Shown here: positions 1-63,041 of the stretch, one piece after another
Numbering within the stretch: the stretch's first letter is position 1
Layout: every line of letters starts with the position of its first letter
NCBI GenBank assembly: GCA_029624815.1
Contig: JARSSH010000024.1
Location: forward strand, 1 to 63,041
Direction: 5' to 3'
Source: Candidatus Competibacter sp.
GTDB taxonomy: Bacteria > Pseudomonadota > Gammaproteobacteria > Competibacterales > Competibacteraceae
DNA: 63,041 nucleotides
Position numbers and translations under genes: made by a program
Notes under the pieces: model-generated
What the model was told of the DNA's origin: nothing
Databases searched by the model: none
The model's input: only the letters and a program-made list of their open reading frames with translations

Positions 1-65
1 ACGTCACTCGCTGATCTCATTAAATCTTATGGAAATTGTTGCCCATGACTATATGATTCAGAGGG

Positions 66-147
66 GTAGGGCGGGTTAGGGCGTCGGCCCGTAACCCGCC
101 GATTTGATTGTGACTTCGGCGGGTTACGCTGCGCTAACCCGCCCTAC
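66..147. repeat. Large imperfect palindromic repeat (REP/MITE-like)
   Basis: Two arms face each other. Positions 66-100 read GTAGGGCGGGTTAG...GTAACCCGCC and 118-147 read GGCGGGTTACGCTGCGCTAA...CCCTAC, close to the reverse complement of the first arm. The unit resembles the short GGCGGGTTACG-type palindromes dispersed through many proteobacterial chromosomes (recalled, not searched). No gene is visible in 1-246 apart from this repeat. It could form a long hairpin near the end of a transcription unit or be a non-autonomous mobile repeat. Confidence 0.6.
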
Positions 148-236
148 GCGGGAAATATAAAACTTACCGGGAATTGGTATAACGCCTCACATCACCGGCA
201 GCATAAAGCAGAGCGACGAAGGAGCGGCGCTTCTTG

Positions 237-246
237 CTCTCCGAGT
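237..246. repeat. Target site duplication of the ISAs1 element, left copy
   Basis: CTCTCCGAGT, identical to the right copy at 1476-1485 and directly abutting the left inverted repeat. Confidence 0.9.
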
Positions 247-1475
247 CAGGGCAATCGCGCCATGTGGGGAGTTGACAACGGATGGAGAGACTGGATAAGG
301 GGTGCTACCGATCTTGTGGAGCTTTCCCATGCACCCTTGCCTACTCGACCCACGCCCCTATTTTGCCGATCTACCCGATCCGCGTCGCGAGACTCGGAAC
401 AAACTGCATTCCCTGCATGATCTTTTGATGATGGTGCTGTGCGCGGTACTCAGCGGGGTCGAGGATGGGGTGGGCATGGAAGCGTTTGCCGAAGAGAAAG
501 TCGCGTGGCTACAGGGCGGTCTAGGGTTATCGTTGTCCAATGGGATTCCCTCGCACGATACCCTGAGTGAGGTGATGGGACGAATCGATCCGGTCGCGTT
601 TCGGGCGGCGTTCACCACTTGGGCAACGACCGCGTTGCCGAGTTTGGCCGGTGAGCAGGTTTGTATTGATGGTAAAACCCTCCGGGGCAGCCGCGAGGGG
701 ACAAACCCGGCGGTCCATCTGGTCAGTGCGTTTGCCGGACAAGCCCGCTGGGTGTTGGCGCAGCAGGCCGTCGCCGAGAAGTCCAATGAGATCACTGCGA
801 TTCCCGATCTTTTGACGTTGCTCGATCTGCAAGGTGCCATCGTTTCCATTGATGCGATGGGTTGCCAAAAAGCCATTGCGCAAACGATCATCGATGCCGG
901 CGCGGATTATGTCTTGGCGTTGAAGGATAACCATCCGACCTTGTGCGAAGACGTCCAACTCTGGCTCGATACCGAAATTGCGCGCGGGCGCCCGCCGGTC
1001 CAGGAAACCATCGAGAAAGATCATGGGCGCATCGAGATTCGGCGCCATGCCCTCAGTCGCCACCTTGACTGGCTGGACGCCAAACCCCATTGGGCGGGAC
1101 TCCAGGCGGTCGGGCGCGTCGAGTCGACGCGGATCATCGGTGAAGACGTTAGCACCGAATGTCGCTACTTCCTGTGTTCGCTCACGGATCAACACCGCTT
1201 CGCCGCCACGGTCCGTGGCCACTGGAGCATCGAAAACCAGCAGCATTGGGTTCTGGATGTGCAATTTGGCGAAGATGCCTGTCGGACACGGCGCAACCAC
1301 GCCGACCAAAACTTGGCGCTCGTCCGCCGCATGGCCCTGAATGTGCTACGCCATAACGGTCCCTCGCGCGATAGCCTCCGCCGTCGCAAACTCCGCGCCG
1401 CCCTCAACGATGAGTACCGGTTGCGCCTGCTCCTCGGCCAGCCCAGTCCAGCGACCACATAGCGCGATTGCCCTG
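247..1475 (+). mobile_element. Complete ISAs1-family insertion sequence, 1229 bp
   Basis: The ends are 21-bp inverted repeats differing at one position: left 247-267 begins CAGGGCAATCGCGC and right 1455-1475 is its complement. Directly outside them is a perfect 10-bp duplication, CTCTCCGAGT, at 237-246 and 1476-1485. That is the expected product of ISAs1-family transposition (8-10 bp target duplications are usual). One transposase gene fills the element. Intact ends, an intact duplication and an open reading frame point to a recent insertion. It sits 28 bp beyond the stop codon of the neighbouring RloC-like gene and does not interrupt it. Confidence 0.92.
302..1462 (+). CDS. ISAs1-family DDE transposase
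   Basis: The 386-residue protein has the ISAs1-family layout. An N-terminal DUF4338/DDE-associated segment (FADLPDPRRETRNKLHSL, then LHDLLMMVLCAVLSG) is followed by an RNase H-like DDE core. CIDGKTLRGS carries the first catalytic Asp, SIDAMGCQKAIA the second Asp, and GHWSIENQQHWVLD the Glu. Full length is 370-390 aa in this family, so the enzyme looks intact. The open frame starts at a GTG (302); an ATG at 329, ten codons in, is an equally good start, and the DPRPYFADL motif follows it. The stop lies inside the right inverted repeat, as is common in compact IS elements. It catalyses cut-and-paste or copy transposition of its own element. Confidence 0.95.
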   Translation: MLPILWSFPMHPCLLDPRPYFADLPDPRRETRNKLHSLHDLLMMVLCAVLSGVEDGVGMEAFAEEKVAWLQGGLGLSLSNGIPSHDTLSEVMGRIDPVAFRAAFTTWATTALPSLAGEQVCIDGKTLRGSREGTNPAVHLVSAFAGQARWVLAQQAVAEKSNEITAIPDLLTLLDLQGAIVSIDAMGCQKAIAQTIIDAGADYVLALKDNHPTLCEDVQLWLDTEIARGRPPVQETIEKDHGRIEIRRHALSRHLDWLDAKPHWAGLQAVGRVESTRIIGEDVSTECRYFLCSLTDQHRFAATVRGHWSIENQQHWVLDVQFGEDACRTRRNHADQNLALVRRMALNVLRHNGPSRDSLRRRKLRAALNDEYRLRLLLGQPSPATT

Positions 1476-1485
1476 CTCTCCGAGT
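1476..1485. repeat. Target site duplication of the ISAs1 element, right copy
   Basis: CTCTCCGAGT, identical to 237-246 and abutting the right inverted repeat. Confidence 0.9.
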
Positions 1486-1513
1486 GAATGTGATTGTTCG
1501 ATGACTTTTCATT

Positions 1514-4090
1514 TCAAGCTGTCCGCTTCGCGTATTCTTCACGCCAGTTTTTCAATGAAGTCATGTCGGTCAGAAGATCGTCTAGTTTCGGCAGTTCAAC
1601 TGGTAATTCTGTAGGCTGCGAATGCTCAAACCCAGAATATTTGGTCATGAGTGAATCAAGAAGATTGCAGTCTGCTTCCTTCAATTTGGCCAGATCTTTG
1701 ATCTTCAATGTGTGGACTGGACGCTGGAATCGTTGAACCACCCCACACAACAGATCATTTTCAACAGAGCGCTCCACCAGTGTCCTGAAGTCGCTGCATA
1801 TCGACTTCAGCAAAATTTCGGCATATTCAAACTCGCCGTTTTCGTTTGCCTTCCTTGTATCCTGATACCGCTGATTTATCAGAGTGTTTAAGGTGGATTT
1901 GATGTCACTCTGTGAAAGTGGAATCGGAGCCGGCTCTCCGTTACCCCAGTCAGCAGAGCGAATGCTAATAATATCTGGTTTTATGGACTTCTTCTCGGAA
2001 AAATGCCTAACAGTTCCCAGTAATGATAGGCGGTGAGTAAAGACAATGACCTGCTTGTCATGAGACAACTCGATCAGTCTCTGAACTACGGCCTCCTCAT
2101 AGCTTTGGTCAAGCGAGGATATTGGATCGTCAAAGACGAATGGGCCTTGGTTGCGCTTGCCGGTGACGTCGGCCAAAAATGCCGCAACGGAAACGATCCG
2201 ATTTTCTCCCTCGCTCAGGACATCGGCGAGCCCATTCTGAGAGACACCTCGAAGCTGGAGCTTATGAAGAACGCGGCCCTTGGAAACTTTCGATTTCACG
2301 AGCTCAACCTTCACCTGAGATGCGCCAAGGGCCTTGAGCTCCGCGTTGAACCTTTGCACGAACGCATCCGTGATCAAAGCTTCTGCCAGCTCCCCTTTCT
2401 TCTGGGACAGGGCTTTGGTGTTGGTCGACTTCTTGGCTTCCTGAATCTGGTTCAGTAGCTTCAATCGGGTGACTTCTTCGTCAATGGCGACGCGGTGTTC
2501 AGACAACCACTTTCTGGCCTGTAGGCTGGTTAGCTTTTTCTTGATCTCCTCTCGATTGTCGCTTTTGGCGTCTTCGTCATATTTTGCCGCAAGTTCTCCG
2601 AGGCTTTTTGACTGGGCGTTGACTTTATCGATCCATTGCGGTGAGATCAGAGGATAGGGAATGGCTTCCACGGAATCAATCCCAGGGAGCAGGTCTTTTC
2701 TGGCCTGCAATTGAGCAAAGAAATCTGTCACATGGCTGGTGACTTCATCCTGTGGAATGCTAGCCGCATCGATACGCATCTTCAGCGTTTCCGATGTCGG
2801 TAGCGCCTCGATGGTTTGACTAGCGGTCTCGTATTCCTTGGCCGCATCCGACGCGGCTTTCTGCATTTCGCCCTTGACGAAATTTTCGAAGGAGATCAAT
2901 CGCTCCTTGGCGTCCTTGGTCAAGGTCTGGTGGCACAGGACACAACGGGAAGCATCAGCAACATTCGGGTAATCGGCCTCTTTGTAAGCAGCCGATACGG
3001 AGTAGTTCCGGGCCGCTTCCCAAAGCTCTTTCCAGACATCAGAGGCGATGCCTTCTAACTCGCTGCCGGAGAACACCTTTTCCGCCGCAGTATCTGCCGC
3101 TGTCTTCTTTAGGATCGACTTATTCTTGGCAGCAATGATTCGTCGGCAATTCTCGTCCGATAATTGCTCCAGATACTTTTGGGCATCCTGGACCAGAGTG
3201 TCGATATGCTGTTTCTGCTTTCTTAGCTGCTTCGCTTTTTCCGTTGGTGCCTGTTCGGCAAGGCGCTGCTGCAGCGTTTGCATCTCGGTCTCGGTCTCAT
3301 CAGCGCTTCTAAATGCGCAATGCTTATCGATGTCCTGGGTGCTGGTCTTGGCGCTGATGGATTCGTACCAGATACCTTCTGGAGTTACCTTCTTGTCAGC
3401 CGGGATGTTCGGTTTTTTGGACTGATGCTGATTAGTCTCGGTGTCCAGGGCCGAAGCAACCTTTTCACATGCGAGGATGAGGGAGCTGAAAAATGATAAT
3501 ACCGGCGGCTCATAGCTCACCTCATCTTCGCTGCTGACAAAGAACTTGCCAAACGAGGTGTCGAAAATATCAATGTTATTGAGGTCATCGCAGATACCTT
3601 GCCCTGACCACGTATGGCTCTTCAGAATGCCATCCTGCTCAAACGAAATGCGGGCTTTCTGTACGGCAGAGCCGGGCTTATAGACATTGCGGTGCAGGGT
3701 ACCCGCCTCGCGGGCTCCGCATACATGTTTGAGGAGTCTGACGTAACCAGATTTGCCTGACCCGTTGTTGCCATAAACAATCGTGATATTGCCCTTGCCA
3801 AACTCAAGTGGCTTTTTCGGAGCAAGGGCGTTTACTCCTTCGACATCACTGATCGAACACAAACGTAGAGTGCCTGCTGCGCCCTGGGAGAACGCGGTAG
3901 CGGGAAAGGAACAGGTCGTTTTGGGCAGCTTACCGTCGGTTTCCTGCTGGCACAGGGTTGCGAGCTCAGAGACGTCTTTGGCGGTCAGCTCAGACTGCCG
4001 CAGTAGCCGAGCAGCCGCAATCTGGAGCCATTGGGGGCGATCTGAAAACCATTTTGTCAAATTTGTCAAATAATCCATTTTATTTGGCAT
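1514..4090 (-). CDS. RloC-like Rad50-type ATPase, candidate anticodon nuclease (AAA_13)
   Basis: The 858-residue protein is an ABC-type ATPase split by a long coiled-coil insertion. Walker A GNNGSGKS is at 107-114, the signature LSEGE at 625-629, Walker B FVFDDP at 651-656 and the H-loop histidine (VIVFTHR) at 686. Midway, CVLC at 383-386 sits between coiled-coil arms, as in the zinc hook of Rad50 and RloC. After the ATPase core, the C-terminal domain holds R769-x3-E773 and H823. These could match the Arg-Glu-His triad of PrrC/RloC anticodon nucleases; the E-to-H spacing (50) is longer than I recall for PrrC, so this is a hypothesis. RloC proteins cleave tRNA after DNA damage or phage infection. 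The alternative is a generic AAA_13 defence ATPase. The gene stands alone, is AT-richer than its neighbours and has an ISAs1 element just downstream. Confidence 0.75.
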   Translation of the reverse strand: MPNKMDYLTNLTKWFSDRPQWLQIAAARLLRQSELTAKDVSELATLCQQETDGKLPKTTCSFPATAFSQGAAGTLRLCSISDVEGVNALAPKKPLEFGKGNITIVYGNNGSGKSGYVRLLKHVCGAREAGTLHRNVYKPGSAVQKARISFEQDGILKSHTWSGQGICDDLNNIDIFDTSFGKFFVSSEDEVSYEPPVLSFFSSLILACEKVASALDTETNQHQSKKPNIPADKKVTPEGIWYESISAKTSTQDIDKHCAFRSADETETEMQTLQQRLAEQAPTEKAKQLRKQKQHIDTLVQDAQKYLEQLSDENCRRIIAAKNKSILKKTAADTAAEKVFSGSELEGIASDVWKELWEAARNYSVSAAYKEADYPNVADASRCVLCHQTLTKDAKERLISFENFVKGEMQKAASDAAKEYETASQTIEALPTSETLKMRIDAASIPQDEVTSHVTDFFAQLQARKDLLPGIDSVEAIPYPLISPQWIDKVNAQSKSLGELAAKYDEDAKSDNREEIKKKLTSLQARKWLSEHRVAIDEEVTRLKLLNQIQEAKKSTNTKALSQKKGELAEALITDAFVQRFNAELKALGASQVKVELVKSKVSKGRVLHKLQLRGVSQNGLADVLSEGENRIVSVAAFLADVTGKRNQGPFVFDDPISSLDQSYEEAVVQRLIELSHDKQVIVFTHRLSLLGTVRHFSEKKSIKPDIISIRSADWGNGEPAPIPLSQSDIKSTLNTLINQRYQDTRKANENGEFEYAEILLKSICSDFRTLVERSVENDLLCGVVQRFQRPVHTLKIKDLAKLKEADCNLLDSLMTKYSGFEHSQPTELPVELPKLDDLLTDMTSLKNWREEYAKRTA

Positions 4091-4398
4091 ATATTAAGAT
4101 GTATCCTTTGCATCGTTCCCTTCGTGTTGATCATCGAACAAATAATTATCCCGTTCCACCCATCCCGCCCCATGGCAAGATACGCGGATCGAAGATAGGA
4201 TCGAACCCCAAACCACGCCACTCACCTCCACCTATGCCAAGCGTTCTTTCAGTTGACGCCTGTCCAATCATAGCCCCGTGTGGTTACGCTTTCTAGCCAT
4301 TTTCCCTGCTCATTGCCCATAACCGTCACCATCCACGCGCTTTTTTCGCCCCGCCCGCCGAATCTCTCGCCCATTGTTATTGTTTCGGAGAATCATCC
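4091..4398. other. Intergenic stretch, no gene recognised
   Basis: Between the RloC-like gene (transcribed leftward) and the endolysin remnant (rightward). The first part, near 4091-4110, is AT-rich and on the minus strand contains a TAATAT-like -10 sequence that could serve the RloC-like gene. No RNA gene, repeat or conserved protein was seen in the rest. Confidence 0.4.
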
Positions 4399-4990
4399 AT
4401 GGGCCACTTTAACGATTGCTTGAACCTCTTCCCTGGCGAAGAGGGCGACGTTTCCAACCACCCGCAAGATTTCGGGTCGCTTGACGAAGTACGGCATTTC
4501 CCAGCGCGCCTATCCCCACCTCGATATCCGCGTGCTGACGCTGGACGACGCCACGGCGATCTATCACCGTGACTACTGGACACCGATTCACGGCGATGAT
4601 TTCCCCGCTGGCTTGGCCCTGCTGCTGTTCGATTGCGCCGTCAACCAAGGCATGGGAATGACCGTCCGTTTGCTGCAAAAAGTGTCCGGCGTGACGGAAG
4701 ACGGAAGTATCGGCCCCGTCACCTTGCGCGCCGTTCGTTCGCGGCCACTGGATCAATTGCTGATCGAGTTTTGCGCCGAGCGCGCCTTGCGCCAAGAATT
4801 CAACCGCAACGAGGAAATCTCCAGCCAGGGTTGGTATCGGCGTTTGTTGCGGATGTACGCCACCGCGCTGGGTAACCGCCTGCTTCAGGTCGCGCTGGTG
4901 CCGGCTTGGCACGATTCCAACCCCATGCAACCGAACGATTCATCGTTCCGGCTATACCCCACCCGCACGATTTCAGGCTACCATGACGCA
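4399..4990 (+). pseudogene. Frameshifted GH108-type N-acetylmuramidase (endolysin) remnant
   Basis: An ATG at 4399 opens a frame reading MGHFNDCLNLFPGEEGD and then HPQDFG, which resembles the N-terminus of glycoside hydrolase family 108 muramidases (catalytic Glu in the EGG-like segment). The rest, TKYGISQRAYPHLDI through a PG_binding_3-like region (DGSIGPVTLRAVR) to QGWYRRLLRMYATALGN, is in the next frame, open from 4481. Removing one T from the run at 4470-4472 restores a continuous protein (QDSGRLTKYGIS). The C-terminal reading frame runs on to 5170 inside gcvT and is unlikely to be natural, so the true end is unclear. GH108 proteins act as phage endolysins or secretion-associated lysins. 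This copy is probably a dead prophage or accessory gene unless the frameshift is a sequencing error. Confidence 0.7.
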
Positions 4991-5013
4991 ATCCATCCCA
5001 CCGGGATTTTCGC

Positions 5014-6102
5014 ATGGCCAAACGTACTCCCCTGTATGCCCGCCACGCCGCCCTGGGAGCGAAGCTGGTGGACTTCGGCGGCTGGGATATGCCACTGCAT
5101 TACGGCTCGCAGCTCGACGAACATCATCGGGTGCGCCGCGTCGCCGGCGTGTTCGACGTGTCGCACATGACGGTGGTCGATTTCGCCGACCCCGACCCGA
5201 CCCGCGCTCTACTTCGCCACCTGCTGGCCAACGACGTTGCCCGCCTGTACCCCGGCAAGGCGCTGTACACCTGCATGCTAAATGAAACCGGCGGAGTGAT
5301 CGACGACTTGATCGTCTACGACCGGGGCGCGGCCGGCTACCGGCTGGTGTTGAACGCCGCCACTCGCGACAAGGATCTAAGCTGGATCGCGCCGCTGGCC
5401 GAGCGTTTTGGCGCCCCCTGGCGCGAGCGCGACGATCTGGCCATGCTGGCGGTGCAAGGTTCCGAAGCACTGGCTCGACTGGAAAGCGTCCTGGGTGCCG
5501 ACACCCTGACGGCCGTGCGTGCGCTCAAGCCGTTCCATGCCCTGGAAACCGACCACGGATTCGTCGCCCGTACCGGTTACACCGGCGAGGACGGGATAGA
5601 AATCCTGCCGAGCGCCGCCACCGTGCCGGCACTATGGGACCGAATCGTCGCCGCCGGCATCATGCCCTGCGGACTGGGTGCCCGCGATACCCTGCGGCTG
5701 GAAGCCGGCATGAATTTGTACGGCAGCGATATGGACGAAACCACCACTCCGCTGGTGTCCGGGTTGGGCTGGACCGTGGCCTGGGAGCCGGCCGAACGCG
5801 ATTTCATCGGTCGCGCCGCGCTGGAACGGCAACGGGCGGCTGGCACGCCGCAAACCTTCGTCGGTCTGGTGCTGGAGGAGCGCGGCGTGCTGCGCGGCCA
5901 CCAGCACGTCTTCGACGGCGAACGCGAGATTGGTCAGATCACCAGCGGCACCTTTTCTCCCACTCTGAATCGCGCCATCGCCCTGGCGCGGGTGGACACC
6001 GGCGTCGGCGCGCGTTGCCAAGTGGAGATTCGCGGCAAACGCCTGCCGGCGCGAGTGGTCAAGCCACCGTTCGTCCGCCATGGCCGCGCCCTGATCGAGT
6101 GA
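5014..6102 (+). CDS. gcvT: Aminomethyltransferase, glycine cleavage T-protein
   Basis: A 362-residue tetrahydrofolate-dependent aminomethyltransferase of the cytoplasmic glycine cleavage system. It takes the aminomethyl group from lipoylated GcvH and releases ammonia and 5,10-methylene-THF. The N-terminus reads TPLYARHAALGAKLVDFGGW, typical of GcvT, followed by GVFDVSHM, TGYTGEDGIEI and a C-terminal barrel with FVGLVLEERGVLRGH. Length matches the family (about 360 aa). The ATG at 5014 is the natural start because the conserved T-protein N-terminus begins directly after it. It is the first gene of gcvT-gcvH-gcvPA-tpx-gcvPB-dgkA, all rightward with short gaps. I see no glycine riboswitch in the short upstream region. 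Confidence 0.97.
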   Translation: MAKRTPLYARHAALGAKLVDFGGWDMPLHYGSQLDEHHRVRRVAGVFDVSHMTVVDFADPDPTRALLRHLLANDVARLYPGKALYTCMLNETGGVIDDLIVYDRGAAGYRLVLNAATRDKDLSWIAPLAERFGAPWRERDDLAMLAVQGSEALARLESVLGADTLTAVRALKPFHALETDHGFVARTGYTGEDGIEILPSAATVPALWDRIVAAGIMPCGLGARDTLRLEAGMNLYGSDMDETTTPLVSGLGWTVAWEPAERDFIGRAALERQRAAGTPQTFVGLVLEERGVLRGHQHVFDGEREIGQITSGTFSPTLNRAIALARVDTGVGARCQVEIRGKRLPARVVKPPFVRHGRALIE

Positions 6103-6140
6103 CCCTATCCCAGAACCACCGTTGTTGAGGAATCGAACCC

Positions 6141-6575
6141 ATGAGCAGCAACATTCCCACCGACCTGCGTTACACCGAATCCCACGAATGGGCGCGCGCC
6201 AACGACGACGGCACCGTCACCGTGGGCATCACCGACCATGCTCAGCACCTGCTGGGCGATCTGGTGTTCGTGGAAATCCCGGAAGTGGGCCGCGCCGTGG
6301 CGGCCGCCGAAAGCTGCGCGGTGGTCGAGTCGGTCAAGGCCGCCTCCGACGTTTACAGTCCGCTGGAAGGCGTGATTGTCGAAGTCAACGAAGCGCTGGC
6401 CGACACTCCCGAACTGATCAACGAAGATCCCTACGGCGAGGGCTGGATTTTCCGACTCAAGACCGCCGCCGCGCTGAACGGACTGTTGGATGGGGTCGCC
6501 TATGAAGCCATCGCCATCGCCGACGACGAGGACGAAGACGTCAGTTCGCTGGCCAATCCCAGGTTGGTCGAGTAA
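6141..6575 (+). CDS. gcvH: Glycine cleavage system H protein
   Basis: Lipoyl carrier of the glycine cleavage complex, shuttling the aminomethyl intermediate from the P to the T protein. The lipoylation motif is [13 protein letters not shown] with the modified lysine near residue 67. The N-terminus ([12 protein letters not shown]) and the [14 protein letters not shown] segment are classical. At 144 residues it is about 15 longer than usual because of an acidic tail ([17 protein letters not shown]). A GAGGAA ribosome binding site lies about 10 bases upstream of the ATG. It follows gcvT by 38 bp and precedes gcvPA by 17 bp. Confidence 0.97.
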
Positions 6576-6592
6576 GACGGGGCAAGATCGTC

Positions 6593-7948
6593 ATGCCGTT
6601 TATCCCCCATACCGCGGACGATGTCCGTGCGATGCTGGCCGCCATCGGCGCGCCGGATCTGGACACACTGTTCGAGGAAATCCCGCCCACGCTACGGGTC
6701 GGCGATCTGCCGGCGCTCCCGACAGCCCTGAACGAGTTGCAGGTGACCCGGCTGATGGAAGCGCGGGCGGCGGATTATCCCCGTCCGTTGTGCTTCCTGG
6801 GCGCCGGCGCCTATGAGCATCACATTCCGGCGGCGGTGTGGGAGATCGTCGGCCGCGGCGAATTCTACAGCGCCTACACGCCCTACCAGCCGGAGGCCAG
6901 TCAAGGCACCTTGCAGGTACTGTACGAATATCAAAGCATGATGGCGGGCTTGACCGGGCTGGCCGTGTCCAATGCCTCGCTGTACGACGGCGGCTCGGCG
7001 CTGGCCGAGGCGCTGCTGATGGCGGTGCGCGCCAACCGCAAATCCAAATCCAAGCGGGTTCTGGTTCCCCGGACCCTGCATCCGCTGTACCGGCGGACTG
7101 CGCATGCCATCGTGCACAATCAGGGCATCGAACTGGTGGAAGTACCCTACGATCCAGCCGGGGGGCACACGCCGGTTGAGGTGCTCGCCCCCTACGCCGG
7201 ACAGGATTTCGCGGCGTTGGTCATTCCGCAGCCCAACTTTTTCGGGGCGCTGGAAGAGGTGGACGCGCTGACCGACTGGGCGCACCGGCACAGCGCGCTG
7301 GCGGTGGCGGTGGTCAATCCCACCGCGCTGGCGATTCTGAAACCGCCTGGCGAATGGGGCGAGGCCGGCGTCGATATCGCCTGTGGCGACGGTCAGCCGC
7401 TCGGCTCGCCGCTGTCTTCCGGCGGTCCCTATTTCGGGTTCCTGTGCTGCCAGCGGGAATGGGTGCGGCAATTGCCAGGTCGCTTGGTGGGCCGTACCGT
7501 GGATCTGGACGGCAAACCCGGCTTTACCCTGACCCTGCAAGCCCGCGAGCAGCACATCCGCCGCTCCAAGGCCACCTCCAACATCTGCACCAACCAGGGC
7601 CTGATGGTCACCGCCGCCACGTTGTACCTGTCCCTGCTCGGTCCACATGGCTTGGCACAGGTGGCCGCCGCCTGTCATGCCAATGCCCGCGCGCTGGTGG
7701 AGCGACTGACGCAGGTTCCAGGGGTCGGTCGGGTTTTTGACCGGCCGGTGTTCCACGAAGCGGTGTTGCGGCTGCCGCGTCCGGCGCGGGACGTGCTGGA
7801 TGGGTTGCTGGCGCGTGGCATTCTCGGCGGTTTCGATCTGAGCGGCGACTATCCCGAATTGGGGAACGCCCTGCTGGTGTGCGCCACCGAAACCCGCGAC
7901 GACGCCGACCTGCGACATTATGCGGTGGCACTGGCGGAAATCGCGTGA
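6593..7948 (+). CDS. gcvPA: Glycine dehydrogenase (decarboxylating) subunit 1
   Basis: The N-terminal half of the P-protein, encoded here as a separate 451-residue subunit. With gcvPB it decarboxylates glycine and loads the aminomethyl group on GcvH. The family start [19 protein letters not shown] is clear, followed by [29 protein letters not shown] and [19 protein letters not shown]. The cofactor lysine is in the partner subunit. The two-subunit P-protein is common in thermophiles, Gram-positives and some proteobacteria, whereas many enteric bacteria have one fused GcvP. It lies in the gcv operon, separated from gcvPB by tpx. Confidence 0.96.
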
Positions 7949-8012
7949 AAATCAACCCTTGCCGAACCGGCGGCTATTCTTCCCAAGCAACATCAAACGG
8001 AGGACATTTCCC

Positions 8013-8513
8013 ATGGCAACCATTACCTTCAAAGGCAACCCCATCCACACCAACGGCGATCTGCCCGCCGTCGGCGCGTCCGCGCCCGATTTCAAGCTGG
8101 TCACCGCCGATCTGAACGACGTCACCCTGGCTGATTTCGGTGGCAAGAAGAAACTGCTGAACATCGTGCCCAGTCTGGATACCCCGGTGTGCGCGTTGTC
8201 CACCCACAAGTTCAACGAGCACGCCAAGACTCATCCCGACACGGCGATTCTGGTGGTCTCCGCCGATCTGCCCTTCGCTCAAAGCCGGTTTTGCGGCAAC
8301 GAGGGCCTGGAAAATGTGGTCACCCTGTCGATGATGCGTTCGCGCAAGTTCGCCAAGGATTACGGCGTGCTGCTGGAAGACGGACCATTGGCCGGCCTGA
8401 CCGCCCGCGCCGTGGTGGTGCTGGACGGGAACAACACCGTGCGCTACACCGAACTGGTGCCGGAAATTGCCCAGGAGCCGGATTACAACGCGGCGCTGGC
8501 GGCGTTGCAGTGA
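8013..8513 (+). CDS. tpx: Thiol peroxidase, atypical 2-Cys peroxiredoxin
   Basis: A 166-residue periplasmic/cytoplasmic-type Tpx that reduces hydroperoxides using thioredoxin. The peroxidatic cysteine is in [12 protein letters not shown] (about residue 60) and the resolving cysteine in SRFCGNEG (about 94), the spacing of the atypical 2-Cys class. A longer frame is open upstream, but the ATG at 8013 has a strong GGAGG-type site at 7998-8005 and gives the canonical [18 protein letters not shown] start. The gene sits inside the gcv operon, between the two P-protein subunits and 8 bp before gcvPB, so it is probably co-transcribed. That placement is unusual. Confidence 0.96.
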
Positions 8514-8520
8514 TCCTTTC

Positions 8521-9975
8521 ATGTTGATCTTCGACCAATCCCGTCCCGGCCGGCCGGCGGTCGTTCCCGCCGCCGCGCCCGACGATGCTCTGTCCGACCT
8601 GCCCGCTGCCCTGCGCCGCCGTCGCGCCGCGCCGCTGCCGGAGGTGTCGGAACTTCAGGCGGTGCGCCACTACACTCGGCTGTCGCAGAAGAACTTCTCC
8701 ATCGACACCCACTTCTATCCGCTGGGCTCCTGCACCATGAAGTACAACCCGCGGATCTGCCACCGGTTGGCCTCGCTGCCCGGTTTGCTGGCCCGCCACC
8801 CACTGGCGCCGGAAAATAGCAGCCAGGGTTTTCTGGCCTGCCTGCACGAGTTGCAGGAGATGCTGCGGGAAGTGACCGGGATGCAGGCGGTATCGCTGAC
8901 GCCGATGGCGGGCGCCCAGGGCGAATTCGCCGGGATGGCGATGATCCGCGCCTATCACGTCTCTCGCGGCGATCGCGCCCGTCGCGAGGTGTTGGTGCCG
9001 GACGCCGCTCACGGCACCAATCCCGCCACCGCCATCATGTGCGGCTTCACGGTTCGGGAGATTCCGACCGATGCCGCCGGGGACGTGGATCTCGCCGCCC
9101 TGCGCCAAGCGCTTGGACCGCAAACCGCCGGCTTGATGTTGACCAATCCATCGACCTTGGGCGTATTCGAGCGGAACATCGCCGAGATCGCCGCCATCGT
9201 CCACCAGGCCGGCGGTCTGCTGTACTACGACGGCGCCAACCTCAACGCTATTCTCGGCAAGGCCCGGCCCGGCGACATGGGCTTCGATGTCATGCACATG
9301 AATCTGCACAAGACCTTCGCCACCCCGCACGGCGGCGGCGGTCCCGGCGCCGGTCCGGTGGCGGCCAACGCCCGCTTGGCGCCGTTCCTGCCGATTCCCA
9401 TGGTCGGCACGGAGGGCGAGCGCTACCGCTGGCTGAGCGAAACCGACCGATCCCAGAGCATCGGCCGGCTGTCGGCGTTCATGGGCAACGCCGGTGTCAT
9501 TCTGCGCGCCTATGTCTATGCCCGGATGCTGGGCCGCGCCGGCATGGGCCGGGTGGCCGAATTCTCCACGCTGAATGCCAATTATCTGCTGGCGGAACTC
9601 ATGAAAACCGGCTTCGATGCCGCGTTTCCCCAGCGGCGCGCCAGCCACGAATTCATCGTCACCCTCAAGCGTCAGGCCAGGACACTGGGCGTGACCGCCA
9701 TGGATTTCGCCAAGCGTCTGCTCGACCTGGGCTATCACGCGCCGACCACCTATTTTCCGTTGCTGGTGCCGGAATGCCTGTTGATCGAACCGACCGAGAC
9801 CGAATGCAAGGAGGAACTGGACGGTTTCGTCGCCGCGATGCGGCAGATCCAGCAGGAAGCCGAGACCAGCCCCGAACAGGTCAAGGGCGCGCCTCATCAC
9901 CGGCCGGTGCGGCGGCTGGACGAGGTGCGCGCCGCCCGCGACATGGATCTGGCCTGGCGGCCGGTCGAGTCCTGA
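8521..9975 (+). CDS. gcvPB: Glycine dehydrogenase (decarboxylating) subunit 2
   Basis: A 484-residue C-terminal P-protein subunit carrying the PLP site. The cofactor lysine is in [16 protein letters not shown]. Other family segments are [27 protein letters not shown] and [15 protein letters not shown] start 18 codons earlier is open but would overlap tpx; the ATG at 8521, 8 bp after the tpx stop, gives the expected N-terminus, though its ribosome binding site is weak, suggesting coupling to tpx translation. It works as a heterotetramer with gcvPA. Confidence 0.96.
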
Positions 9976-9980
9976 TCGAG

Positions 9981-10343
9981 ATGGCTTTCCAAAATCACAA
10001 GGGGTGGCGGCGACTGATCAACGCCACCGGTTACTCCTGGGCCGGGTTGAAGGCGGCCTGGCGCAACGAAGAGGCGTTTCGCCAAGAGGGTCTGCTGTGC
10101 GTGGTGTTCGCGCCGCTGGCCTTGTGGCTGGGCAACAGCGCGGTGGAACGAGTGCTGTTGATCGGCAGCCTGCTGCTGATCGTGATCGTCGAACTGCTGA
10201 ACACCGGCATCGAGGCGGCGGTGGATCGGATCGGTCCGGAACATCACGAGCTATCGGGCCGGGCCAAGGACATCGGCTCGGCGGCGGTGTTCGTGGCGCT
10301 GCTGAACGCGGGCGTGGTCTGGCTGCTGCTCCTGCTCACATGA
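9981..10343 (+). CDS. dgkA: Diacylglycerol kinase, DgkA type
   Basis: A 120-residue integral inner-membrane kinase that phosphorylates diacylglycerol to phosphatidic acid, recycling lipid from membrane-derived oligosaccharide synthesis and LPS modification. It has three membrane segments (about residues 37-50, 55-75 and 100-119). The family signature ELLNTGIEAAVDRIG is followed by HELSGRAKDIGSAAV, with the catalytic Glu in the first. Length matches E. coli DgkA (122 aa). The ATG at 9981 is 5 bp after the gcvPB stop, so it is likely the last gene of the gcv transcript although its function is unrelated. Confidence 0.95.
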   Translation: MAFQNHKGWRRLINATGYSWAGLKAAWRNEEAFRQEGLLCVVFAPLALWLGNSAVERVLLIGSLLLIVIVELLNTGIEAAVDRIGPEHHELSGRAKDIGSAAVFVALLNAGVVWLLLLLT

Positions 10344-10350
10344 AAGGTGA

Positions 10351-10372
10351 TTTCCGCCCATAAAGGCGGAAA
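10351..10372 (+). terminator. Hairpin after dgkA, possible terminator
   Basis: TTTCCGCC (10351-10358) and GGCGGAAA (10365-10372) form a perfect 8-bp stem with a 6-base loop directly after the dgkA stop. There is no U-tract, so it may be an RNA-stabilising 3' hairpin or a weak terminator. Confidence 0.4.
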
Positions 10373-10413
10373 CACGCCTCACTGCAATTAAGCAACACCC
10401 TCAAGAATTTGTG

Positions 10414-10441
10414 TTGACTTAAATTTTTTTACGTCAATAAT
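10414..10441 (+). promoter_or_regulatory. Sigma-70-like promoter of the two-ATPase operon
   Basis: TTGACT at 10414-10419 and AATAAT at 10436-10441, separated by 16 bp, lie in an AT-rich spacer. The -10 box falls inside the first of two palindromes, and transcription would start about 35 bp before the ATG at 10484. Confidence 0.5.
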
Positions 10442-10462
10442 GACGTACGTCTATTTTGACGT
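10431..10462. promoter_or_regulatory. Two abutting 16-bp palindromes, likely operator
   Basis: Copy 1, ACGTCAATAATGACGT (10431-10446), has perfect 6-bp arms ACGTCA/TGACGT. Copy 2, ACGTCTATTTTGACGT (10447-10462), has 5 of 6 matching arm positions. They are directly adjacent and cover the -10 box and start point of the promoter, a layout typical of repression by a dimeric regulator. The regulator is unknown; the winged helix in the downstream 859-aa ATPase is one candidate. Confidence 0.6.
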
Positions 10463-10483
10463 AATTTTTTATGGACGTATGCC

Positions 10484-11674
10484 ATGAAAGCAAATCCTGG
10501 TGGGGCGGTTTCTCCTGAAAACGTCATGGGGCGAGACCGCCTCATCGAACGCCTTTGGGCCACCCTGAAGCACCAAAGCCTGGTGTTGGTGGCCGAACGG
10601 CGTATGGGCAAGACCTGCATTATCAAAAAGATGGAGGCGCAGCCACCGGACGGAACCATGATTCGGGTTCGAGATGTCGGCGGCGTCAGCAGTCCTATCG
10701 AGTTCGTGGAACGAGTCGCCGAGGATGTGGAAAAACACCTTAACCTGTTCCAGAAAACGGCAACCAAAACCAAAGAACTCTGGGCCGCCTTGGGAGGCAC
10801 CCAAATCCTCGGTGTAAAACTGCCCACAACTGCGGCTCTCCACTGGAAAGCGCTGTTGGAACGGATTCTGGGTGACCTTGCCCAGCACAGCGACCGACCA
10901 GTCATTCTATGCTGGGACGAGTTGCCCTGGATGTTGCAGAAGATGACTGCTCGTCCAGAAGGGGAAACGGTCGTCATGGACCTCCTGGATACGCTCCGTG
11001 GACTGCGCCAAACCCATGCCAATCTGCGCATGATTTACACGGGCTCCATCGGCCTGCATCACGTCGTGACCGCCCTCCGCGAAGAGGGCTACGTCAATTC
11101 CCCGGTCAACGACATGCGCACGGTCGAAGTGCCGCCTCTGGATGACGGGCACGCCGAAGCCTTGGCCAAGGCGCTGATACAGGGAGAAGGGCTGACCAGC
11201 AGCGCTCTGGATGAGACCGCCGCCATCATTGCAAAGCGTGTGGACGCCATCCCTTTCTATATCCATCATGTGGTCGCCGCCATGGCGGATCGAGGCCAAG
11301 CCGCGACACCCGAGATCGCCGAAGCGATCGTCGCCGAGGCGATTGCGAATGCCCAGGATTGGGATCTGGAGCATTTTCGGAGCCGGCTGGGCGCTTATTA
11401 CGGCGAGCGCGCCGAAGTGGTCCGGGCGCTGTTGGATCAGTTGGCCGAGACTGAACCGCTGATCCTCGACGAGTTGCACGAGCGGCTTAAATTCAACCTC
11501 TCCCGGCTCGGCGCAAGCGCCCAACGCATGGTCGAAGGCGACCGAGAGGCGCTCCGCACCCTGCTCAAGCTCATGCAACGGGATCATTATCTGCGTCAGG
11601 ATCGGGATGGCGGTTACCGGTTTCGCTTCGGTCTCATCCGTCGTTGGTGGCGTTTGGATCAGGGTCTCGCCTGA
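10484..11674 (+). CDS. AAA/STAND-type ATPase (COG1672-like), first of a coupled pair
   Basis: A 396-residue P-loop protein resembling the 'predicted archaeal-type ATPase' group (MNS clade of STAND NTPases). After the box VMGRDRLIERLW come a Walker A of the form AERRMGKT (37-44), Walker B VILCWDEL (140-147) and a sensor-like MIYTGSIGLHHV (183-194). The remainder, about residues 215-396, is helical with a winged-helix-like end (LLKLMQRDHYLRQDRDGGYRF). No catalytic effector domain is recognised. Its stop is immediately followed by the ATG of the next ATPase, so the two are translated together. Proteins of this group often occur in variable regions and some STAND NTPases sense phage, but the role here is unknown. 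No classical toxin, nuclease or transposase is adjacent. Confidence 0.75.
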   Translation: MKANPGGAVSPENVMGRDRLIERLWATLKHQSLVLVAERRMGKTCIIKKMEAQPPDGTMIRVRDVGGVSSPIEFVERVAEDVEKHLNLFQKTATKTKELWAALGGTQILGVKLPTTAALHWKALLERILGDLAQHSDRPVILCWDELPWMLQKMTARPEGETVVMDLLDTLRGLRQTHANLRMIYTGSIGLHHVVTALREEGYVNSPVNDMRTVEVPPLDDGHAEALAKALIQGEGLTSSALDETAAIIAKRVDAIPFYIHHVVAAMADRGQAATPEIAEAIVAEAIANAQDWDLEHFRSRLGAYYGERAEVVRALLDQLAETEPLILDELHERLKFNLSRLGASAQRMVEGDREALRTLLKLMQRDHYLRQDRDGGYRFRFGLIRRWWRLDQGLA

Positions 11675-14254
11675 ATGAACACGCCCTACCATTCGACGTT
11701 CACTCCCAGCCAAAGCGATCCCGACACGCTGGAAGATTTGTTCGTGGCGCGGGAGAAACTCGCTCAGCGCATCCTGGATGGCATTCAGGAGAGCGCCACC
11801 GGCGCTAACAAGCACCAGCGGCTCTTGATCGGTCCACGCGGCATCGGCAAGACCCATCTGGTGGCTTTGCTCCATCACCGGGTGCGGCGCGATGCCGATC
11901 TGGACGACCGATTGCGGATTGCCTGGCTGCCGGAAGATCCGTACATCGCCGGCTATCACAACCTGTTGCTGTTGATTCTGCAAACCCTGCAACAGACTTA
12001 CGCGCTGGAAAACCTGCGCCAGCGGCTGGAGGACATACTCGACCTGGAAGATGCCAACCAGGCCGAACCTCTGCTGGAGCGATTGCTGGTTGAATTTGTC
12101 GGTGACAAGACGCTGCTGCTGATCATCGAAAATCTGGATGATCTGCTAGCGAATCTCAAAGAAACGGGCCAGCGCAAGCTGCGCGCCTTTCTGCAAAATC
12201 ACCCGATGACCACGCTGCTCGCCACCGCCACCAGCTTGAGCGAAGCGGTGGCCGACCGCAAAAACACCTTCCACGGCTTTTTCAAAATCCACTCTCTCGA
12301 CCCGTTCACCGTCGAGGACGCCGTGCGCCTGCTGACCCGTATGGCCCAACGCGCGGGCAGTGACGATTTGGCCAATGCTCTCTGTAGTCCGATGGGTCGC
12401 GCCCGCGTCCGCGCCGTTCATTATCTAGCTGGGGGCAATCCACGCATCTATGTGGTCTTTTACGACTTTCTCACTCGGGAATCCCTGGACGATCTGGTCC
12501 GGCCGTTCATGAAACTGATCGATGAACTGACCCCTTATTACCAGGCACGAATGGACCGGCTTGCGCCTTTACAGCGCGGCATCATCGACATCATGCGCCG
12601 GTTGCGCGGCGCCGTGACGATCAAGGAAATCGCCCGTCAGGCCATGAACACCTCCCAGACCATTTCCACCCAACTGGGCAGGCTCAAGGATCTGGGCTAC
12701 GTGACTCAGGCCGCCGCCCTGGGACGATCCAATTACTACGAGTTACGCGAACCGTTGATGCGGTTCTGTCTGGAAGTCAAGGAACAACGTGGCCGCACGG
12801 TGGAGCTGTTCGTACAGTTCCTGCGGGTCTGGTATTCGGCAACGGAACTCGCGCGGTTGGCGCTTGATGGCGTCATCAGTCTCGAACAAACCCATCTGCG
12901 AGAAGCCATGCAGCGGACGCGCTCCGGGCAAGACCCGGTGTGCTCGATGCTGAAAACCGAATTTCAAACCCACCTAGCCGCCGGCGACTACCAAGCTGCC
13001 CTGGAAGCGGCGGAACTGGCGATTCAGCGGAATAACGACGATAAGGAGAGCTGGGTTTGCAAGGCCCAGTGTCTGGAAAAACTGGGTCATGGTCTTGAAG
13101 AACAACTGGTCTGTTGGCGGCGGGTAACAGAGATTGACCCAAGCAATACCATCGCCTGGAATGCGCAAGCCGACATTCTTAGTCAATTGGAGCGTTTTGA
13201 GGAAGCATTACTTGCCTCGGCCAAATTTTGGGTCCAAAGAGGCCTTGATCTCTGGGAAATCGATCGACCCGAGGAAGCCTTGCACGCCTTCCGCAAGGCT
13301 CTGGAGTTAAATCCACGCACTGTTGATGGTTGGGAATATCTTTGGAGTTTCTTTCAGGAGCAGGGGCACTGGCAACTCTTTCACCGCATGGCGGAGCAAA
13401 TGACGGTGCTCCTGCCTGAAGAACCAAAGCTCTGGTCCTATTTCGGCACCGCCAACATCCTCCTGGGCCGACACGATGCGGCGCTGACGGCTTACGATCA
13501 AGCGCTCACGATCAATCCCAATCTGGACGAGAAAGGGGAACCAACGGCTCTTTACCGTACTGTAGTACTAAGCAACCTTGACCATCACACTGCCGCCCTG
13601 AAGGTACTGGAATCACTCCCGAAACCGGCTTCTGAAAATACGCAATTCCGGCATGACCTTGCTCATGCTGACATCCTGATGTGGCTGGACCGCTGGGAAG
13701 AGGGCTGCGCGGAACTAGACGACGTTTTGGATCGTTTTCCGCCGGACCTCTGGACAGACGAGATGTTTATCATTACCAAGCTCATCACAGGCACGCAAAA
13801 CCCGGCCATCTGGCGGCGTTTCATCGCGGTCTGGCTGGAGTTGTTCGCACACCACGAACGGCTCACACAACTGGGCCAAGGCTTGGTCTGGCGCATTCGC
13901 ATATTAGCGATGCCCTGGATCAGCGACGCGGTAGCCCGCGCCTGGTATGACACCTGGCGGGAGCTGGCCAGCGATCTTGAAGAGATGGTCCTGCCCCTGC
14001 GGCTCCTCAAGGCCGGCGTGGACTACAAAGCGACCCGAGATCCTCAAGTTCTCCTGGCATTGGCTCAGGAGGAACGCCGGCTGCTGGAACCCTGGCTGAT
14101 CAACTTGTTCCGGGAAGAGCCCGATGAAATCGACCGCGAGATGGAAAATCTGCTGCATGTGGTGAAACAGCGGCTGACGCAAGCGGTGGACGCAGAACTT
14201 ATGCCCCACGCCGCCACAACCAACGCCGCCGACCCGCCGGCCGCCGATGCATGA
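11675..14254 (+). CDS. STAND-like ATPase with winged helix and TPR-type repeats
   Basis: An 859-residue protein, second gene of the pair (TGA directly followed by ATG). Its N-terminal NTPase has Walker A GPRGIGKT (53-60), Walker B LLLIIENLDD (147-156) and a sensor LLATATS (181-187). A winged-helix region follows at about 300-345 (VTIKEIARQAMNTSQTIS, then LGRLKDLGYVTQ). From about 430 to 640 there are TPR-like helical repeats, for example DYQAALEAAELAIQRNND and RPEEALHAFRKALELNP. The order NTPase-wHTH-TPR is that of signalling STAND proteins, where repeats bind a trigger and the NTPase oligomerises. I see no enzymatic effector, so action through the partner or DNA binding is inferred. Its last 56 bp overlap the convergent RND permease gene. 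Confidence 0.75.
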   Translation: MNTPYHSTFTPSQSDPDTLEDLFVAREKLAQRILDGIQESATGANKHQRLLIGPRGIGKTHLVALLHHRVRRDADLDDRLRIAWLPEDPYIAGYHNLLLLILQTLQQTYALENLRQRLEDILDLEDANQAEPLLERLLVEFVGDKTLLLIIENLDDLLANLKETGQRKLRAFLQNHPMTTLLATATSLSEAVADRKNTFHGFFKIHSLDPFTVEDAVRLLTRMAQRAGSDDLANALCSPMGRARVRAVHYLAGGNPRIYVVFYDFLTRESLDDLVRPFMKLIDELTPYYQARMDRLAPLQRGIIDIMRRLRGAVTIKEIARQAMNTSQTISTQLGRLKDLGYVTQAAALGRSNYYELREPLMRFCLEVKEQRGRTVELFVQFLRVWYSATELARLALDGVISLEQTHLREAMQRTRSGQDPVCSMLKTEFQTHLAAGDYQAALEAAELAIQRNNDDKESWVCKAQCLEKLGHGLEEQLVCWRRVTEIDPSNTIAWNAQADILSQLERFEEALLASAKFWVQRGLDLWEIDRPEEALHAFRKALELNPRTVDGWEYLWSFFQEQGHWQLFHRMAEQMTVLLPEEPKLWSYFGTANILLGRHDAALTAYDQALTINPNLDEKGEPTALYRTVVLSNLDHHTAALKVLESLPKPASENTQFRHDLAHADILMWLDRWEEGCAELDDVLDRFPPDLWTDEMFIITKLITGTQNPAIWRRFIAVWLELFAHHERLTQLGQGLVWRIRILAMPWISDAVARAWYDTWRELASDLEEMVLPLRLLKAGVDYKATRDPQVLLALAQEERRLLEPWLINLFREEPDEIDREMENLLHVVKQRLTQAVDAELMPHAATTNAADPPAADA

Positions 14255-17200
14255 AGAATCGGTACAGCACCGGGATCACGAACAGCGTCAGCACGGTGGA
14301 AAAGGCCAGCCCCCAGACGATGCTGGCCGCCACTGGACCCCACAACAGCGACTTGCCGGCCAGCCCGAACGCCAGCGAAAACAGTCCCGCTATCGTGGTG
14401 CCGGTGGTCATCAAAATGGCGATCACCCGCCGGCGTGCGGCGTACAGCGTGGCGTGCAGAGTGGACATGCCGACGGCGCGGCGGGCGTTGGCGGCATCGA
14501 TCAGTACGATGGCGGCGTTTACCGCGATGCCGGTCAGGGCGATCACCCCGTACAAGGTATACAGCGACAGGGGATTGTCCGACGCCAGCAGACCGAGCGT
14601 CACGCCGGTGAAGGCCAGCGGCACCGTCACCAGGATCAGCAGCGGTTGGAAATAGCTGCGAAACTGCGTCGCCAAAATCAAATAGATCAGCCCCACGCCC
14701 AATAGAAACAGCGGTCCCATCGCGTCCAGCGATTCGTTGATGTCGTCCAGTTCGCCGGAAAAATCGAGATCCGTGCCGGGATAGCGCGCCCGAATCTTTT
14801 CCCACCCCGCTCGCAACCGATTGTTCGCCGCCAGGGTATCGGTCGTCTCCTTGTCCAGATCGGCCTCCACGGTGATGGCGCGACGCAGGTTCCAGTGTCG
14901 GATCAGGCCCAGGCTCTTGCGCTCTTCGGCGACCAGCAGCGCACCCAGCGTGGTGGTTCCGCCGCCGGGCAGGGCGATGGGATCGTCCAGCACCTCGCGC
15001 GCGCGCGCCACCGTGCGCGGGTCCGCGCGAACCCGCAGTTCCACTTTCTCGCCCCGGTCGCGCAGATCGGCCACCACCTCGCCGTCCAGGTGCAAGCGCA
15101 CCAGCCGGGCCACCATGCCGGGATCCAGTCCGGCGTTGCGGGCAGCGCTCACGTCCACCCGCAGATTCAGTTCGTCGCGGCCCGGCGTGTCGTTGTCGGT
15201 CACGTCATGAGCGCCGGGAATGTTGGCCACGATAGCCTTGACCGCGTCGGCGGCGGCGCGCAGCTCGCCGCGGTCGTCGGCGCGCACCTTGACGCTGATC
15301 GGCTTGGCGGTCGGCGGGCCGCCGGACAGCTTGAGAAAGGAAATCGTCGCCCGGCCCGGCGTTTGGGTCACCGACTCGCGCATGTCCTCGATGATATCGT
15401 CCAGCCCGCGCACGCCCGGCGCGGCCGGGTTGAGCGAGACCGCGATCTGGCCGTATTGGTCGCCGTAGAGCGGTTCCATCTCGGTGAATTTGATGCCGGC
15501 CAGCGAGGTGACCGAACGGGCCTCGCCGGCGCGCAGTCCGGCGCGCACCCGCGCTTCCACCTTCAGGGTCTGGCGCAGGGTTTCCTCGATGGGCGCGTCC
15601 GGCGGCATGTCCACGTTCACGTAGTACAGCCGGATCGGATCGAGGGCGAAGAATTGAAATTTCACCAGTCCGCCGCCCACCGCCGCCGCCGCGCCGAGAA
15701 ACAGCGCGAAGGCCAACCCCAGATAGAAAAGGGGGTAACGCATGACGTGGATCAGTAGCCGGGTGTACTTGACCCGGATGCGGTTCGTCCATCGCTGGCG
15801 CAGCGCCTGAGTGCGCGAGCGGCCGATGGCGCGTTCCCCCAGCACCACGACATGGGCCGGCAGCATCCAGAACGCCTCGATCAGGCTGACCGTCAGCCCC
15901 ACCGTTACCACGAAGGGGATGACGAACATGAACTTGCCGACGATGCCCGGCAGCAGCATCAGCGGCAGGAACGCCGCAATCGTGGTGGACACCGCCGCCA
16001 GCACCGGCCAACCCACCTCGCGGATGGAATCCAGCGCGGCGTCGAGGGCTTTCATCCCGCGTTCCATGCGGAAATACATAGCCTCCACCAGCACCACCGC
16101 ATCGTCCACCAACATGCCGAGCACGATGACGATGCCCAGCAGCACCGAGACGTTGAGTGTCGAACCGACCGCGTCCAGCAGCACGAAGGCGCCGGCGACG
16201 GAAAACACCACGCCCAGGGCCACCATGGTGGCGATGCGCGAGCCGAGGAACAGCCAGCACACGCCCAGCACCATCAGCAGGCCGATGGCCGCGTTGTTCT
16301 GCATGATGCCCAGCGCCTCGCGAGTCGCCACGGTTTGGTCGTCGGCCATGACCAGCTTCAGGCCGCTGCCGGCCAGCACCGTATTCTTACGGTCGATGTA
16401 GTCGCGGACGCGGCCCACCAGATCCAGGGTGTTGGTGTAGCCGATCTTGTTCACCGACAGCATCACCCCCGGCTGGCCGGCCATGCTGGCGAGCTGACGT
16501 GGATCGTCGCGCCCGCGCCGTATCCTGGCCACGGCGTCCAACGGCACCCGGGCCTCGGCCGCGCCCGGCGGTTGCAGGTAAAAACCGGCCAGCAATTCCG
16601 GGTCGGTGGTGGTGCCGTTCACCCGCACCAGCCACTCGCCGCCGCCGGTCTTGATCTTGCCGGCGAACACGTCGCGAAACCACAGCCGCAGCGCCTCGGC
16701 CAGATCGGCGGCGGTCAGCCCACGCGCGGCCAGCGCCGGCGGGCTGAATTCCACCAGCAGTTCCGGGTCTTGAAAGCCCAACGCCAACACCTGATCGACG
16801 CCGGGAATCTGTTCCAGATCTTCCTTGACCGTGCGCGCGGTGGAACGCAAGGTTTCATCATCGGCCTGACCGGTCAGCACCACCATGGCGGTGGGAAACC
16901 CATTGGAGCTGGTGATTTCGAGGATTTCCGGGTCCAGCGCCTCCACCGGCAGTTCGGCGTTGGCCTTGTTCTGGATTTCGCGGCGCAGATCGTTGACCCG
17001 TTTGTCGAACACGCGCACCGGGATGTCGCGAAAACGCACCAGGATGTTGGAAACACCCTCGCGCGAGGAACTGACCACGAACTTCACGTCCTGAACGTTG
17101 CGGATCGAATCTTCCAGTGGGTTGGTGACGCGCTTTTCCACATCCTCGGCGGAAGCACCGGGCAGGGCGGTGGAGATGTTCACCCAGTTGAAATTGATTT

Positions 17201-17315
17201 CGGGATCCTGCTCGCGCGGCATGTACGTGTAGGCGAGCAGCCCCATCAGGATCACCACCACGAAGGCGATATTGGCCAGCGGGTGGTTGGTGATCAGCGC
17301 CTGGAAAAAGCGCAT
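14199..17315 (-). CDS. RND efflux transporter permease (AcrB/HAE1-like)
   Basis: A 1038-residue proton-driven inner-membrane pump subunit with the RND layout of twelve membrane helices and two large periplasmic loops. The N-terminus FFQALITNHPLANIAFVV is typical. The proton-relay aspartate pair lies in helix 4 (GMLVDDAVVLVEAMYFRME). The second half repeats the first (LATQFRSYFQPLLILVTVPLA, GIAVNAAIVLIDAANARR). It forms an operon with the adaptor encoded 1 bp upstream (17317-18336). No outer-membrane channel gene is present, so a TolC-like partner must come from elsewhere. Substrate cannot be told. The 3' end overlaps the convergent 859-aa ATPase gene by 56 bp. Confidence 0.93.
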   Translation of the reverse strand: MRFFQALITNHPLANIAFVVVILMGLLAYTYMPREQDPEINFNWVNISTALPGASAEDVEKRVTNPLEDSIRNVQDVKFVVSSSREGVSNILVRFRDIPVRVFDKRVNDLRREIQNKANAELPVEALDPEILEITSSNGFPTAMVVLTGQADDETLRSTARTVKEDLEQIPGVDQVLALGFQDPELLVEFSPPALAARGLTAADLAEALRLWFRDVFAGKIKTGGGEWLVRVNGTTTDPELLAGFYLQPPGAAEARVPLDAVARIRRGRDDPRQLASMAGQPGVMLSVNKIGYTNTLDLVGRVRDYIDRKNTVLAGSGLKLVMADDQTVATREALGIMQNNAAIGLLMVLGVCWLFLGSRIATMVALGVVFSVAGAFVLLDAVGSTLNVSVLLGIVIVLGMLVDDAVVLVEAMYFRMERGMKALDAALDSIREVGWPVLAAVSTTIAAFLPLMLLPGIVGKFMFVIPFVVTVGLTVSLIEAFWMLPAHVVVLGERAIGRSRTQALRQRWTNRIRVKYTRLLIHVMRYPLFYLGLAFALFLGAAAAVGGGLVKFQFFALDPIRLYYVNVDMPPDAPIEETLRQTLKVEARVRAGLRAGEARSVTSLAGIKFTEMEPLYGDQYGQIAVSLNPAAPGVRGLDDIIEDMRESVTQTPGRATISFLKLSGGPPTAKPISVKVRADDRGELRAAADAVKAIVANIPGAHDVTDNDTPGRDELNLRVDVSAARNAGLDPGMVARLVRLHLDGEVVADLRDRGEKVELRVRADPRTVARAREVLDDPIALPGGGTTTLGALLVAEERKSLGLIRHWNLRRAITVEADLDKETTDTLAANNRLRAGWEKIRARYPGTDLDFSGELDDINESLDAMGPLFLLGVGLIYLILATQFRSYFQPLLILVTVPLAFTGVTLGLLASDNPLSLYTLYGVIALTGIAVNAAIVLIDAANARRAVGMSTLHATLYAARRRVIAILMTTGTTIAGLFSLAFGLAGKSLLWGPVAASIVWGLAFSTVLTLFVIPVLYRFFMHRRPAGRRRWLWRRGA

Positions 17316-17316
17316 G

Positions 17317-18336
17317 TCAGGGTGTTCCGTCGGTGACGGTCACGGCTTGGCCGTCAGTCAAGCCTTGCTGGCCGCGTACCACCATCGGGGTTTCAGGCGA
17401 CAAGGCCATGGCGAAGGGCCGGCCTTCCTGGGCGGCGGGCGTCGGCACGAAACGGGCGCGACCGCTTTCCACCACGAACGCGCCCAGTTCCCGATCGCGC
17501 TTGACCAGCAGTTCGGGCGGTAGCAACACGCCCGGCGCGAGCCAACGCAAGGTGCCGCTGCTGCCGGCCGGGGCAACCGAGTCACTGAAAACCAGCCGGG
17601 CGACACGGGTGCGCGCCGCGACATCGACCACTGGCGACAGGCGCAGCAAGCGCGCCGGGTAGTGCGTGCCCTGATTCTCGAACACGATGTCGGTCGCTTT
17701 CGAGAGTTCGTCGGCCTGGGTTGCCTGGATCTGGGCCTCGATCTCGGGCGTCGCCAGATCCACCAATCGCAGCAAGGGTGTGCCTGGAGTCGCCATCGCG
17801 CCGACCTGGGCTTGACGCTCCAGCACCACGCCGGCGAACGGCGCCAGAATGCGGCATTTTTCCACATTGCGCGCCGCGACCGCCCGTTGGGCTTGCGCCA
17901 CGTCCAGATCGGCCTCGGCGGCGTGCACGCCGGTTTTCAATTCCATGACTGCGTCGTCGGACACGAACTGTTTTTTACGCAGCGACAGGGCTTGTTGCAG
18001 CCGTTGCTCGGCCAGCGCCACCCGCGCCCGCGCCGCCGAGACCTGCGCGTCGGTCTGGGCCAATGCCAGCCGGTAATCGGTGGCGTCGAGTTCCAGCAGC
18101 AGTTGCCCGGCCTTGACCGTGCCGCCGACCTCGGCGTGGACCCGCGCCACCTTGGCCGTGACCTCGGCGGCGATCCGGCTGTCGTTGGGGGCGATCACGC
18201 TGGCCGGCGCGGCGCCCCGGTCGGGCAGCGCCACTTCCCGCACCGGTCGGACGCCGACCTCGACCGGCGCGACACCCTGGGCCAGCGCGATCGAGCAGAG
18301 GAGCAAGCCGACGATGGGCAGGGAAAATCGTGACAT
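17317..18336 (-). CDS. RND efflux periplasmic adaptor subunit (HlyD/MFP family)
   Basis: The membrane-fusion protein that links the RND permease to an outer-membrane channel. From the ATG at 18336 it is 339 aa with an N-terminal signal peptide (MSRFSLPIVGLLLCSIALAQ). A lipoyl-like half (EVTAKVARVHAEVGGTVKAG), a coiled-coil hairpin (ARVALAEQRLQQALSLRKKQF), a second lipoyl half (CRILAPFAGVVLERQAQVGA) and a beta-barrel region follow in order. The open frame extends upstream to 18501, but those residues are not signal-like; ATG 18354 is an alternative. The stop is 1 bp from the permease start. Confidence 0.9.
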   Translation of the reverse strand: MSRFSLPIVGLLLCSIALAQGVAPVEVGVRPVREVALPDRGAAPASVIAPNDSRIAAEVTAKVARVHAEVGGTVKAGQLLLELDATDYRLALAQTDAQVSAARARVALAEQRLQQALSLRKKQFVSDDAVMELKTGVHAAEADLDVAQAQRAVAARNVEKCRILAPFAGVVLERQAQVGAMATPGTPLLRLVDLATPEIEAQIQATQADELSKATDIVFENQGTHYPARLLRLSPVVDVAARTRVARLVFSDSVAPAGSSGTLRWLAPGVLLPPELLVKRDRELGAFVVESGRARFVPTPAAQEGRPFAMALSPETPMVVRGQQGLTDGQAVTVTDGTP

Positions 18337-18561
18337 GGGTCGGCATTCCAACATGGTGACGAATGGCGAATTTTGCGGGGAACGGCAAGAACACTCAATC
18401 CAGAAATGCGATGCGGGATTGAAAGTGAGTGATCCCCAGGCCAGCTCCCTGGATATTGGAACCACAGCGAAGCCGGTACGGCTTCCCGCGCTTTGCTTCA
18501 TCGCGATTCGGTTCCGTCTCGGACCCAGTGCCCGCTTGACTGTAATTCCGGATGACTCAAT

Positions 18562-19959
18562 TCAAGGTGGAGTTTCCCCGATGGGCACATTCAGACGATC
18601 CAATTGGTGGGATCGTCTCCCGCGCATCCACATTGCCACGACAGCGGCAAACAGCGAGCAAGCCAGCGCACCATAGCCCAGCAACCACGGTAGGGAGGCA
18701 TGGAATATCGCGATCTCGCTTTCGGGTGAAACCGCTTCTTTGCGCAACATCGCCAGCAATCCCGCATACAGCAAACCGAGCGCGCCGTAACCGAGATTGA
18801 AGGTCAAGCCCTTGAAGCTCAGCACCGTCGCGCGTTGGGAGGAATCGGTGATCGCGTTGAGATAGTGGCTGACCAGAAAAGAAGTCAGTAGCATCGCCAC
18901 ATGGAGCAACACGACCGGTAGCAAACCCAAGCCGAACGGTAACGCCAATGCCGCGCCGGCCAGGCCCAGCAAACATAACAGCGTCAGCAGCATGAAATTG
19001 AAACGCGGCGAGCGTCGGCCCAACGCCGCGGCCGGTCGGGCGATGGCGACGCCCAGTAAGGCGATCCCGGCGCCGATCAAGCCGAAACTGGCGTCCGGCA
19101 AACCGATCAGCCGGAAATAGGTGCTGTTCAGCGTCACGAACAATCGGCAGAGATGATCGAACAACATGCCTCCGACGATGACCGTCAAAGCCAGCGGCGT
19201 GTTCAGAATCCAGCGGCCGGCGTTCAGGGTCAGGCGAAAGGCGGCCAGGATGGCTTGGAACAAGCCGTTCTTCCGTTCGGGCCGCCCACCCGGCTCCGTC
19301 ATCTCCAGCGTCGCCCACCACGCGCCGAGTGCGGTGATCAGGGTCAGATACAGCGGAAAACGCATCGTGGTTTGCTGATCGAGCGTCAGATCCCAGCCGA
19401 GTCCCCGCAGCAATCCCTGTAAGGTCGTGGCGTCGTAGACCAGCGCGCCCAGCGCCAGCGCCGCGACGAAGGCCAACGAATTCAAGCGCATCAGCGTGGC
19501 CAGCACGCGCGGCCAATCCGCCGCTCGACCGCACGCTTTCAGACTATCGTAGGCCAGCGCCTCGTCGGCGCCGCTGGCCAATGCCTCGGCCAGCCCGCTG
19601 AGCAAGCGGTTGAGCAAAAACACCGCGAACACCAGTTGGGGATTGCCCAGCGGGACGAAGCAAAGCAGCGCGATCTCGACGACCATGAGTGCGCCGGCCG
19701 CCACCAGCAGCGCACGCCGACTGAGTGCGTCCGCCAGGGCGCCGGACGGCACTTCGCAGAGGACGATAGTCCCCGCCCAGATCGCATTCAATACGGTGAA
19801 CTGGCCGATGCTCAAGCCGAAATCGAGAAACAGCACCGCGAACACGGGATAGTAGAAACGGACTCCGAACAGCAGTCGAAAAGCCAGAAAACGACGGATG
19901 TTCGGGATGGCAAAGATCGTGACGGGCGGGGCGGTTGGCGGATCGCCGATGGCGTTCAT
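18562..19959 (-). CDS. MFS transporter
   Basis: A 465-residue multi-pass inner-membrane protein of the major facilitator superfamily. About twelve hydrophobic segments are visible. The loop after helix 2 carries CEVPSGALADALSRRALL, matching the MFS G-x3-D-x2-G-R-[RK] region. Helix 4-5 has LLSGLAEALASGADEALAYDSL, reminiscent of drug/sugar MFS proteins of the YxeB/tetracycline-like class. Substrate is not predictable. It stands alone, 225 bp from the RND adaptor gene, on the same strand. Confidence 0.88.
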   Translation of the reverse strand: MNAIGDPPTAPPVTIFAIPNIRRFLAFRLLFGVRFYYPVFAVLFLDFGLSIGQFTVLNAIWAGTIVLCEVPSGALADALSRRALLVAAGALMVVEIALLCFVPLGNPQLVFAVFLLNRLLSGLAEALASGADEALAYDSLKACGRAADWPRVLATLMRLNSLAFVAALALGALVYDATTLQGLLRGLGWDLTLDQQTTMRFPLYLTLITALGAWWATLEMTEPGGRPERKNGLFQAILAAFRLTLNAGRWILNTPLALTVIVGGMLFDHLCRLFVTLNSTYFRLIGLPDASFGLIGAGIALLGVAIARPAAALGRRSPRFNFMLLTLLCLLGLAGAALALPFGLGLLPVVLLHVAMLLTSFLVSHYLNAITDSSQRATVLSFKGLTFNLGYGALGLLYAGLLAMLRKEAVSPESEIAIFHASLPWLLGYGALACSLFAAVVAMWMRGRRSHQLDRLNVPIGETPP

Positions 19960-20029
19960 GATCTTCCTTCATGCGGCCCGAGTATCCACGATTGGTGATG
20001 ATGAATTCCCGACCCAGCACCACGCACTG

Positions 20030-21178
20030 CTATGCCGGCGTCTTCGGAAAATGCAACTCGAACCGTGAAAGTTCTGTCATGGACCGAGGTTGTCGCCCTT
20101 GTTGAAGTTTGCCAGTCACTTCCACATACGCTCCTTCGGTCATGTGTGCTCGATCCGCTTTTTCATAATCCTCAGCGGAAAGCGTTACCCTCGCCTGGGT
20201 GGTTTCGCCATCCCTCAGAAGAAGGGCCAAAATCACTTCGCCGGATCGCTTTCCGTCTTCTCCCATCTCACCACAAAGATCCTCGACGGTACCGAAAAAC
20301 GTATCGGTGGTATGACCGCTAACGGGGCGGAGTTCGCGGCGTACTTCTTCAATACGCCCGAAGTAATCCCGCTGGATGCGGAGCGGTTTTTTCAAGCGGT
20401 CCTTTTGATTCACCGGCTCCAGCGCCGACCAATCCATAAAGAGATCAAGCGCATTATCCAGACCTTCATCATGGAATTGCGTCACCGCTTCACAGAGATT
20501 GGACGAAACCAAGGGCGTCTCCGTCTTTTTCAACTCCTCGATCCATCGATCAAGCGTGTCGTTCTCGATAGCGCCAATCAATTGTTCGATACCGCGTTTT
20601 AGTGTGAGGGTCACTTGCCGTACAAAGGGCAAACCTTTTTCGTCGAAGTGAATGGTTCCTTGCGTGTCCAACGCATGAATCGGGCACGAGACTTTCAGGA
20701 TGAAACTGCCGGTTTCCGTTTGGCCGAATTTGGTTTTTTCGATCAGTTGGAGTGCTTCCGTCAATGCGAGACGCGGATGATGCAGACGCGGACGCAAAAC
20801 GGTACAGGCGGCGGCTTTGAGAAGCTGTTCCGCGCCGGTCACGAGCAGGGCGGCAAAGCCTAAAGGCAACGATCCATTGCCGCCTTGTTCGGTGTAAATG
20901 CGAAAGCGCAAGGCATCGTCGCGAACGGTCTGGACTTGATTCAACAGCGATGGAGGTCGTTCACCGATCATCTCGCCGAGTTTTTCGAGCACGCGGTAGG
21001 CCGATTCGGCGTAATCCGCCATAGTCGTATCCATCGGAAACACCAGTTGCCGACGTGGAAAACGAGGGTTTTGCAGCACGTAGAGCCGGTCGGCGATGCC
21101 TTCCTCACGCAGCACCCAGCCGTGCGCTTTCAAGAAATCGCGTAGATCGATTGGCGAAACCCAGTTAGCCGGATTCAT
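20030..21178 (-). CDS. Uncharacterised 382-aa protein, partner of a DUF4365 protein
   Basis: Not recognised by family. The N-terminus (SPIDLRDFLKAHGWVLREEG) suggests a small helical domain. The middle is mixed alpha/beta with no signal peptide or membrane segment. The C-terminal 80 residues (FFGTVEDLCGEMGEDGKRSG ... YVEVTGKLQQGRQPRSM) look like a beta-rich OB-like fold. Its ATG overlaps the TGA of the upstream DUF4365 gene in an ATGA arrangement, which implies equimolar, coupled synthesis and probably a complex. By association with a putative nuclease it may be part of a two-gene defence module; that is inference. Confidence 0.7.
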   Translation of the reverse strand: MNPANWVSPIDLRDFLKAHGWVLREEGIADRLYVLQNPRFPRRQLVFPMDTTMADYAESAYRVLEKLGEMIGERPPSLLNQVQTVRDDALRFRIYTEQGGNGSLPLGFAALLVTGAEQLLKAAACTVLRPRLHHPRLALTEALQLIEKTKFGQTETGSFILKVSCPIHALDTQGTIHFDEKGLPFVRQVTLTLKRGIEQLIGAIENDTLDRWIEELKKTETPLVSSNLCEAVTQFHDEGLDNALDLFMDWSALEPVNQKDRLKKPLRIQRDYFGRIEEVRRELRPVSGHTTDTFFGTVEDLCGEMGEDGKRSGEVILALLLRDGETTQARVTLSAEDYEKADRAHMTEGAYVEVTGKLQQGRQPRSMTELSRFELHFPKTPA

Positions 21179-21762
21179 GCCACTTGCTCTCGGTAGCGTG
21201 GAAGCTCGTTGCGGGACAATCGCGCCATGAGGGCCTGCAAACCTTCTGGATCGAAACGTTGCGTCCTCGGCAAATAGACCGTTTGCGCGGTTTGATTACT
21301 CGAAGGTTCGGCGCCACAAAGGCTGACCCAGTAAGCGCATCGACGCAGAGTCAGTGCATCCTCGGCGTGGTGAAGCCACAGGTCCGGGTCATCGGGCAGA
21401 AACAGCACCACTAGAATTCGTGGGGTTCCAAGGGTTTCGCTGCGAAGGTCGTCGTAGCGCTGAATGCCTTGCAACGAGTAGGACCAGTGTTCGCCACCGG
21501 TTGCGGGCGATTTGACTGTGGCTTTCAATTGGATTTTAAGATCGACTTCTTCCAAGTAGCCACCCCCTGGAAAGGATCCCCAACCGGTCAATTCGGCGTC
21601 AATTCCGGCGTTGTCATCGTGCCGCGATCCGACTTTGCAACCAACCCCAGCTCTTGCCGCGACGGCGTGAAGATAGGCGTAACTGAGTTCGGCTTCGATG
21701 TCGTTGGAAGAAAGCGGCTTCATCTCTATTCCTGAATATCCAATGGCTTGGATCAATTCCAT
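21175..21762 (-). CDS. DUF4365 domain protein, putative PD-(D/E)XK-type nuclease
   Basis: A 195-residue cytoplasmic protein resembling DUF4365. The segment DNAGIDAELTG (51-61) followed by VDLKIQLKAT (73-82) gives D55 ... Q78-x-K80, the arrangement of the PD-(D/E)XK fold with Gln in the acidic position, as seen in several restriction-like families. The start at 21762 is the longest; an internal ATG (MKPLSSNDIEAELSY, 13 codons later) may be the real one because the conserved helix begins after it. First gene of a coupled pair with the 382-aa protein. The upstream 60 bp are strongly AT-rich, consistent with a promoter or a transfer boundary. Confidence 0.72.
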   Translation of the reverse strand: MELIQAIGYSGIEMKPLSSNDIEAELSYAYLHAVAARAGVGCKVGSRHDDNAGIDAELTGWGSFPGGGYLEEVDLKIQLKATVKSPATGGEHWSYSLQGIQRYDDLRSETLGTPRILVVLFLPDDPDLWLHHAEDALTLRRCAYWVSLCGAEPSSNQTAQTVYLPRTQRFDPEGLQALMARLSRNELPRYREQVA

Positions 21763-22301
21763 GGCATAGATATAAGAAATTGATTCTAATTAAAAAAATT
21801 GAATTAATCTCACGAATTCAGTATAGCGTATCGCGCCTTCGCTGGCGACCCGAGAAGCGTCTTGAGCGCGTGGCGCGCTCATCGGGAAACGATTCCTTTA
21901 TCGCCCGTTTCTCGGAGTAGGAGGTGAACTGGCTTTGGAGCATCGTTCACCCGGTTGTTGCTGGGCCGCCCGGTGGCGGGAATGCTGCCGAACCTTGATC
22001 CCGATGGCGCCAACACCCTGTTTTGGAACCTCACTTTGACAAACACCCTGTTTCGGGTGAGGCAGGCTGGAATGGCAACAGCGGCCACAGCGCCAGACTT
22101 TGATTTCCTCTTCGTCGGTACGGCGTTTTGGGCAGTGCTGGGGCATACACATCGGGATAAACTCGTCAGGTCGAAAGGGCCGATCGCCATGCGTCAATCC
22201 GATGATTGAACGAAAGGCGGCGCATCCACCAGAATTCTACTTCAGGTCGCGCTCGATCGATCCTGAAAAACGCTGCTCCACCCATTTTGTTGCCATCGTT
22301 C
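21763..22301. other. Gene-poor stretch, no convincing gene
   Basis: The first ~60 bp are AT-rich and may hold the promoter of the DUF4365 pair. Further on, a minus-strand frame (21898-22197) has a cysteine cluster (CMPQHC ... WRCGRCC) like a small zinc finger, but no family was recognised. The stretch also has a short direct repeat AACACCCTGTTT at about 2012-base spacing units within 22014-22052, suggesting mosaic or degraded DNA. Confidence 0.35.
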
Positions 22302-23936
22302 ATGGACCCACCAACCACCATGTGGACCTCCCCAATCCAGCGCCGCAAGCCTTCCCGCCTTGCCCCGCGCAAGCGCTTGTTCCGCGATTTGCTGCTGTTG
22401 CTGATTCTGACCGTCGGCAGTTTGCTGGTCGCGGTGTTTGTCGCCGGCGAGTCGCTACGCGACAAGCTGGCTCAGGAACAGGTAAGGACGCTGGCCCAGA
22501 AGACCAGCGACGATTTGACCGGTTTTCTGCAAATCCCGGAGAACAGCCTGCGCATGGCCCAGGGCTGGGGCGCGGCGGGCGGTCTGGATCTGGACGACGC
22601 GCCAGCCCTGGTCAACCGTTTCATCCCGGTTCTGGAAAACCTGCCCAGGATATCCGCCCTGGTGCTGGCTGATTCGGACGGGCGTTCTTTTTATCTGACC
22701 CGCGAGGAAAAGACGTGGCTTTCCCGTAGCCTGGATGCGCAGGGCAACGGGATCTGGCGGCGCTGGAGCGGTCCCGGTGTGCAAATCGAGGAGCGCCGGG
22801 GGCGGGAAGACTACGATCCGCGCTCCCGGCCCTGGTTCAAGGGGGCGCTGGCGATGACGGATGCTGGCGGCGTCTTCTGGACCCGCCCCTATCTGTTTTT
22901 CACCGAACGCACGCCCGGCATCACCGGCGCCGTGCGCTTTCAACGCCCCGACGAAACCGATCGCGATTACGTACTGGGTCTGGATCTGCCGCTGGGTAAT
23001 GTGCTCGGCGCGCTGGCGACATTGAAAGTGAGTGCAAGCGGTGCGGCGTTTCTCACCGAAGCCAACGGCGCCGTGTTGTTGCCGCCGGCCATGGGGGAGG
23101 GCGCGAGTTCCACGTTTCCAGTCAGCTTGTCGCCCGAGCAGTTGGATGCCGGACCGGTGTTCTCCGCGGCGAAGGCTTGGCTGGCGGCCGGCCGGCCGGC
23201 GCGGCAAGCGCTAACCTACCCGAGCGGCGGCGGCAACTGGTGGGCCTGGTTGCAACCGCTGAGTAATCCGGACAAAGGGCTGTGGCTGGGCATCGCGGTG
23301 CCCGAGATGGATTTTCTCGGTGCCCTGCAAAGCGGCTGGACGCTGGTGCTGACGGTGGGAGCGCTGGCGCTGGCCGCCGGTTTGCTCGTGACTTTGCTGC
23401 TCACCCGCCACTACGGCCGCCAATTCAAGGCGCTGCCCTCCCTGATCGACCATCCGGCCGAATTCGAGGAAAAGGTGCTGGCCCTGATCCGTTACGGCGA
23501 GAGTCCGAATCTGGAGTTCAAATCCACGCTGCGCACCAACCTCAAGACCGGCAAGGCGGGCAAGGAAATCGAACTGGCTTGGCTTAAGAGCGTGGTGGGC
23601 TTCCTCAATACCGACGGTGGTGTTCTGCTGATTGGCGTCAACGACGGCGGCGAAGTGGTCGGCATCGCGGCGGACCAATTCGAGAATGACGACAAGTGCC
23701 TGTTGCACTTCAAGAACCTGATCAACCAGCACATCGGCGCCGAGTTCAGCAAGTACCTTCATGCCGAAATCCGCCCCGTCGCCGGCAAGACGCTGGTGGC
23801 GGTGGTCTGCGAAAAAGCCAGGGAACCGGCGTTTCTGATCGTCGGCGGCGGCAACGAGGAATTTCACATTCGCAGCGGGCCGTCGAGCATCAAGCTCACA
23901 CCCCGGCAAATGTTGCAGTATCTCAGCGCGCACTGA
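22302..23936 (+). CDS. Membrane sensor (dCache-like) fused to an AlbA_2/Schlafen-type domain
   Basis: From ATG 22302 the protein is 544 aa. A cytoplasmic basic N-terminus is followed by a membrane helix (about 29-49) and an extracytoplasmic region (about 50-335) with Cache-type features such as DYDPRSRPWFKGAL and the FFTERTPGITGAV strand. A second membrane helix (about 340-370) leads to a cytoplasmic AlbA_2 domain (about 400-533). The AlbA_2 core is ESPNLEFKSTLRTN, then VGFLNTDGGVLLIGVNDGG and VVCEKAREPAFLIVGGG. AlbA_2 domains bind nucleic acid or nucleotides and occur in Schlafen-like defence and transcription proteins. A Cache receptor with this output is unusual. A frame is open from 22206 (TTG) and another ATG is at 22320; none has a clear ribosome binding site. 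Confidence 0.8.
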   Translation: MDPPTTMWTSPIQRRKPSRLAPRKRLFRDLLLLLILTVGSLLVAVFVAGESLRDKLAQEQVRTLAQKTSDDLTGFLQIPENSLRMAQGWGAAGGLDLDDAPALVNRFIPVLENLPRISALVLADSDGRSFYLTREEKTWLSRSLDAQGNGIWRRWSGPGVQIEERRGREDYDPRSRPWFKGALAMTDAGGVFWTRPYLFFTERTPGITGAVRFQRPDETDRDYVLGLDLPLGNVLGALATLKVSASGAAFLTEANGAVLLPPAMGEGASSTFPVSLSPEQLDAGPVFSAAKAWLAAGRPARQALTYPSGGGNWWAWLQPLSNPDKGLWLGIAVPEMDFLGALQSGWTLVLTVGALALAAGLLVTLLLTRHYGRQFKALPSLIDHPAEFEEKVLALIRYGESPNLEFKSTLRTNLKTGKAGKEIELAWLKSVVGFLNTDGGVLLIGVNDGGEVVGIAADQFENDDKCLLHFKNLINQHIGAEFSKYLHAEIRPVAGKTLVAVVCEKAREPAFLIVGGGNEEFHIRSGPSSIKLTPRQMLQYLSAH

Positions 23937-24043
23937 GTGGGCCGCCGCGGTGGATATATTCGATCGCTCGGCAATAATTCGGCATCCACGCGGACCGGGC
24001 TTTTCAAGCAGATCTAAGCGGTATCGGTGGGCCATAGGGTATT

Positions 24044-25126
24044 ATGGGGCTTGCATCGCTTTGCAGCGCACCCAGCGAAAAACGCGGGGTTGACGGCGGA
24101 TTTTTTGTTATTCTCAAAGCGTGTCGGAACCCCGTTCGCACCCAGAATCCCATCTTGACCGATTTTGCACAACGCGCTTTGCTGGCGGTAAAAAAACGCA
24201 TTTGGCTGGCCTTGCCGCGCCCGGAGGTCTGGCTACCGGTCGCCGTGCGACTCGCCAACGTCGTCTTGGTCGTTCTGCTGGCCGGTTCTCTAGCACAACT
24301 GACGCTGACCATTCTGTCCGGCTGGCGGTCGCCGTCGATCCGGATGGCATCGGCGCTGGGCTCGTCCGACGCCGAACCCGCAAGCCCCGCCGGACGGGTC
24401 GATTACGCCGCCATCGCCGCCTGGCATCTGTTTGGGCGGGTGGAGGCAAATCAGGCTGTGGTAGCGCCACCTCCCGTCATTCCGGCAACCCCGCTCAACC
24501 TGCGTCTGGTCGGGGTGTTTTTCGTTGAACGGGGCAACGACCGGGCCTTGGCGCTCATCGCCGAAGGCAACGGTTTGGAACGCGGCTATCGCGTCGGCGA
24601 TCCCTTGCCTGGCGGCGCCCGACTGGAGCTGATCCAGCGCGACCATGTGATGGTCGCCCGCCAGGGTCGGCGGGAAGTACTCAATCTCCCCAAGCTGGAC
24701 GAGGCCGCCCGCCGGCCATCCACCCCGCCCGCGGAAGCTGTGCCCGAATCGGAACCGGAACCCGAGCCCACCGGTTCCGCCGTGCCTCAAGTGATCGATG
24801 CAACCGCCGTGGCGCAACAATTGCGCGACGAAGCGGGGGTTCGGCCGCAAGTCTTGGAAAAGATTGCTTTCGCCAGCCCCTACCTGCAAAACGGCCAATT
24901 CATCGGGTTTCGGCTGCGGCCGGGGCGAGATCGGCGGCTAATGCAGCAGCTCAGCCTGAACAACGGCGATGTGATTACCGAAGTCAACGGCACCCGCATC
25001 AGCAATCCCATGCAGGGTTTCACCCTTTTGCAGGAGGTGCTGGGCGCCGATCGAATCAGCGTGCGGGTGCTGCGCGATGGCGCCGAAATCCCCCTGCTTT
25101 TTTCCCTGAACGGACCAGTTCCCTGA
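24044..25126 (+). CDS. gspC: Type II secretion system protein GspC
   Basis: The inner-membrane clamp protein that links the T2SS platform to the GspD secretin. A single membrane helix (RLANVVLVVLLAGSLAQLTL) is followed by the HR domain (YAAIAAWHLFGRVEA, LNLRLVGVFFVERGNDRALA). Then comes a linker rich in Pro and Glu and a C-terminal PDZ domain (PYLQNGQFIGFRLRPGRD, ITEVNGTRISNPMQGFTLL). The ATG at 24044 gives about 65 residues before the helix; a TTG at 24155 would give a more usual short N-terminus, so the start is uncertain. First gene of gspC-D-E-F. Confidence 0.88.
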   Translation: MGLASLCSAPSEKRGVDGGFFVILKACRNPVRTQNPILTDFAQRALLAVKKRIWLALPRPEVWLPVAVRLANVVLVVLLAGSLAQLTLTILSGWRSPSIRMASALGSSDAEPASPAGRVDYAAIAAWHLFGRVEANQAVVAPPPVIPATPLNLRLVGVFFVERGNDRALALIAEGNGLERGYRVGDPLPGGARLELIQRDHVMVARQGRREVLNLPKLDEAARRPSTPPAEAVPESEPEPEPTGSAVPQVIDATAVAQQLRDEAGVRPQVLEKIAFASPYLQNGQFIGFRLRPGRDRRLMQQLSLNNGDVITEVNGTRISNPMQGFTLLQEVLGADRISVRVLRDGAEIPLLFSLNGPVP

Positions 25127-25162
25127 TAATCGGGGGCTAGTGCCCAACGATCAGACCAGACA

Positions 25163-27286
25163 ATGACCATGACGACTCCCCGGCCCAACAGGCCATTGCT
25201 TCCCCGCGGGCGGCGCTCGCACCGCTGGACCCTGGGCGCGTTATTGCCGGGCCTGCTGCTCGCCGTGTCGGCGTGGGCCGCGCCGGTGACCTTGAACCTC
25301 AAGGATGCCGACATCAACGCCCTGGTGGAGAGCATGTCGATGCTGACCGGCAAGAACTTCATCGTCGATCCACGGGTCAAGGGCCGAGTGACGATTATTT
25401 CCGCCAAGCCGATGGATGAGAAGGAGCTCTACGAAGTGTTCCTGGCGGTGCTGGGCGTGCATGGCTTTGCCGCCGTACCCAGCGACAAGGTGATCAAGAT
25501 CGTGCCGGCGGCGGGGGCCAAGCAGGAGAGCATTCCCACCGTGGATCGGCAACTGGGCGTCGAACCGGATCAAATCGTCACCCGGGTCATCCAGGTTCAG
25601 AATGTCTCCGCTGCCCAGATCGTGCCGATCCTGCGCCCGCTGATCCCGCCACAGGGACATTTGGCGGCCTACACGCCAACCAACGTCCTGATCGTTTCCG
25701 ATAGTGCCGCCAATGTCGAACGTGTCGCCAGCATCATCGGTCGGATCGATCTGGCCAGCAACGAGGAGGTGGAGATCGTGGCCTTGCGGCACGCCTCGGC
25801 CACCGAGGTGGTGCGGGTACTCACCGCCCTGGAGCAGGGTAAAGCCCGCAACGATCCGGCCGCCACCGTCGGCACGCCGCCGCGCATGGTGGCGGATGAG
25901 CGTACCAACAGCATCCTTTTGAGCGGGGATAAATTGTCACGATTGCGGCTGCGGACCCTGATCGCCCACCTGGATACCCCGGTGGATAGCAGTGGCAACA
26001 CCCAAGTCGTCTACCTGCGCTACGCCAAGGCCAAGGATCTGGTAACGGTGCTGCAGGGCGTCAGCAAGAATCTAAGCAGCGAAGCCGCGCGCAACGCGCC
26101 AGTGCCGAGCGGGCAGCCCGCGCCACCGGGCGGAGCTAACGGCGGCAGCGGCGGCTTGGTGGATATCCAGGCCGACGAGGCGACCAACGCTCTGGTCATC
26201 ACCGCGCCACCGGAAGCCATTCGCTCGATCCGTTCGGTGATCGCTCAACTGGATGTCCGCCGCGCCCAAGTGCTGGTGGAGGCGGTCATCGCCGAGATCT
26301 CCGCCGAGAAAGCCGCCGAACTGGGCGTGCAATGGGTCATCGACGCCAATTCGAACGGACTGGTCGGCTTCACCAACTTCGACGCCGGCGCCGCCAGTCT
26401 GGCCAACATCATCGGGTTGGCGGCTCAAGCCGACAGCGGCGATTTAACCGCGATTTCGGCGGCGCGCATCCCGCAGGGTGGCCAGATTGCGGTGGGCGAT
26501 TTCACCGGCACCAACCGCTTCGGCGCCCTGATCAGCGCGCTGGCCAAGGATGCCGATACCAATGTGTTGTCCACGCCGGTCGTGGTGACGCTGGACAACG
26601 AGGAAGCGGAAATCGTCGTCGGCCAGAACGTGCCTTTCGTGACCGGCACCTACACCACTTCGACCGGCGGGACCGACACCCAGGTGGGCAACCCCTTCCA
26701 GACCATCCAGCGTCAGGACGTCGGCATCACCCTCAAGGTCAAGCCGCAGATCAACGAAGGCAACGCCGTCAAGCTGGACATCGCCCAAGAGGTCTCCAAT
26801 GTGGTGCCCTCGGCTAACGCGGCCACTCAGGGGCCGACCACCAACAAGCGGGCCATCAAGACCAACGTGCTGGTCGAGGATGGGCAGATCCTGGTTCTGG
26901 GTGGGCTGATCGACGACCAGTTGAACGAGACCGCGCAAAAAGTGCCATTGCTGGGCGATGTTCCCTTATTGGGCAACCTGTTCCGCTACCGCAGCACCAC
27001 CAAGCTCAAGCGCAACCTGATGGTGTTCCTGCATCCGGTGATCCTGCGCGATCCGGCGCAGGGCAACCTGTACACCAGCAGCAAATACAGCTACGTCCGG
27101 CAAGAGCAACTGGCGGCGCGGGACAAGGGCGTTTACCTGCTGCCCGACGTACAATCTCCCTTGCTCAAACCCCAGGAAGAGGTGAAGGCGCAGGGTACGA
27201 TTCTCAACACGGCGCCGCCGGCGCCGGTCGCTGTTTCGCCGCCCGCGGTCGTGGAGCCGGTGGATTCCGGGTTCAACAACCGATGA
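25163..27286 (+). CDS. gspD: Type II secretion system secretin GspD
   Basis: The outer-membrane secretin pore, 707 aa. The N-terminus is a signal peptide ending near [17 protein letters not shown]. The N0 domain ([20 protein letters not shown]) is followed by three secretin_N modules ([60 protein letters not shown]). The secretin core has [14 protein letters not shown] and the conserved [16 protein letters not shown]. Length is typical. Its stop codon overlaps the gspE start (ATGA at 27283-27286), indicating coupling. Confidence 0.97.
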
Positions 27287-28809
27287 ACGAGCCAGCCAGT
27301 GTCGAATCCTTGCCGGCCAGCACGGATGACACCTTGGACGGGCATCGTGCGTTGCCTTATGCGTTTGCCAAGCGCCACGGCGTGCTGGTGGTGAACAAGG
27401 AGGGCGATCGGGTGATCGTCGTCTGCCGGCAGGGCGTCAACATGCGCAGTCTGACGGAATTGCGCCGTTTTCTGAATGCCCCGCTGCGGCCGGTGCCGGT
27501 GCCGGCCGAGCATTTCGAACGGATGTTGCAGGACAGCTACGAAGGGGACAGCGACGGCGCGGCCCGCATGATGGAGGATCTCGGCGATGAGATGGATCTC
27601 GATCGGGTCGCGCAAAGCCTGCCCGAGCCGGAGGATTTGCTGGAAAGCGCCGACGATGCGCCGATCATCCGCCTGATCAACGCGCTGTTGACCGGGGCGA
27701 TCAAGGAGAACGCCTCGGATATCCACATCGAGGCGTTCGAAAACCGGTTGCTGGTGCGATTCCGGGTGGACGGCGTGTTGCGCGAGGCTCTGCAACCGCC
27801 GCGAGCGCTGGGACCGCTGCTGGTGTCCCGCGTCAAGGTCATGGCTCACCTCGATATCGCCGAAAAGCGCCTGCCGCAGGACGGGCGGATTTCGCTCAAG
27901 GTGGCCGGGCGGCCGGTGGACGTGCGGGTTTCGACCCTGCCGACCGGCCACGGCGAACGAGTGGTGTTGCGCTTGCTGGACAAACGCACGGGCCGCTTGG
28001 ACTTGCGTCATCTGGGCATGCAAGCGCATGACGAGCAGCGCTTGCTGAAGGTGATCCATCGCCCGCACGGCATTCTACTGGTCACCGGCCCGACCGGGTC
28101 CGGCAAGACCACCACTCTTTACGCCGGGCTGACCCAGCTCAACGATCGCAAGCGCAACATTATGACCGTCGAGGATCCCATCGAGTACTACCTCGACGGG
28201 ATCAGCCAAACCCAGGTCAATACCAAGGTCGAAATGACCTTCGCCCGCGGCTTGCGCGCCATCCTGCGCCAGGATCCCGACGTGGTCATGGTCGGCGAAA
28301 TCCGCGATCTGGAAACCGCCGAGATCGCGGTGCAGGCTTCGTTGACCGGCCATCTGGTTCTGTCCACCCTGCATACCAACAGCGCGGTCGGCGCCATTAC
28401 CCGGCTGCGCGATATGGGTGTGGAGCCGTTTCTGTTGTCCTCGTCGTTGGTCGGCGTACTGGCCCAGCGCCTGGTGCGCAAACTCTGTCCCCACTGCAAA
28501 CGGCCGCATGTCGCCACCCCCGCCGATTGCGAGGTGCTGTGCGTCGATCCCGCCGTATCGCCGACGCTCTACGTTCCGGTCGGGTGCGGCCAGTGCAGCC
28601 AGTCCGGATTTCGGGGCCGCACCGGGATTTTCGAGCTGGTCGTGCTGGACGAAGCCATGCAAACCCTGATTCACGAGGGCAAGGGCGAGCAGGAACTGGA
28701 ACGCCATGCCCGGCTGTCCAGCCCCAGTATCCGCGATGACGGTCGTCGGCGAGTGCTGGCGGGCGACACCGCGCTGGCGGAACTGATTCGAGTGACCAAG
28801 GAGGACTAG
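27283..28809 (+). CDS. gspE: Type II secretion ATPase GspE
   Basis: A 508-residue cytoplasmic hexameric ATPase that powers pseudopilus assembly. An N1E-type domain ([20 protein letters not shown]) is followed by Walker [10 protein letters not shown], the Asp box ([16 protein letters not shown]), Walker B ([16 protein letters not shown]) and the His box ([14 protein letters not shown]). A zinc tetracysteine motif CPHC ... CGQC lies near 400-435. Start overlaps gspD by 4 bp and the TAG stop is directly followed by the gspF start. Confidence 0.97.
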
Positions 28810-30027
28810 GTGCCGGCGTTTCAGTACAGCGCGCTCGACCCCAAGGGTCGCCAGCGCAAGGGCTTGATCGAAGCCGATACGCCCCGATTGGCCCGGCAGG
28901 CCTTGCGCGAGCGCGGTCTGAACCCGCTGGGAGTCGAGGAAGTGGCCAGCCGCGAGCGTCGGCGCGGGAGCCAGTGGTGGAGCGGTCGGGTTCGGATCGG
29001 CGCCACCGATCTGGCCTTGATTACCCGGCAACTGGCCACGTTGGTCGGCTCCAGCCTGCCGCTGGAAGAGGCGTTGGGCGCGGTGGCCCAGCAGGCCGAC
29101 CGGACGCAGATCAGCGGTTTACTGATGGCGGTGCGCACCCGGGTGTTGGAAGGTCACACCCTGGCGACCGCGCTCGGCGATTTTCCGCGGGTATTCCCGG
29201 AGCTGTACCGGGCCACCGTCGCCGCCGGCGAGCAGTCCGGCCATCTGGACGTGGTGTTCGAGCGGCTGGCCGATTACACCGAGGCCCGCCAGCAGATGCG
29301 CCAAAAGGTCGGGCTGGCCTTGTTCTATCCCTTGCTGCTGACCGGCGTCGCCATCCTGATCGTCGCTGGCCTGCTGACCTATGTGGTGCCGCAAGTGGTG
29401 CAGGTGTTCGGCAGCCTCAACCAGCAATTGCCGGTGTTGACCCGCGGTCTGATCGCCCTGAGCGACTTTCTGCGCCAGTACGGTTGGCTGATGCTGCTTG
29501 CGCTGGCGGCCGGCGCGGCCGGTTGGGTATACGCGCTGCGCCGGCTTGGCTTCCGGCGGCGGGTACATCGCATACTGCTGCGTTTGCCGCTGCTGGCGCG
29601 CTTGATCCGGGGAAGCAATACCGCCCGCTTTGCCCGCACTTTCAGCATCCTGATGGCGAGCGGCGTGCCGGTGCTGGAGTCCTTGCGGATTTCCTCGCAG
29701 GTGCTCGGCAACCTGCCGATGCGAGAAGCGGTGGAGCAGGCGGCGGTGCGCGTCAAGGAAGGCGCCAGCCTGTACAAAGCGGTCAGCGCCAGCGGTTATT
29801 TCCCGCCGATGACGGTGCAGCTTATCGCCAGCGGCGAGGCCAGCGGCCGGCTGGAGGGCATGCTGGAGCGGGCGGCGGTGCAACAGGAGCGCGAGACCGA
29901 AACCTTGATCGCCGCGCTGCTGGGGATTTTCGAGCCGATGCTGATTCTGGTGATGGGCGGCGTGGTGCTGGTGATCGTGCTGGCGATTCTGCTGCCGATC
30001 TTCGATCTCAATCAACTGGTGCGCTGA
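28810..30027 (+). CDS. gspF: Type II secretion inner-membrane platform protein GspF
   Basis: A 405-residue polytopic inner-membrane protein that couples GspE to pseudopilin assembly. It has two T2SSF domains: LITRQLATLVGSSLPLEEAL in the first and RFARTFSILMASGVPVLESL in the second. Membrane helices lie near 170-195, 220-240 and 375-400. The start is a GTG directly after the gspE stop, and its N-terminus (PAFQYSALDPKGRQRKG) is canonical. The pseudopilin genes (gspG onward) do not follow; instead a convergent gene overlaps the last 16 bp, so this cluster is limited to C-D-E-F. Confidence 0.96.
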   Translation: MPAFQYSALDPKGRQRKGLIEADTPRLARQALRERGLNPLGVEEVASRERRRGSQWWSGRVRIGATDLALITRQLATLVGSSLPLEEALGAVAQQADRTQISGLLMAVRTRVLEGHTLATALGDFPRVFPELYRATVAAGEQSGHLDVVFERLADYTEARQQMRQKVGLALFYPLLLTGVAILIVAGLLTYVVPQVVQVFGSLNQQLPVLTRGLIALSDFLRQYGWLMLLALAAGAAGWVYALRRLGFRRRVHRILLRLPLLARLIRGSNTARFARTFSILMASGVPVLESLRISSQVLGNLPMREAVEQAAVRVKEGASLYKAVSASGYFPPMTVQLIASGEASGRLEGMLERAAVQQERETETLIAALLGIFEPMLILVMGGVVLVIVLAILLPIFDLNQLVR

Positions 30028-30491
30028 GCCGCGGCCCGCAATCCGGCGCGGTCCAGGGTATGGGCGCGGGCGAAACCGCCGATAAAGCGGATACGAATTG
30101 GGATCAGGCGCAGCAGCAGGAAATCGCCGAATTCGAAGCGCGGCGCTGAATCGGGAAGCCGTTCCTGATAGCGTTGGGTCGCCTCCCGATAATCCGCGTT
30201 ATCCTTGGACAGGATTGCAACCTCGCCTTGGATCGTCGCCCGCGCCAGCGTCTGTGGGTCTTCGTTGTCCCGTTCCGGTTCGCTGATCGCCAGCCCTGCG
30301 CGCGAGTGAGCCAGCAGGTTGCGGGTGTGGGCGGACAGCGTGCTGAGATGGAGCAGGAACCCACCGCAATCCGGTTCCGGAACGTAGGCGACCCAGGAGG
30401 CATCCGGCCCGTCTGGACCCTGAGTGGCGAGAGCCGCCCAGCGCCGGTCGCGGATCAGATTGACCATCAAGCGTTGTTCTTGAATTTTCAT
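30012..30491 (-). CDS. Pyridoxamine 5'-phosphate oxidase-fold protein (HugZ N-domain-like)
   Basis: A 159-residue flavin-reductase/split-barrel protein. The opening LIRDRRWAALATQGPDGPDA and LLHLSTLSAHTRNLLAHSRA match the PNPOx-like domain found in heme-utilisation HugZ-type and general stress proteins. FMN or heme binding is likely from the family but the catalytic role cannot be told. The ending FGDFLLLRLIPIRIRFIGGFARA corresponds to the end of the domain; the C-terminal DUF2470 of longer HugZ proteins is absent. It is on the opposite strand to gspF, overlapping its 3' end by 16 bp, and 16 bp downstream of iscS, possibly co-transcribed with it. Confidence 0.8.
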   Translation of the reverse strand: MKIQEQRLMVNLIRDRRWAALATQGPDGPDASWVAYVPEPDCGGFLLHLSTLSAHTRNLLAHSRAGLAISEPERDNEDPQTLARATIQGEVAILSKDNADYREATQRYQERLPDSAPRFEFGDFLLLRLIPIRIRFIGGFARAHTLDRAGLRAAAQRTS

Positions 30492-30507
30492 CGCTCACCT
30501 TGTCCGC

Positions 30508-31725
30508 TCATGGCGCCGCCCAATCCACCGCGCGGCTCTTCAAACGCCCTCGGCGCGTCTCCCATACCGGGGATAACTCCCGCAGCCGGATGACCGCCGC
30601 CGCCGCCGCGTCGATGACGTAGTCAATCTCCTCGACGGCGGTGAAGCGGCCCAGACTGAAGCGGACCGCGCCACGCATCCGCATGGCATCGCAACCCATC
30701 GCCCGTAGTACGTGCGAGGGTTCATGGCTGGCGGAGTTGCAGGCGGAGCCGGTGGCAAGGGCGATGTTCGGCAACGCGTCCAGCAACGCCTCGGCGGCGA
30801 TGCCGGCGAAGCTGATATTGAGGATGCCGGCCACGTTTTGCTCAGGGTCGCCGTTCAGTGCCACCGCGCCCAATACCGTCAATCCTTGCCATAGTCGGTC
30901 GCGCAATCCCCGAATCCGGGCCTGTTCAGCCTCCATCTCGACGCGGGCGATCCGGCAGGCTTCCCCCATGGCGACAATCTGGTGGACGGGTAGCGTACCG
31001 GCCCGTAATCCGCGTTCCTGGCCACCGCCGTACAGCAGCGGCTCCAGCCGCACGCGAACCGGGCGTCGGCGCACGACCAGCGCGCCGATGCCCTTGGGAC
31101 CGTACAGCTTGTGCGCGCTGAGGCTCAATAGATCCACTGGCAGGGTTTGCAGATCGAACGGCAGCTTGCCGGCGCTCTGGGATGCATCCACATGCAGCAA
31201 CGCGCCATGATTTCGAACCAGCGCGCCGATGGCGGCCAGATCCTGCGTCACGCCGGTTTCGTTGTTGACGTGCATCAGCGAGACCAGCACGGTGTCTGGC
31301 CGCAACGCCGCCGCGATCCGCTCCAGCGGAATCGATCCGTCCGGGTTCGGGTCGAGGTAGGTGATGGCGCAACCCTCGCGCTCCAGTCGCCGGCAAACAT
31401 CGAGCACAGCCTTGTGTTCGGTTTTGCTGGTGATCAGGTGCCGACCCTTGCGAACATGAGCGCGCATGACGCCAAGCAAAGCGAGGTTGTTGGCCTCGGT
31501 CGCGCCGGAAGTCCAGACGATTTCGCCGGGGTCGGCACCGAGCAGGGTGGCGACATGCGTTCGGGCGGTTTCGACCGCCCGGGCCGCTGCTCGACCGAAA
31601 GCGTGGATGGTGGAGGAAGGGTTGCCGAAGACGCCGTCCTGACCGAGATGCTGGTTCAGGACGGCGACAACTCGCGGGTCCGCCGGGGTGGTCGCTGCGT
31701 AATCCAGATAAACCGGCAACCGCAT
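30508..31725 (-). CDS. iscS: Cysteine desulfurase, IscS type
   Basis: A PLP enzyme that releases sulfur from cysteine for Fe-S clusters and tRNA thiolation; 405 aa from ATG 31725. MRLPVYLDYAATTPADPRV is the canonical start, so the 25 residues upstream (low complexity, open to 31800) are excluded. The cofactor lysine is in SAHKLYGPKGIGAL, and the sulfur-accepting cysteine loop is ATGSACNSASHEPSHVL (Cys near 327), with the longer IscS-type loop. It follows iscR by 19 bp on the same strand. No iscU, iscA, hscBA or fdx follows, so the remaining assembly genes must be elsewhere. Confidence 0.93.
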   Translation of the reverse strand: MRLPVYLDYAATTPADPRVVAVLNQHLGQDGVFGNPSSTIHAFGRAAARAVETARTHVATLLGADPGEIVWTSGATEANNLALLGVMRAHVRKGRHLITSKTEHKAVLDVCRRLEREGCAITYLDPNPDGSIPLERIAAALRPDTVLVSLMHVNNETGVTQDLAAIGALVRNHGALLHVDASQSAGKLPFDLQTLPVDLLSLSAHKLYGPKGIGALVVRRRPVRVRLEPLLYGGGQERGLRAGTLPVHQIVAMGEACRIARVEMEAEQARIRGLRDRLWQGLTVLGAVALNGDPEQNVAGILNISFAGIAAEALLDALPNIALATGSACNSASHEPSHVLRAMGCDAMRMRGAVRFSLGRFTAVEEIDYVIDAAAAAVIRLRELSPVWETRRGRLKSRAVDWAAP

Positions 31726-31744
31726 TGCGGCGTGGGAGCCCTGG

Positions 31745-32242
31745 TCAGACCATGGCCGAGGCCGGCATTCGCTCGCTGGAGCGCTCGCTGGAGCGCTCAC
31801 GCCGGCGCGTGCCGTTCTGGCGGCGCACCACCTCGCAAACCGCCGGGCGCTCGACGAATTGCGCCAGGGTGATGCCTTCCAGGAAAGCGAAAATCTGCCG
31901 GCTGAGATCGGTCCACAATTCGTGCGTCAGGCAGCGCCGGCCTTCCTGGCAGTTCTCATGACCGAAACAGCGAGTGGCGTCCATCCGTTCGTCGACCGCG
32001 CTGATGATGTCGGCGACCGTGACCTGGTCGGGCGAACTGGCCAGCCGATAGCCGCCGCCCGGACCACGCACGCCTTCGACCAGGCTGCGCTTGCGCAGCT
32101 TGGCGAACAACTGTTCCAGATAGGACAGCGATATACCCTGGCATTGGGAAATCTCGGCCAGCGTGACCGGACCGTATTTGTCGTGAATGGCCAGATGCAT
32201 CATGGCGGTAACCGCATAGCGGCCTTTGGTCGACAGTTTCAT
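31745..32242 (-). CDS. iscR: Rrf2-family Fe-S cluster regulator IscR
   Basis: A winged-helix repressor that senses Fe-S supply and represses its own operon when holding a [2Fe-2S] cluster. The N-terminus MKLSTKGRYAVTAMMHLAI is canonical, so I start two codons inside the longest frame (32248). Cluster ligands are three cysteines in CFGHENCQEGRRC (C-x5-C-x5-C, near 92-104), as in IscR. The recognition helix region is GISLSYLEQLFAKLRKRSLV. The C-terminal tail has a short tandem duplication (RERSSERSSER) encoded by a 12-bp repeat. Two operator-like palindromes lie upstream. Confidence 0.95.
   Translation of the reverse strand: MKLSTKGRYAVTAMMHLAIHDKYGPVTLAEISQCQGISLSYLEQLFAKLRKRSLVEGVRGPGGGYRLASSPDQVTVADIISAVDERMDATRCFGHENCQEGRRCLTHELWTDLSRQIFAFLEGITLAQFVERPAVCEVVRRQNGTRRRERSSERSSERMPASAMV
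31771..31798. repeat. 12-bp tandem repeat at the 3' end of iscR
   Basis: GCTCGCTGGAGC occurs twice in a row followed by GCTC. On the minus strand it encodes the ERSSERSSER segment, an in-frame length variation point in the IscR tail. Confidence 0.7.
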
Positions 32243-32280
32243 GAGCATTACCCCGCGATTGGGCTGTACTGTAAGGTTAA

Positions 32281-32302
32281 TTCCTGACTATTGAGTAAGG
32301 AA
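32281..32302 (-). promoter_or_regulatory. IscR-type palindromic operator, promoter-proximal
   Basis: On the minus strand the site reads TTCCTTACT-CAAT-AGTCAGGAA, a 22-bp palindrome with one mismatched pair; its right half, TAGTCAGGAAT, matches 10 of 11 positions of the IscR type 1 half-site (recalled consensus). It lies about 40-60 bp upstream of iscR, suited to autoregulation. Confidence 0.55.
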
Positions 32303-32308
32303 ACTATA

Positions 32309-32333
32309 TTAACCTATTATCTTAGTCAACTAA
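32309..32333 (-). promoter_or_regulatory. IscR type 1 site overlapping the iscR -35 box
   Basis: The 25-bp minus-strand site begins TTAGTTGACTAAGATAAT and matches 19 of 25 positions of the recalled type 1 consensus (ATASYYGACT then a WWW-rich centre). It overlaps TTGACT, a -35 box with TATAGT 15 bp downstream. Binding of holo-IscR here would block transcription of iscR-iscS. Confidence 0.55.
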
Positions 32334-32397
32334 TTCGGAAAAACGATGCCGCGGGCGATTTCAATAATTGGGGGCATTGCAAACGGAGGAGTGGGAC

Positions 32398-32868
32398 TTA
32401 CCTGGCGAATCGATGGCCTTGACGCAGGCAGTAGGCAAGCCATTTGAAGAGAAAGCGGTTGGTCCGCCAGCGGGCGTGAAGATGCGAGCCGTCCGCTTGG
32501 CGGCCGGGGTGGATCTCGGCGGCGAAGGCGGCGCGGCGTCGCAAGTGCGCGGTCATCACCTCGGCCATGCGCGCATCGTGGTAGATGCGAATGCGCAGAT
32601 TGGGTTCGGCGGCGACCGTGCCGTCGTCCTGGTGAAATTGGTAGGTTAGGGTCAGGCCACTGGTGTAACGGCTGCGCTCGAGGATTCGCAAGTGCAGATC
32701 CAGGCCCCCGACCACCCGCGAGACACGGGCGGTCGACGCGGGCGGTATGACCGGCAGCAATCGGCGCAGGCTGATGTAGTTCCGCTCGTACAGATCCATC
32801 AGTGCCGCGAAGCTGCCCGGCGTGTCGTGCGCGAGCAATCCGGTCTGGGGGGCGTGAAGCAGAATCAT
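32398..32868 (-). CDS. DUF1249 domain protein (YqiB-like)
   Basis: A 156-residue cytoplasmic protein of the DUF1249 family, known from gammaproteobacteria, whose function has not been established. Family features are MDLYERNYISLRRLLP near the N-terminus, LTLTYQFHQDDG and LRIRIYHDARMAEVM in the centre, and a KWLAYCLRQGHRF ending. It is the last gene of the leftward unit ppiA-ppiB-lpxH-DUF1249, 4 bp after lpxH. In E. coli the homologue is linked to nudF and cpdA instead. Confidence 0.85.
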   Translation of the reverse strand: MILLHAPQTGLLAHDTPGSFAALMDLYERNYISLRRLLPVIPPASTARVSRVVGGLDLHLRILERSRYTSGLTLTYQFHQDDGTVAAEPNLRIRIYHDARMAEVMTAHLRRRAAFAAEIHPGRQADGSHLHARWRTNRFLFKWLAYCLRQGHRFAR

Positions 32869-32872
32869 GAGC

Positions 32873-33604
32873 CTACGCGCCGGGCAAGGGCAGGGATTCC
32901 AGGCGCCAGCCGGACTTGTCGCAACACAGTACGCTGCCCTGTTCGTACCAGTCGCCCAGCACCGCCCGCCGCGCGGGCCGCCCGTCCAGCATCCATCGGT
33001 GGATGGCGGGTCGGTGGGTGTGACCGTGGATCAGGTGGTCAACGCCGTGCGTGCGTAGCGCGCACTCCACCGCCACGGGATTGACGTCGGTGATCTCGAC
33101 GCCTTTCGCCTGGGTGGCCTGCCGGCTGGTTTCACGCAACTGGCTGGCCAGCATCCGTCGTTGCGCCAGTGGCTGCTCCAGCAAACCCGCCTGCCAGGCC
33201 GGATCGCGGACCTGGGCGCGAAACGCCTGGTACTCGATATCGTCGGTGCACAGCGTGTCGCCGTGCAGCAGCAGCACGGGCTCGCTGGCCAGATCGATCA
33301 CCACGCTTTCCGGCAATAACCGCGCTTGGCTCGCCGCCGCAAAAGCCTGGCCAACCAGGAAATCCCGATTTCCGTGCAGAAAATAGGTCGGTACGCCGGA
33401 TTCGACCAGCGCGCGCAGCGCGTCGGCGACGGTATGCCCAAGTTCCGCGTCGTCGTCATCGCCGATCCAGGCCTCGAACAGATCGCCCAGGATATACAGG
33501 GCATCGGCCCGCCGGGCTCGCCGTTCCAGAAAATCCAGGAACAGCGAGACGATGGTGGGCCGGCGCGGATCCAGGTGCAGGTCGGAGATGAACAGCGTGG
33601 CCAT
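32873..33604 (-). CDS. lpxH: UDP-2,3-diacylglucosamine diphosphatase
   Basis: A 243-residue peripheral inner-membrane metallophosphatase that makes lipid X, the fourth step of lipid A synthesis; it marks the host as Gram-negative. Calcineurin-like metal ligands are in FISDLHLDP, YILGDLFEAWIGDDD, FLHGNRDFLVG and LIHGHTHRPAIH. ATG 33604 gives MATLFISDLHLDPRRP, the family start; the longer open frame (to 33748) is in the ppiB region and rejected. Next to ppiB as in enteric bacteria. Confidence 0.96.
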   Translation of the reverse strand: MATLFISDLHLDPRRPTIVSLFLDFLERRARRADALYILGDLFEAWIGDDDDAELGHTVADALRALVESGVPTYFLHGNRDFLVGQAFAAASQARLLPESVVIDLASEPVLLLHGDTLCTDDIEYQAFRAQVRDPAWQAGLLEQPLAQRRMLASQLRETSRQATQAKGVEITDVNPVAVECALRTHGVDHLIHGHTHRPAIHRWMLDGRPARRAVLGDWYEQGSVLCCDKSGWRLESLPLPGA

Positions 33605-33609
33605 TGGGC

Positions 33610-34107
33610 TTATTCGTCGACGACTTCGACCTTGGTGATCGTGATGTCCTCGACCGGCACGTTCTGGTGGCCGCGCCGGTTGGTGGTCGGCGCGGCGACG
33701 ATCGCATCGACCACATCCGCGCCGGCCACAACCCGTCCGAACACGCAATAGCCCCAGCCTTGACTGGTCGGACCGCGGTGATCGAGAAAGTCGTTGTCCT
33801 TGACGTTGATGAAGAACTGAGCGGTGGCGGAGTGTGGGTCGGAGGTGCGCGCCATGGCCACCGTGCCCACCTGGTTCTTCAGGCCGTTTTCGGCCTCGTT
33901 GCGAATGGGGGCGCGGGTCGGCTTTTGGCTCATGTCCGCTTCAAGGCCGCCGCCCTGAATCATGAAGTTGGGGATCACCCGATGGAACAAAGTGCCTTCG
34001 TAAAACCCGTCGCGGGCGTATTGCAGAAAGTTGGCGGTCGTGGTCGGCGCATGGGCGTGATCGAGTTCGATGCTGATGATGCCGAATCGGGTGTGCAAAT
34101 TAATCAT
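33610..34107 (-). CDS. ppiB: Cytoplasmic peptidyl-prolyl cis-trans isomerase (cyclophilin B)
   Basis: A 165-residue cyclophilin without a signal peptide, so cytoplasmic. Active-site residues are in [17 protein letters not shown] (Arg, Phe, Gln) and [13 protein letters not shown]. It starts at ATG 34107 ([17 protein letters not shown]). It is a close paralogue of the neighbouring periplasmic ppiA, probably from tandem duplication, and lies 5 bp upstream of lpxH and 10 bp downstream of ppiA, inside a compact operon. Confidence 0.95.
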
Positions 34108-34117
34108 GGCGGGTGCC

Positions 34118-34768
34118 TCACTGTTTGGCGGGTTCGGGCGCGGCGGACGGCGTGGGGGTTGGGTTCGGCGCCACCGGGGACGGTGCGGGCGCCGGAACGG
34201 GCAGCAGTGTAACGGATTCGATGAGCACCGGGGTTGTCGGCACGTCGCCGAACCGGCCGCCGGGGCCACCGGGGCCCGTGGGCGCCTGGCCGATCTTGTC
34301 CACCACGGTCATGCCATCGACGACTTGGCCGAACACCGTGTAGCCCCAACCTTGCGAGGTCGGCGCGCGGTGGTCGAGAAAATCGTTGTCCTTGACGTTG
34401 ATGAAGAACTGAGCAGTGGCGGAGTGCGGGTCGGAGGTGCGCGCCATGGCCACCGTGCCGCGCCGGTTCTTAAGCCCATTGTTGGCCTCGTTCGGCACCG
34501 GGGCGCGGGTCGGCTTCTGCCGGAAGTCGGGAGTAAAGCCGCCGCCCTGGATCATGAAGCCGTCGATGACCCGGTGGAAGATCGTGCCGTTGTAGAAACC
34601 ATCGCGGGCATAGGCGAGAAAGTTTTCCACCGATTTCGGAGCTTTTTCGTCAGCCAATTCCAGAGTAATGGGGCCCATGCTGGTATCCAGCCGGACTTGG
34701 GTGCCGGCTTGGGCGACGGTGGCCAAACCGAGAATGGCGGCCGCCGCTAACGAAAGTCGTTTGTGCAT
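34118..34768 (-). CDS. ppiA: Periplasmic peptidyl-prolyl cis-trans isomerase (cyclophilin A type)
   Basis: A 216-residue cyclophilin with a cleavable signal peptide ([21 protein letters not shown]), so it folds proteins in the periplasm. The catalytic core repeats that of ppi[18 protein letters not shown] and [13 protein letters not shown]. The C-terminus has a proline/alanine-rich tail ([19 protein letters not shown]) absent from ppiB and possibly a flexible linker. First gene of the leftward ppiA-ppiB-lpxH-DUF1249 unit and divergent from gltX. Confidence 0.93.
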
Positions 34769-34873
34769 GAATTGATCGCCAGGTTGCGGGGATGACAGGA
34801 TCATAATAATCGGCTGGTAGGCGCGCCGCCAGATTTGGCGACCGGCGGCGCTTTCCGGTACCATGATTTCACT

Positions 34874-36286
34874 ATGACCACCCAGATCGTTAAAACGCGT
34901 TTTGCGCCCAGTCCGACCGGTTACCTGCACCTGGGCAACATCCGCACGGCCCTGTTCAACGCGCTGCTGGCCCGGCGCTGGGGCGGCCGATTCGTACTGC
35001 GGATCGAGGATACCGACCGGGAGCGCAGCCGTCCGGAATATATCGCGACTCTGCTCGAAGATCTGCGCTGGTTGGGGCTGGACTGGCAGGAAGGCGCGGG
35101 GGTGGGTGGCCGCCACGCGCCCTACGCCCAGTCGGAGCGGGCGGCGATTTACGCCGAATACTACCAGCGACTGGATGTCGCCGGGCAGGTCTATCCCTGT
35201 TTCTGCACCCCGGCGGAGCTGGCGCTGAGCCGCAAGGCGCAACAGTCCGCCGGTCAACCGCCGCGCTATCCGGGCACCTGCGCCCGTTTGAACGAAGCCG
35301 AACGGCAGGCACGGCGGGAGCGGGGCCTGCAACCAACTCTGCGCTTCCGGGTGCCGCCGGGGCGGACGGTGGAATTCACCGATCTGGTGCGTGGCCCGCA
35401 GCGTTTCGCCAGCGACCACATTGGCGACTTCGTGATCCGCCGGGCCGACGGCGGCGCCCAGTTTTTCTTCGTCAACGCCGTGGATGACGCGCTCATGGGG
35501 ATTACCCATGTGCTACGCGGCGAAGACCATCTAACCAATACCCCGCGCCAGTTGTTGTTGTTGGAAGCGCTGAAACTGCCGGCTCCGGAGTACGGCCACA
35601 TGGCCTTGATCGTCGGGGCCGGCGGCGGGCCGCTGTCCAAGCGCGAAGGCGACTTCAGCGTTCGCGAGTTGCGCGCCGCCGGCTATCTGCCGGAGGCGTT
35701 GTTGAACTATCTGGCCCGACTTGGCCACCGCTACGAGCACGATGAGTGGATGGAGCCAGCGGAGCTGGCGGCCGGGTTCGCCGTGGCGCATCTGGGTCGC
35801 GCGCCGGCCCACTACGACGAGGCCCAGTTGCTGCACTGGCAGGCCGAGGCGGTGGGGCGCGCGGCATCGGCACGATTGTGGGCCTGGATGGGGCCGGCGG
35901 TTCACGAACGGGTGCCACCCGATCGGCGGGAGGCATTGATCGCCACGATCCGGCCAAATATCCGTTTTCCCGCTGACGCCGCCTTCTGGGCGGCACGGTT
36001 GTTCGGTGAGGACTTGACGCCGAGCGGCGATGGCCGGACGGCGATCGCGGCGGCGGGGCCGGCGTTTTTTGCTCAGGCATTGGCCGCGTATGCCGAATAT
36101 GGCGCGGTCTATCGACCTTTGGTCGAAGACTTGAAGCGGCGCACCGGCGCAAAAGGGAAAAACCTGTTCATGCCGCTGCGGGCGGCACTGACGGGCGAGA
36201 CCCACGGGCCGGAGCTGGCGCGAATTCTGGCCCTGTTGCCGCCGGATATCGCCCGGCGGCGGCTGGAAGCCTGCTGCCGAGCCTAG
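34874..36286 (+). CDS. gltX: Glutamate-tRNA ligase
   Basis: A 470-residue class I aminoacyl-tRNA synthetase that charges tRNA-Glu. The HIGH-type motif is [12 protein letters not shown] near the N-terminus, and the KMSKS-type motif is PLSKREGD near 255. The anticodon-binding helical domain follows, with [18 protein letters not shown] near the end. I start at ATG 34874 ([16 protein letters not shown]); 13 extra codons upstream are open but not family-like. Followed at 71 bp by cysS on the same strand. Confidence 0.96.
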
Positions 36287-36357
36287 TAGATACTTTTGGT
36301 GTGATCCACGATCTCACACTGTCCCGACCTGCCTTAATATCGTCGAGATAACCGTTT

Positions 36358-37758
36358 ATGTTGCGGATTTTCAACAGCCTGACCCGTCAAAAAGAGCCGT
36401 TTCACCCTATCGAGCCGGGTAAGGTGCGGATGTACGTGTGCGGCATGACCGTCTACGACTACTGTCATGTCGGTCACGCGCGGGTCATGGTGGTGTTCGA
36501 TGTGGTGCTGCGCTGGCTGAGAGTCAAGGGTTACGACGTGAACTACGTGCGCAACATCACCGATATCGACGACAAGATCATCCGCCGTGCCCAGGAGAAC
36601 GGCGAGGATTTCCATGCCTTGACCGACCGCTTCATTCAGGCCATGCATGAGGATCTCGATGCGCTGGGTATTCTGCCGCCGGCCCAGGAGCCACGCGCCA
36701 CCGAAGCCATGGCCGACATGATCGCCATGATACAAATCCTGCTGGACAAAAGTTACGCCTATGTCGGCGCCACCGGCGACGTGTACTACGATGTAAGCCG
36801 CTTCGAGCGCTACGGGCGGCTGGCCAACAAGAAGCTGGACGATCTCCGAACCGGGGCGCGGATCGAAGTGGAAGAGGCCAAGAGCGATCCGCTGGACTTC
36901 GTGCTGTGGAAAGCCGCCAAGCCCGGCGAACCGAGTTGGCCGTCACCGTGGGGCGCGGGTCGGCCTGGCTGGCATATCGAATGTTCGGCGATGTCCACCC
37001 GTTGCCTGGGCGAGCATTTCGACATTCACGGCGGCGGCATGGATCTGAAATTCCCTCATCACGAGAACGAGATCGCCCAATCCGAGGCGGCCAGCGGCCA
37101 GCATTGCGTCAATGTGTGGATGCACAACGGCTTTGTGCAAGTGAACGAAGAGAAAATGTCCAAATCGCTGGGCAACTTTTTCACCGTGCGCGAGGTGCTG
37201 CGACGCTACCAGCCTGAGGTGGTGCGGCTGTTCATTCTGTCCAGTCATTACCGGGGTCCGCTGAATTATTCCGATGAAAACCTGGACCATGCCAAGGCTT
37301 CGCTCACCCGCTTGTACACGGCGCTGCGCGGCCTGCGAATCCCGGATGGGCCGATCGAGGAGGGTTGGCGTGCCCGATTCGAGCAGGCTATGGACGACGA
37401 TTTCAATACGCCCGAGGCACTGGCGGTCTTATTCGAACTGGCGCGCGAAATCAACCGCCTGCGGGCTGAAAACGAAATAGCGGCGGCGGAACTGGCCGGC
37501 AGTCTGCGGCAATTGGGCGGATTGCTCGGATTGTTGCAAGTTGATCCAGATGAATTTCATAAGGAAAAGCATGCAATCAATGCCTGCCTTCCCGTTGCGG
37601 GTCCGTCACCTGAACAGATCGAAGCCTTGATCGCCGAGCGCACCGCCGCGCGCAAAGCCCGCGACTGGGCGGAGGCAGACCGCGTTCGGAACCTGTTACA
37701 TGAGGCGGGAGTCATCCTTGAGGACACTGCGAAAGGAACGGTCTGGCGACGAAATTGA
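36358..37758 (+). CDS. cysS: Cysteine-tRNA ligase
   Basis: A 466-residue class I synthetase charging tRNA-Cys. The start [17 protein letters not shown] is canonical. Zinc ligands include Cys of YVCGMTVYD, Cys of WHIECSAM and His/Glu of KFPHHENE. The HIGH-like motif is [13 protein letters not shown] and the KMSKS motif is [12 protein letters not shown]. Length is normal. The cysS / ppiB-lpxH vicinity is shared with enteric bacteria. The tRNA cluster begins 87 bp downstream. Confidence 0.97.
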
Positions 37759-37767
37759 AGAAGCCAC

Positions 37768-37796
37768 TTGACGTCGGCGCCAACCAAAAATAGAAT
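37768..37796 (+). promoter_or_regulatory. Promoter of the tRNA operon
   Basis: TTGACG (37768-37773) and TAGAAT (37791-37796) with an optimal 17-bp spacer, 50 bp before the first tRNA. Confidence 0.65.
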
Positions 37797-37845
37797 CCCG
37801 AATCCTGCACGGAAACGCGGGTTGCCAATATTGGCTGATCGCAAA

Positions 37846-37922
<77 letters not shown>

Positions 37923-37965
37923 TACACGAGCTGGGCGTCTTGCTGAGCTGTTTTCCCGCGACAAC

Positions 37966-38042
<77 letters not shown>

Positions 38043-38072
38043 AATCCCGGCAAGGTTAATTCGGATGCAATG

Positions 38073-38148
38073 GTGGGCGTAGCTCAGTTGGTAGAGCCCC
38101 GGATTGTGGATCCGGTCGTCGTGGGTTCGAGTCCCATCGTCCACCCCA
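38073..38148 (+). tRNA. tRNA-His (GTG)
   Basis: Acceptor GTGGGCG/CGTCCAC, anticodon loop TTGTGGA with anticodon GTG, encoded CCA. The extra G-1 typical of tRNA-His is available at 38072 opposite discriminator C. Confidence 0.97.
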
Positions 38149-38199
38149 CTAAACTTGGATTTTTGGGATCGTGCTTAATCCCAACCGCAAAGCTCTTAT

Positions 38200-38275
<76 letters not shown>

Positions 38276-38283
38276 ATAAAGAT

Positions 38284-38318
38284 AAGGGGTTAGGCGCAAG
38301 CCTAGCCCCTTTCTCTTT
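38284..38318 (+). terminator. Rho-independent terminator of the tRNA operon
   Basis: AGGGGTTAGGC and GCCTAGCCCCT form an 11-bp stem (one wobble pair) with a GCAA loop, followed by TTTCTCTTT, 8 bp after tRNA-Lys. Confidence 0.85.
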
Positions 38319-38438
38319 GCCGGTTGTCCAAGGGTCGTCCACTGAATCGGAAAGCAACCGCGATTGTCCGCAATAAGGGAAGATGCTTCCTTCAGCAACT
38401 CATCACTTCTTAAGAGCATGCGTGTGGGTTGGCTTCGT

Positions 38439-38849
38439 GGGTAGTCCTGCAACAAAGTAGTGATTGGTTAGCTCTAGACCAGGATACCGGTGAGGTGGTG
38501 TAGGCATTTTGTCGGGGATCGCAGTCGGGCAGGCGCCAAAGGATTATGGGATTCCTTGTCGCCAGTTTATCGTCAATGCACAGTTTGCCACACTGATTTT
38601 TGGGAAGTTCATAATGCTATATTTCCTGCCAAACGCCACCAAGCGGTAAGCAAGGGAAGTGATAAAACCAATAAAATAGAAAGACTCAATTGTCCCTTGA
38701 GACAACGAGTTTTCCGCTTAGTCAGACAGACGCTTTCTTTTTCAAAAAAGCTCGAAAATCATATTGGGGCTATCTGGCATTTCATTCACCACTATAATAA
38801 AACCTTGCTTATCGCTGCATGATGGTGCATACAATTTGCAGGACTACCC
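38439..38849 (+). mobile_element. Internally deleted IS1-family element
   Basis: Inverted ends GGGTAGTCCTGCAA (38439-38452) and its complement (38836-38849) enclose about 411 bp, roughly half of a full IS1 (about 770 bp). Only the C-terminal part of the transposase remains. No clear 8-9 bp target duplication is visible outside the ends. Such a two-ended deletion derivative could still be moved by an active relative. Confidence 0.75.
38490..38822 (+). pseudogene. IS1-family transposase (InsB) C-terminal remnant
   Basis: The frame reads HFVGDRSRAGAKGLWDSL, VYRQCTVCHTDFW, then KIERLNCPLRQRVFRLV and LSFSKKLENHIGAIWHFIHHYN, closely resembling the end of IS1 InsB. The zinc-finger InsA part and the start of the catalytic core are missing, so it cannot be functional. 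The apparent start codon lies where foreign sequence joins the remnant. Confidence 0.85.
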
Positions 38850-38968
38850 GTGAATGTTGACCGTTTGCATGGCATTCCCCGGGTTAGCGATCGGTTAGTC
38901 TAGTCGGGTGACGACAACGGCGACAAGACCTGCGGCAACCCCGTCCCCGCAACGGCGAAAAAGCCAAG

Positions 38969-41900
38969 TCAATGCTCGCCCCCCGCCTCGAACGCCCGCG
39001 CCACCTGCTCCACCGCTCCACTGATGGTTTCGATCCACGGATCGGCGTACAGCCCGACGCCAACGATCACCGCGCACAGCAAACCGGCCACGATCAATTC
39101 CCGCGACCGTAGATCGACCAGGGGCAATGTCACCCCCTTCGGATTACGGGCCAGGAAAATCCGCTGATAGGCCCACAGCAGATAGCCGGCCGCCAGCACA
39201 TTGCCGGAAGCGGCGACGATGGCCACGCCCCAACCATAGGACTCGAACACCCCTTCCAACGCCAAATGGGCGGCCTCGAAACCCGGTGTGCCCGGCATGG
39301 CGATGCTGCCCAGCACCACCACCAAAAAGGTCAAGCCGAGCAAGGGCGCGGCGTCGAACAAGCCACCTAGACGGTGAAACCGGGTCGTGCCCAGACGGCG
39401 GTACAGCAAACCCGCGACGATGAACAGTCCCGCCGCCGCCAATCCCAGATTCAGGCTGAGCAGAAGACCGCCCTTGAACCCGGACGCGGTCAGCGAGAAC
39501 AAGCTGGCCACCAGCGCCCCGGTATGGCTGATCACCGCAAACGCCAGCAGGCGGCGCAGGTCGGTGCGAATGAAGGCCAGCAACGCGCCGTACACCATGC
39601 CGGCCAGACCCAGCGCCACGATGGCCGTGTCCCACTGCCGGGCGGCGGCGGGCAGCAGGGGCAGAACAAAGCGCAGCAGCGCGTAAATTCCGACCTTCGT
39701 CCCCACCAGAAACACCATGCCGACCGCAACCGTGCCATGCTTGGCCACGATGGGCAGCCAGGCGTGCAGGGGGAACAGCGCCAACCGCACCGCCAGCCCG
39801 GCGAACAGCAGGATGAAAATCAGCGACTGCCGCCCTTCCGGCACCGGCGTTGCCAACAAGGCGGGCAAGTCGAAGGACCAAACGCCATCGGCCGCGCCGG
39901 CATGGTTCCAAGCCAGCAACACGATCCCGGCCAACAGCATCGCCAAACCGCCCAACATGGAGCGCGCGAACTGCCAGGCCGCCCGGTTGCGCCCCGGACT
40001 GGTCCCGTAGCAGGCGATCAGCACGGTGGCCGGAATCGCCTCGGCCAGCGCGAACAACCAGAATTGCAGCAGATTCAAGGCGGTGAACATCCCCACCAAC
40101 GCCGCCTCCAGCGCCAGCACACTACCCACGAACGCGCCGGGCCGTTCCTGTCGGTGCGGCTGGGCATAGAGGATGACGAACAGCGTCAACAACGCCGTCA
40201 GCGGCAGGAACAGCACGCTGAGGCCATCGACGCCAAGATGAACGCCCAGCCACGGCAACACCTCGAAACGCTCGACGAACTGCATCCCCGGTGCATGCGC
40301 CTGGAAACCGGCCAGCAGTTGCACCGCCAAAATCAGTTCCACCGCCGCGACGGTCAAACCCAATGCAAACGCGGTCCGCGCTTGCCGAGCGCGCCAGGTC
40401 GCGATCATGCCGAGCAGGGGCACTCCAAGTAGCGCGCTCAACAGCGGGAAACCGGCCGGTCCGGTTCCCGGCTCCTCTCCACCGTGCATCATCTCGCCGA
40501 TCCCGGCCAGCACCGCCAGGATCGCCGCCATCACCGCGATCCAGGTCCAGGATCGCCCCAGCCAGCGTTCCACCCGGCTCAATCCATACCCCATGCGGTG
40601 ACTGCTCGTCACAATTCCCTGCCCGACGGCCTTGAAGACCAGTTGTTCCTCGACCCGATGGAATGCCGCCGCCGTCCACTCGGTCACATGCCCGACGATC
40701 CCCTGCCCTCGGTCCATGGCGTCGGGCGCGCGTTCGAGCACCCGGCCGGCGCCGAGTTGCCGCTCCTCCCACTGGGCCAGCGACGACAAGGCACTCACCG
40801 CCGGGGCCGGCAACCCGGTCGCCCGATCCACCACGGCGGTATCGAACACATTCAAATAACCGGCCAAGCGGCGCAGCGGCCGGAGCACGCTCCAGTTCGC
40901 AAGATCCTCCAGCCAGAATCGTTGCAACGCCGCCACGTAGACCCGGCGTCGGCGAGCGAGCCAGGCCGGCACCGGGCGAGCGCGGGCACCGTGCAGTTGG
41001 TACAGAATCGCCGGCGCGCTGAGGAACTGATAGGCACGAAACGCCGCGTGACAGCACAGATGCGCCAGCGCCAGTCGCCAGAAGCCGAGCCCGCAGGCGA
41101 GAAACATCAACCCGACTTGCCCCGAGGTGGAAAAGATTAGGGCGCTCTTGATATCGGTCTGCGTCAGTCCGCTCAGGAATCCGTACAGCGCTGTTGCCAG
41201 TCCGACCGCCGCCAGTACCGCCATCATCTCCGGCGACTGCTCGAACAGCGGTTGCAGGCGCAGCAGCAGATACACGCCGGCGTGGACCATGACCGCGCCG
41301 TAGAACAGGGCGCTGGACGGCGTCGGCCCCTCCATCGCCCGCGCCAGCCACGGCGCCAGCGGCACTTGCGCCGATTTGGCGACCGCCGCCAGCAGGAAAC
41401 AGCCGGCCAGAACCCCGATTTGCGCCGCATTCAAACCCGCCGCGCCGACGGTCACCGTCTCCCAGTCGGCGCCGCCCAGCCAATGGAACGATAGCGCGAT
41501 CCCCAGCAGAAAGCCGGCATCGCCGACCCGGTTGGTCACGAAGACTCGGGTGGCGTTGCCCGCCGCGACCGGTCGGTCCTGGAAAAACGCGATGAGTAAA
41601 TAGGAGCACAGCCCGGCCACTTCCCAGCCGACGAAGGTGAGTACCGCGTTGCCGCCCGTCACCAGCAGCGCCATCGCCGCCGCGAACAGATTCAACACCA
41701 GGAAGAAGCGATGAAAACCGGCTTCCCGGTGCAGGTAGTTCACCGAGAATCGAGCGACCAGCAGGCAGATCAGTGACGCCAATACCAGCAGCGCGAGACT
41801 CAAATCGTCGACGACGAAGTTCAGGTCCACCTGAAACTCACCGCTGGCCAGCCAGCGGCCGAGCACCACCCGTTCGGGCAACGGTCCGGCGAGCCGGGCG

Positions 41901-42073
41901 ATCACCAGCGCCAGCGCTGCCGCGAACGACGCGCCGCAAGCCGTCAAGGCGATTTGGCTGGTGCGTCGCTCGTGCCCTTCGCCGCTGGCCCGCCCGAACA
42001 GAATGGCCAGGCCGATCCACAGGGCGGCGGCCAGAGGCGAAGCCGGGATCAGGGCCACGATCCACTCAAGCAT
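38969..42073 (-). CDS. Fused NuoL/NuoM-like proton-translocating membrane protein (DabB-like)
   Basis: A 1034-residue integral membrane protein made of two complex-I antiporter-like halves. The N-half (about 60-365) is NuoL-like: NFVVDDLSLALLVLASL, TFVGWEVAGLCSYLLIAFF, KSAQVPLAPWLARAMEGPTP. A loop-rich middle follows, then a NuoM-like half (about 590-1030): VHLGVDGLSVLFLPLTALL, LFPLHAWLPIVAKHGTVAVG and FIRTDLRRLLAFAVISHTG. No complex I subunits are nearby. Given dabA and a NuoM-like gene on the same strand, it is best read as the cation-conducting partner of a DAB-type bicarbonate uptake complex. ATG 42073 is preferred over 42082 because GGAG sits 9 bp before it. An island of opposite-strand genes now separates it from dabA. 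Confidence 0.8.
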   Translation of the reverse strand: MLEWIVALIPASPLAAALWIGLAILFGRASGEGHERRTSQIALTACGASFAAALALVIARLAGPLPERVVLGRWLASGEFQVDLNFVVDDLSLALLVLASLICLLVARFSVNYLHREAGFHRFFLVLNLFAAAMALLVTGGNAVLTFVGWEVAGLCSYLLIAFFQDRPVAAGNATRVFVTNRVGDAGFLLGIALSFHWLGGADWETVTVGAAGLNAAQIGVLAGCFLLAAVAKSAQVPLAPWLARAMEGPTPSSALFYGAVMVHAGVYLLLRLQPLFEQSPEMMAVLAAVGLATALYGFLSGLTQTDIKSALIFSTSGQVGLMFLACGLGFWRLALAHLCCHAAFRAYQFLSAPAILYQLHGARARPVPAWLARRRRVYVAALQRFWLEDLANWSVLRPLRRLAGYLNVFDTAVVDRATGLPAPAVSALSSLAQWEERQLGAGRVLERAPDAMDRGQGIVGHVTEWTAAAFHRVEEQLVFKAVGQGIVTSSHRMGYGLSRVERWLGRSWTWIAVMAAILAVLAGIGEMMHGGEEPGTGPAGFPLLSALLGVPLLGMIATWRARQARTAFALGLTVAAVELILAVQLLAGFQAHAPGMQFVERFEVLPWLGVHLGVDGLSVLFLPLTALLTLFVILYAQPHRQERPGAFVGSVLALEAALVGMFTALNLLQFWLFALAEAIPATVLIACYGTSPGRNRAAWQFARSMLGGLAMLLAGIVLLAWNHAGAADGVWSFDLPALLATPVPEGRQSLIFILLFAGLAVRLALFPLHAWLPIVAKHGTVAVGMVFLVGTKVGIYALLRFVLPLLPAAARQWDTAIVALGLAGMVYGALLAFIRTDLRRLLAFAVISHTGALVASLFSLTASGFKGGLLLSLNLGLAAAGLFIVAGLLYRRLGTTRFHRLGGLFDAAPLLGLTFLVVVLGSIAMPGTPGFEAAHLALEGVFESYGWGVAIVAASGNVLAAGYLLWAYQRIFLARNPKGVTLPLVDLRSRELIVAGLLCAVIVGVGLYADPWIETISGAVEQVARAFEAGGEH

Positions 42074-42159
42074 GGTCAACATCTCCGCGTCATCGTTCGG
42101 CTTCCATCGGTTGTGCTAGCGTACCCAGCGACCAATATGGAACAGTATGGGTGTATGGC

Positions 42160-42257
42160 ATGAAAACCATCATGGAATTGAACGACAGCCTGCTCGAAGA
42201 GATCAAGCGCCATGCCACGCAATATCACACCACCTCGTGGACGGTGATCGTTCGATG
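42160..42257 (+). pseudogene. VapB-type antitoxin N-terminal remnant
   Basis: From ATG 42160 the frame reads MKTIMELNDSLLEEIKRHAT and then QYHTTSWTVIVR, the strand-helix start of VapB/RHH-type antitoxins. It then breaks into sequence complementary to the next gene. No PIN-domain toxin is adjacent. This looks like the left scar of an insertion or deletion. Confidence 0.6.
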
Positions 42258-42266
42258 CCAGCGAGC

Positions 42267-42656
42267 TTACCACCGGGGCAACGGCGGTGGTGGAGGTAGC
42301 GGTACTACGGGCGCCACCATCGCCGGCCGTCGATAGCCGACCCGAGGCGGCCCGTAGTCGCCGTGCGGCCCGTAGTAATGGCGGTGGCCTCGGTAGTAGT
42401 GACCGGGCCGCCCGTAATAGCCGTGACGCCCGTAATAGCCATGACGCCCGTAATAACCGTGACGCCCGTAATAGCCGTGACGCCCTCGGTAGTGCACTCG
42501 GTAAATGCCGTCGTCGTCACCATGGTAGTCGCCAAGGCGCGCGGTGGCCGCATCATCTCGACCGTAGAGGCGGCCATCCCCCGCATGGGCGCTTTGTAAC
42601 GGGACCATGATCGCGGTGGCGACCGCGACGCCCAGCAGCCATTTCATTGCGTTCAT
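42267..42656 (-). CDS. Secreted Gly/Tyr/His/Arg-rich repeat protein
   Basis: A 129-residue protein with a signal peptide (MKWLLGVAVATAIMVPLQSAHA). The mature part has four GRHGYY repeats, then YYRGHRHYYGPHGDYG and a proline-rich end (PLPPPPPLPRW). The ATG at 42656 has a GGAGC site 9 bp upstream. No family function is known; such tracts occur in envelope-exported small proteins. Four near-identical 18-bp DNA units encode the repeat. Confidence 0.7.
   Translation of the reverse strand: MNAMKWLLGVAVATAIMVPLQSAHAGDGRLYGRDDAATARLGDYHGDDDGIYRVHYRGRHGYYGRHGYYGRHGYYGRHGYYGRPGHYYRGHRHYYGPHGDYGPPRVGYRRPAMVAPVVPLPPPPPLPRW
42411..42482. repeat. 18-bp coding tandem repeat, four units
   Basis: Units of CCCGTAATAGCCGTGACG at 42411, 42429, 42447 and 42465 differ by one or two bases. 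On the minus strand they encode GRHGYY. Copy number could change by slippage. Confidence 0.85.
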
Positions 42657-43070
42657 CGGTTCGCTCCTGTCCGCCCATACGGGCGGCTTGGTTCTTCATC
42701 AAGGGTGGGATTGGAACTCTTCACGCGGGCGAGGCCGACGATCCGCCATCCATCGCCCGGTGACTCGAATGATCCCGGAATTCGCCTGAGCATGGGCTGA
42801 ATGAAGGGCGAACGGAAGCTGAACGGTCGTGCGGCGCGGCAACGAACCGAAACGGTAAAAAGCGACGGCCCTCGGTAACTCGGATATCATGCAACGTGTG
42901 CGGTAGGCAGAGCGAAGCAAGGCGAAATGAGAAAAGCAAAGCATTAGCCGGAGCGGGGGTTGAGACATTCGGCGAATGTCGAAGCACCAGCGGGAGGCAG
43001 GGGACGGAATACGCTTTGAAATAGGTATTATTCGACAAAACGACAATTTTTTATCGAACAGGAGATAGTT
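42657..43070. other. Intergenic stretch between divergent genes
   Basis: No gene recognised. The right end is AT-rich (43011-43070), carries TATTAT near 43027 and an AGGAGA ribosome site for the LprI-like gene. A minus-strand frame (42699-43076) has no family-like features and is considered spurious. Confidence 0.4.
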
Positions 43071-43466
43071 ATGCAAATCAAATTGATGATCGCTATATTA
43101 ATAAGTCTGTTCGCCATTTCAAATTCAGTGATCGCCGAAGAGTGCAGTAGTCGATTAGAGGATTCTGTTTTTATCATGGATTGCCTTTCGGCGCGTTATA
43201 AAGCGGCCGATAAAGAACTCAACGCGATATACGATGAAGCCATGAAATCGCTTTCAAGCGACGGAAGGCAGAAACTTGAGGCAGCGCAAAAAGCATGGCT
43301 TAAATATCGCGATGCCAGTATGGCATTCATAACGGAAGTCAATAGAAAAACAGGGTCTACCGGTAATTTTATCATTGAGGATTACAGATCAGCTCTTGTG
43401 GAAAAACGAGCTGCGGAATTGAAGTATATCCTTAGCGGCCCTGATGCGGGTCCAGCCACATGGTAA
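43071..43466 (+). CDS. LprI/DUF1311-like lysozyme-inhibitor-type secreted protein
   Basis: A 131-residue exported protein. The signal peptide (MQIKLMIAILISLFAISNSV) is followed by a DUF1311 domain: CLSARYKAADKELNAIYDEA, then LEAAQKAWLKYRDASMAF. Two conserved cysteines (AEECSS, MDCLS) probably pair. LprI-type proteins inhibit lysozyme in mycobacteria; many proteobacterial members are uncharacterised. An AGGAGA site lies 7 bp upstream. Codon use is clearly AT-richer than the flanking dab genes, suggesting transfer. Confidence 0.85.
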   Translation: MQIKLMIAILISLFAISNSVIAEECSSRLEDSVFIMDCLSARYKAADKELNAIYDEAMKSLSSDGRQKLEAAQKAWLKYRDASMAFITEVNRKTGSTGNFIIEDYRSALVEKRAAELKYILSGPDAGPATW

Positions 43467-43689
43467 GGCGATCAGAACGGCAGTAGTTACAAGCACGCCA
43501 TTGCTCCAAAAACCCTGGGCACTCGATGATCGAGCATCATCTGGATTTGCGCCCACATCGGACAGGAGCGGATGGAGAAGGTGGTAGGGAGGTTGTGAGC
43601 AGAGGGGAGGTTAGCGAGCAAAATACTCCACTTATGTAGAACGATCTCCACATGTTTTTAGTTTCCCTTCTGGATTAGCGTGATTAGTT

Positions 43690-45801
43690 ATGAATCAGCA
43701 ACCCAACCTCGAAATTATCCACGGTAGCAGCCGGCACAATCCAATCGTACTTAAGGGGATTACGGGAGCACTCCAACAAGCTAAGATCATGGGTGCATTT
43801 TACATTGGTTACCCAGTCATAGCGTCGTCTGATTCAAGCCTGACTGTTGATGCATTGCTAGTATCGCAGACGCCCGGCCTTGTAGCCTTCCATCTTTTCG
43901 AAGCAGGTCAGAACTATAGAGATTATCAGGACCGCCTTTACTACATTCTTGAGGCAAATCTCAAAAAATATGAGTCGCTTCGGTCAGGTCGTAGTTTGAG
44001 TGTACCGATTAATATTGTATCGATCTTCCCCGAAGGAGATGTCCCTGCTGACGCCGACGAGCAGTACCCCGCAGCAAGCATCAACAGTTTGGCGGACGTT
44101 TTGCGAAACGCAAAGGGCGTGGTGGATGAGACACTCTACCGAAAGCTCTCGGCTGCCATCCAGCGGGTAACAACAATCAAGCCGACAAAGAAACGCGCTA
44201 ATGTCGCCAAGCCCGACTCCAAAGGCGCGATCCTGCGAGAGATCGAAAAGGAGATCGCCAATCTCGACTGGTGGCAGAAAGCAGCAGCAATCGAGACCCC
44301 GGATGGTCTCCAACGGATCAGGGGCTTAGCTGGGTCGGGAAAGACGGTCGTACTGGCACTGAAGGCGGCATACCTGTACACGCAACATCCAGACTGGAAG
44401 ATCGCGGTTACATTCCACACTCGGTCTCTTTATCAGCAGTTCAAAGACCTGATCGAGCGCTTTACCCTTGAGCATATGGGGGATAAGCCAGATTGGCAGC
44501 AGATCCATATCGTCCATTCCTGGGGATCGCCCAGTGAGAACGGTATCTACTCGATTGCTTGCAATGCCATCAACCTTTTGCCCATCAATTACCTGACAGC
44601 GAAATCACGGTATGGCGCACGGCGGGCGTTCGTGGGTGTCTGCAATGAGCTGGCCGCAGCAGTCAAGGGCAAGCAACTGGACCTATACGATGCCATGCTG
44701 ATTGACGAGGCGCAGGATCTTCCGCCATCTTTCTTCCAGATTGTCGATGCGCTCACCAAGCAACCCAAGAGAATTATCTGGGCTTACGACGAGCTTCAGA
44801 ATCTTTCAGAGACTAGCATGGCAGCACTACCGGACCTGTTCGGCCGCGAGATAATGCTAACGAACGCGCCGGATGCACCGCGTCAGGATATCATTCTTCC
44901 AGTCTGCTATCGCAACACTCCTTGGGCATTGACTCTGGCACACGCACTTGGATTTGGGTTATTTCGCAAGCCAGATATCGTGCAGCACTTCGATGAACCT
45001 TCCATGTGGTTGGATATCGGGTACATGAAAGAAAGCGGAGAGTTGCAGGCAGGTAAGCTAGTTACGTTGAGTCGGGCGCGCGATTCATACCCGCCGTTTT
45101 TCAAAAAACTACTATCGCCAACCGATGCAGTCGCTTCGTATACGTTTATGTCGTGCGAGGAGCAGTATGTCTGGATTGCCGAGGAGATCAAGCGGAATAT
45201 CGAGCAAGACGAGCTTGATCCCGATGACGTCATGGTTGTGCTACCAGACCCGATCAGTCAGAAATCCGAGTATTTTGGACTCCGTCGACATCTCGAATCA
45301 CACGGTATCCCGTCAAACCTGGCTGGGATCACCAACGACCGTGACACCTTCATCGAACCCGGTGCGGTGACGATCTCTGGTATCTATCGAGCCAAGGGCA
45401 ATGAAGCGCCGATGGTTTACATCGCCAATGCAGACCATTGCGCCATTGGGCATGAGTTGATTCGATTGCGGAACATCTTGTTCACTGGCATTACCCGATC
45501 ACGCGCGTGGGTGCGGCTGTGTGGCGTAGGCGAGCAAATGGCCATGCTTCAGCAGGAAATTGACCAAGTTGTTAGCAACAACTTCAGGCTGACTTTTACT
45601 GTGCCGACTCCCATACAACTCAAGACAATTCGGCAAATTAATCGTGACCGGACTACACAAGAAAAAGACCAGATCAAGAAGGCCCAAAAAGATATCAATG
45701 AAATCATTGAGTTAATACGACAAGACGTGATTTCGATAGACGCGATGCCACAACTTCAAAATCTAATTAAGGAGGCGCAGAGGCGCAATGAAGAGCAATG
45801 A
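43690..45801 (+). CDS. SF1 helicase with N-terminal nuclease-like region, partner of DUF2290 protein
   Basis: A 703-residue UvrD/DUF2075-like superfamily 1 helicase. Walker A is GLAGSGKTVVLALKAA (near 216-222), Walker B LIDEAQDLPPSFF, motif III-like IIWAYDELQNLSE, and motif VI ILFTGITRSRAWVRL. The first 160 residues hold a segment (VDALLVSQTPGLVAFHLFE) arranged like the NERD/restriction-like core, but the lysine is not evident, so any nuclease there may be inactive. The last 80 residues are coiled-coil. Its stop overlaps the ATG of the DUF2290 gene (ATGA, 45798-45801). AT-richer codons than the surrounding genes and position inside the dab locus imply horizontal acquisition. Confidence 0.8.
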   Translation: MNQQPNLEIIHGSSRHNPIVLKGITGALQQAKIMGAFYIGYPVIASSDSSLTVDALLVSQTPGLVAFHLFEAGQNYRDYQDRLYYILEANLKKYESLRSGRSLSVPINIVSIFPEGDVPADADEQYPAASINSLADVLRNAKGVVDETLYRKLSAAIQRVTTIKPTKKRANVAKPDSKGAILREIEKEIANLDWWQKAAAIETPDGLQRIRGLAGSGKTVVLALKAAYLYTQHPDWKIAVTFHTRSLYQQFKDLIERFTLEHMGDKPDWQQIHIVHSWGSPSENGIYSIACNAINLLPINYLTAKSRYGARRAFVGVCNELAAAVKGKQLDLYDAMLIDEAQDLPPSFFQIVDALTKQPKRIIWAYDELQNLSETSMAALPDLFGREIMLTNAPDAPRQDIILPVCYRNTPWALTLAHALGFGLFRKPDIVQHFDEPSMWLDIGYMKESGELQAGKLVTLSRARDSYPPFFKKLLSPTDAVASYTFMSCEEQYVWIAEEIKRNIEQDELDPDDVMVVLPDPISQKSEYFGLRRHLESHGIPSNLAGITNDRDTFIEPGAVTISGIYRAKGNEAPMVYIANADHCAIGHELIRLRNILFTGITRSRAWVRLCGVGEQMAMLQQEIDQVVSNNFRLTFTVPTPIQLKTIRQINRDRTTQEKDQIKKAQKDINEIIELIRQDVISIDAMPQLQNLIKEAQRRNEEQ

Positions 45802-46475
45802 ATGCGAAACAAATCGCCCGAGTCATTGCCACTACTTGCCAAGCTTTAAACTCGCTGGATCTGCTTTTTACCTACAATAACCCGTGCGTTGTTAGTCTAG
45901 AGGGCTGTGATCGGGTATCTTGGCCCGCCAAGATACCGGACAGCACCAAGGCTCCTTCGTTCGGGACGCTTGAACAGTATTTGGAATGGGTCCGCAATGG
46001 CGAGTTCACATGCCTGCTCTTTGACTACTCGTTGATTCGAGCATCTTACGAGTGCGTCGGGAACACGGTTGTGGGACACAATCTGCTGTACTGGCCATGC
46101 CCTGTTGGTTTTCTTGTAGAGGTCTCTTGTCTAAGGGATCTCCGTGAAGGTATCGAGATGTGTATTGATTCGCCGCGCCAAGCGCACGGGGTCGTCAGCC
46201 TGACAATGCGCACGCCGATGCGTTTCGATTTTGATCCAGATAGGGAGAGCGATGACCACCCGCTTGTCCACCTGCACACCCAATTTGATGACACGCGCAT
46301 GAGCGTTCAACGAGCAATGGACTTTCCTTCGTTTATAAAGAAGGTGATACGTACGTTCTACCGCAACAAGTGGGCATCGCATCCTGAAATTGGATGTCTG
46401 CACGAGCAATCCATTGATCACAAGGAAATCCAGTTCGACCCCCCACAGCATGTTTTTCAGGTCTCTTGGGGTTAG
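45798..46475 (+). CDS. DUF2290 domain protein
   Basis: A 225-residue protein with DUF2290 features: GTLEQYLEWVRNGEFTCLLF, DYSLIRASYECVGNTVVGHN and the YWPCPVGFLVE segment. Later blocks are RFDFDPDRESDDHPLVHLHT and FIKKVIRTFYRNKW. The domain has no assigned activity. It is translated from an ATGA overlap with the helicase gene, so the two proteins probably act together. I recall DUF2290 genes next to ATP-binding helicase genes in variable regions, which suggests a two-gene defence module (inference). Confidence 0.78.
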   Translation: MNAKQIARVIATTCQALNSLDLLFTYNNPCVVSLEGCDRVSWPAKIPDSTKAPSFGTLEQYLEWVRNGEFTCLLFDYSLIRASYECVGNTVVGHNLLYWPCPVGFLVEVSCLRDLREGIEMCIDSPRQAHGVVSLTMRTPMRFDFDPDRESDDHPLVHLHTQFDDTRMSVQRAMDFPSFIKKVIRTFYRNKWASHPEIGCLHEQSIDHKEIQFDPPQHVFQVSWG

Positions 46476-46701
46476 CAGCTTCGCTCGTTGCCCTACAAAA
46501 ACCTCCTCAACTGCTCCGGTATCTTTTCCACTCCCCGTTCCTCCCCCATCTCCAGCGTCACCGCCGCCTCGCCGGGCTTAAGTCAGAACTGCGCACCGCC
46601 ATCCAATCCAGTCACAGCCCCAACTCTGTGGCGCGAGCGTAGTGCAATTGCAAGACGCCACCCCGGTAGATAGCTGGGTAATAGCGATCCACGTTTCGGC
46701 T
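46476..46701. other. Right junction of the island, no gene recognised
   Basis: Short stretch between the DUF2290 gene and the dabA stop. No inverted repeat, integrase site or conserved frame was identified. Confidence 0.35.
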
Positions 46702-49700
46702 TCAAATCTCACTCTCACCGATCAATGCCGGCGACAACGGGTCGGTATGGCCGCGATACCAATCACCCGAACGGGCGCGTTCGGGCAATGGCCGCAGAGG
46801 TTCGGCCCAGGGCACAAAACCTCGTGCCGGGTCGAAAATCGAAAATTCCCCGCTGTCGGGATCCTTGGCGATCACATGCACCCAGTCGCCGCCAATCAGT
46901 TCGCGCAGGCTGGGCTGACGCTGGTAAATAGCGGTCAGCACTTCGGTACTCGCCTCGACCACGATTTGCAAGCGCAGCGGCTCGTGAATCTCGATCATCT
47001 GCCGGGGCAGGCCGGTGCGCAGATCGCTACTGGCCCCCTCCATCACCGCGAACAGGCCGGTGACGTTGTGCGGCGTCTTGGTTCCGCAACCCAAGCGCTC
47101 GTTGTTGACGGTGGAAAAGTAGTACTCCAGGTTGATGCCCGCGCCCACCGGACCCACCGCCAGCAGGATGCCCTCCAACACGGTCCCGCTGGGATCCTGA
47201 GTCGGGTCGTAGGAAATCAGGAACGCCCGCCGGTCCAGGAACAGTCCCTGACTCATCGAGCGGCGGCCGACCAGGGCGGCGGCATTGGTGGCATGCCCCA
47301 GTTCGGGCCGCGCCTGGCTGAAATCCCTGGAGCGCTCCACCACATGCCGTAGCGCCTGGGCCGGCGTGGGGTCGCGCGGCGCGGAAGCGAAACGGCGGCA
47401 GCGTTCGTGGGCCGACCGTTCGCAAGCCTGGTCCAGAACCCGCCGCAATTCAGCTAGTGCCGGTGCCAGCGCGGCCGGCAGATCACCGGGATCGTACAGA
47501 GTGATCAGTTCATCACAGGTGTTGTGCTCGGCCCCGATGAACCAGGTGTCCTCCGGCACCTCGATGCCGCGCTCGGCCAGCAACGCCCGCACCGCCGGGC
47601 GATTGGCCATGGTGGCGAAGGCGCGGGCGTTCGGTCCGCCATGGCGTCCGCTGCACGCCCCGCAGTCGTAGGCGGCGAGATGCGGGTTGTTCTGGCTGAT
47701 CGAACCATGGCCCATCAGCACCGTCAGCGGCGCGAACCGCGTGGTCAGCCCGATATTGCGCAACAGAGCGGCTACCCGGTCGGCCTGCTCGGTGTCGGTG
47801 AACCCCAGGCGCGGCCGTTCCGGCGTAGCCGGCGTACCGTCGTCCGCCGCCGTGACCGCGACTTGCGTGGGCACCGCCGGCACCCACAGCGCGTCGATCG
47901 CCGTCACGAGGGTCGCCTGCCGGCTGGGGGCAAATAGCTTGCCGGCCAGCGTCAGCAGCGCGCCCGGCGCCAACGCGGCGATCAGCGGCGCCGAGGACAA
48001 CAGGTTGCGCCGGATCTCGTGATACAGGTCGCGCAACCGGTCGCGCCGGTCACGCCGCTGGTCGTGCAGCGCATGGCGTGCTTCGGCACCCGGCCGCGCG
48101 ACTTCGCGCACCTCATGGGCGGGCGTGGCCACCACCGGACAGAGCGGCGTGACCTCGCGGTCGTCCAGGCCGCGCCAATTCATCACCACCCCGAAAAAAC
48201 CGGCGGCACCCAAGGTCTCGATCCGTGGGTTCAGCTCTTCCAGATGGCGACGGATGCCCTCCTCCCGGTCGTCGATGCAAAACACGATCTGGGCTTGCGG
48301 CCGTTGCGCGCGCGCAGCCCAGCGACCGTGATTGTTGGCCAGGGCATTGATCAGCTCATCGCGATAGTGGTGCTCGTAGGCGCATTGCCACAGCGCGCCG
48401 CGCAGGGTGGCCGGCAATTCGTCCAGCGGCGCCAGCAACGTCTCCAGATCCGGCAGACTCAGCGCGCGCAACGCGCCGCCGGACAACCCGAGATGCTGGG
48501 CCAGCCGAAACAACCGCCAAGCGCTGCCGTGGACCGTGTGCGTGCCGGGCCGCGTCGCCACCGGGCTGTGCCGCCAGGTCCAGATCATGTCGGCCAGGGA
48601 CTCCCAAGGGGCGCGCGTTGCCTTCCCCACGCGCTCCATTCCCCTTTCCGAAAGGGCCATTCCCCCCTCCACCAGCGCTCTTGCCCGGCTGGCCAGATAT
48701 TCGGGTAGGCGTCCTTCGTACAGAGCCTGCCGGACCAGCGTCTCGGCCGGGCGCGCGGTGAAGTAGTCGCGCAACGCCGGCAACGAGCCTTCCAGTCCCC
48801 AATGCTCGCGGCACAGTTGCTCGATCCACAGACCGTCCAGGCACAAGCGCAGCGCGAGATAATCCGCCAGCGCGACCGGCGTTTCCCGATTAGCCGGGTA
48901 AGCGCCGTGTTGTTGTCGCCAGTTCATCATGCCGGACCAGCCGGGCAACTCCAGGGCGAGACGGGTCAGATAAGCTTCCCAGCGCGGCTCGGGGATGCCC
49001 AGTCGCCGCAGCTCGGCGACGATCGCGTCCAGCGGCTGCTCCGGCCAGCGCGCCAGCGCCGCGCGCCAGCCGCTCAAGCCGGCAAAGGTCCAGGCGAGAT
49101 CGCTGCCGGCCAGGCGGCGCCACGCCGCGTACAGCCCTTCGCTCCGATCGGGCAAAGGCCAGGCCGCCAGTCCTTCGTCCAAATGGGCGGCGCACAGGCG
49201 GATCAGCACCGGACGGACCCGATCGAGCAGATCCTGGCCGGTCAATACCCGCAACAATCCCCGAAAGGTGCTCTTCTCGCCGATCTCGGCGAACGATCGT
49301 TCGATCAGCGCCAGGGCATCGGCTTGCATCCGCTTGTGAACGACGGGGCCCTGGTTCTCGGTCATGCCATCGGCTCTGAAACGCGCCAGCAACGACTTCG
49401 CCAGGTTGATTTGCAAGTCTTCCAGTTCTTCCGGATGCAGGTCGAAATCGGGCAGTCGCAAGCCGTGCAGGCAGGCGTGCCACAGGCTTTCCAGCGCGCG
49501 GGCTTCTCCAGCGATCTCTTCACGCTCGGCCGCCGCCAGCAGCCGCTGGCGCACGGTCGCCGGCACATCGGACTGAAAGCGCCGGGTGACGTCGAATTCC
49601 TCGATCCGCCAAATCAGTTGGCTCAGGGGCAGGGCCTCCACCCCGTGGACCAGCGCCACGCGCAGCACCTCGCCCCGGCGGATGTCCCGATCCCCGGCGC

Positions 49701-50016
49701 GGACCAGCACGGCCTCGGTCTCAAGCGCTGCCCGCCGGGCGAATGCCGCATCCAGATCCGTGTCGGTGATCCGACCGGTCCGGTACAGCGCGCGAAAGTG
49801 CTCCTCGGGCAGATAGGCGCGAATCCCGGTGAGCTGCTCGGCCGCCGCCAGCGCCTGTTCGAACGGCAGGTGCTGATAACCGTGCAGCGTGTTGTGATGG
49901 ACGAAATTCAGGATCGGCGCCTGGCCGGGCAACACATGGTCGAGATGGGCAATGGCCTGCTCGACGATCTGGCGTGGCCCGAGTGAAGGCCGATCGGGCG
50001 CGACGGTCGCGGACAT
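46702..50016 (-). CDS. dabA: DabA-type inorganic carbon transporter subunit (DUF2309/UPF0753)
   Basis: A 1104-residue peripheral membrane protein that, with a DabB-type cation channel, converts CO2 to bicarbonate vectorially for carbon accumulation. The start MSATVAPDRPSLGPRQIVEQ and VHHNTLHGYQHLPFEQAL are canonical. The four zinc/active-site residues of DabA are conserved: C580 and D582 in VFCIDDREEG, H770 in LMGHGSISQNNPH and C785 in YDCGACSGRHGG, with the His-to-Cys spacing of 15 as in the characterised protein. A much longer open frame (to 51777) is only antisense or off-frame through the NuoM-like gene; ATG 50016 has an AAGGAG site 7 bp upstream. Confidence 0.93.
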   Translation of the reverse strand: MSATVAPDRPSLGPRQIVEQAIAHLDHVLPGQAPILNFVHHNTLHGYQHLPFEQALAAAEQLTGIRAYLPEEHFRALYRTGRITDTDLDAAFARRAALETEAVLVRAGDRDIRRGEVLRVALVHGVEALPLSQLIWRIEEFDVTRRFQSDVPATVRQRLLAAAEREEIAGEARALESLWHACLHGLRLPDFDLHPEELEDLQINLAKSLLARFRADGMTENQGPVVHKRMQADALALIERSFAEIGEKSTFRGLLRVLTGQDLLDRVRPVLIRLCAAHLDEGLAAWPLPDRSEGLYAAWRRLAGSDLAWTFAGLSGWRAALARWPEQPLDAIVAELRRLGIPEPRWEAYLTRLALELPGWSGMMNWRQQHGAYPANRETPVALADYLALRLCLDGLWIEQLCREHWGLEGSLPALRDYFTARPAETLVRQALYEGRLPEYLASRARALVEGGMALSERGMERVGKATRAPWESLADMIWTWRHSPVATRPGTHTVHGSAWRLFRLAQHLGLSGGALRALSLPDLETLLAPLDELPATLRGALWQCAYEHHYRDELINALANNHGRWAARAQRPQAQIVFCIDDREEGIRRHLEELNPRIETLGAAGFFGVVMNWRGLDDREVTPLCPVVATPAHEVREVARPGAEARHALHDQRRDRRDRLRDLYHEIRRNLLSSAPLIAALAPGALLTLAGKLFAPSRQATLVTAIDALWVPAVPTQVAVTAADDGTPATPERPRLGFTDTEQADRVAALLRNIGLTTRFAPLTVLMGHGSISQNNPHLAAYDCGACSGRHGGPNARAFATMANRPAVRALLAERGIEVPEDTWFIGAEHNTCDELITLYDPGDLPAALAPALAELRRVLDQACERSAHERCRRFASAPRDPTPAQALRHVVERSRDFSQARPELGHATNAAALVGRRSMSQGLFLDRRAFLISYDPTQDPSGTVLEGILLAVGPVGAGINLEYYFSTVNNERLGCGTKTPHNVTGLFAVMEGASSDLRTGLPRQMIEIHEPLRLQIVVEASTEVLTAIYQRQPSLRELIGGDWVHVIAKDPDSGEFSIFDPARGFVPWAEPLRPLPERARSGDWYRGHTDPLSPALIGESEI

Positions 50017-50030
50017 GGCCGGCTCCTTCG

Positions 50031-51494
50031 TCAGTTCGGGATGAAGAGCGCGCTCAGATGCGCGACCGTGACGTTCATGAGTGCGATGACGGGCGCGGGA
50101 TGCAGCCCCAGGATCAGCAGTCCCGCCGCCAGCGGGAGCGCCGCCAGCCACTCGCTCGGCCGTAAATCCTGGAGTTCCGCCAGTTCCGGGCGCGGCGGGC
50201 CGGCGAACAACTGGCCGATGGTTCGGACCGCGTAGGCCGCGCTCACCAGCACCCCGAGGCTGGCCAGCAGCATCAGCCAGCCCCAGCGTTCGAAACCGCC
50301 GATCAAGACGTGCAGTTCGGCCACGAAGCCGATCAGGCCCGGCATCCCCATGCCCGCCAATAGCGCCAAAGTGATGAATAGGGTAAAGCCGGGCGTCACC
50401 CGCGCCAGCGCGCCATAGTCGGCGATCCGGCGGGTGTGGGTGCGCTCGTACAACAGGCCGATCAGCAGGAACAGCGCCCCGGCGATCAGTCCGTGAGCGA
50501 CCATCTGCAAGCCCGCGCCCAACAAGCCGGTTTCGTTCAGGGCCGAAATGCCGAGCAGCACCACGCCCATGTGGCTCACCGAGGAATAAGCGATCATCGC
50601 CTTCAGGTCGGTTTGCCGCCACGCCAGCAGGCCGCCGTAGAGGATGCTGGCCAGGGCGATGCCGGCCAGCAGCGCTTGCAGCGCCGCCGCCCCTTCCGGC
50701 AACATCGGCGCAACCCGCAGCAGGCCGTAGGCGCCCATCTTGAGCAAGACGCCGGACAGCAGAATGCTGACCGGACTCGGCGCTTCCACATGGGCGAGCG
50801 GCAACCAGCCGTGCAGCGGAAAAATGGGAATTTTCACCCCGAAGCCGACCAAAAACGCCAGCAGCAGCCACATCTGTTCCTCGCGGGGCAGCGCCGTCGC
50901 CGCTTGCGCGATGGCCGCCATCGCGAAGGACTGGGATGGGGTCAGCCGGTAGACCACGATGATGCCGATCAGAATGAAGATCGCCCCGCCCATGGTGTAC
51001 AGCACGAAGTTGAGGCTGGCGACGTGCCGCTTCTCGCCGCCCCACAGGTCGATCAGGAAAAACAGCGGGATCAGCGTCAGCTCCCAGAACATGAAGAACA
51101 GCGTCCAGTCCTGGGCCATGAATACACCGAGCATGGCGAATTCCAGTACCAGCATCCAGGAATAATAGCCCTTCGCGCCGGTCTTGATCCGATCCGAGGC
51201 CAGCAGCGCCACGGCGACCAGCAGGGTGGTCAGCAGCACCATCGGCAGCGACAGCCCGTCGATGCCCAGCGCGTAGGACACGCCAATGGTGGAACTCCAG
51301 ACCACCTGTTCCATCAGTTGGAGGGTCGCCACGTCTGGATCGTAATGAGCGAGCAGGCTCCAGGACAGCACCAGCGCCAGGCCGGCGTGGAACAGCGCCA
51401 GGCCGCGGATGAATCGTTGTTGGGCCGCCGGCAGCAGGGCGACCAGCACCGCCCCGAAAAAGGGCGCCCACAGGATCAGACTGAGCATACGCAT
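50031..51494 (-). CDS. NuoM-like proton-translocating subunit, DabB-like
   Basis: A 487-residue polytopic membrane protein of the complex I NuoM/MrpD antiporter family. Typical segments are YALGIDGLSLPMVLLTTLL, FFMFWELTLIPLFFLIDLWG, IFPLHGWLPLAHVEAPSPVS with the conserved lysine nearby, and LKAMIAYSSVSHMGVVLLG. About 14 helices. It starts at ATG 51494 (MRMLSLILWAPFFGAVLV) and stops 14 bp before dabA, so they are one transcript. No other nuo genes are present, so it likely drives DabA rather than respiration. Confidence 0.9.
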   Translation of the reverse strand: MRMLSLILWAPFFGAVLVALLPAAQQRFIRGLALFHAGLALVLSWSLLAHYDPDVATLQLMEQVVWSSTIGVSYALGIDGLSLPMVLLTTLLVAVALLASDRIKTGAKGYYSWMLVLEFAMLGVFMAQDWTLFFMFWELTLIPLFFLIDLWGGEKRHVASLNFVLYTMGGAIFILIGIIVVYRLTPSQSFAMAAIAQAATALPREEQMWLLLAFLVGFGVKIPIFPLHGWLPLAHVEAPSPVSILLSGVLLKMGAYGLLRVAPMLPEGAAALQALLAGIALASILYGGLLAWRQTDLKAMIAYSSVSHMGVVLLGISALNETGLLGAGLQMVAHGLIAGALFLLIGLLYERTHTRRIADYGALARVTPGFTLFITLALLAGMGMPGLIGFVAELHVLIGGFERWGWLMLLASLGVLVSAAYAVRTIGQLFAGPPRPELAELQDLRPSEWLAALPLAAGLLILGLHPAPVIALMNVTVAHLSALFIPN

Positions 51495-51573
51495 GGGCGT
51501 CAGTCTCTTGCGGAACGGCGGCGTTGTCCGACGGCACTCCGACACATGGCGATATCCTCCCGGCAACGCGGCT

Positions 51574-51602
51574 CTGTTGTTGTATTCTGCCGGCATTATA
51601 CC
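51574..51602 (+). promoter_or_regulatory. Weak sigma-70-like promoter before the YcgL gene
   Basis: CTGTTG (51574-51579) and TATACC (51597-51602) with a 17-bp spacer, in the divergent gap between the NuoM-like gene and the YcgL gene. Confidence 0.3.
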
Positions 51603-51636
51603 CTGTCGCTTCAGACCACATGCCCGGAGACATGCC

Positions 51637-51894
51637 ATGCAATGCGCGATCTACAAAAGCCGCAAGAAACAGGACACCTATCTGTATGTCGCCACCAAGG
51701 ACGATTTTTCCAACATCCCCGACGCCCTGTTGAGGCTGCTTGGCGAACCGATCCATGTCATGGATCTGGAACTCCACCCGGAGCGCAGGCTGGCGCAGGA
51801 AGACGTGACGGAAGTGCTACGCAACCTCCAGGAGCGCGGTTGGCATTTGCAGGCGCCGCGTCAGGACGAATGGCTGACAACAACCCGGCATTGA
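51637..51894 (+). CDS. YcgL domain protein
   Basis: An 85-residue cytoplasmic protein of the YcgL family (DUF709), small conserved proteobacterial proteins of unknown function. The start MQCAIYKSRKKQDTYLYVAT and FSNIPDALLRLLGEP are typical. A GGAGA site is 10 bp upstream of ATG 51637; the longer open frame upstream (to 51409) is antisense to the NuoM-like gene. Followed 19 bp later by an aminotransferase on the same strand. Confidence 0.9.
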   Translation: MQCAIYKSRKKQDTYLYVATKDDFSNIPDALLRLLGEPIHVMDLELHPERRLAQEDVTEVLRNLQERGWHLQAPRQDEWLTTTRH

Positions 51895-51913
51895 TCTTCC
51901 AGGAATTCCGCTC

Positions 51914-53110
51914 ATGTTCTCCGAACGCGTCGATCGCCTGACCAGTTCCCTGATCCGGGAACTGCTCGCCCTCACCCAGAAACCCGACATCGTCTCCTTC
52001 GCCGGCGGCCTGCCGGCGCGCGAGGCCATGCCGCCGCTCGATCTGAGCGATCCACCGTCCGGCTTGAGTCAGTACGGCACCACCGACGGCGAGCCGGAAC
52101 TGCGCGCCGCCATCGCCAGGCAATTGGCCGATCTCGGTTTGCGTTGCCGGCCGGAGCAGGTTCTGATCACCACCGGCTCGCAACAGGGCATCGATCTGGT
52201 TTCCAAGCTCTACATCGATCCGGGCACGCCGGTGGCGGTGGAAGCGCCGAGCTATCTGGCGGCGCTGCAATCGTTCCGGCTGTTCGGCGCCCGTTTCGAG
52301 GAACTGCCGCTGGCGGCCAGCGGCATTGACCCGGAACAGTTGCGACAGGCCATTCAGCGCCAGCGGCCGGCGTTCGTCTACCTGATTCCCACCTTCCAGA
52401 ACCCGGCCGGCGTCTGTTACGACGAAGCCACCCGCGCGGCGGTCGCGGCGGTGCTGCGCGAGACCGGTACGCCGTTGCTGGAGGACGAACCGTACCGGGA
52501 ACTGGTCTACGAGCCGGTGGATCGCGGTCCTTTGTGCGCCCGACTGGACGAAGGCAGTACCTGGATGTACATGGGCACCTTTTCCAAGACCGGCATCCCC
52601 GGCCTGCGGGTCGGCTATCTGGCGGCTTCGGAGGATGTTCATCCCTATTTGGTGCGGCTCAAGCAATCCACCGACCTGCACACCAACCGGATCGGTCAGT
52701 GGTGGTGCGCCCGATTTCTGATCTCGCGCGACTATCCGGCGCACCTGGAACGACTACGGGCTTTCTACCGCGAACGACGCGACGCCATGCAGGCGGCGCT
52801 GACCCGGCATCTCGGCGATCTGGCCGAGTGGACGGTGCCCAACGGCGGGCTGTTTTTCTGGGTACGGCTCAAGGACGGTGGCGATACTCGCGCCCTGCTG
52901 GTGCGGGCGCTGGAGCGCAAGGTGGCGTTCATGCCGGGCGAGGCGTTCTTCACCAGTCCCAGCGCGGCGCACGGCGCGTTCATGCGCTTGAATTTCAGCC
53001 ACGCCACGCCCGAACAATTGGAGCGTGGCCTGGCGGTGCTGGCGGAGGCGATTCGGGAACAGCGGGAAACGACGAAGGCGGAAACGGTGATTGGAGTGGT
53101 GGAAATTTAG
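51914..53110 (+). CDS. PLP-dependent aminotransferase (2-aminoadipate / MocR-like class I)
   Basis: A 398-residue fold-type I aminotransferase. The opening FSERVDRLTSSLIRELLALT and PDIVSFAGGLPAREAMP place it with 2-aminoadipate/aromatic (LysN/ARO8-like) enzymes. The cofactor lysine is in MGTFSKTGIPGLRVGYL, and substrate-binding Arg in FMRLNFSHATPEQ. There is no N-terminal winged helix, so it is not a MocR regulator. Substrate is not certain; branched or aromatic amino acids would suit the neighbouring leucine catabolism genes. An AGGA site lies upstream. Confidence 0.9.
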   Translation: MFSERVDRLTSSLIRELLALTQKPDIVSFAGGLPAREAMPPLDLSDPPSGLSQYGTTDGEPELRAAIARQLADLGLRCRPEQVLITTGSQQGIDLVSKLYIDPGTPVAVEAPSYLAALQSFRLFGARFEELPLAASGIDPEQLRQAIQRQRPAFVYLIPTFQNPAGVCYDEATRAAVAAVLRETGTPLLEDEPYRELVYEPVDRGPLCARLDEGSTWMYMGTFSKTGIPGLRVGYLAASEDVHPYLVRLKQSTDLHTNRIGQWWCARFLISRDYPAHLERLRAFYRERRDAMQAALTRHLGDLAEWTVPNGGLFFWVRLKDGGDTRALLVRALERKVAFMPGEAFFTSPSAAHGAFMRLNFSHATPEQLERGLAVLAEAIREQRETTKAETVIGVVEI

Positions 53111-53292
53111 ACAGTGTGGTCACGAGATTTGAGGTAGTGGTTCAATTTAGAATCTTTTGATGTTCCAGGTTGTGGCGACGCAAGAAGAGTTGGATGGCAA
53201 GTTCGTGCATCTTGGGGCCTTTGGAATACGCGGCCTGGTGTTGAGCGGCGGGCCGGACGACCAATTTTAGGGCTACCCAAACTGTTTCATGC
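53111..53292. other. Intergenic stretch between convergent genes, possible gene fragment
   Basis: A minus-strand frame (53142 to about 53290) reads VWVALKLVVRPAAQHQAAYS then KGPKMHELAIQLFLRRHNL. It is coherent, with coding-like base composition, but has no own start outside liuD and I do not recognise a family. It may be the tail of a lost gene. Confidence 0.35.
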
Positions 53293-55314
53293 TCAGTCGT
53301 TTCGCGCGCCCTCGCTCGCATCCGGCTCAAACTCCACCAGTTCGGCACCGTCGCCCACCGGGTCGCCGACCGCGAATCGGAAGGATTTGACCGTGCCGTT
53401 GGCCGGCGCCATGATGGTGTGCTCCATCTTCATGGCTTCCAAAATGAGGAGGGGCGTACCCTTTTCCACCCGCGCGCCCTCCCGCGCGAGCAGGGCGATG
53501 ACGTTGCCGGGCATGGGCGCCAACAACCCGCCTTCCTGACCGCCGCCCTCGCCGCTGTAATAGAGGGGATCGACCCGCGCGAGCAGCCAGGCGCGACCGT
53601 GGAGAAACACATGCCGTTTCTCCCCGGCCACCACCACCGTGGCGTTCATCCGCGAACCGCCCAGCTCCGCCCACAGGGTGTCGTTTGGCCCCAGTTCACC
53701 GCGAACCCGCGTTTCCCGGCCGTCGAGTTCCAGCGCGTAGCCCTGTTCGGCATAGCGCACCCCCACGGTTTTCTCCAGTTCGCCCGCGCGGAACAGCAGG
53801 CGACGCTCGGCGCGGGAGTTGAGCCGCCAGCCGTCGCGCCAATGCCAGGGGGAGCGTGGATCGGCGTGCGCCGACGCTTCCCTGGCCGCGCGCGCTTCTT
53901 CCCGCAACAGGGTGGCGAGTGCGGCGACCAAAAACGCATCACGGGGAATCGGCACGGCCGCGGGGAATAAAAATTCACGTTCGCGCTCGATCAGGCCGGT
54001 ATCGAGATCGGCCCCGGCAAACGCTGGCGAAGCCACCAGACGCGACAGGAAATCGACATTGTTGGCCACGCCCACGATACGGTACTGGGCCAGGGCTTGA
54101 AGCATGCGGGCCAGCGCCTGCTCCCGGTTCGCATCCCACACGATAAGCTTGGCGATCATCGGGTCGTAGAACGGACTGATTTCATCGCCTTCCTCAACCC
54201 CGGTATCCACGCGTACATGCAGGTTTTCTTCCGGTGGCGCGAGGTGTGCCAGTTTGCCGGTGGAGGGTAGAAATCCCTTGGCGGGATCTTCCGCGTAAAT
54301 CCGCGCTTCCAGCGCGTGCCCGTGGATCTGAAGCTGCTCCTGAGCCAGCGGCAGCGGTTCGCCGGACGCCACGCGCAGTTGCCATTCGACCAGATCCAGG
54401 CCGCTAATCATTTCGGTGATGGGGTGCTCGATTTGCAGCCGTGTGTTCATCTCCATGAAATAGAAAACACCCTCCGGGCCGACGATGAATTCCACCGTGC
54501 CGGCGCCAGCGTAACCAACGATCCTTGCCGCGCTTACCGCGGCTCGACCCATCGCGGCGCGGCGTTCGGGCGTCATGCCGGGCGCGGGCGCTTCTTCGAG
54601 CACCTTTTGGTGGCGGCGTTGCACCGAGCAGTCGCGCTCGAACAGATGAACGACGTTGCCGTGGGCATCGCCAAAAATTTGTATTTCGATATGGCGCGAC
54701 GGCGTCAGGTATTTCTCGACGAGCACCCGCGCGTCGCCAAAAGCAGCGCTGGCTTCCCGTTGACAGGAAGCCAGCGCCATCGCGAAATCCTCGGCGCGCT
54801 CCACCACTCTCATGCCTTTACCGCCACCGCCCGCGCTGGCCTTGATCAGCACCGGATAACCGATTCGCTCGGCTTGTTCGCGCAGGAAGACGGGTTCCTG
54901 ATGATCGCCGTGATAACCCGGTGTAAGAGGGATGCCCGCTTGCGCCATCAGCGCCTTGGCGGTGCTCTTGGAACCCATCGCGCGGATTGCCTCGGCCGAT
55001 GGGCCGATGAAGACGATCCCGTTGGCGGCGCAGGCTTCGGCAAAATCCGGGTTTTCGGACAGAAAGCCACTACCGGGATGAATCGCCCGCGCGCCGGTTT
55101 GTTGGGCGACGGCAATCATGCGGTCGATTACCAGATAGCTTTCCCGTGGAGCCGCCGGGCCAATCAGCACCGCTTCGTTGGCCAGGCGCACATGTCGGGC
55201 GTTCGCGTCCGCTTCGGAATACACCGCCACCGTGCCAATCCCCAGACGGTGGGCGGTCTTGATGACGCGGCAGGCGATTTCCCCGCGATTGGCGATCAGG
55301 ATTTTTTGGAACAT
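53293..55314 (-). CDS. liuD: Methylcrotonoyl-CoA carboxylase biotin-carboxylase/carrier subunit
   Basis: A 673-residue alpha subunit: biotin carboxylase (about 1-445) plus BT domain and C-terminal biotin carrier. The N-terminus MFQKILIANRGEIACRVIKT is canonical. ATP-grasp segments include KASAGGGGKGMRVVE and HIEIQIFGDAHGN, with the catalytic EMNTRLQIEHPITEMI. The biotinylated lysine is in LEAMKMEHTIMAP near 635. It carboxylates 3-methylcrotonyl-CoA with LiuB in leucine and isovalerate breakdown. Last gene of liuA-B-C-D, 15 bp after liuC. Geranyl-CoA carboxylase is the main alternative; LiuA beside it favours leucine. Confidence 0.92.
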   Translation of the reverse strand: MFQKILIANRGEIACRVIKTAHRLGIGTVAVYSEADANARHVRLANEAVLIGPAAPRESYLVIDRMIAVAQQTGARAIHPGSGFLSENPDFAEACAANGIVFIGPSAEAIRAMGSKSTAKALMAQAGIPLTPGYHGDHQEPVFLREQAERIGYPVLIKASAGGGGKGMRVVERAEDFAMALASCQREASAAFGDARVLVEKYLTPSRHIEIQIFGDAHGNVVHLFERDCSVQRRHQKVLEEAPAPGMTPERRAAMGRAAVSAARIVGYAGAGTVEFIVGPEGVFYFMEMNTRLQIEHPITEMISGLDLVEWQLRVASGEPLPLAQEQLQIHGHALEARIYAEDPAKGFLPSTGKLAHLAPPEENLHVRVDTGVEEGDEISPFYDPMIAKLIVWDANREQALARMLQALAQYRIVGVANNVDFLSRLVASPAFAGADLDTGLIEREREFLFPAAVPIPRDAFLVAALATLLREEARAAREASAHADPRSPWHWRDGWRLNSRAERRLLFRAGELEKTVGVRYAEQGYALELDGRETRVRGELGPNDTLWAELGGSRMNATVVVAGEKRHVFLHGRAWLLARVDPLYYSGEGGGQEGGLLAPMPGNVIALLAREGARVEKGTPLLILEAMKMEHTIMAPANGTVKSFRFAVGDPVGDGAELVEFEPDASEGARND

Positions 55315-55329
55315 CGACCGATAACCATT

Positions 55330-56202
55330 CTATTCAGGTTGTGGATGCTCGGGTGATTCAAGCCCCTCACCCCCGGCCCCTCTCCCGGCGGGAGAGGGGA
55401 GCACGTCAACGCGGGGCGCGGGCGCAATCCAGGCCGGCGACCGTTTTTCCAGAAACGCGGCGAGTCCTTCCCGGGCTTCCGGCGTGGCGCGCAGCGCGGC
55501 GATGCGACGGGCGGTGTCTTCCATCAGTTCGTCGTTCATCGTTTGACCCCTCATGGTCCGGATCAGGTCTTTCGACGCCGTTAGAGCGTGCGGACCGCCT
55601 TGCAACAGGGCATGGGCCAGTTCCTCGATCTTGGCGTCCAGTTGCTCCAGAGCGACCACCTCGTGAACCAGCCCGATCTCCAGGGCGCGTTGGGCGCCGA
55701 TGCGTTCCGCCGTTTGGAAATAGCGAAATGCCTGACGTTCGCCGATGGCGCGGATCACATAGGGGCCAATCGTGGCGGGAATGATTCCAAAGCGAACCTC
55801 CGAGGTCGCGAAGACCGCGCCGGTCGCGGCCACGCACAGATCGCAGGCCGCCGCCAACCCCAGACCGCCGCCGAGGGCCGCGCCATGCACCCGGGCGATG
55901 GTCGGTTTGCGCAGTTCGGCGAGAGTGCGCAGCATGACCGCCAACCGGCGGGCGTCTTCGAGGTTCTCCTCGATCGATGCCTGACCGGCCGCTTTCATCC
56001 AGTTGAGATCGGCCCCGGCCGAGAAGCTTTTGCCACGCCCGGCCAAGATCACCACCCGCACGGCATCATCGGCGTCGAGTTCGCGGCAGGCGGCGGTGAG
56101 GTCGGCGATCAACGAGGGATTGAAGGCGTTGTGCAGCGCGGGGCGGTTCATCCACAGGGTGGCGACCGGTCCGTCATGCTGGATTTCAAGCGTGGGGAGC
56201 AT
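55330..56202 (-). CDS. liuC: Methylglutaconyl-CoA hydratase (enoyl-CoA hydratase family)
   Basis: A crotonase-fold enzyme hydrating 3-methylglutaconyl-CoA to HMG-CoA in leucine catabolism. Oxyanion-hole segments are GRGKSFSAGADLNWMK and HGAALGGGLGLAAACDL, with the catalytic region VRFGIIPATIGPYV. The core ends at about residue 262 (AFLEKRSPAW), where family members stop. A 28-residue extension (DVLPSPAGRGAGGEGLESPE) is encoded by a dispersed hairpin repeat (55362-55400). Start ATG 56202 is 3 bp after the liuB stop. Confidence 0.9.
   Translation of the reverse strand: MLPTLEIQHDGPVATLWMNRPALHNAFNPSLIADLTAACRELDADDAVRVVILAGRGKSFSAGADLNWMKAAGQASIEENLEDARRLAVMLRTLAELRKPTIARVHGAALGGGLGLAAACDLCVAATGAVFATSEVRFGIIPATIGPYVIRAIGERQAFRYFQTAERIGAQRALEIGLVHEVVALEQLDAKIEELAHALLQGGPHALTASKDLIRTMRGQTMNDELMEDTARRIAALRATPEAREGLAAFLEKRSPAWIAPAPRVDVLPSPAGRGAGGEGLESPEHPQPE
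55362..55400. repeat. Dispersed hairpin repeat inside the 3' end of liuC
   Basis: CCCCTCTCCC (55377-55386) and GGGAGAGGGG (55390-55399) form a perfect 10-bp stem with a 3-base loop, preceded by CCCCTCACCCCCGG. It is the same repeat family as the array at 62942-63041. On the minus strand it is translated as LPSPAGRGAGGEG. Confidence 0.8.
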
Positions 56203-56205
56203 GGG

Positions 56206-57813
56206 TCACATTCGGAAAATGCCGAACCGGGTCGGCGGAATGGGTGCGTTGAGCGCGGCGGACAGCGACAAGCCGAGGATGCGCCGGGTCTGAACCGGGT
56301 CCACCACGCCGTCGTCCCACAATCGGGCCGTGGCGTAGTAGGGGTGGCCCTGAGTCTCGTACCGTTCGCGGATCGGTGTCTTGAAGGCGTCCTCTTCCTT
56401 CGCGCTCCAGACCCCGCCGGCGGCCTCGATGCCGTCCCGGCGCACGGTCGCCAGCACGCTCGCCGCCTGTTCGCCGCCCATCACCGAAATCCGGCTGTTC
56501 GGCCAGGTCCACAGGAAGCGGGGCGAGTAGGCACGCCCGCACATCCCGTAGTTGCCGGCGCCGAAGCTGCCGCCGATCAACACGGTGATTTTGGGAACCT
56601 GCACGGTGGAGACGGCGGTCACCATCTTGGCCCCATCCTTGGCGATGCCGCCGTTTTCATACTTGCGGCCCACCATGAAGCCGGTGATGTTTTGCAGAAA
56701 CAGTAGCGGAATGCCGCGCTGCCCGCACAGTTCGATGAAATGCGCGCCTTTCTGGGCGGATTCCCCGAACAGGATGCCGTTGTTGGCCACGAGACCGACC
56801 GGGTAGCCGTGGATCTGGGCAAAACCGGTGACCAGCGTGGCGCCGTAGCGGGCCTTGAACTCGTCGAAGCGCGATCCGTCCACCAGCCGGGCGATGATTT
56901 CCCGCACATCGTAGGGTTTGCGGGTATCGGTGGGCAGGATGCCATGGATTTCCTCCGGGTCGTAAAGCGGTTCCTCGCTACTCCCCAGCGCCAGGCTGAC
57001 CGGTTTGATCCGGTTGAGATTGGCGAGAATCCGCCGGGCGATATAAAGAGCGTGCGCGTCGTTTTCGGCCAGATGGTCGGCGACCCCGGAGATGCGGGTA
57101 TGCACGTCGCCGCCGCCCAAATCCTCGGCCGTCACGATCTCGCCCGTGGCGGCTTTCACCAGCGGCGGCCCGCCGAGGAAGATGGTGCCCTGGTTCCTGA
57201 CGATGACCGTTTCGTCGGACATGGCCGGCACGTAAGCGCCGCCGGCGGTGCAGGAACCCATGACCACGGCGATCTGCGGAATGCCCTTGGCGGACATGTT
57301 GGCCTGGTTATAAAAAATGCGGCCGAAGTGATCCCGGTCGGGAAACACCTCATCCTGCCTGGGCAGAAACGCGCCGCCCGAGTCCACCAGATAGATGCAG
57401 GGCAGGTGGTTCTGCTCGGCGATTTCCTGGGCGCGCAGGTGCTTTTTCACGGTCAGCGGATAGTAGGTGCCGCCCTTCACCGTGGCGTCGTTGGCCACGA
57501 TCATGCATTCGCCGCCCTGCACCCGGCCGACGCCCGCGATCATGCCCGCCGCCGGCGCTTCGTTGTCGTAGAGGCCGTAAGCCGCCAATTGGCCGATTTC
57601 GAGGAAGGGCGTACCGGGATCGAGCAAGTGATTCACTCGCTCCCGGGGCAGCAGCTTACCGCGAGCGATGTGTTTCTGGCGGGCCGCTTCGCTGCCGCCC
57701 AGCGCTACTTGAGCGATCTTGTCGCGCAAATCGGCGACCAGGGTTCGCATGGCCTCCGCATTGGCCCGAAACTCGGCCGAGCGGGGGTTGATCCGGGACT
57801 TGACGACGCTCAT
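56206..57813 (-). CDS. liuB: Methylcrotonoyl-CoA carboxylase carboxyltransferase subunit
   Basis: A 535-residue beta subunit that transfers CO2 from biotin on LiuD to 3-methylcrotonyl-CoA. Family segments are [74 protein letters not shown] and [19 protein letters not shown] 57813 ([18 protein letters not shown]) is the start; the open frame reaching 58080 enters liuA and is rejected. Start is 1 bp from the liuA stop, so they are one transcript. Confidence 0.95.
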
Positions 57814-57814
57814 C

Positions 57815-58987
57815 TCAGGCGCTCTCGGCGAACAGTTCCCGGCCGATGAGCATCCGGCGAATTTCCGAGGTGCCGGCGCCGATCTCGTAGAGCTTGGCGT
57901 CCCGCCACAGGCGGCCGGCGGGATAGTCGTTGATGTAGCCGTTGCCGCCGAGGGCCTGAATCGTTTCCCCGGCCATCCAGGTCGCCTTCTCCGAGGCGTA
58001 GAGGATGGCGCCGGCGGCGTCCTTGCGCAGGACGCGGGCATGATCGGCCCGGTCGCAGGATTGGCCCACGGCGTAGACATAGGCGCGGCAGGCTTGCCAA
58101 GTGGTGTACAGGTCGGCCAGCTTGCCTTGCATGAGCTGGAACTCGCCGATAGGCGTGCCGAATTGCCGGCGGTCGTGGAGGTAGGGAACCACCACGTCCA
58201 TGCAGGCGGCCATGATGCCCAGCGGCCCGCCGGCCAGCACGGCGCGTTCGTAGTCGAGGCCGGACATGAGCACCTTGACGCCGTTGCCCACGCCGCCCAG
58301 GACGTTTTCTTCCGGCGCCTCGCAGTCGTCGAAGAACAGCGGATAGGTGTTGGAGCCGCGCATTCCCAGCTTGTCCAGGTGCGTGCCGTGGCTGAAGCCC
58401 TTGAAGCTTTTTTCGACGATGAAGGCGGTAATGCCTCGGGGCCCGGCGTTCGGGTCGGTCTTGGCGTAGATCACCAGGGTATCGGCGTCGCCGCCGTTGG
58501 TGATCCACATCTTGCCGCCATTCAAAACGTAACGGTCGCCTTTTTTATCGGCGCGCAGTTTCATGCTCACCACGTCGGAACCGGCATTGGCTTCGGACAT
58601 GGCCAGCGCCCCGATATGTTCGCCGCTGATCAGCCTGGGCAGATAACGGGCTTTTTGATCCGCGGTTCCATTGCGGTGAATCTGATTGACGCACAGGTTG
58701 GAGTGAGCGCCGTAAGACAGCGCGACGGCGGCGGAAGCACGGGAGAGTTCCTCCATGACGACGATATGAGCCAGATAGCCCATGTCGACGCCGCCGTATT
58801 GCTCGTCGACAGTCATGCCGATTAATCCCAGATCGCCGAATTTTTTCCACAAATCGGCGGGAAATACATTGTCGCGGTCGATTTGAGCGGCACGGGGGGC
58901 GATTTCCTTTCTGGCGAAGGCGCTCACCGTATCGCGCAGCATGTCGATGGTCTCGCCGAGATTGAAATTCAGGCCATGGAATGACAT
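57815..58987 (-). CDS. liuA: Isovaleryl-CoA dehydrogenase
   Basis: A 390-residue FAD acyl-CoA dehydrogenase making 3-methylcrotonyl-CoA. Features are [55 protein letters not shown] and the ending [20 protein letters not shown]. The catalytic Glu in [19 protein letters not shown] has the position typical of isovaleryl-CoA dehydrogenase. ATG 58987 ([19 protein letters not shown]) has AGGA upstream; a longer open frame is rejected. First gene of liuA-B-C-D. The regulator liuR is not adjacent. Confidence 0.94.
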
Positions 58988-59257
58988 ATCGTTTTCCTGT
59001 TGCGGAACTATCTTATTTATATCAAAGCCCGACAGGGCGCCATATCTCCAATGAGGTTCCTGCACTTCCATTTTATGTGGACTAAGCTTTTTTTAGCACT
59101 TACTCGCTGATTTTGGTTCCGGGAGTTTCCATCGGAAAACCATTAGCGCCGGAACGACGGACTTTTCCGGTCGCGCTAACGATTAAACACAATAAAGAAA
59201 ACCGCCAAATGACCGAATGCGGCCCTTGAAGGCCGGGAATTGGTTGGGAGGAAAGCG

Positions 59258-61225
59258 ATGTCGCAAGGGGTAAATACCGGAGCGCCGGCTAAGGTGCGGA
59301 CCTTTCCGCGCCTGCTTTTCCATCATGCCCAAGCGCGGGGCAACGCGCCGGCCATCCGCGAAAAAGATTTGGGTATCTGGCAGACCTGGACCTGGTCCGA
59401 CGTTGCCGAACGGGTGCGCGCCTTGGCTAGCGGCTTGGCGGCTCTTGGCTTCAAGCGCGGCGACAACTTGGCCATCATCGGCGACAATCGGCCCCATCTC
59501 TACATGATGATGAGCGCCGCCCAATGCCTCGGCGGCGTTCCGGTGCCGCTCTATCAGGATGCGGTGGCGGACGAAATGCTGTTCGTCCTCAAGGACGCGG
59601 CCATCCGTTTTGCCGCGGTCGAGGATCAGGAGCAGGTCGATAAGCTGCTGGATGTCATGGATCGGGTTCCCCTGCTTGAGCACATCGTCTACGACGACCC
59701 GCGGGGAATGCGTCATTACAATCAGCCTTTCCTCCACGACATCGACGCCTTGATGGAGATGGGGCGGATTCACAATCGCAACCACCCGGATTTCCTCGAC
59801 GCCGAAGTGGCCCAAGGACGGGCCGACGATGTTTCGGTCATGCTCTATACCTCTGGCACCACGGGTATGCCTAAGGGCGTCTGCCAGACGCATGCCGCTT
59901 TCATCGCTTCCGCCCAGGGCGGCAGGCAAATCGACAAGCTGGACGCCACCGACGACATTCTGTCCTACCTGCCCATGGCTTGGGTCGGCGACCACCTGTT
60001 CTCCTTCGCTCAAGCGCTGGTGGTCGGCTTCACCATCAACTGTCCCGAATCGGGCGACACGGTGATGACCGATCTGCGCGAAATCGGTCCGACCTATTAT
60101 TTCGCGCCGCCCCGAGTGTTCGAAAGCCTGCTGACCTCCGTCATGATCCGCATGGAAGACGCCGGCGTCATCAAGCGCAGGATGTTTCATTTCTTCCTGG
60201 ATGTGGCGAAGCGTTGCGGCAGCGCCATTCTCGATGGCCAGCCGGTCAGTGCCGGCGACCGGTTGCTCTATGGATTGGGAACCCTGCTGGTTTACGGCCC
60301 CCTGCGCAATGTCCTGGGTCTAAGCCGCATCCGTGTCGCTTACACCGCCGGGGCCGCCATCGGACCGGAACTGTTCAGCTTCTACCGCTCGATCGGCATC
60401 AACCTCAAGCAGCTCTACGGCCAGACCGAAACCTGCGCCTACGTCTGTCTGCAACCGGATGGCCAGGTCAAACCCAGCAGCGTGGGGGCACCGGCGCCGG
60501 GGGTGGAAATCAAGATCGCCGACAATGGCGAGGTGCTGGTCAAGGGGCCGATGTTGCTCAAGGAATATTATAAGCGGCCCGACGATACCGCCGCGTCGAT
60601 CAACGCCGACGGCTATTTTCTGACCGGCGATGCCGGCTTCATCGACGCGGACGGTCACCTGAACATCATCGACCGCGCCAAGGATGTGGGCAAGCTGGCC
60701 AATGGCGCCATGTTCGCTCCGAACTATATCGAAAATAAACTCAAGTTCTTTCAGTACATCAAGGAGGCGGTCTGCTTCGGCCATGAGCGGGACCGGGTCT
60801 GCGCGTTCGTCAACATCGACGTGGGAGCCGTCGGCAACTGGGCCGAGCGGCAGGGCATCGCCTATTCGGGCTATACCGACCTGGCCAGCAAGCCGCGGGT
60901 CCATGAATTGATCAAATCCTGCATCGACGAAGTGAACGCGACCCTGGCTCATGACGCCATGGTGGCGGATTCGCAGATCCATCGCTTCCTCATCCTGCAT
61001 AAGGAACTCGATCCGGACGACGACGAGTTGACCCGGACCCGCAAGGTACGGCGCAAATTTGTCGCGAAAAAATATCAGGTGCTGATCGACGCGCTCTACA
61101 GCGGTCAAGCCACGCAATTCATCGAAACCGAGGTCAAGTTCGAGGATGGCCGGCGCGGCAAGGTGTCCGCCGATCTCAGGATCGTTGACGCCAAGACTCT
61201 CCCCGCGACGAAGCAGGCGGCGTAG
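59258..61225 (+). CDS. AMP-dependent acyl-CoA ligase (long-chain type)
   Basis: A 655-residue ANL-superfamily enzyme that activates a carboxylic acid with ATP and CoA. The phosphate-binding loop is LYTSGTTGMPKGVCQTH, with LKQLYGQTETCAYVCL (A5) and YFLTGDAGFIDADGHL (A7). The hinge/A8 region reads IIDRAKDVGKLANGAMFAP, the long-chain type. ATG 59258 is preceded by GGGAGGAAA. It is followed within 4 bp by livG and then livH, a recurrent ligase-plus-ABC layout that points to uptake and activation of an aromatic or long-chain acid, not leucine itself. Confidence 0.92.
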   Translation: MSQGVNTGAPAKVRTFPRLLFHHAQARGNAPAIREKDLGIWQTWTWSDVAERVRALASGLAALGFKRGDNLAIIGDNRPHLYMMMSAAQCLGGVPVPLYQDAVADEMLFVLKDAAIRFAAVEDQEQVDKLLDVMDRVPLLEHIVYDDPRGMRHYNQPFLHDIDALMEMGRIHNRNHPDFLDAEVAQGRADDVSVMLYTSGTTGMPKGVCQTHAAFIASAQGGRQIDKLDATDDILSYLPMAWVGDHLFSFAQALVVGFTINCPESGDTVMTDLREIGPTYYFAPPRVFESLLTSVMIRMEDAGVIKRRMFHFFLDVAKRCGSAILDGQPVSAGDRLLYGLGTLLVYGPLRNVLGLSRIRVAYTAGAAIGPELFSFYRSIGINLKQLYGQTETCAYVCLQPDGQVKPSSVGAPAPGVEIKIADNGEVLVKGPMLLKEYYKRPDDTAASINADGYFLTGDAGFIDADGHLNIIDRAKDVGKLANGAMFAPNYIENKLKFFQYIKEAVCFGHERDRVCAFVNIDVGAVGNWAERQGIAYSGYTDLASKPRVHELIKSCIDEVNATLAHDAMVADSQIHRFLILHKELDPDDDELTRTRKVRRKFVAKKYQVLIDALYSGQATQFIETEVKFEDGRRGKVSADLRIVDAKTLPATKQAA

Positions 61226-61228
61226 ACC

Positions 61229-62011
61229 ATGAGCAAGAAAATCGGCGACGTCGTTCTCGACCTGCAAGGCATTTCGCTGCGCTTCGGCGGGGTCAAGGCC
61301 CTGACCGACATTTCCTTCGATGTCCGCGAACACGAAATCCGCGCCATCATCGGCCCCAACGGCGCGGGCAAGAGTTCGATGCTGAATGTGATCAACGGGG
61401 TCTACCACCCCCAGGAAGGCGTCATCGTCTTTCGCGGCCAGGAGCGCAAACGGATGGAGCCGCATCACGCCGCGACCCAGGGCATCGCCCGCACCTTCCA
61501 GAACATTGCGCTGTTCAAGGGCATGAGCGTGCTCGACAACATCATGACCGGACGCATCACCCGGATGAAAGCCAGTTTCATCGAGCACGCGCTGTGGCTG
61601 GGCAGGGCCAAGCGGGAGGAACTGGAGCACCGTAAAAAAGTGGAGGAAGTCATCGACTTTCTCGAAATCCAGCATATCCGCAAAACCCCGGTGGGCCGTC
61701 TGCCCTATGGCCTGCAAAAGCGGGTGGAGCTGGGCCGGGCGCTGGCGGCCGAGCCGTCCATGCTGCTGCTGGACGAGCCGATGGCGGGCATGAATGTCGA
61801 GGAGAAACAGGACATGTGCCGCTTCATTCTCGATGTCAACGATCAGTTTGGCGTCACCATCGTCCTGATCGAACACGACATGGGCGTGGTGATGGATATT
61901 TCCGACCGTGTGGTGGTGCTCGACTATGGCAAGAAGATCGGCGACGGCCTGCCCGACGAGGTGAAAAATAATGAAGACGTGATCACCGCCTATCTGGGCG
62001 TGAGCCATTGA
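61229..62011 (+). CDS. livG: Branched-chain-type ABC transporter ATPase (LivG-like)
   Basis: A 260-residue ATP-binding subunit. Walker A is GPNGAGKSSM, the Q-loop region GIARTFQNIALFKGM, signature PYGLQKRVELGRALA, Walker B MLLLDEPMAGM and H-loop VLIEHDMGVVM, with the C-terminal extension typical of LivG. It energises the permease in the next gene. A second ATPase (livF), permease livM and a binding protein are not in the window and may follow. Confidence 0.93.
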   Translation: MSKKIGDVVLDLQGISLRFGGVKALTDISFDVREHEIRAIIGPNGAGKSSMLNVINGVYHPQEGVIVFRGQERKRMEPHHAATQGIARTFQNIALFKGMSVLDNIMTGRITRMKASFIEHALWLGRAKREELEHRKKVEEVIDFLEIQHIRKTPVGRLPYGLQKRVELGRALAAEPSMLLLDEPMAGMNVEEKQDMCRFILDVNDQFGVTIVLIEHDMGVVMDISDRVVVLDYGKKIGDGLPDEVKNNEDVITAYLGVSH

Positions 62012-62024
62012 GGAGGCCGGGACC

Positions 62025-62939
62025 ATGCAATTTTTTCTGGAAGTCCTGATCAGCGGCCTGCTGTCCGGGGTGATGTATGCACTGGTGGCCCTGGGCTTCG
62101 TGCTGATCTACAAGGCGTCGGGCGTCTTCAATTTCGCCCAGGGGGCGATGGTGTATCTGGCCGCGCTGTCGGTGGTGGGTTGCATGGAAAAAGGCGCGCC
62201 GTTGTGGCTGGCGATCATCCTCGCTTTCGTCATCATGACCCTGTTCGGTATCGCCACCGAAAAATTCGTCCTGCGCAAACTGGTCAATCAGCCGCCCATC
62301 ACCCTGTTCATGGCCACGATCGGTCTGGCGTTCTTCATCGAGGGTTTGGCGCCGATCGTGTTCGGCAGCGAGCCACGCGCCCTGGATCTCGGCATCGTCG
62401 ATGAGCCGATCCCGGCCGTTCTCGATGCGTGGAACATGGTGATTTCCAAATTCGACCTGGTCGCGGCGGGCGTTGCCGCCCTGCTGGTGACGACGTTGGC
62501 CCTGTTCTTCCAATACACCCGGATCGGCCGAGCCTTGCGGGCGGTGGCCGATGATCACCAGGCGGCGCTGTCCATCGGTATTCCGTTGCAGCATATCTGG
62601 GCCATTGTCTGGGGCATCGCCGGCTTCGTCGCCCTGGTGGCCGGCCTGATGTGGGGCGCCCGCAATGGCGTGCAGTTCGCGCTGACCTTCACCGCGCTCA
62701 AGGCGTTGCCGGTGCTGATCATCGGCGGCTTCACCTCGGTGCCGGGCGCCATCGTCGGCGGCCTGATCATTGGCGCTTCGGAAAAACTGGCGGAAATTTA
62801 CCTGCCGCCGATCCTGCAATCGATGTTCGGCGGCAACTTCGGCGGCATCGAAGGCTGGTTCCCCTATGTGCTGGCCCTGTTCTTTCTCCTGGTTCGCCCC
62901 GAAGGTCTCTTCGGCGAGAAACACATCGACCGGGTGTGA
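62025..62939 (+). CDS. livH: Branched-chain-type ABC transporter permease (LivH-like)
   Basis: A 304-residue inner-membrane permease with about eight helices. LLSGVMYALVALGFVLIYKA and GVFNFAQGAMVYLAAL are the classical LivH start, GRALRAVADDHQAALSIGI is the coupling-helix segment that meets the ATPase, and ALPVLIIGGFTSVPGAIVGG lies near the end. It starts 13 bp after livG. A hairpin-repeat array follows directly after the stop. Confidence 0.93.
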   Translation: MQFFLEVLISGLLSGVMYALVALGFVLIYKASGVFNFAQGAMVYLAALSVVGCMEKGAPLWLAIILAFVIMTLFGIATEKFVLRKLVNQPPITLFMATIGLAFFIEGLAPIVFGSEPRALDLGIVDEPIPAVLDAWNMVISKFDLVAAGVAALLVTTLALFFQYTRIGRALRAVADDHQAALSIGIPLQHIWAIVWGIAGFVALVAGLMWGARNGVQFALTFTALKALPVLIIGGFTSVPGAIVGGLIIGASEKLAEIYLPPILQSMFGGNFGGIEGWFPYVLALFFLLVRPEGLFGEKHIDRV

Positions 62940-62941
62940 GG

Positions 62942-63041
62942 CCCTCACCCCCAGCCCCTCTCCCTCAGGGAGCGGGGAGTTTAATAAGGCCCTCACCCCC
63001 AGCCCCTCTCCCTCAGGGAGCGGGGAGTTTAATAAGGCCCT
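62942..63041. repeat. 48-bp tandem hairpin repeat array, cut by the window end
   Basis: Two identical units begin at 62942 and 62990, and a third starts at 63038. Each holds CCCCTCTCCC-TCA-GGGAGCGGGG, a near-perfect stem, plus the spacer AGTTTAATAAGG. The stem matches the repeat inside liuC. The position right after the livH stop suggests a transcript end or a REP-type array. Confidence 0.9.

Follow-up and report, generated by a model that had tools for sequence, protein, structure and literature searches.

A Helicase+DUF2290 pair in a probable dab-operon cargo slot bordered by convergent xerC-like and ydjM-like gene ends in Candidatus Competibacter

A layered interval inside the dab operon

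The window analysed here is a 63,041-nt stretch of Candidatus Competibacter sp. (GCA_029624815.1, contig JARSSH010000024.1, forward strand, positions 1-63,041). It carries a DAB inorganic-carbon operon, recognised by dabA and a NuoL/M-like dabB on the same strand, 4,619 bp apart (Table 1). The NuoM-like gene, 92-93% identical to its sister-genome counterparts, and dabA run on the minus strand toward the fused NuoL/NuoM-like gene, and opposite-strand LprI-like, helicase and DUF2290 genes lie between, all as placed in an earlier note on this DNA. These three genes are also AT-richer, as that note said: GC content is 0.43 in LprI and 0.51 in the helicase and DUF2290 genes versus 0.66-0.68 in dabB and dabA, and the stretch of the pair's size has the 8th lowest GC of 602 sliding windows. 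Promoter and terminator scans gave no signal above chance.

Table 1. Features of the dab region in the window
Feature	Coordinates	Strand	Support or description
dabB, fused NuoL/NuoM-like subunit	38969..42082	-	Pfam Proton_antipo_M, E 3e-85
Antitoxin-like gene, 5' relic	42160..42249	+	Matches a relative's ORF
129-aa Gly/Tyr-rich gene	42267..42656	-	GC 0.65
LprI-like gene, older resident, common to several members of the genus	43071..43466	+	PF07007, E 4e-19
Left border: XerC-like tyrosine recombinase relic	43542..43598	+	Last 18 codons and stop; WICAHIGQERMEKVVGRL, then stop
SF1 (UvrD/Schlafen-like) helicase, first gene of the pair	43690..45801	+	PADLOC "Helicase" PDLC03002
DUF2290 protein, second gene of the pair	45798..46475	+	PF10053; PADLOC DUF2290, E 4e-27
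Right border: ydjM-like gene, 3' relic	46493..46696	-	Last ~66 codons; tblastn E 2e-17
dabA, inorganic-carbon transporter subunit	46702..50016	-	PF10070, 876 bits, E 4e-263; start codon taken from the reading frame
NuoM-like, first dab operon gene	50031..51494	-	Pfam Proton_antipo_M, E 2e-70

Is the interrupted operon still used? Both flanking genes are under purifying selection relative to sister species (dN/dS 0.11-0.16 for dabA and 0.11-0.12 for dabB), so the split operon probably remains in use. Its interruption is probably also older than the pair, because the dabA-dabB gap is at least 384 bp in 13 of the 18 Competibacteraceae that have both genes on a single contig. The proposal that the pair split a carbon-uptake operon thus holds in part: the operon is uninterrupted in most outside relatives, but the break was probably made before the pair arrived.

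The earlier note had read the whole interval, 42083-46701, as one foreign 4.6-kb island, a reading that we reject. Three sister genomes (G001-G003) share LprI (83% identical in G001, 95% in G003) and the antitoxin-like relic on the dabB side, and two of them (G002 and G003) share the 129-aa gene, all without the pair; homologs of the 129-aa gene adjoin xerC pieces elsewhere. The antitoxin-like relic corresponds to residues 1-30 of an ORF of 82 aa in a relative. The name VapB comes from the earlier note; a 47-aa translation has no Pfam match. The relic's similarity to G002 and G003 ends at ~42246, beyond which these genomes carry ~550-565 bp extra, a xerC relic included. What this genome has to itself is confined to ~43,599-46,696, and DUF2290 was not found in the four same-genus genomes (82-97% complete). 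Compared with its sister species, the interval is therefore layered rather than a single island.

The borders of the pair lie instead at 43599 and ~46696, between two facing 3' relics that the earlier note does not mention. The xerC relic was recognised from its reading frame, from tblastn and from DNA matches of 76-90% identity in other Competibacteraceae. The ydjM-like relic, whose frame is broken and contains internal stops, has its stop codon at 46493-46495, matches other copies at the DNA level with E down to 1.5e-35, and ends some 5-8 bp short of the dabA stop. None of the other dab junctions examined has both xerC and ydjM pieces; those of the sister genomes G001 (weakly), G002 and G003 yielded xerC pieces alone. 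The two gene ends were also considered as the cause of all dab-junction insertions, an idea rejected because the gaps in other genera are without them.

The helicase and its DUF2290 partner

By profile match, the pair is a divergent, full-length member of the known Helicase+DUF2290 system (Rousset et al., 2022; PADLOC PDLC03002 with PDLC02998/02999); the defence system itself has been described before. It shares with that system both families, gene order, strand and overlap (here ATGA at 45798-45801, both genes on the plus strand, as first noted), and the helicase matches PDLC03002 over its full length (741 bits; residues 7-688 on profile positions 2-694 of 707). The DUF2290 protein matches PF10053 with 102.8 bits (cut-off 25; E 2e-29). 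The window member differs in its divergence: the helicase is 39-49% and DUF2290 21-28% identical to aligned relatives. Both frames, of 703 and 225 aa, are open, without stops or frameshifts; the Walker A residues G217-K218-T219 and D339-E340 of the helicase are invariant with 14 relatives. In the DUF2290 partner, D76, R142, H154, H158 and R167 are invariant. The account of Helicase+DUF2290 in Rousset et al. (2022), as far as its available excerpts go, mentions neither this host nor this context.

The earlier note's "mobile two-gene defence module" gains support from linkage, which holds in every testable case: DUF2290 adjoins the helicase in 5/5 testable genomes, in 12/12 viral-contig loci with room downstream and in all four plasmid regions viewed (of seven records with DUF2290). 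Against viral contigs, alignment A1 as the query recovered 16 helicase loci; single-sequence queries P0001 and P0002 found no relatives there, and none of 50,697 phage records matched P0001.

How might the two proteins act? The predicted helicase model matches SLFN11, PcrA and UvrD in Foldseek, at TM-scores of about 0.3-0.4, and the helicase profile finds PcrA and UvrD1 among solved structures, where searches with either single protein gave nothing usable. For DUF2290, the profile reaches a best E of 0.7 against solved structures, and the model (mean pLDDT 75) a best Foldseek E of 0.25, with no confident PDB match. A second structure comparison listed frataxin and CapZ, but their Z of 5-6 is too low to build on. 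The helicase N-terminus (residues 18-112) has, in the predicted model, an alpha-beta-beta-beta-alpha-beta order that we take to be nuclease-like; no nuclease family is among the matches listed for it (25 of 28 Pfam families, 15 members). Its supposed degeneration did not survive comparison: D54 is kept in 8/8 and 11/15 members, and only 1/8 and 3/15 have [E/D]-x-K in the following strand of the aligned segment. Since most members are without a conserved E-x-K, this is a family trait and not decay of this copy. The helicase would load on single-stranded or broken DNA arising from phage (or plasmid) replication, and its partner, with the five invariant residues, may be the effector or its switch; given the modest model confidence and the poor structural matches, the partner's role as effector is a guess.

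A recurrent xerC > cargo < ydjM frame

What is new here, among the genomes compared, is the setting: the pair is framed by XerC-like and ydjM-like 3' ends, and this frame recurs family-wide with varied cargo. The arrangement xerC > cargo < ydjM, whole or in pieces, is found at 21 further loci in 14 other Competibacteraceae genomes, and is convergent in 22/22 loci with the window included. XerC-like and ydjM-like matches share 17 contigs against 0.14 expected, a figure that is rough, made at contig level, and drawn from hand-compiled lists in which some integron integrases occur. In 25 of 28 xerC 3' ends the stop codon is at the same place. Outside the family, ydjM-like genes occur in four of 369 class genomes (E <=1e-20, besides family member G008); the best of them, in G284, is 50% identical and has no xerC match nearby. 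No literature mention of YdjM paired with a recombinase, cargo or hotspot is among the matches listed, which is no proof of absence.

The cargo is largely unrelated among the 22 intervals compared. Two orthologous sites in five genomes (G024/G028/G019 and G023/G008) carry different cargo: similarity ends at the xerC stop and returns in the ydjM 3' end. Most slot cargo is not recognisable as defence; a PADLOC scan of ten cargo proteins from eight loci gave one strong match, AbiU (E 2e-183). Several loci have tandem ends, of xerC at L215, L219, L225, L239 and the Competibacter dab region, and of ydjM at L230, L236 and L249. One observation counts against this picture: a 148-bp stretch of L247 cargo shows 72% similarity to L217 DNA that lies beyond the slot there. 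A palindromic site, TTTCNGAAAT-N4-ATTTCNGAAA, has nine matches, all upstream of xerC-like genes, at 7 of the 45 loci scanned and none in the window; these matches are not independent, because the pattern was derived from some of the same regions.

A probable slot for exchangeable cargo

Together, these observations suggest that the frame is a cargo-exchange slot or a small mobile element, analogous to the int-psu hotspot of P4 satellites, in which a Helicase+DUF2290 member is among the systems that lie between a tyrosine recombinase gene and psu (Rousset et al., 2022). Each places accessory systems between such a recombinase gene and a constant partner gene. The Competibacteraceae slot differs in that (i) its border partner is ydjM-like, not psu; (ii) it occurs in several copies in some genomes, with borders at facing gene ends; and (iii) its cargo includes little recognisable defence. 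The rulB integron-like elements (PMC4542609) likewise have a conserved XerC/D-like recombinase side and a variable cargo side but, as excerpted, consist of three recombinases, a tetR gene and a rulB target, unlike the one recombinase, ydjM border and many places of the slot; the ORF lists of L218 and L233 show a single apparent recombinase. The PA1372/PA1371 pair of Pseudomonas aeruginosa PAO1 resembles ours as a helicase with a DUF2290 partner on a small low-GC island; unlike ours, it is known for making a plasmid costly, and the available excerpts mention no xerC/ydjM frame (PMC4410645; PMC11637435).

We consider it probable that the pair is apparently intact Helicase+DUF2290 cargo in a dab-operon slot bordered by convergent xerC-like and ydjM-like 3' ends, with exchange between frames. 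Homologous recombination within the conserved ends of xerC and ydjM, the recombinase, or both would move cargo from one copy of the frame to another; no target-site duplication or att site was found for the slot. Outer deletions may have removed most of xerC and ydjM, so that what is left adjoins LprI on one side and the dabA stop on the other; since only relics of both border genes are left, cargo mobility at the window belongs to the past tense. We advance more tentatively, as a possibility short of even odds, that the two genes are the ends of an undescribed Competibacteraceae mobile element that swaps compact cargo, defence included, at facing gene ends, with tandem ends as successive captures: the logic of an array in which border gene ends serve as repeats.

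Could the ends be mere neighbours of an ordinary one-off horizontal transfer, beside an old dead recombinase relic and without any slot? Both border genes are indeed relics, the xerC relic predates the pair, because G003 has it too, next to different cargo, and the missing att site or duplication fits as well; such a transfer is nevertheless unlikely, given the ydjM relic on the other side of the pair, convergent as in all 22 loci, and the two orthologous sites at which cargo differences break at the borders. A decayed integron cassette array, with xerC, ydjM and cargo as cassettes moved by the genomes' true integron integrases, is a decidedly unlikely reading of the slot. Such integrases do exceed the curated cut-off in 18/39 family genomes, at two places in this one, and a GTTAGRC-ended block after the xerC stop in L241, L214 and L231 looks part-attC-like by eye (no statistics); but the four slot recombinases tested score 119-124 bits against a 265-bit cut-off and are not integron integrases. 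A home-made attC scan had no match in slot loci, a result that says little because a similar scan missed attC-like sites that can be seen by eye in the integron of the host itself.

A selfish or plasmid-related helicase module, or a repair helicase with no defence role here, would suit PA1372, which had no detectable host role and made a plasmid costly (PMC4410645; PMC11637435, as excerpted), although an effect on plasmids is also compatible with defence. We rate this as very unlikely: a family member inhibits T7 (PMC9122126), and other pairs are embedded in a BREX gene cluster (L178) or have an abortive infection gene (L179) or type I restriction genes (L180) close by. By analogy with the anti-T7 member, an anti-phage function is predicted for this pair. 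Insertion of LprI, helicase and DUF2290 as one unit, despite their common strand and AT-richness, can be set aside as extremely improbable, given the residents shared with sister genomes that have no pair.

The preferred reading, exchangeable cargo between two fixed gene ends, carries further: because the same borders enclose different cargo at orthologous sites, whether a recombinase or homologous recombination moves it becomes a question that can be asked. A dab carbon-uptake operon can be interrupted by accessory genes with its parts still under purifying selection. The Competibacteraceae are glycogen-accumulating organisms of wastewater plants, and for their accessory and defence genes the space between these two gene ends would be a simple address.

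The split dab operon and its layered gap

Contig C24 of a 3.63-Mb genome (G000) makes up the window. The dabA gene here shares 94% identity with that of Candidatus Competibacter phosphatis (contig NZ_SPMZ01000031.1) and the other best matches are mostly to Competibacteraceae, thus the genome is of the Competibacter type. The layout described in an earlier note, a dab operon parted by LprI, helicase and DUF2290 genes, is borne out, with every gene where that note had placed it. The NuoM-like gene, dabA and dabB follow one another on the minus strand in transcription order, with a dabA-dabB gap of 4,619 bp; the helicase-DUF2290 pair has a GC content of 0.51, against 0.66-0.68 for dabB and dabA. 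Beyond the dabB end lie an IS1-type transposase remnant (38490-38822; PF03400, E 3e-11) and, on its far side, a tRNA cluster (Pro, Arg, His, Lys; 37846-38275). The split operon is probably still in use because dN/dS of dabA and dabB between sister species is 0.11-0.16.

Features of the dab region, window coordinates
Feature	Position	Strand	Remark
NuoM-like gene	50031-51494	minus	
dabA	46702-50016	minus	
ydjM-like 3' end	46493-46696	minus	right border; last ~66 codons (PF04307), with stops and frame break
DUF2290 gene	45798-46475	plus	
Helicase gene	43690-45801	plus	
XerC-like tyrosine recombinase 3' end	43542-43598		left border; last 18 codons and stop
LprI gene	43071-43466	plus	
129-aa Gly/Tyr-rich gene	42267-42656	minus	
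Antitoxin-like relic	42160-42249	plus	first in gap from dabB side
dabB	38969-42082	minus	fused NuoL/NuoM gene

Is the gap a single foreign island of 4.6 kb, as had been proposed? Sister genomes of the genus contradict this and reveal a layered gap: its dabB side is common to G001, G002 and G003, all of which have the antitoxin-like gene and LprI (in G002 the contig ends within LprI); G002 and G003 also have the 129-aa gene. Similarity breaks at 42246, where G002 and G003 have about 550-565 bp extra that includes an internally deleted xerC relic; towards dabA, similarity to G003 and G001 reaches within 6 bp of the dabA stop, then ends. The four other genomes of the genus (82-97% complete) yielded no DUF2290. 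The dabA side of G003 carries a DUF1016/YhcG nuclease gene and a second dabA 3' end, which matches the dabA of that genome in two blocks at 96% and 91% identity; these duplicated ends flank the nuclease gene (L031, G003:C31, 732-2700; PADLOC PDC-S02, E 7e-169).

The dab junction is variable within Competibacteraceae. Among 18 members with both genes on one contig, the dabA-dabB spacing (between matches) is 1-152 bp in five and 384-6,989 bp in 13, and in five more genomes the two genes are on separate contigs; outside the family, the gap reaches 380 bp at 5/54 loci, a count that leaves out seven further loci without a dabB match (Fisher p 7e-7, without correction for relatedness). Junction cargo is mixed: HigB toxin, YhgA-like protein, PP2C, MarC, LysR, histidine kinase and AAA proteins. 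The HigB toxin gap is that of L043 (PADLOC PD-Lambda-2_A, E 1e-38); the gaps of L047, L064, L167 and L168 each hold an antitoxin-like ORF, and an antitoxin-like gene at the junction is common to two genera (g1 and g10). L035 (G012:C302, 10534-12517) has a second insertion between the NuoM-like gene and dabA, about 2 kb long and the only large one at that junction among 12 family loci.

The helicase-DUF2290 pair

The helicase matches that of the PADLOC Helicase-DUF2290 system over almost its full length (741 bits), its partner is recognised as DUF2290 by both PADLOC and Pfam (102.8 bits; cut-off 25), and both reading frames are open. Linkage is complete at every locus that could be checked, in genomes, viral contigs and plasmids. 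DUF2290 is present in 3/59 relatives and 4/369 class genomes, five distinct genomes in all, and a family helicase adjoins it in each; within the class set, DUF2290 adjoins each of the four helicase matches that score at least 740 bits and is absent beside the weaker matches in 73 other genomes (best 265 bits). On viral contigs DUF2290 is directly downstream at 12 of 16 helicase loci; at the other four the helicase extends to the contig end, leaving no downstream room. In all four plasmid records viewed, out of seven with DUF2290, the helicase lies upstream with overlapping ends. Individual pairs sit within a BREX gene cluster (L178), close to an abortive infection gene (L179) and close to type I restriction genes (L180). 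L178 is the Thioflavicoccus mobilis plasmid pTHIMO01, typed conjugative, with the pair at 3747-6600 between methyltransferase and pglZ genes. Three papers describe relatives: a helicase and a DUF2290 protein from P4-like satellites inhibit T7 (PMC9122126), while a second paper lists PA1372/PA1371 of PAO1 as a pair of this kind (PMC11637435), which according to the third makes a plasmid costly (PMC4410645). Given family matches, linkage and published relatives, the pair is a divergent, newly found member of a known system; the defence role first suggested for it is thereby supported, though not as a new module.

How might the pair work? Among known structures, the predicted helicase (mean pLDDT 84) resembles those of Schlafen, PcrA/UvrD and Dna2, although the TM-scores over the whole chain are only about 0.3-0.4; weak matches to the family of Schlafen group 3 helicases were obtained for 11/15 homologues, and the helicase motifs are invariant across all 15. 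The first 112 residues have an alpha-beta-beta-beta-alpha-beta order, which we take to be nuclease-like. D54 is kept in 8/8 and 11/15 members, and [E/D]-x-K in the following strand in 1/8 and 3/15. This motif is indeed missing from the window protein, for which a degenerate nuclease had been suggested, but its rarity makes degeneracy a trait of most of the family. A structure search with the predicted DUF2290 model found no confident match. Six residues are invariant in both DUF2290 alignments (D76, R142, H154, H158, R167 and F179), the five polar ones being candidates for an active or binding site. By likeness to other helicase-based systems, the simplest model would have the helicase act as sensor and the DUF2290 partner as effector.

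A xerC/ydjM frame with variable cargo

Several regions of other Competibacteraceae match the DNA that flanks the pair (223 bp to the left of the helicase, 226 bp to the right of DUF2290), frequently with both flanks on one contig and their order kept. These flanks hold the borders of a frame, or slot, in which xerC-like and ydjM-like 3' ends converge on the cargo; in the window the ydjM-like relic ends about 5-8 bp short of the dabA stop. Forty loci were picked for flank matches and 39 scanned, since the fortieth (L223) lies within L240. Both xerC and ydjM, whole or partial, are present in 21/39 loci (14 genomes) and the window; the nearest parts are convergent with cargo between in 22/22 cases, the selection favouring co-presence, not orientation. 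The xerC part of L248 is N-terminal, and L232 has an additional weak ydjM-like match (28% identity) in the opposite orientation. Across 39 genomes, protein matches to both share 17 contigs against 0.14 expected, a hand-copied count that includes G008:C56 and G023:C6, where an integron integrase is the recombinase and lies far from the ydjM match. The stop codon is at the same position in 25/28 xerC ends, beyond which sequences diverge, although a few have a short block in common. In L218 (2268), L240 (2573), L233 (5321) and four other loci, xerC-like genes are closely preceded by a palindromic site, TTTCNGAAAT-N4-ATTTCNGAAA; three shuffles gave zero matches to this pattern, itself derived from some of these regions.

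The strongest evidence that cargo, not frame, has been exchanged comes from sequence breaks at orthologous sites, and it suggests replacement between fixed borders. L217 (G024), L247 (G028) and L220 (G019) are a single site, beside genes that we take to be sbcC- and sbcD-like. L217 and L247 are 90% identical over 3.7 kb as far as the xerC stop, and similarity is back inside the ydjM relic (89%, 292 bp); L217 and L220 have in common the left flank (88%, 2.6 kb; L217 has about 1 kb extra before xerC), the xerC end (82% over 71 bp) and the sequence from the ydjM end onward (94% over 1.1 kb). Their cargo (about 1.3 kb in L217, 0.8 kb in L247 and 3.2 kb in L220) has no mutual similarity detectable by DNA or protein comparison; 148 bp of L247 cargo is 72% similar to DNA right of the L217 slot. 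Likewise, L218 (G023) and L240 (G008) are 87-93% identical as far as the xerC stop and similar again from the ydjM end (86%, 456 bp); the stretches between these borders measure 607 and 12,994 bp. Similarity among the 22 cargo intervals (the window and 20 of the 21 loci, with L219 replacing L227) is limited to short matches of no more than 140 bp, found in six pairs (E 1e-4); the 21 outside the window span 607-12,994 bp, all but one being no longer than 4,396 bp.

PADLOC scans of 10 cargo proteins, drawn from 8 loci, gave a single strong defence match, AbiU in L251 (E 2e-183). A sigma factor, a subtilase, a tectonin protein and a Tle1-like phospholipase are also among the cargo, as is a PLA2-like protein that scores below the Pfam cut-off. 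L233 (G015:C80, 1764-4280) has three small genes between full-length xerC and ydjM genes, none of the three with a PADLOC match and neither of two with a Pfam match: a candidate unknown system. In G003, the slot of the window pair (L166, G003:C10, 257-1554) holds a broken gene, by eye probably for a membrane protein; the 147-aa gene there, without Pfam or PADLOC match, is followed at the contig end by a presumably transposase-like frame.

Some loci have repeated borders: two xerC 3' ends (L215, L219, L225, L239), two xerC pieces, one being a 3' end (L231, L245, L247), or two ydjM 3' ends (L230, L236, L249). In L219 and L245, and likewise in G002 and G003, the 129-aa gene comes immediately downstream of a xerC piece; in L230, LprI adjoins a ydjM end. 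The dab region of Competibacter can thus be read as tandem units: xerC relic (inferred from G002 and G003), 129-aa gene and LprI, xerC 3' end, helicase and DUF2290, ydjM 3' end. Only the window, among relatives examined, has the last two units.

The proposed slot and known systems

Scored against the integron integrase model (cut-off 265), four slot recombinases reach 119-124 bits; against the XerC model (cut-off 335) they reach 199-208 bits. They are thus neither proven integron integrases nor housekeeping XerC. Some parts of the slot may nevertheless have an integron origin: true integron integrases are common, exceeding the cut-off in 18/39 genomes. G000 itself has integrases over the curated cut-off at two places (L259, G000:C54, 7485-11055; G000:C42:7423-8352); an attC-like hairpin site was seen by eye at L259 10994-11055. 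The P4 int-psu hotspot described in PMC9122126 is alike in logic and different in parts. The novelty is the putative recombinase/ydjM cargo slot that holds the pair; the pair itself is a known system.
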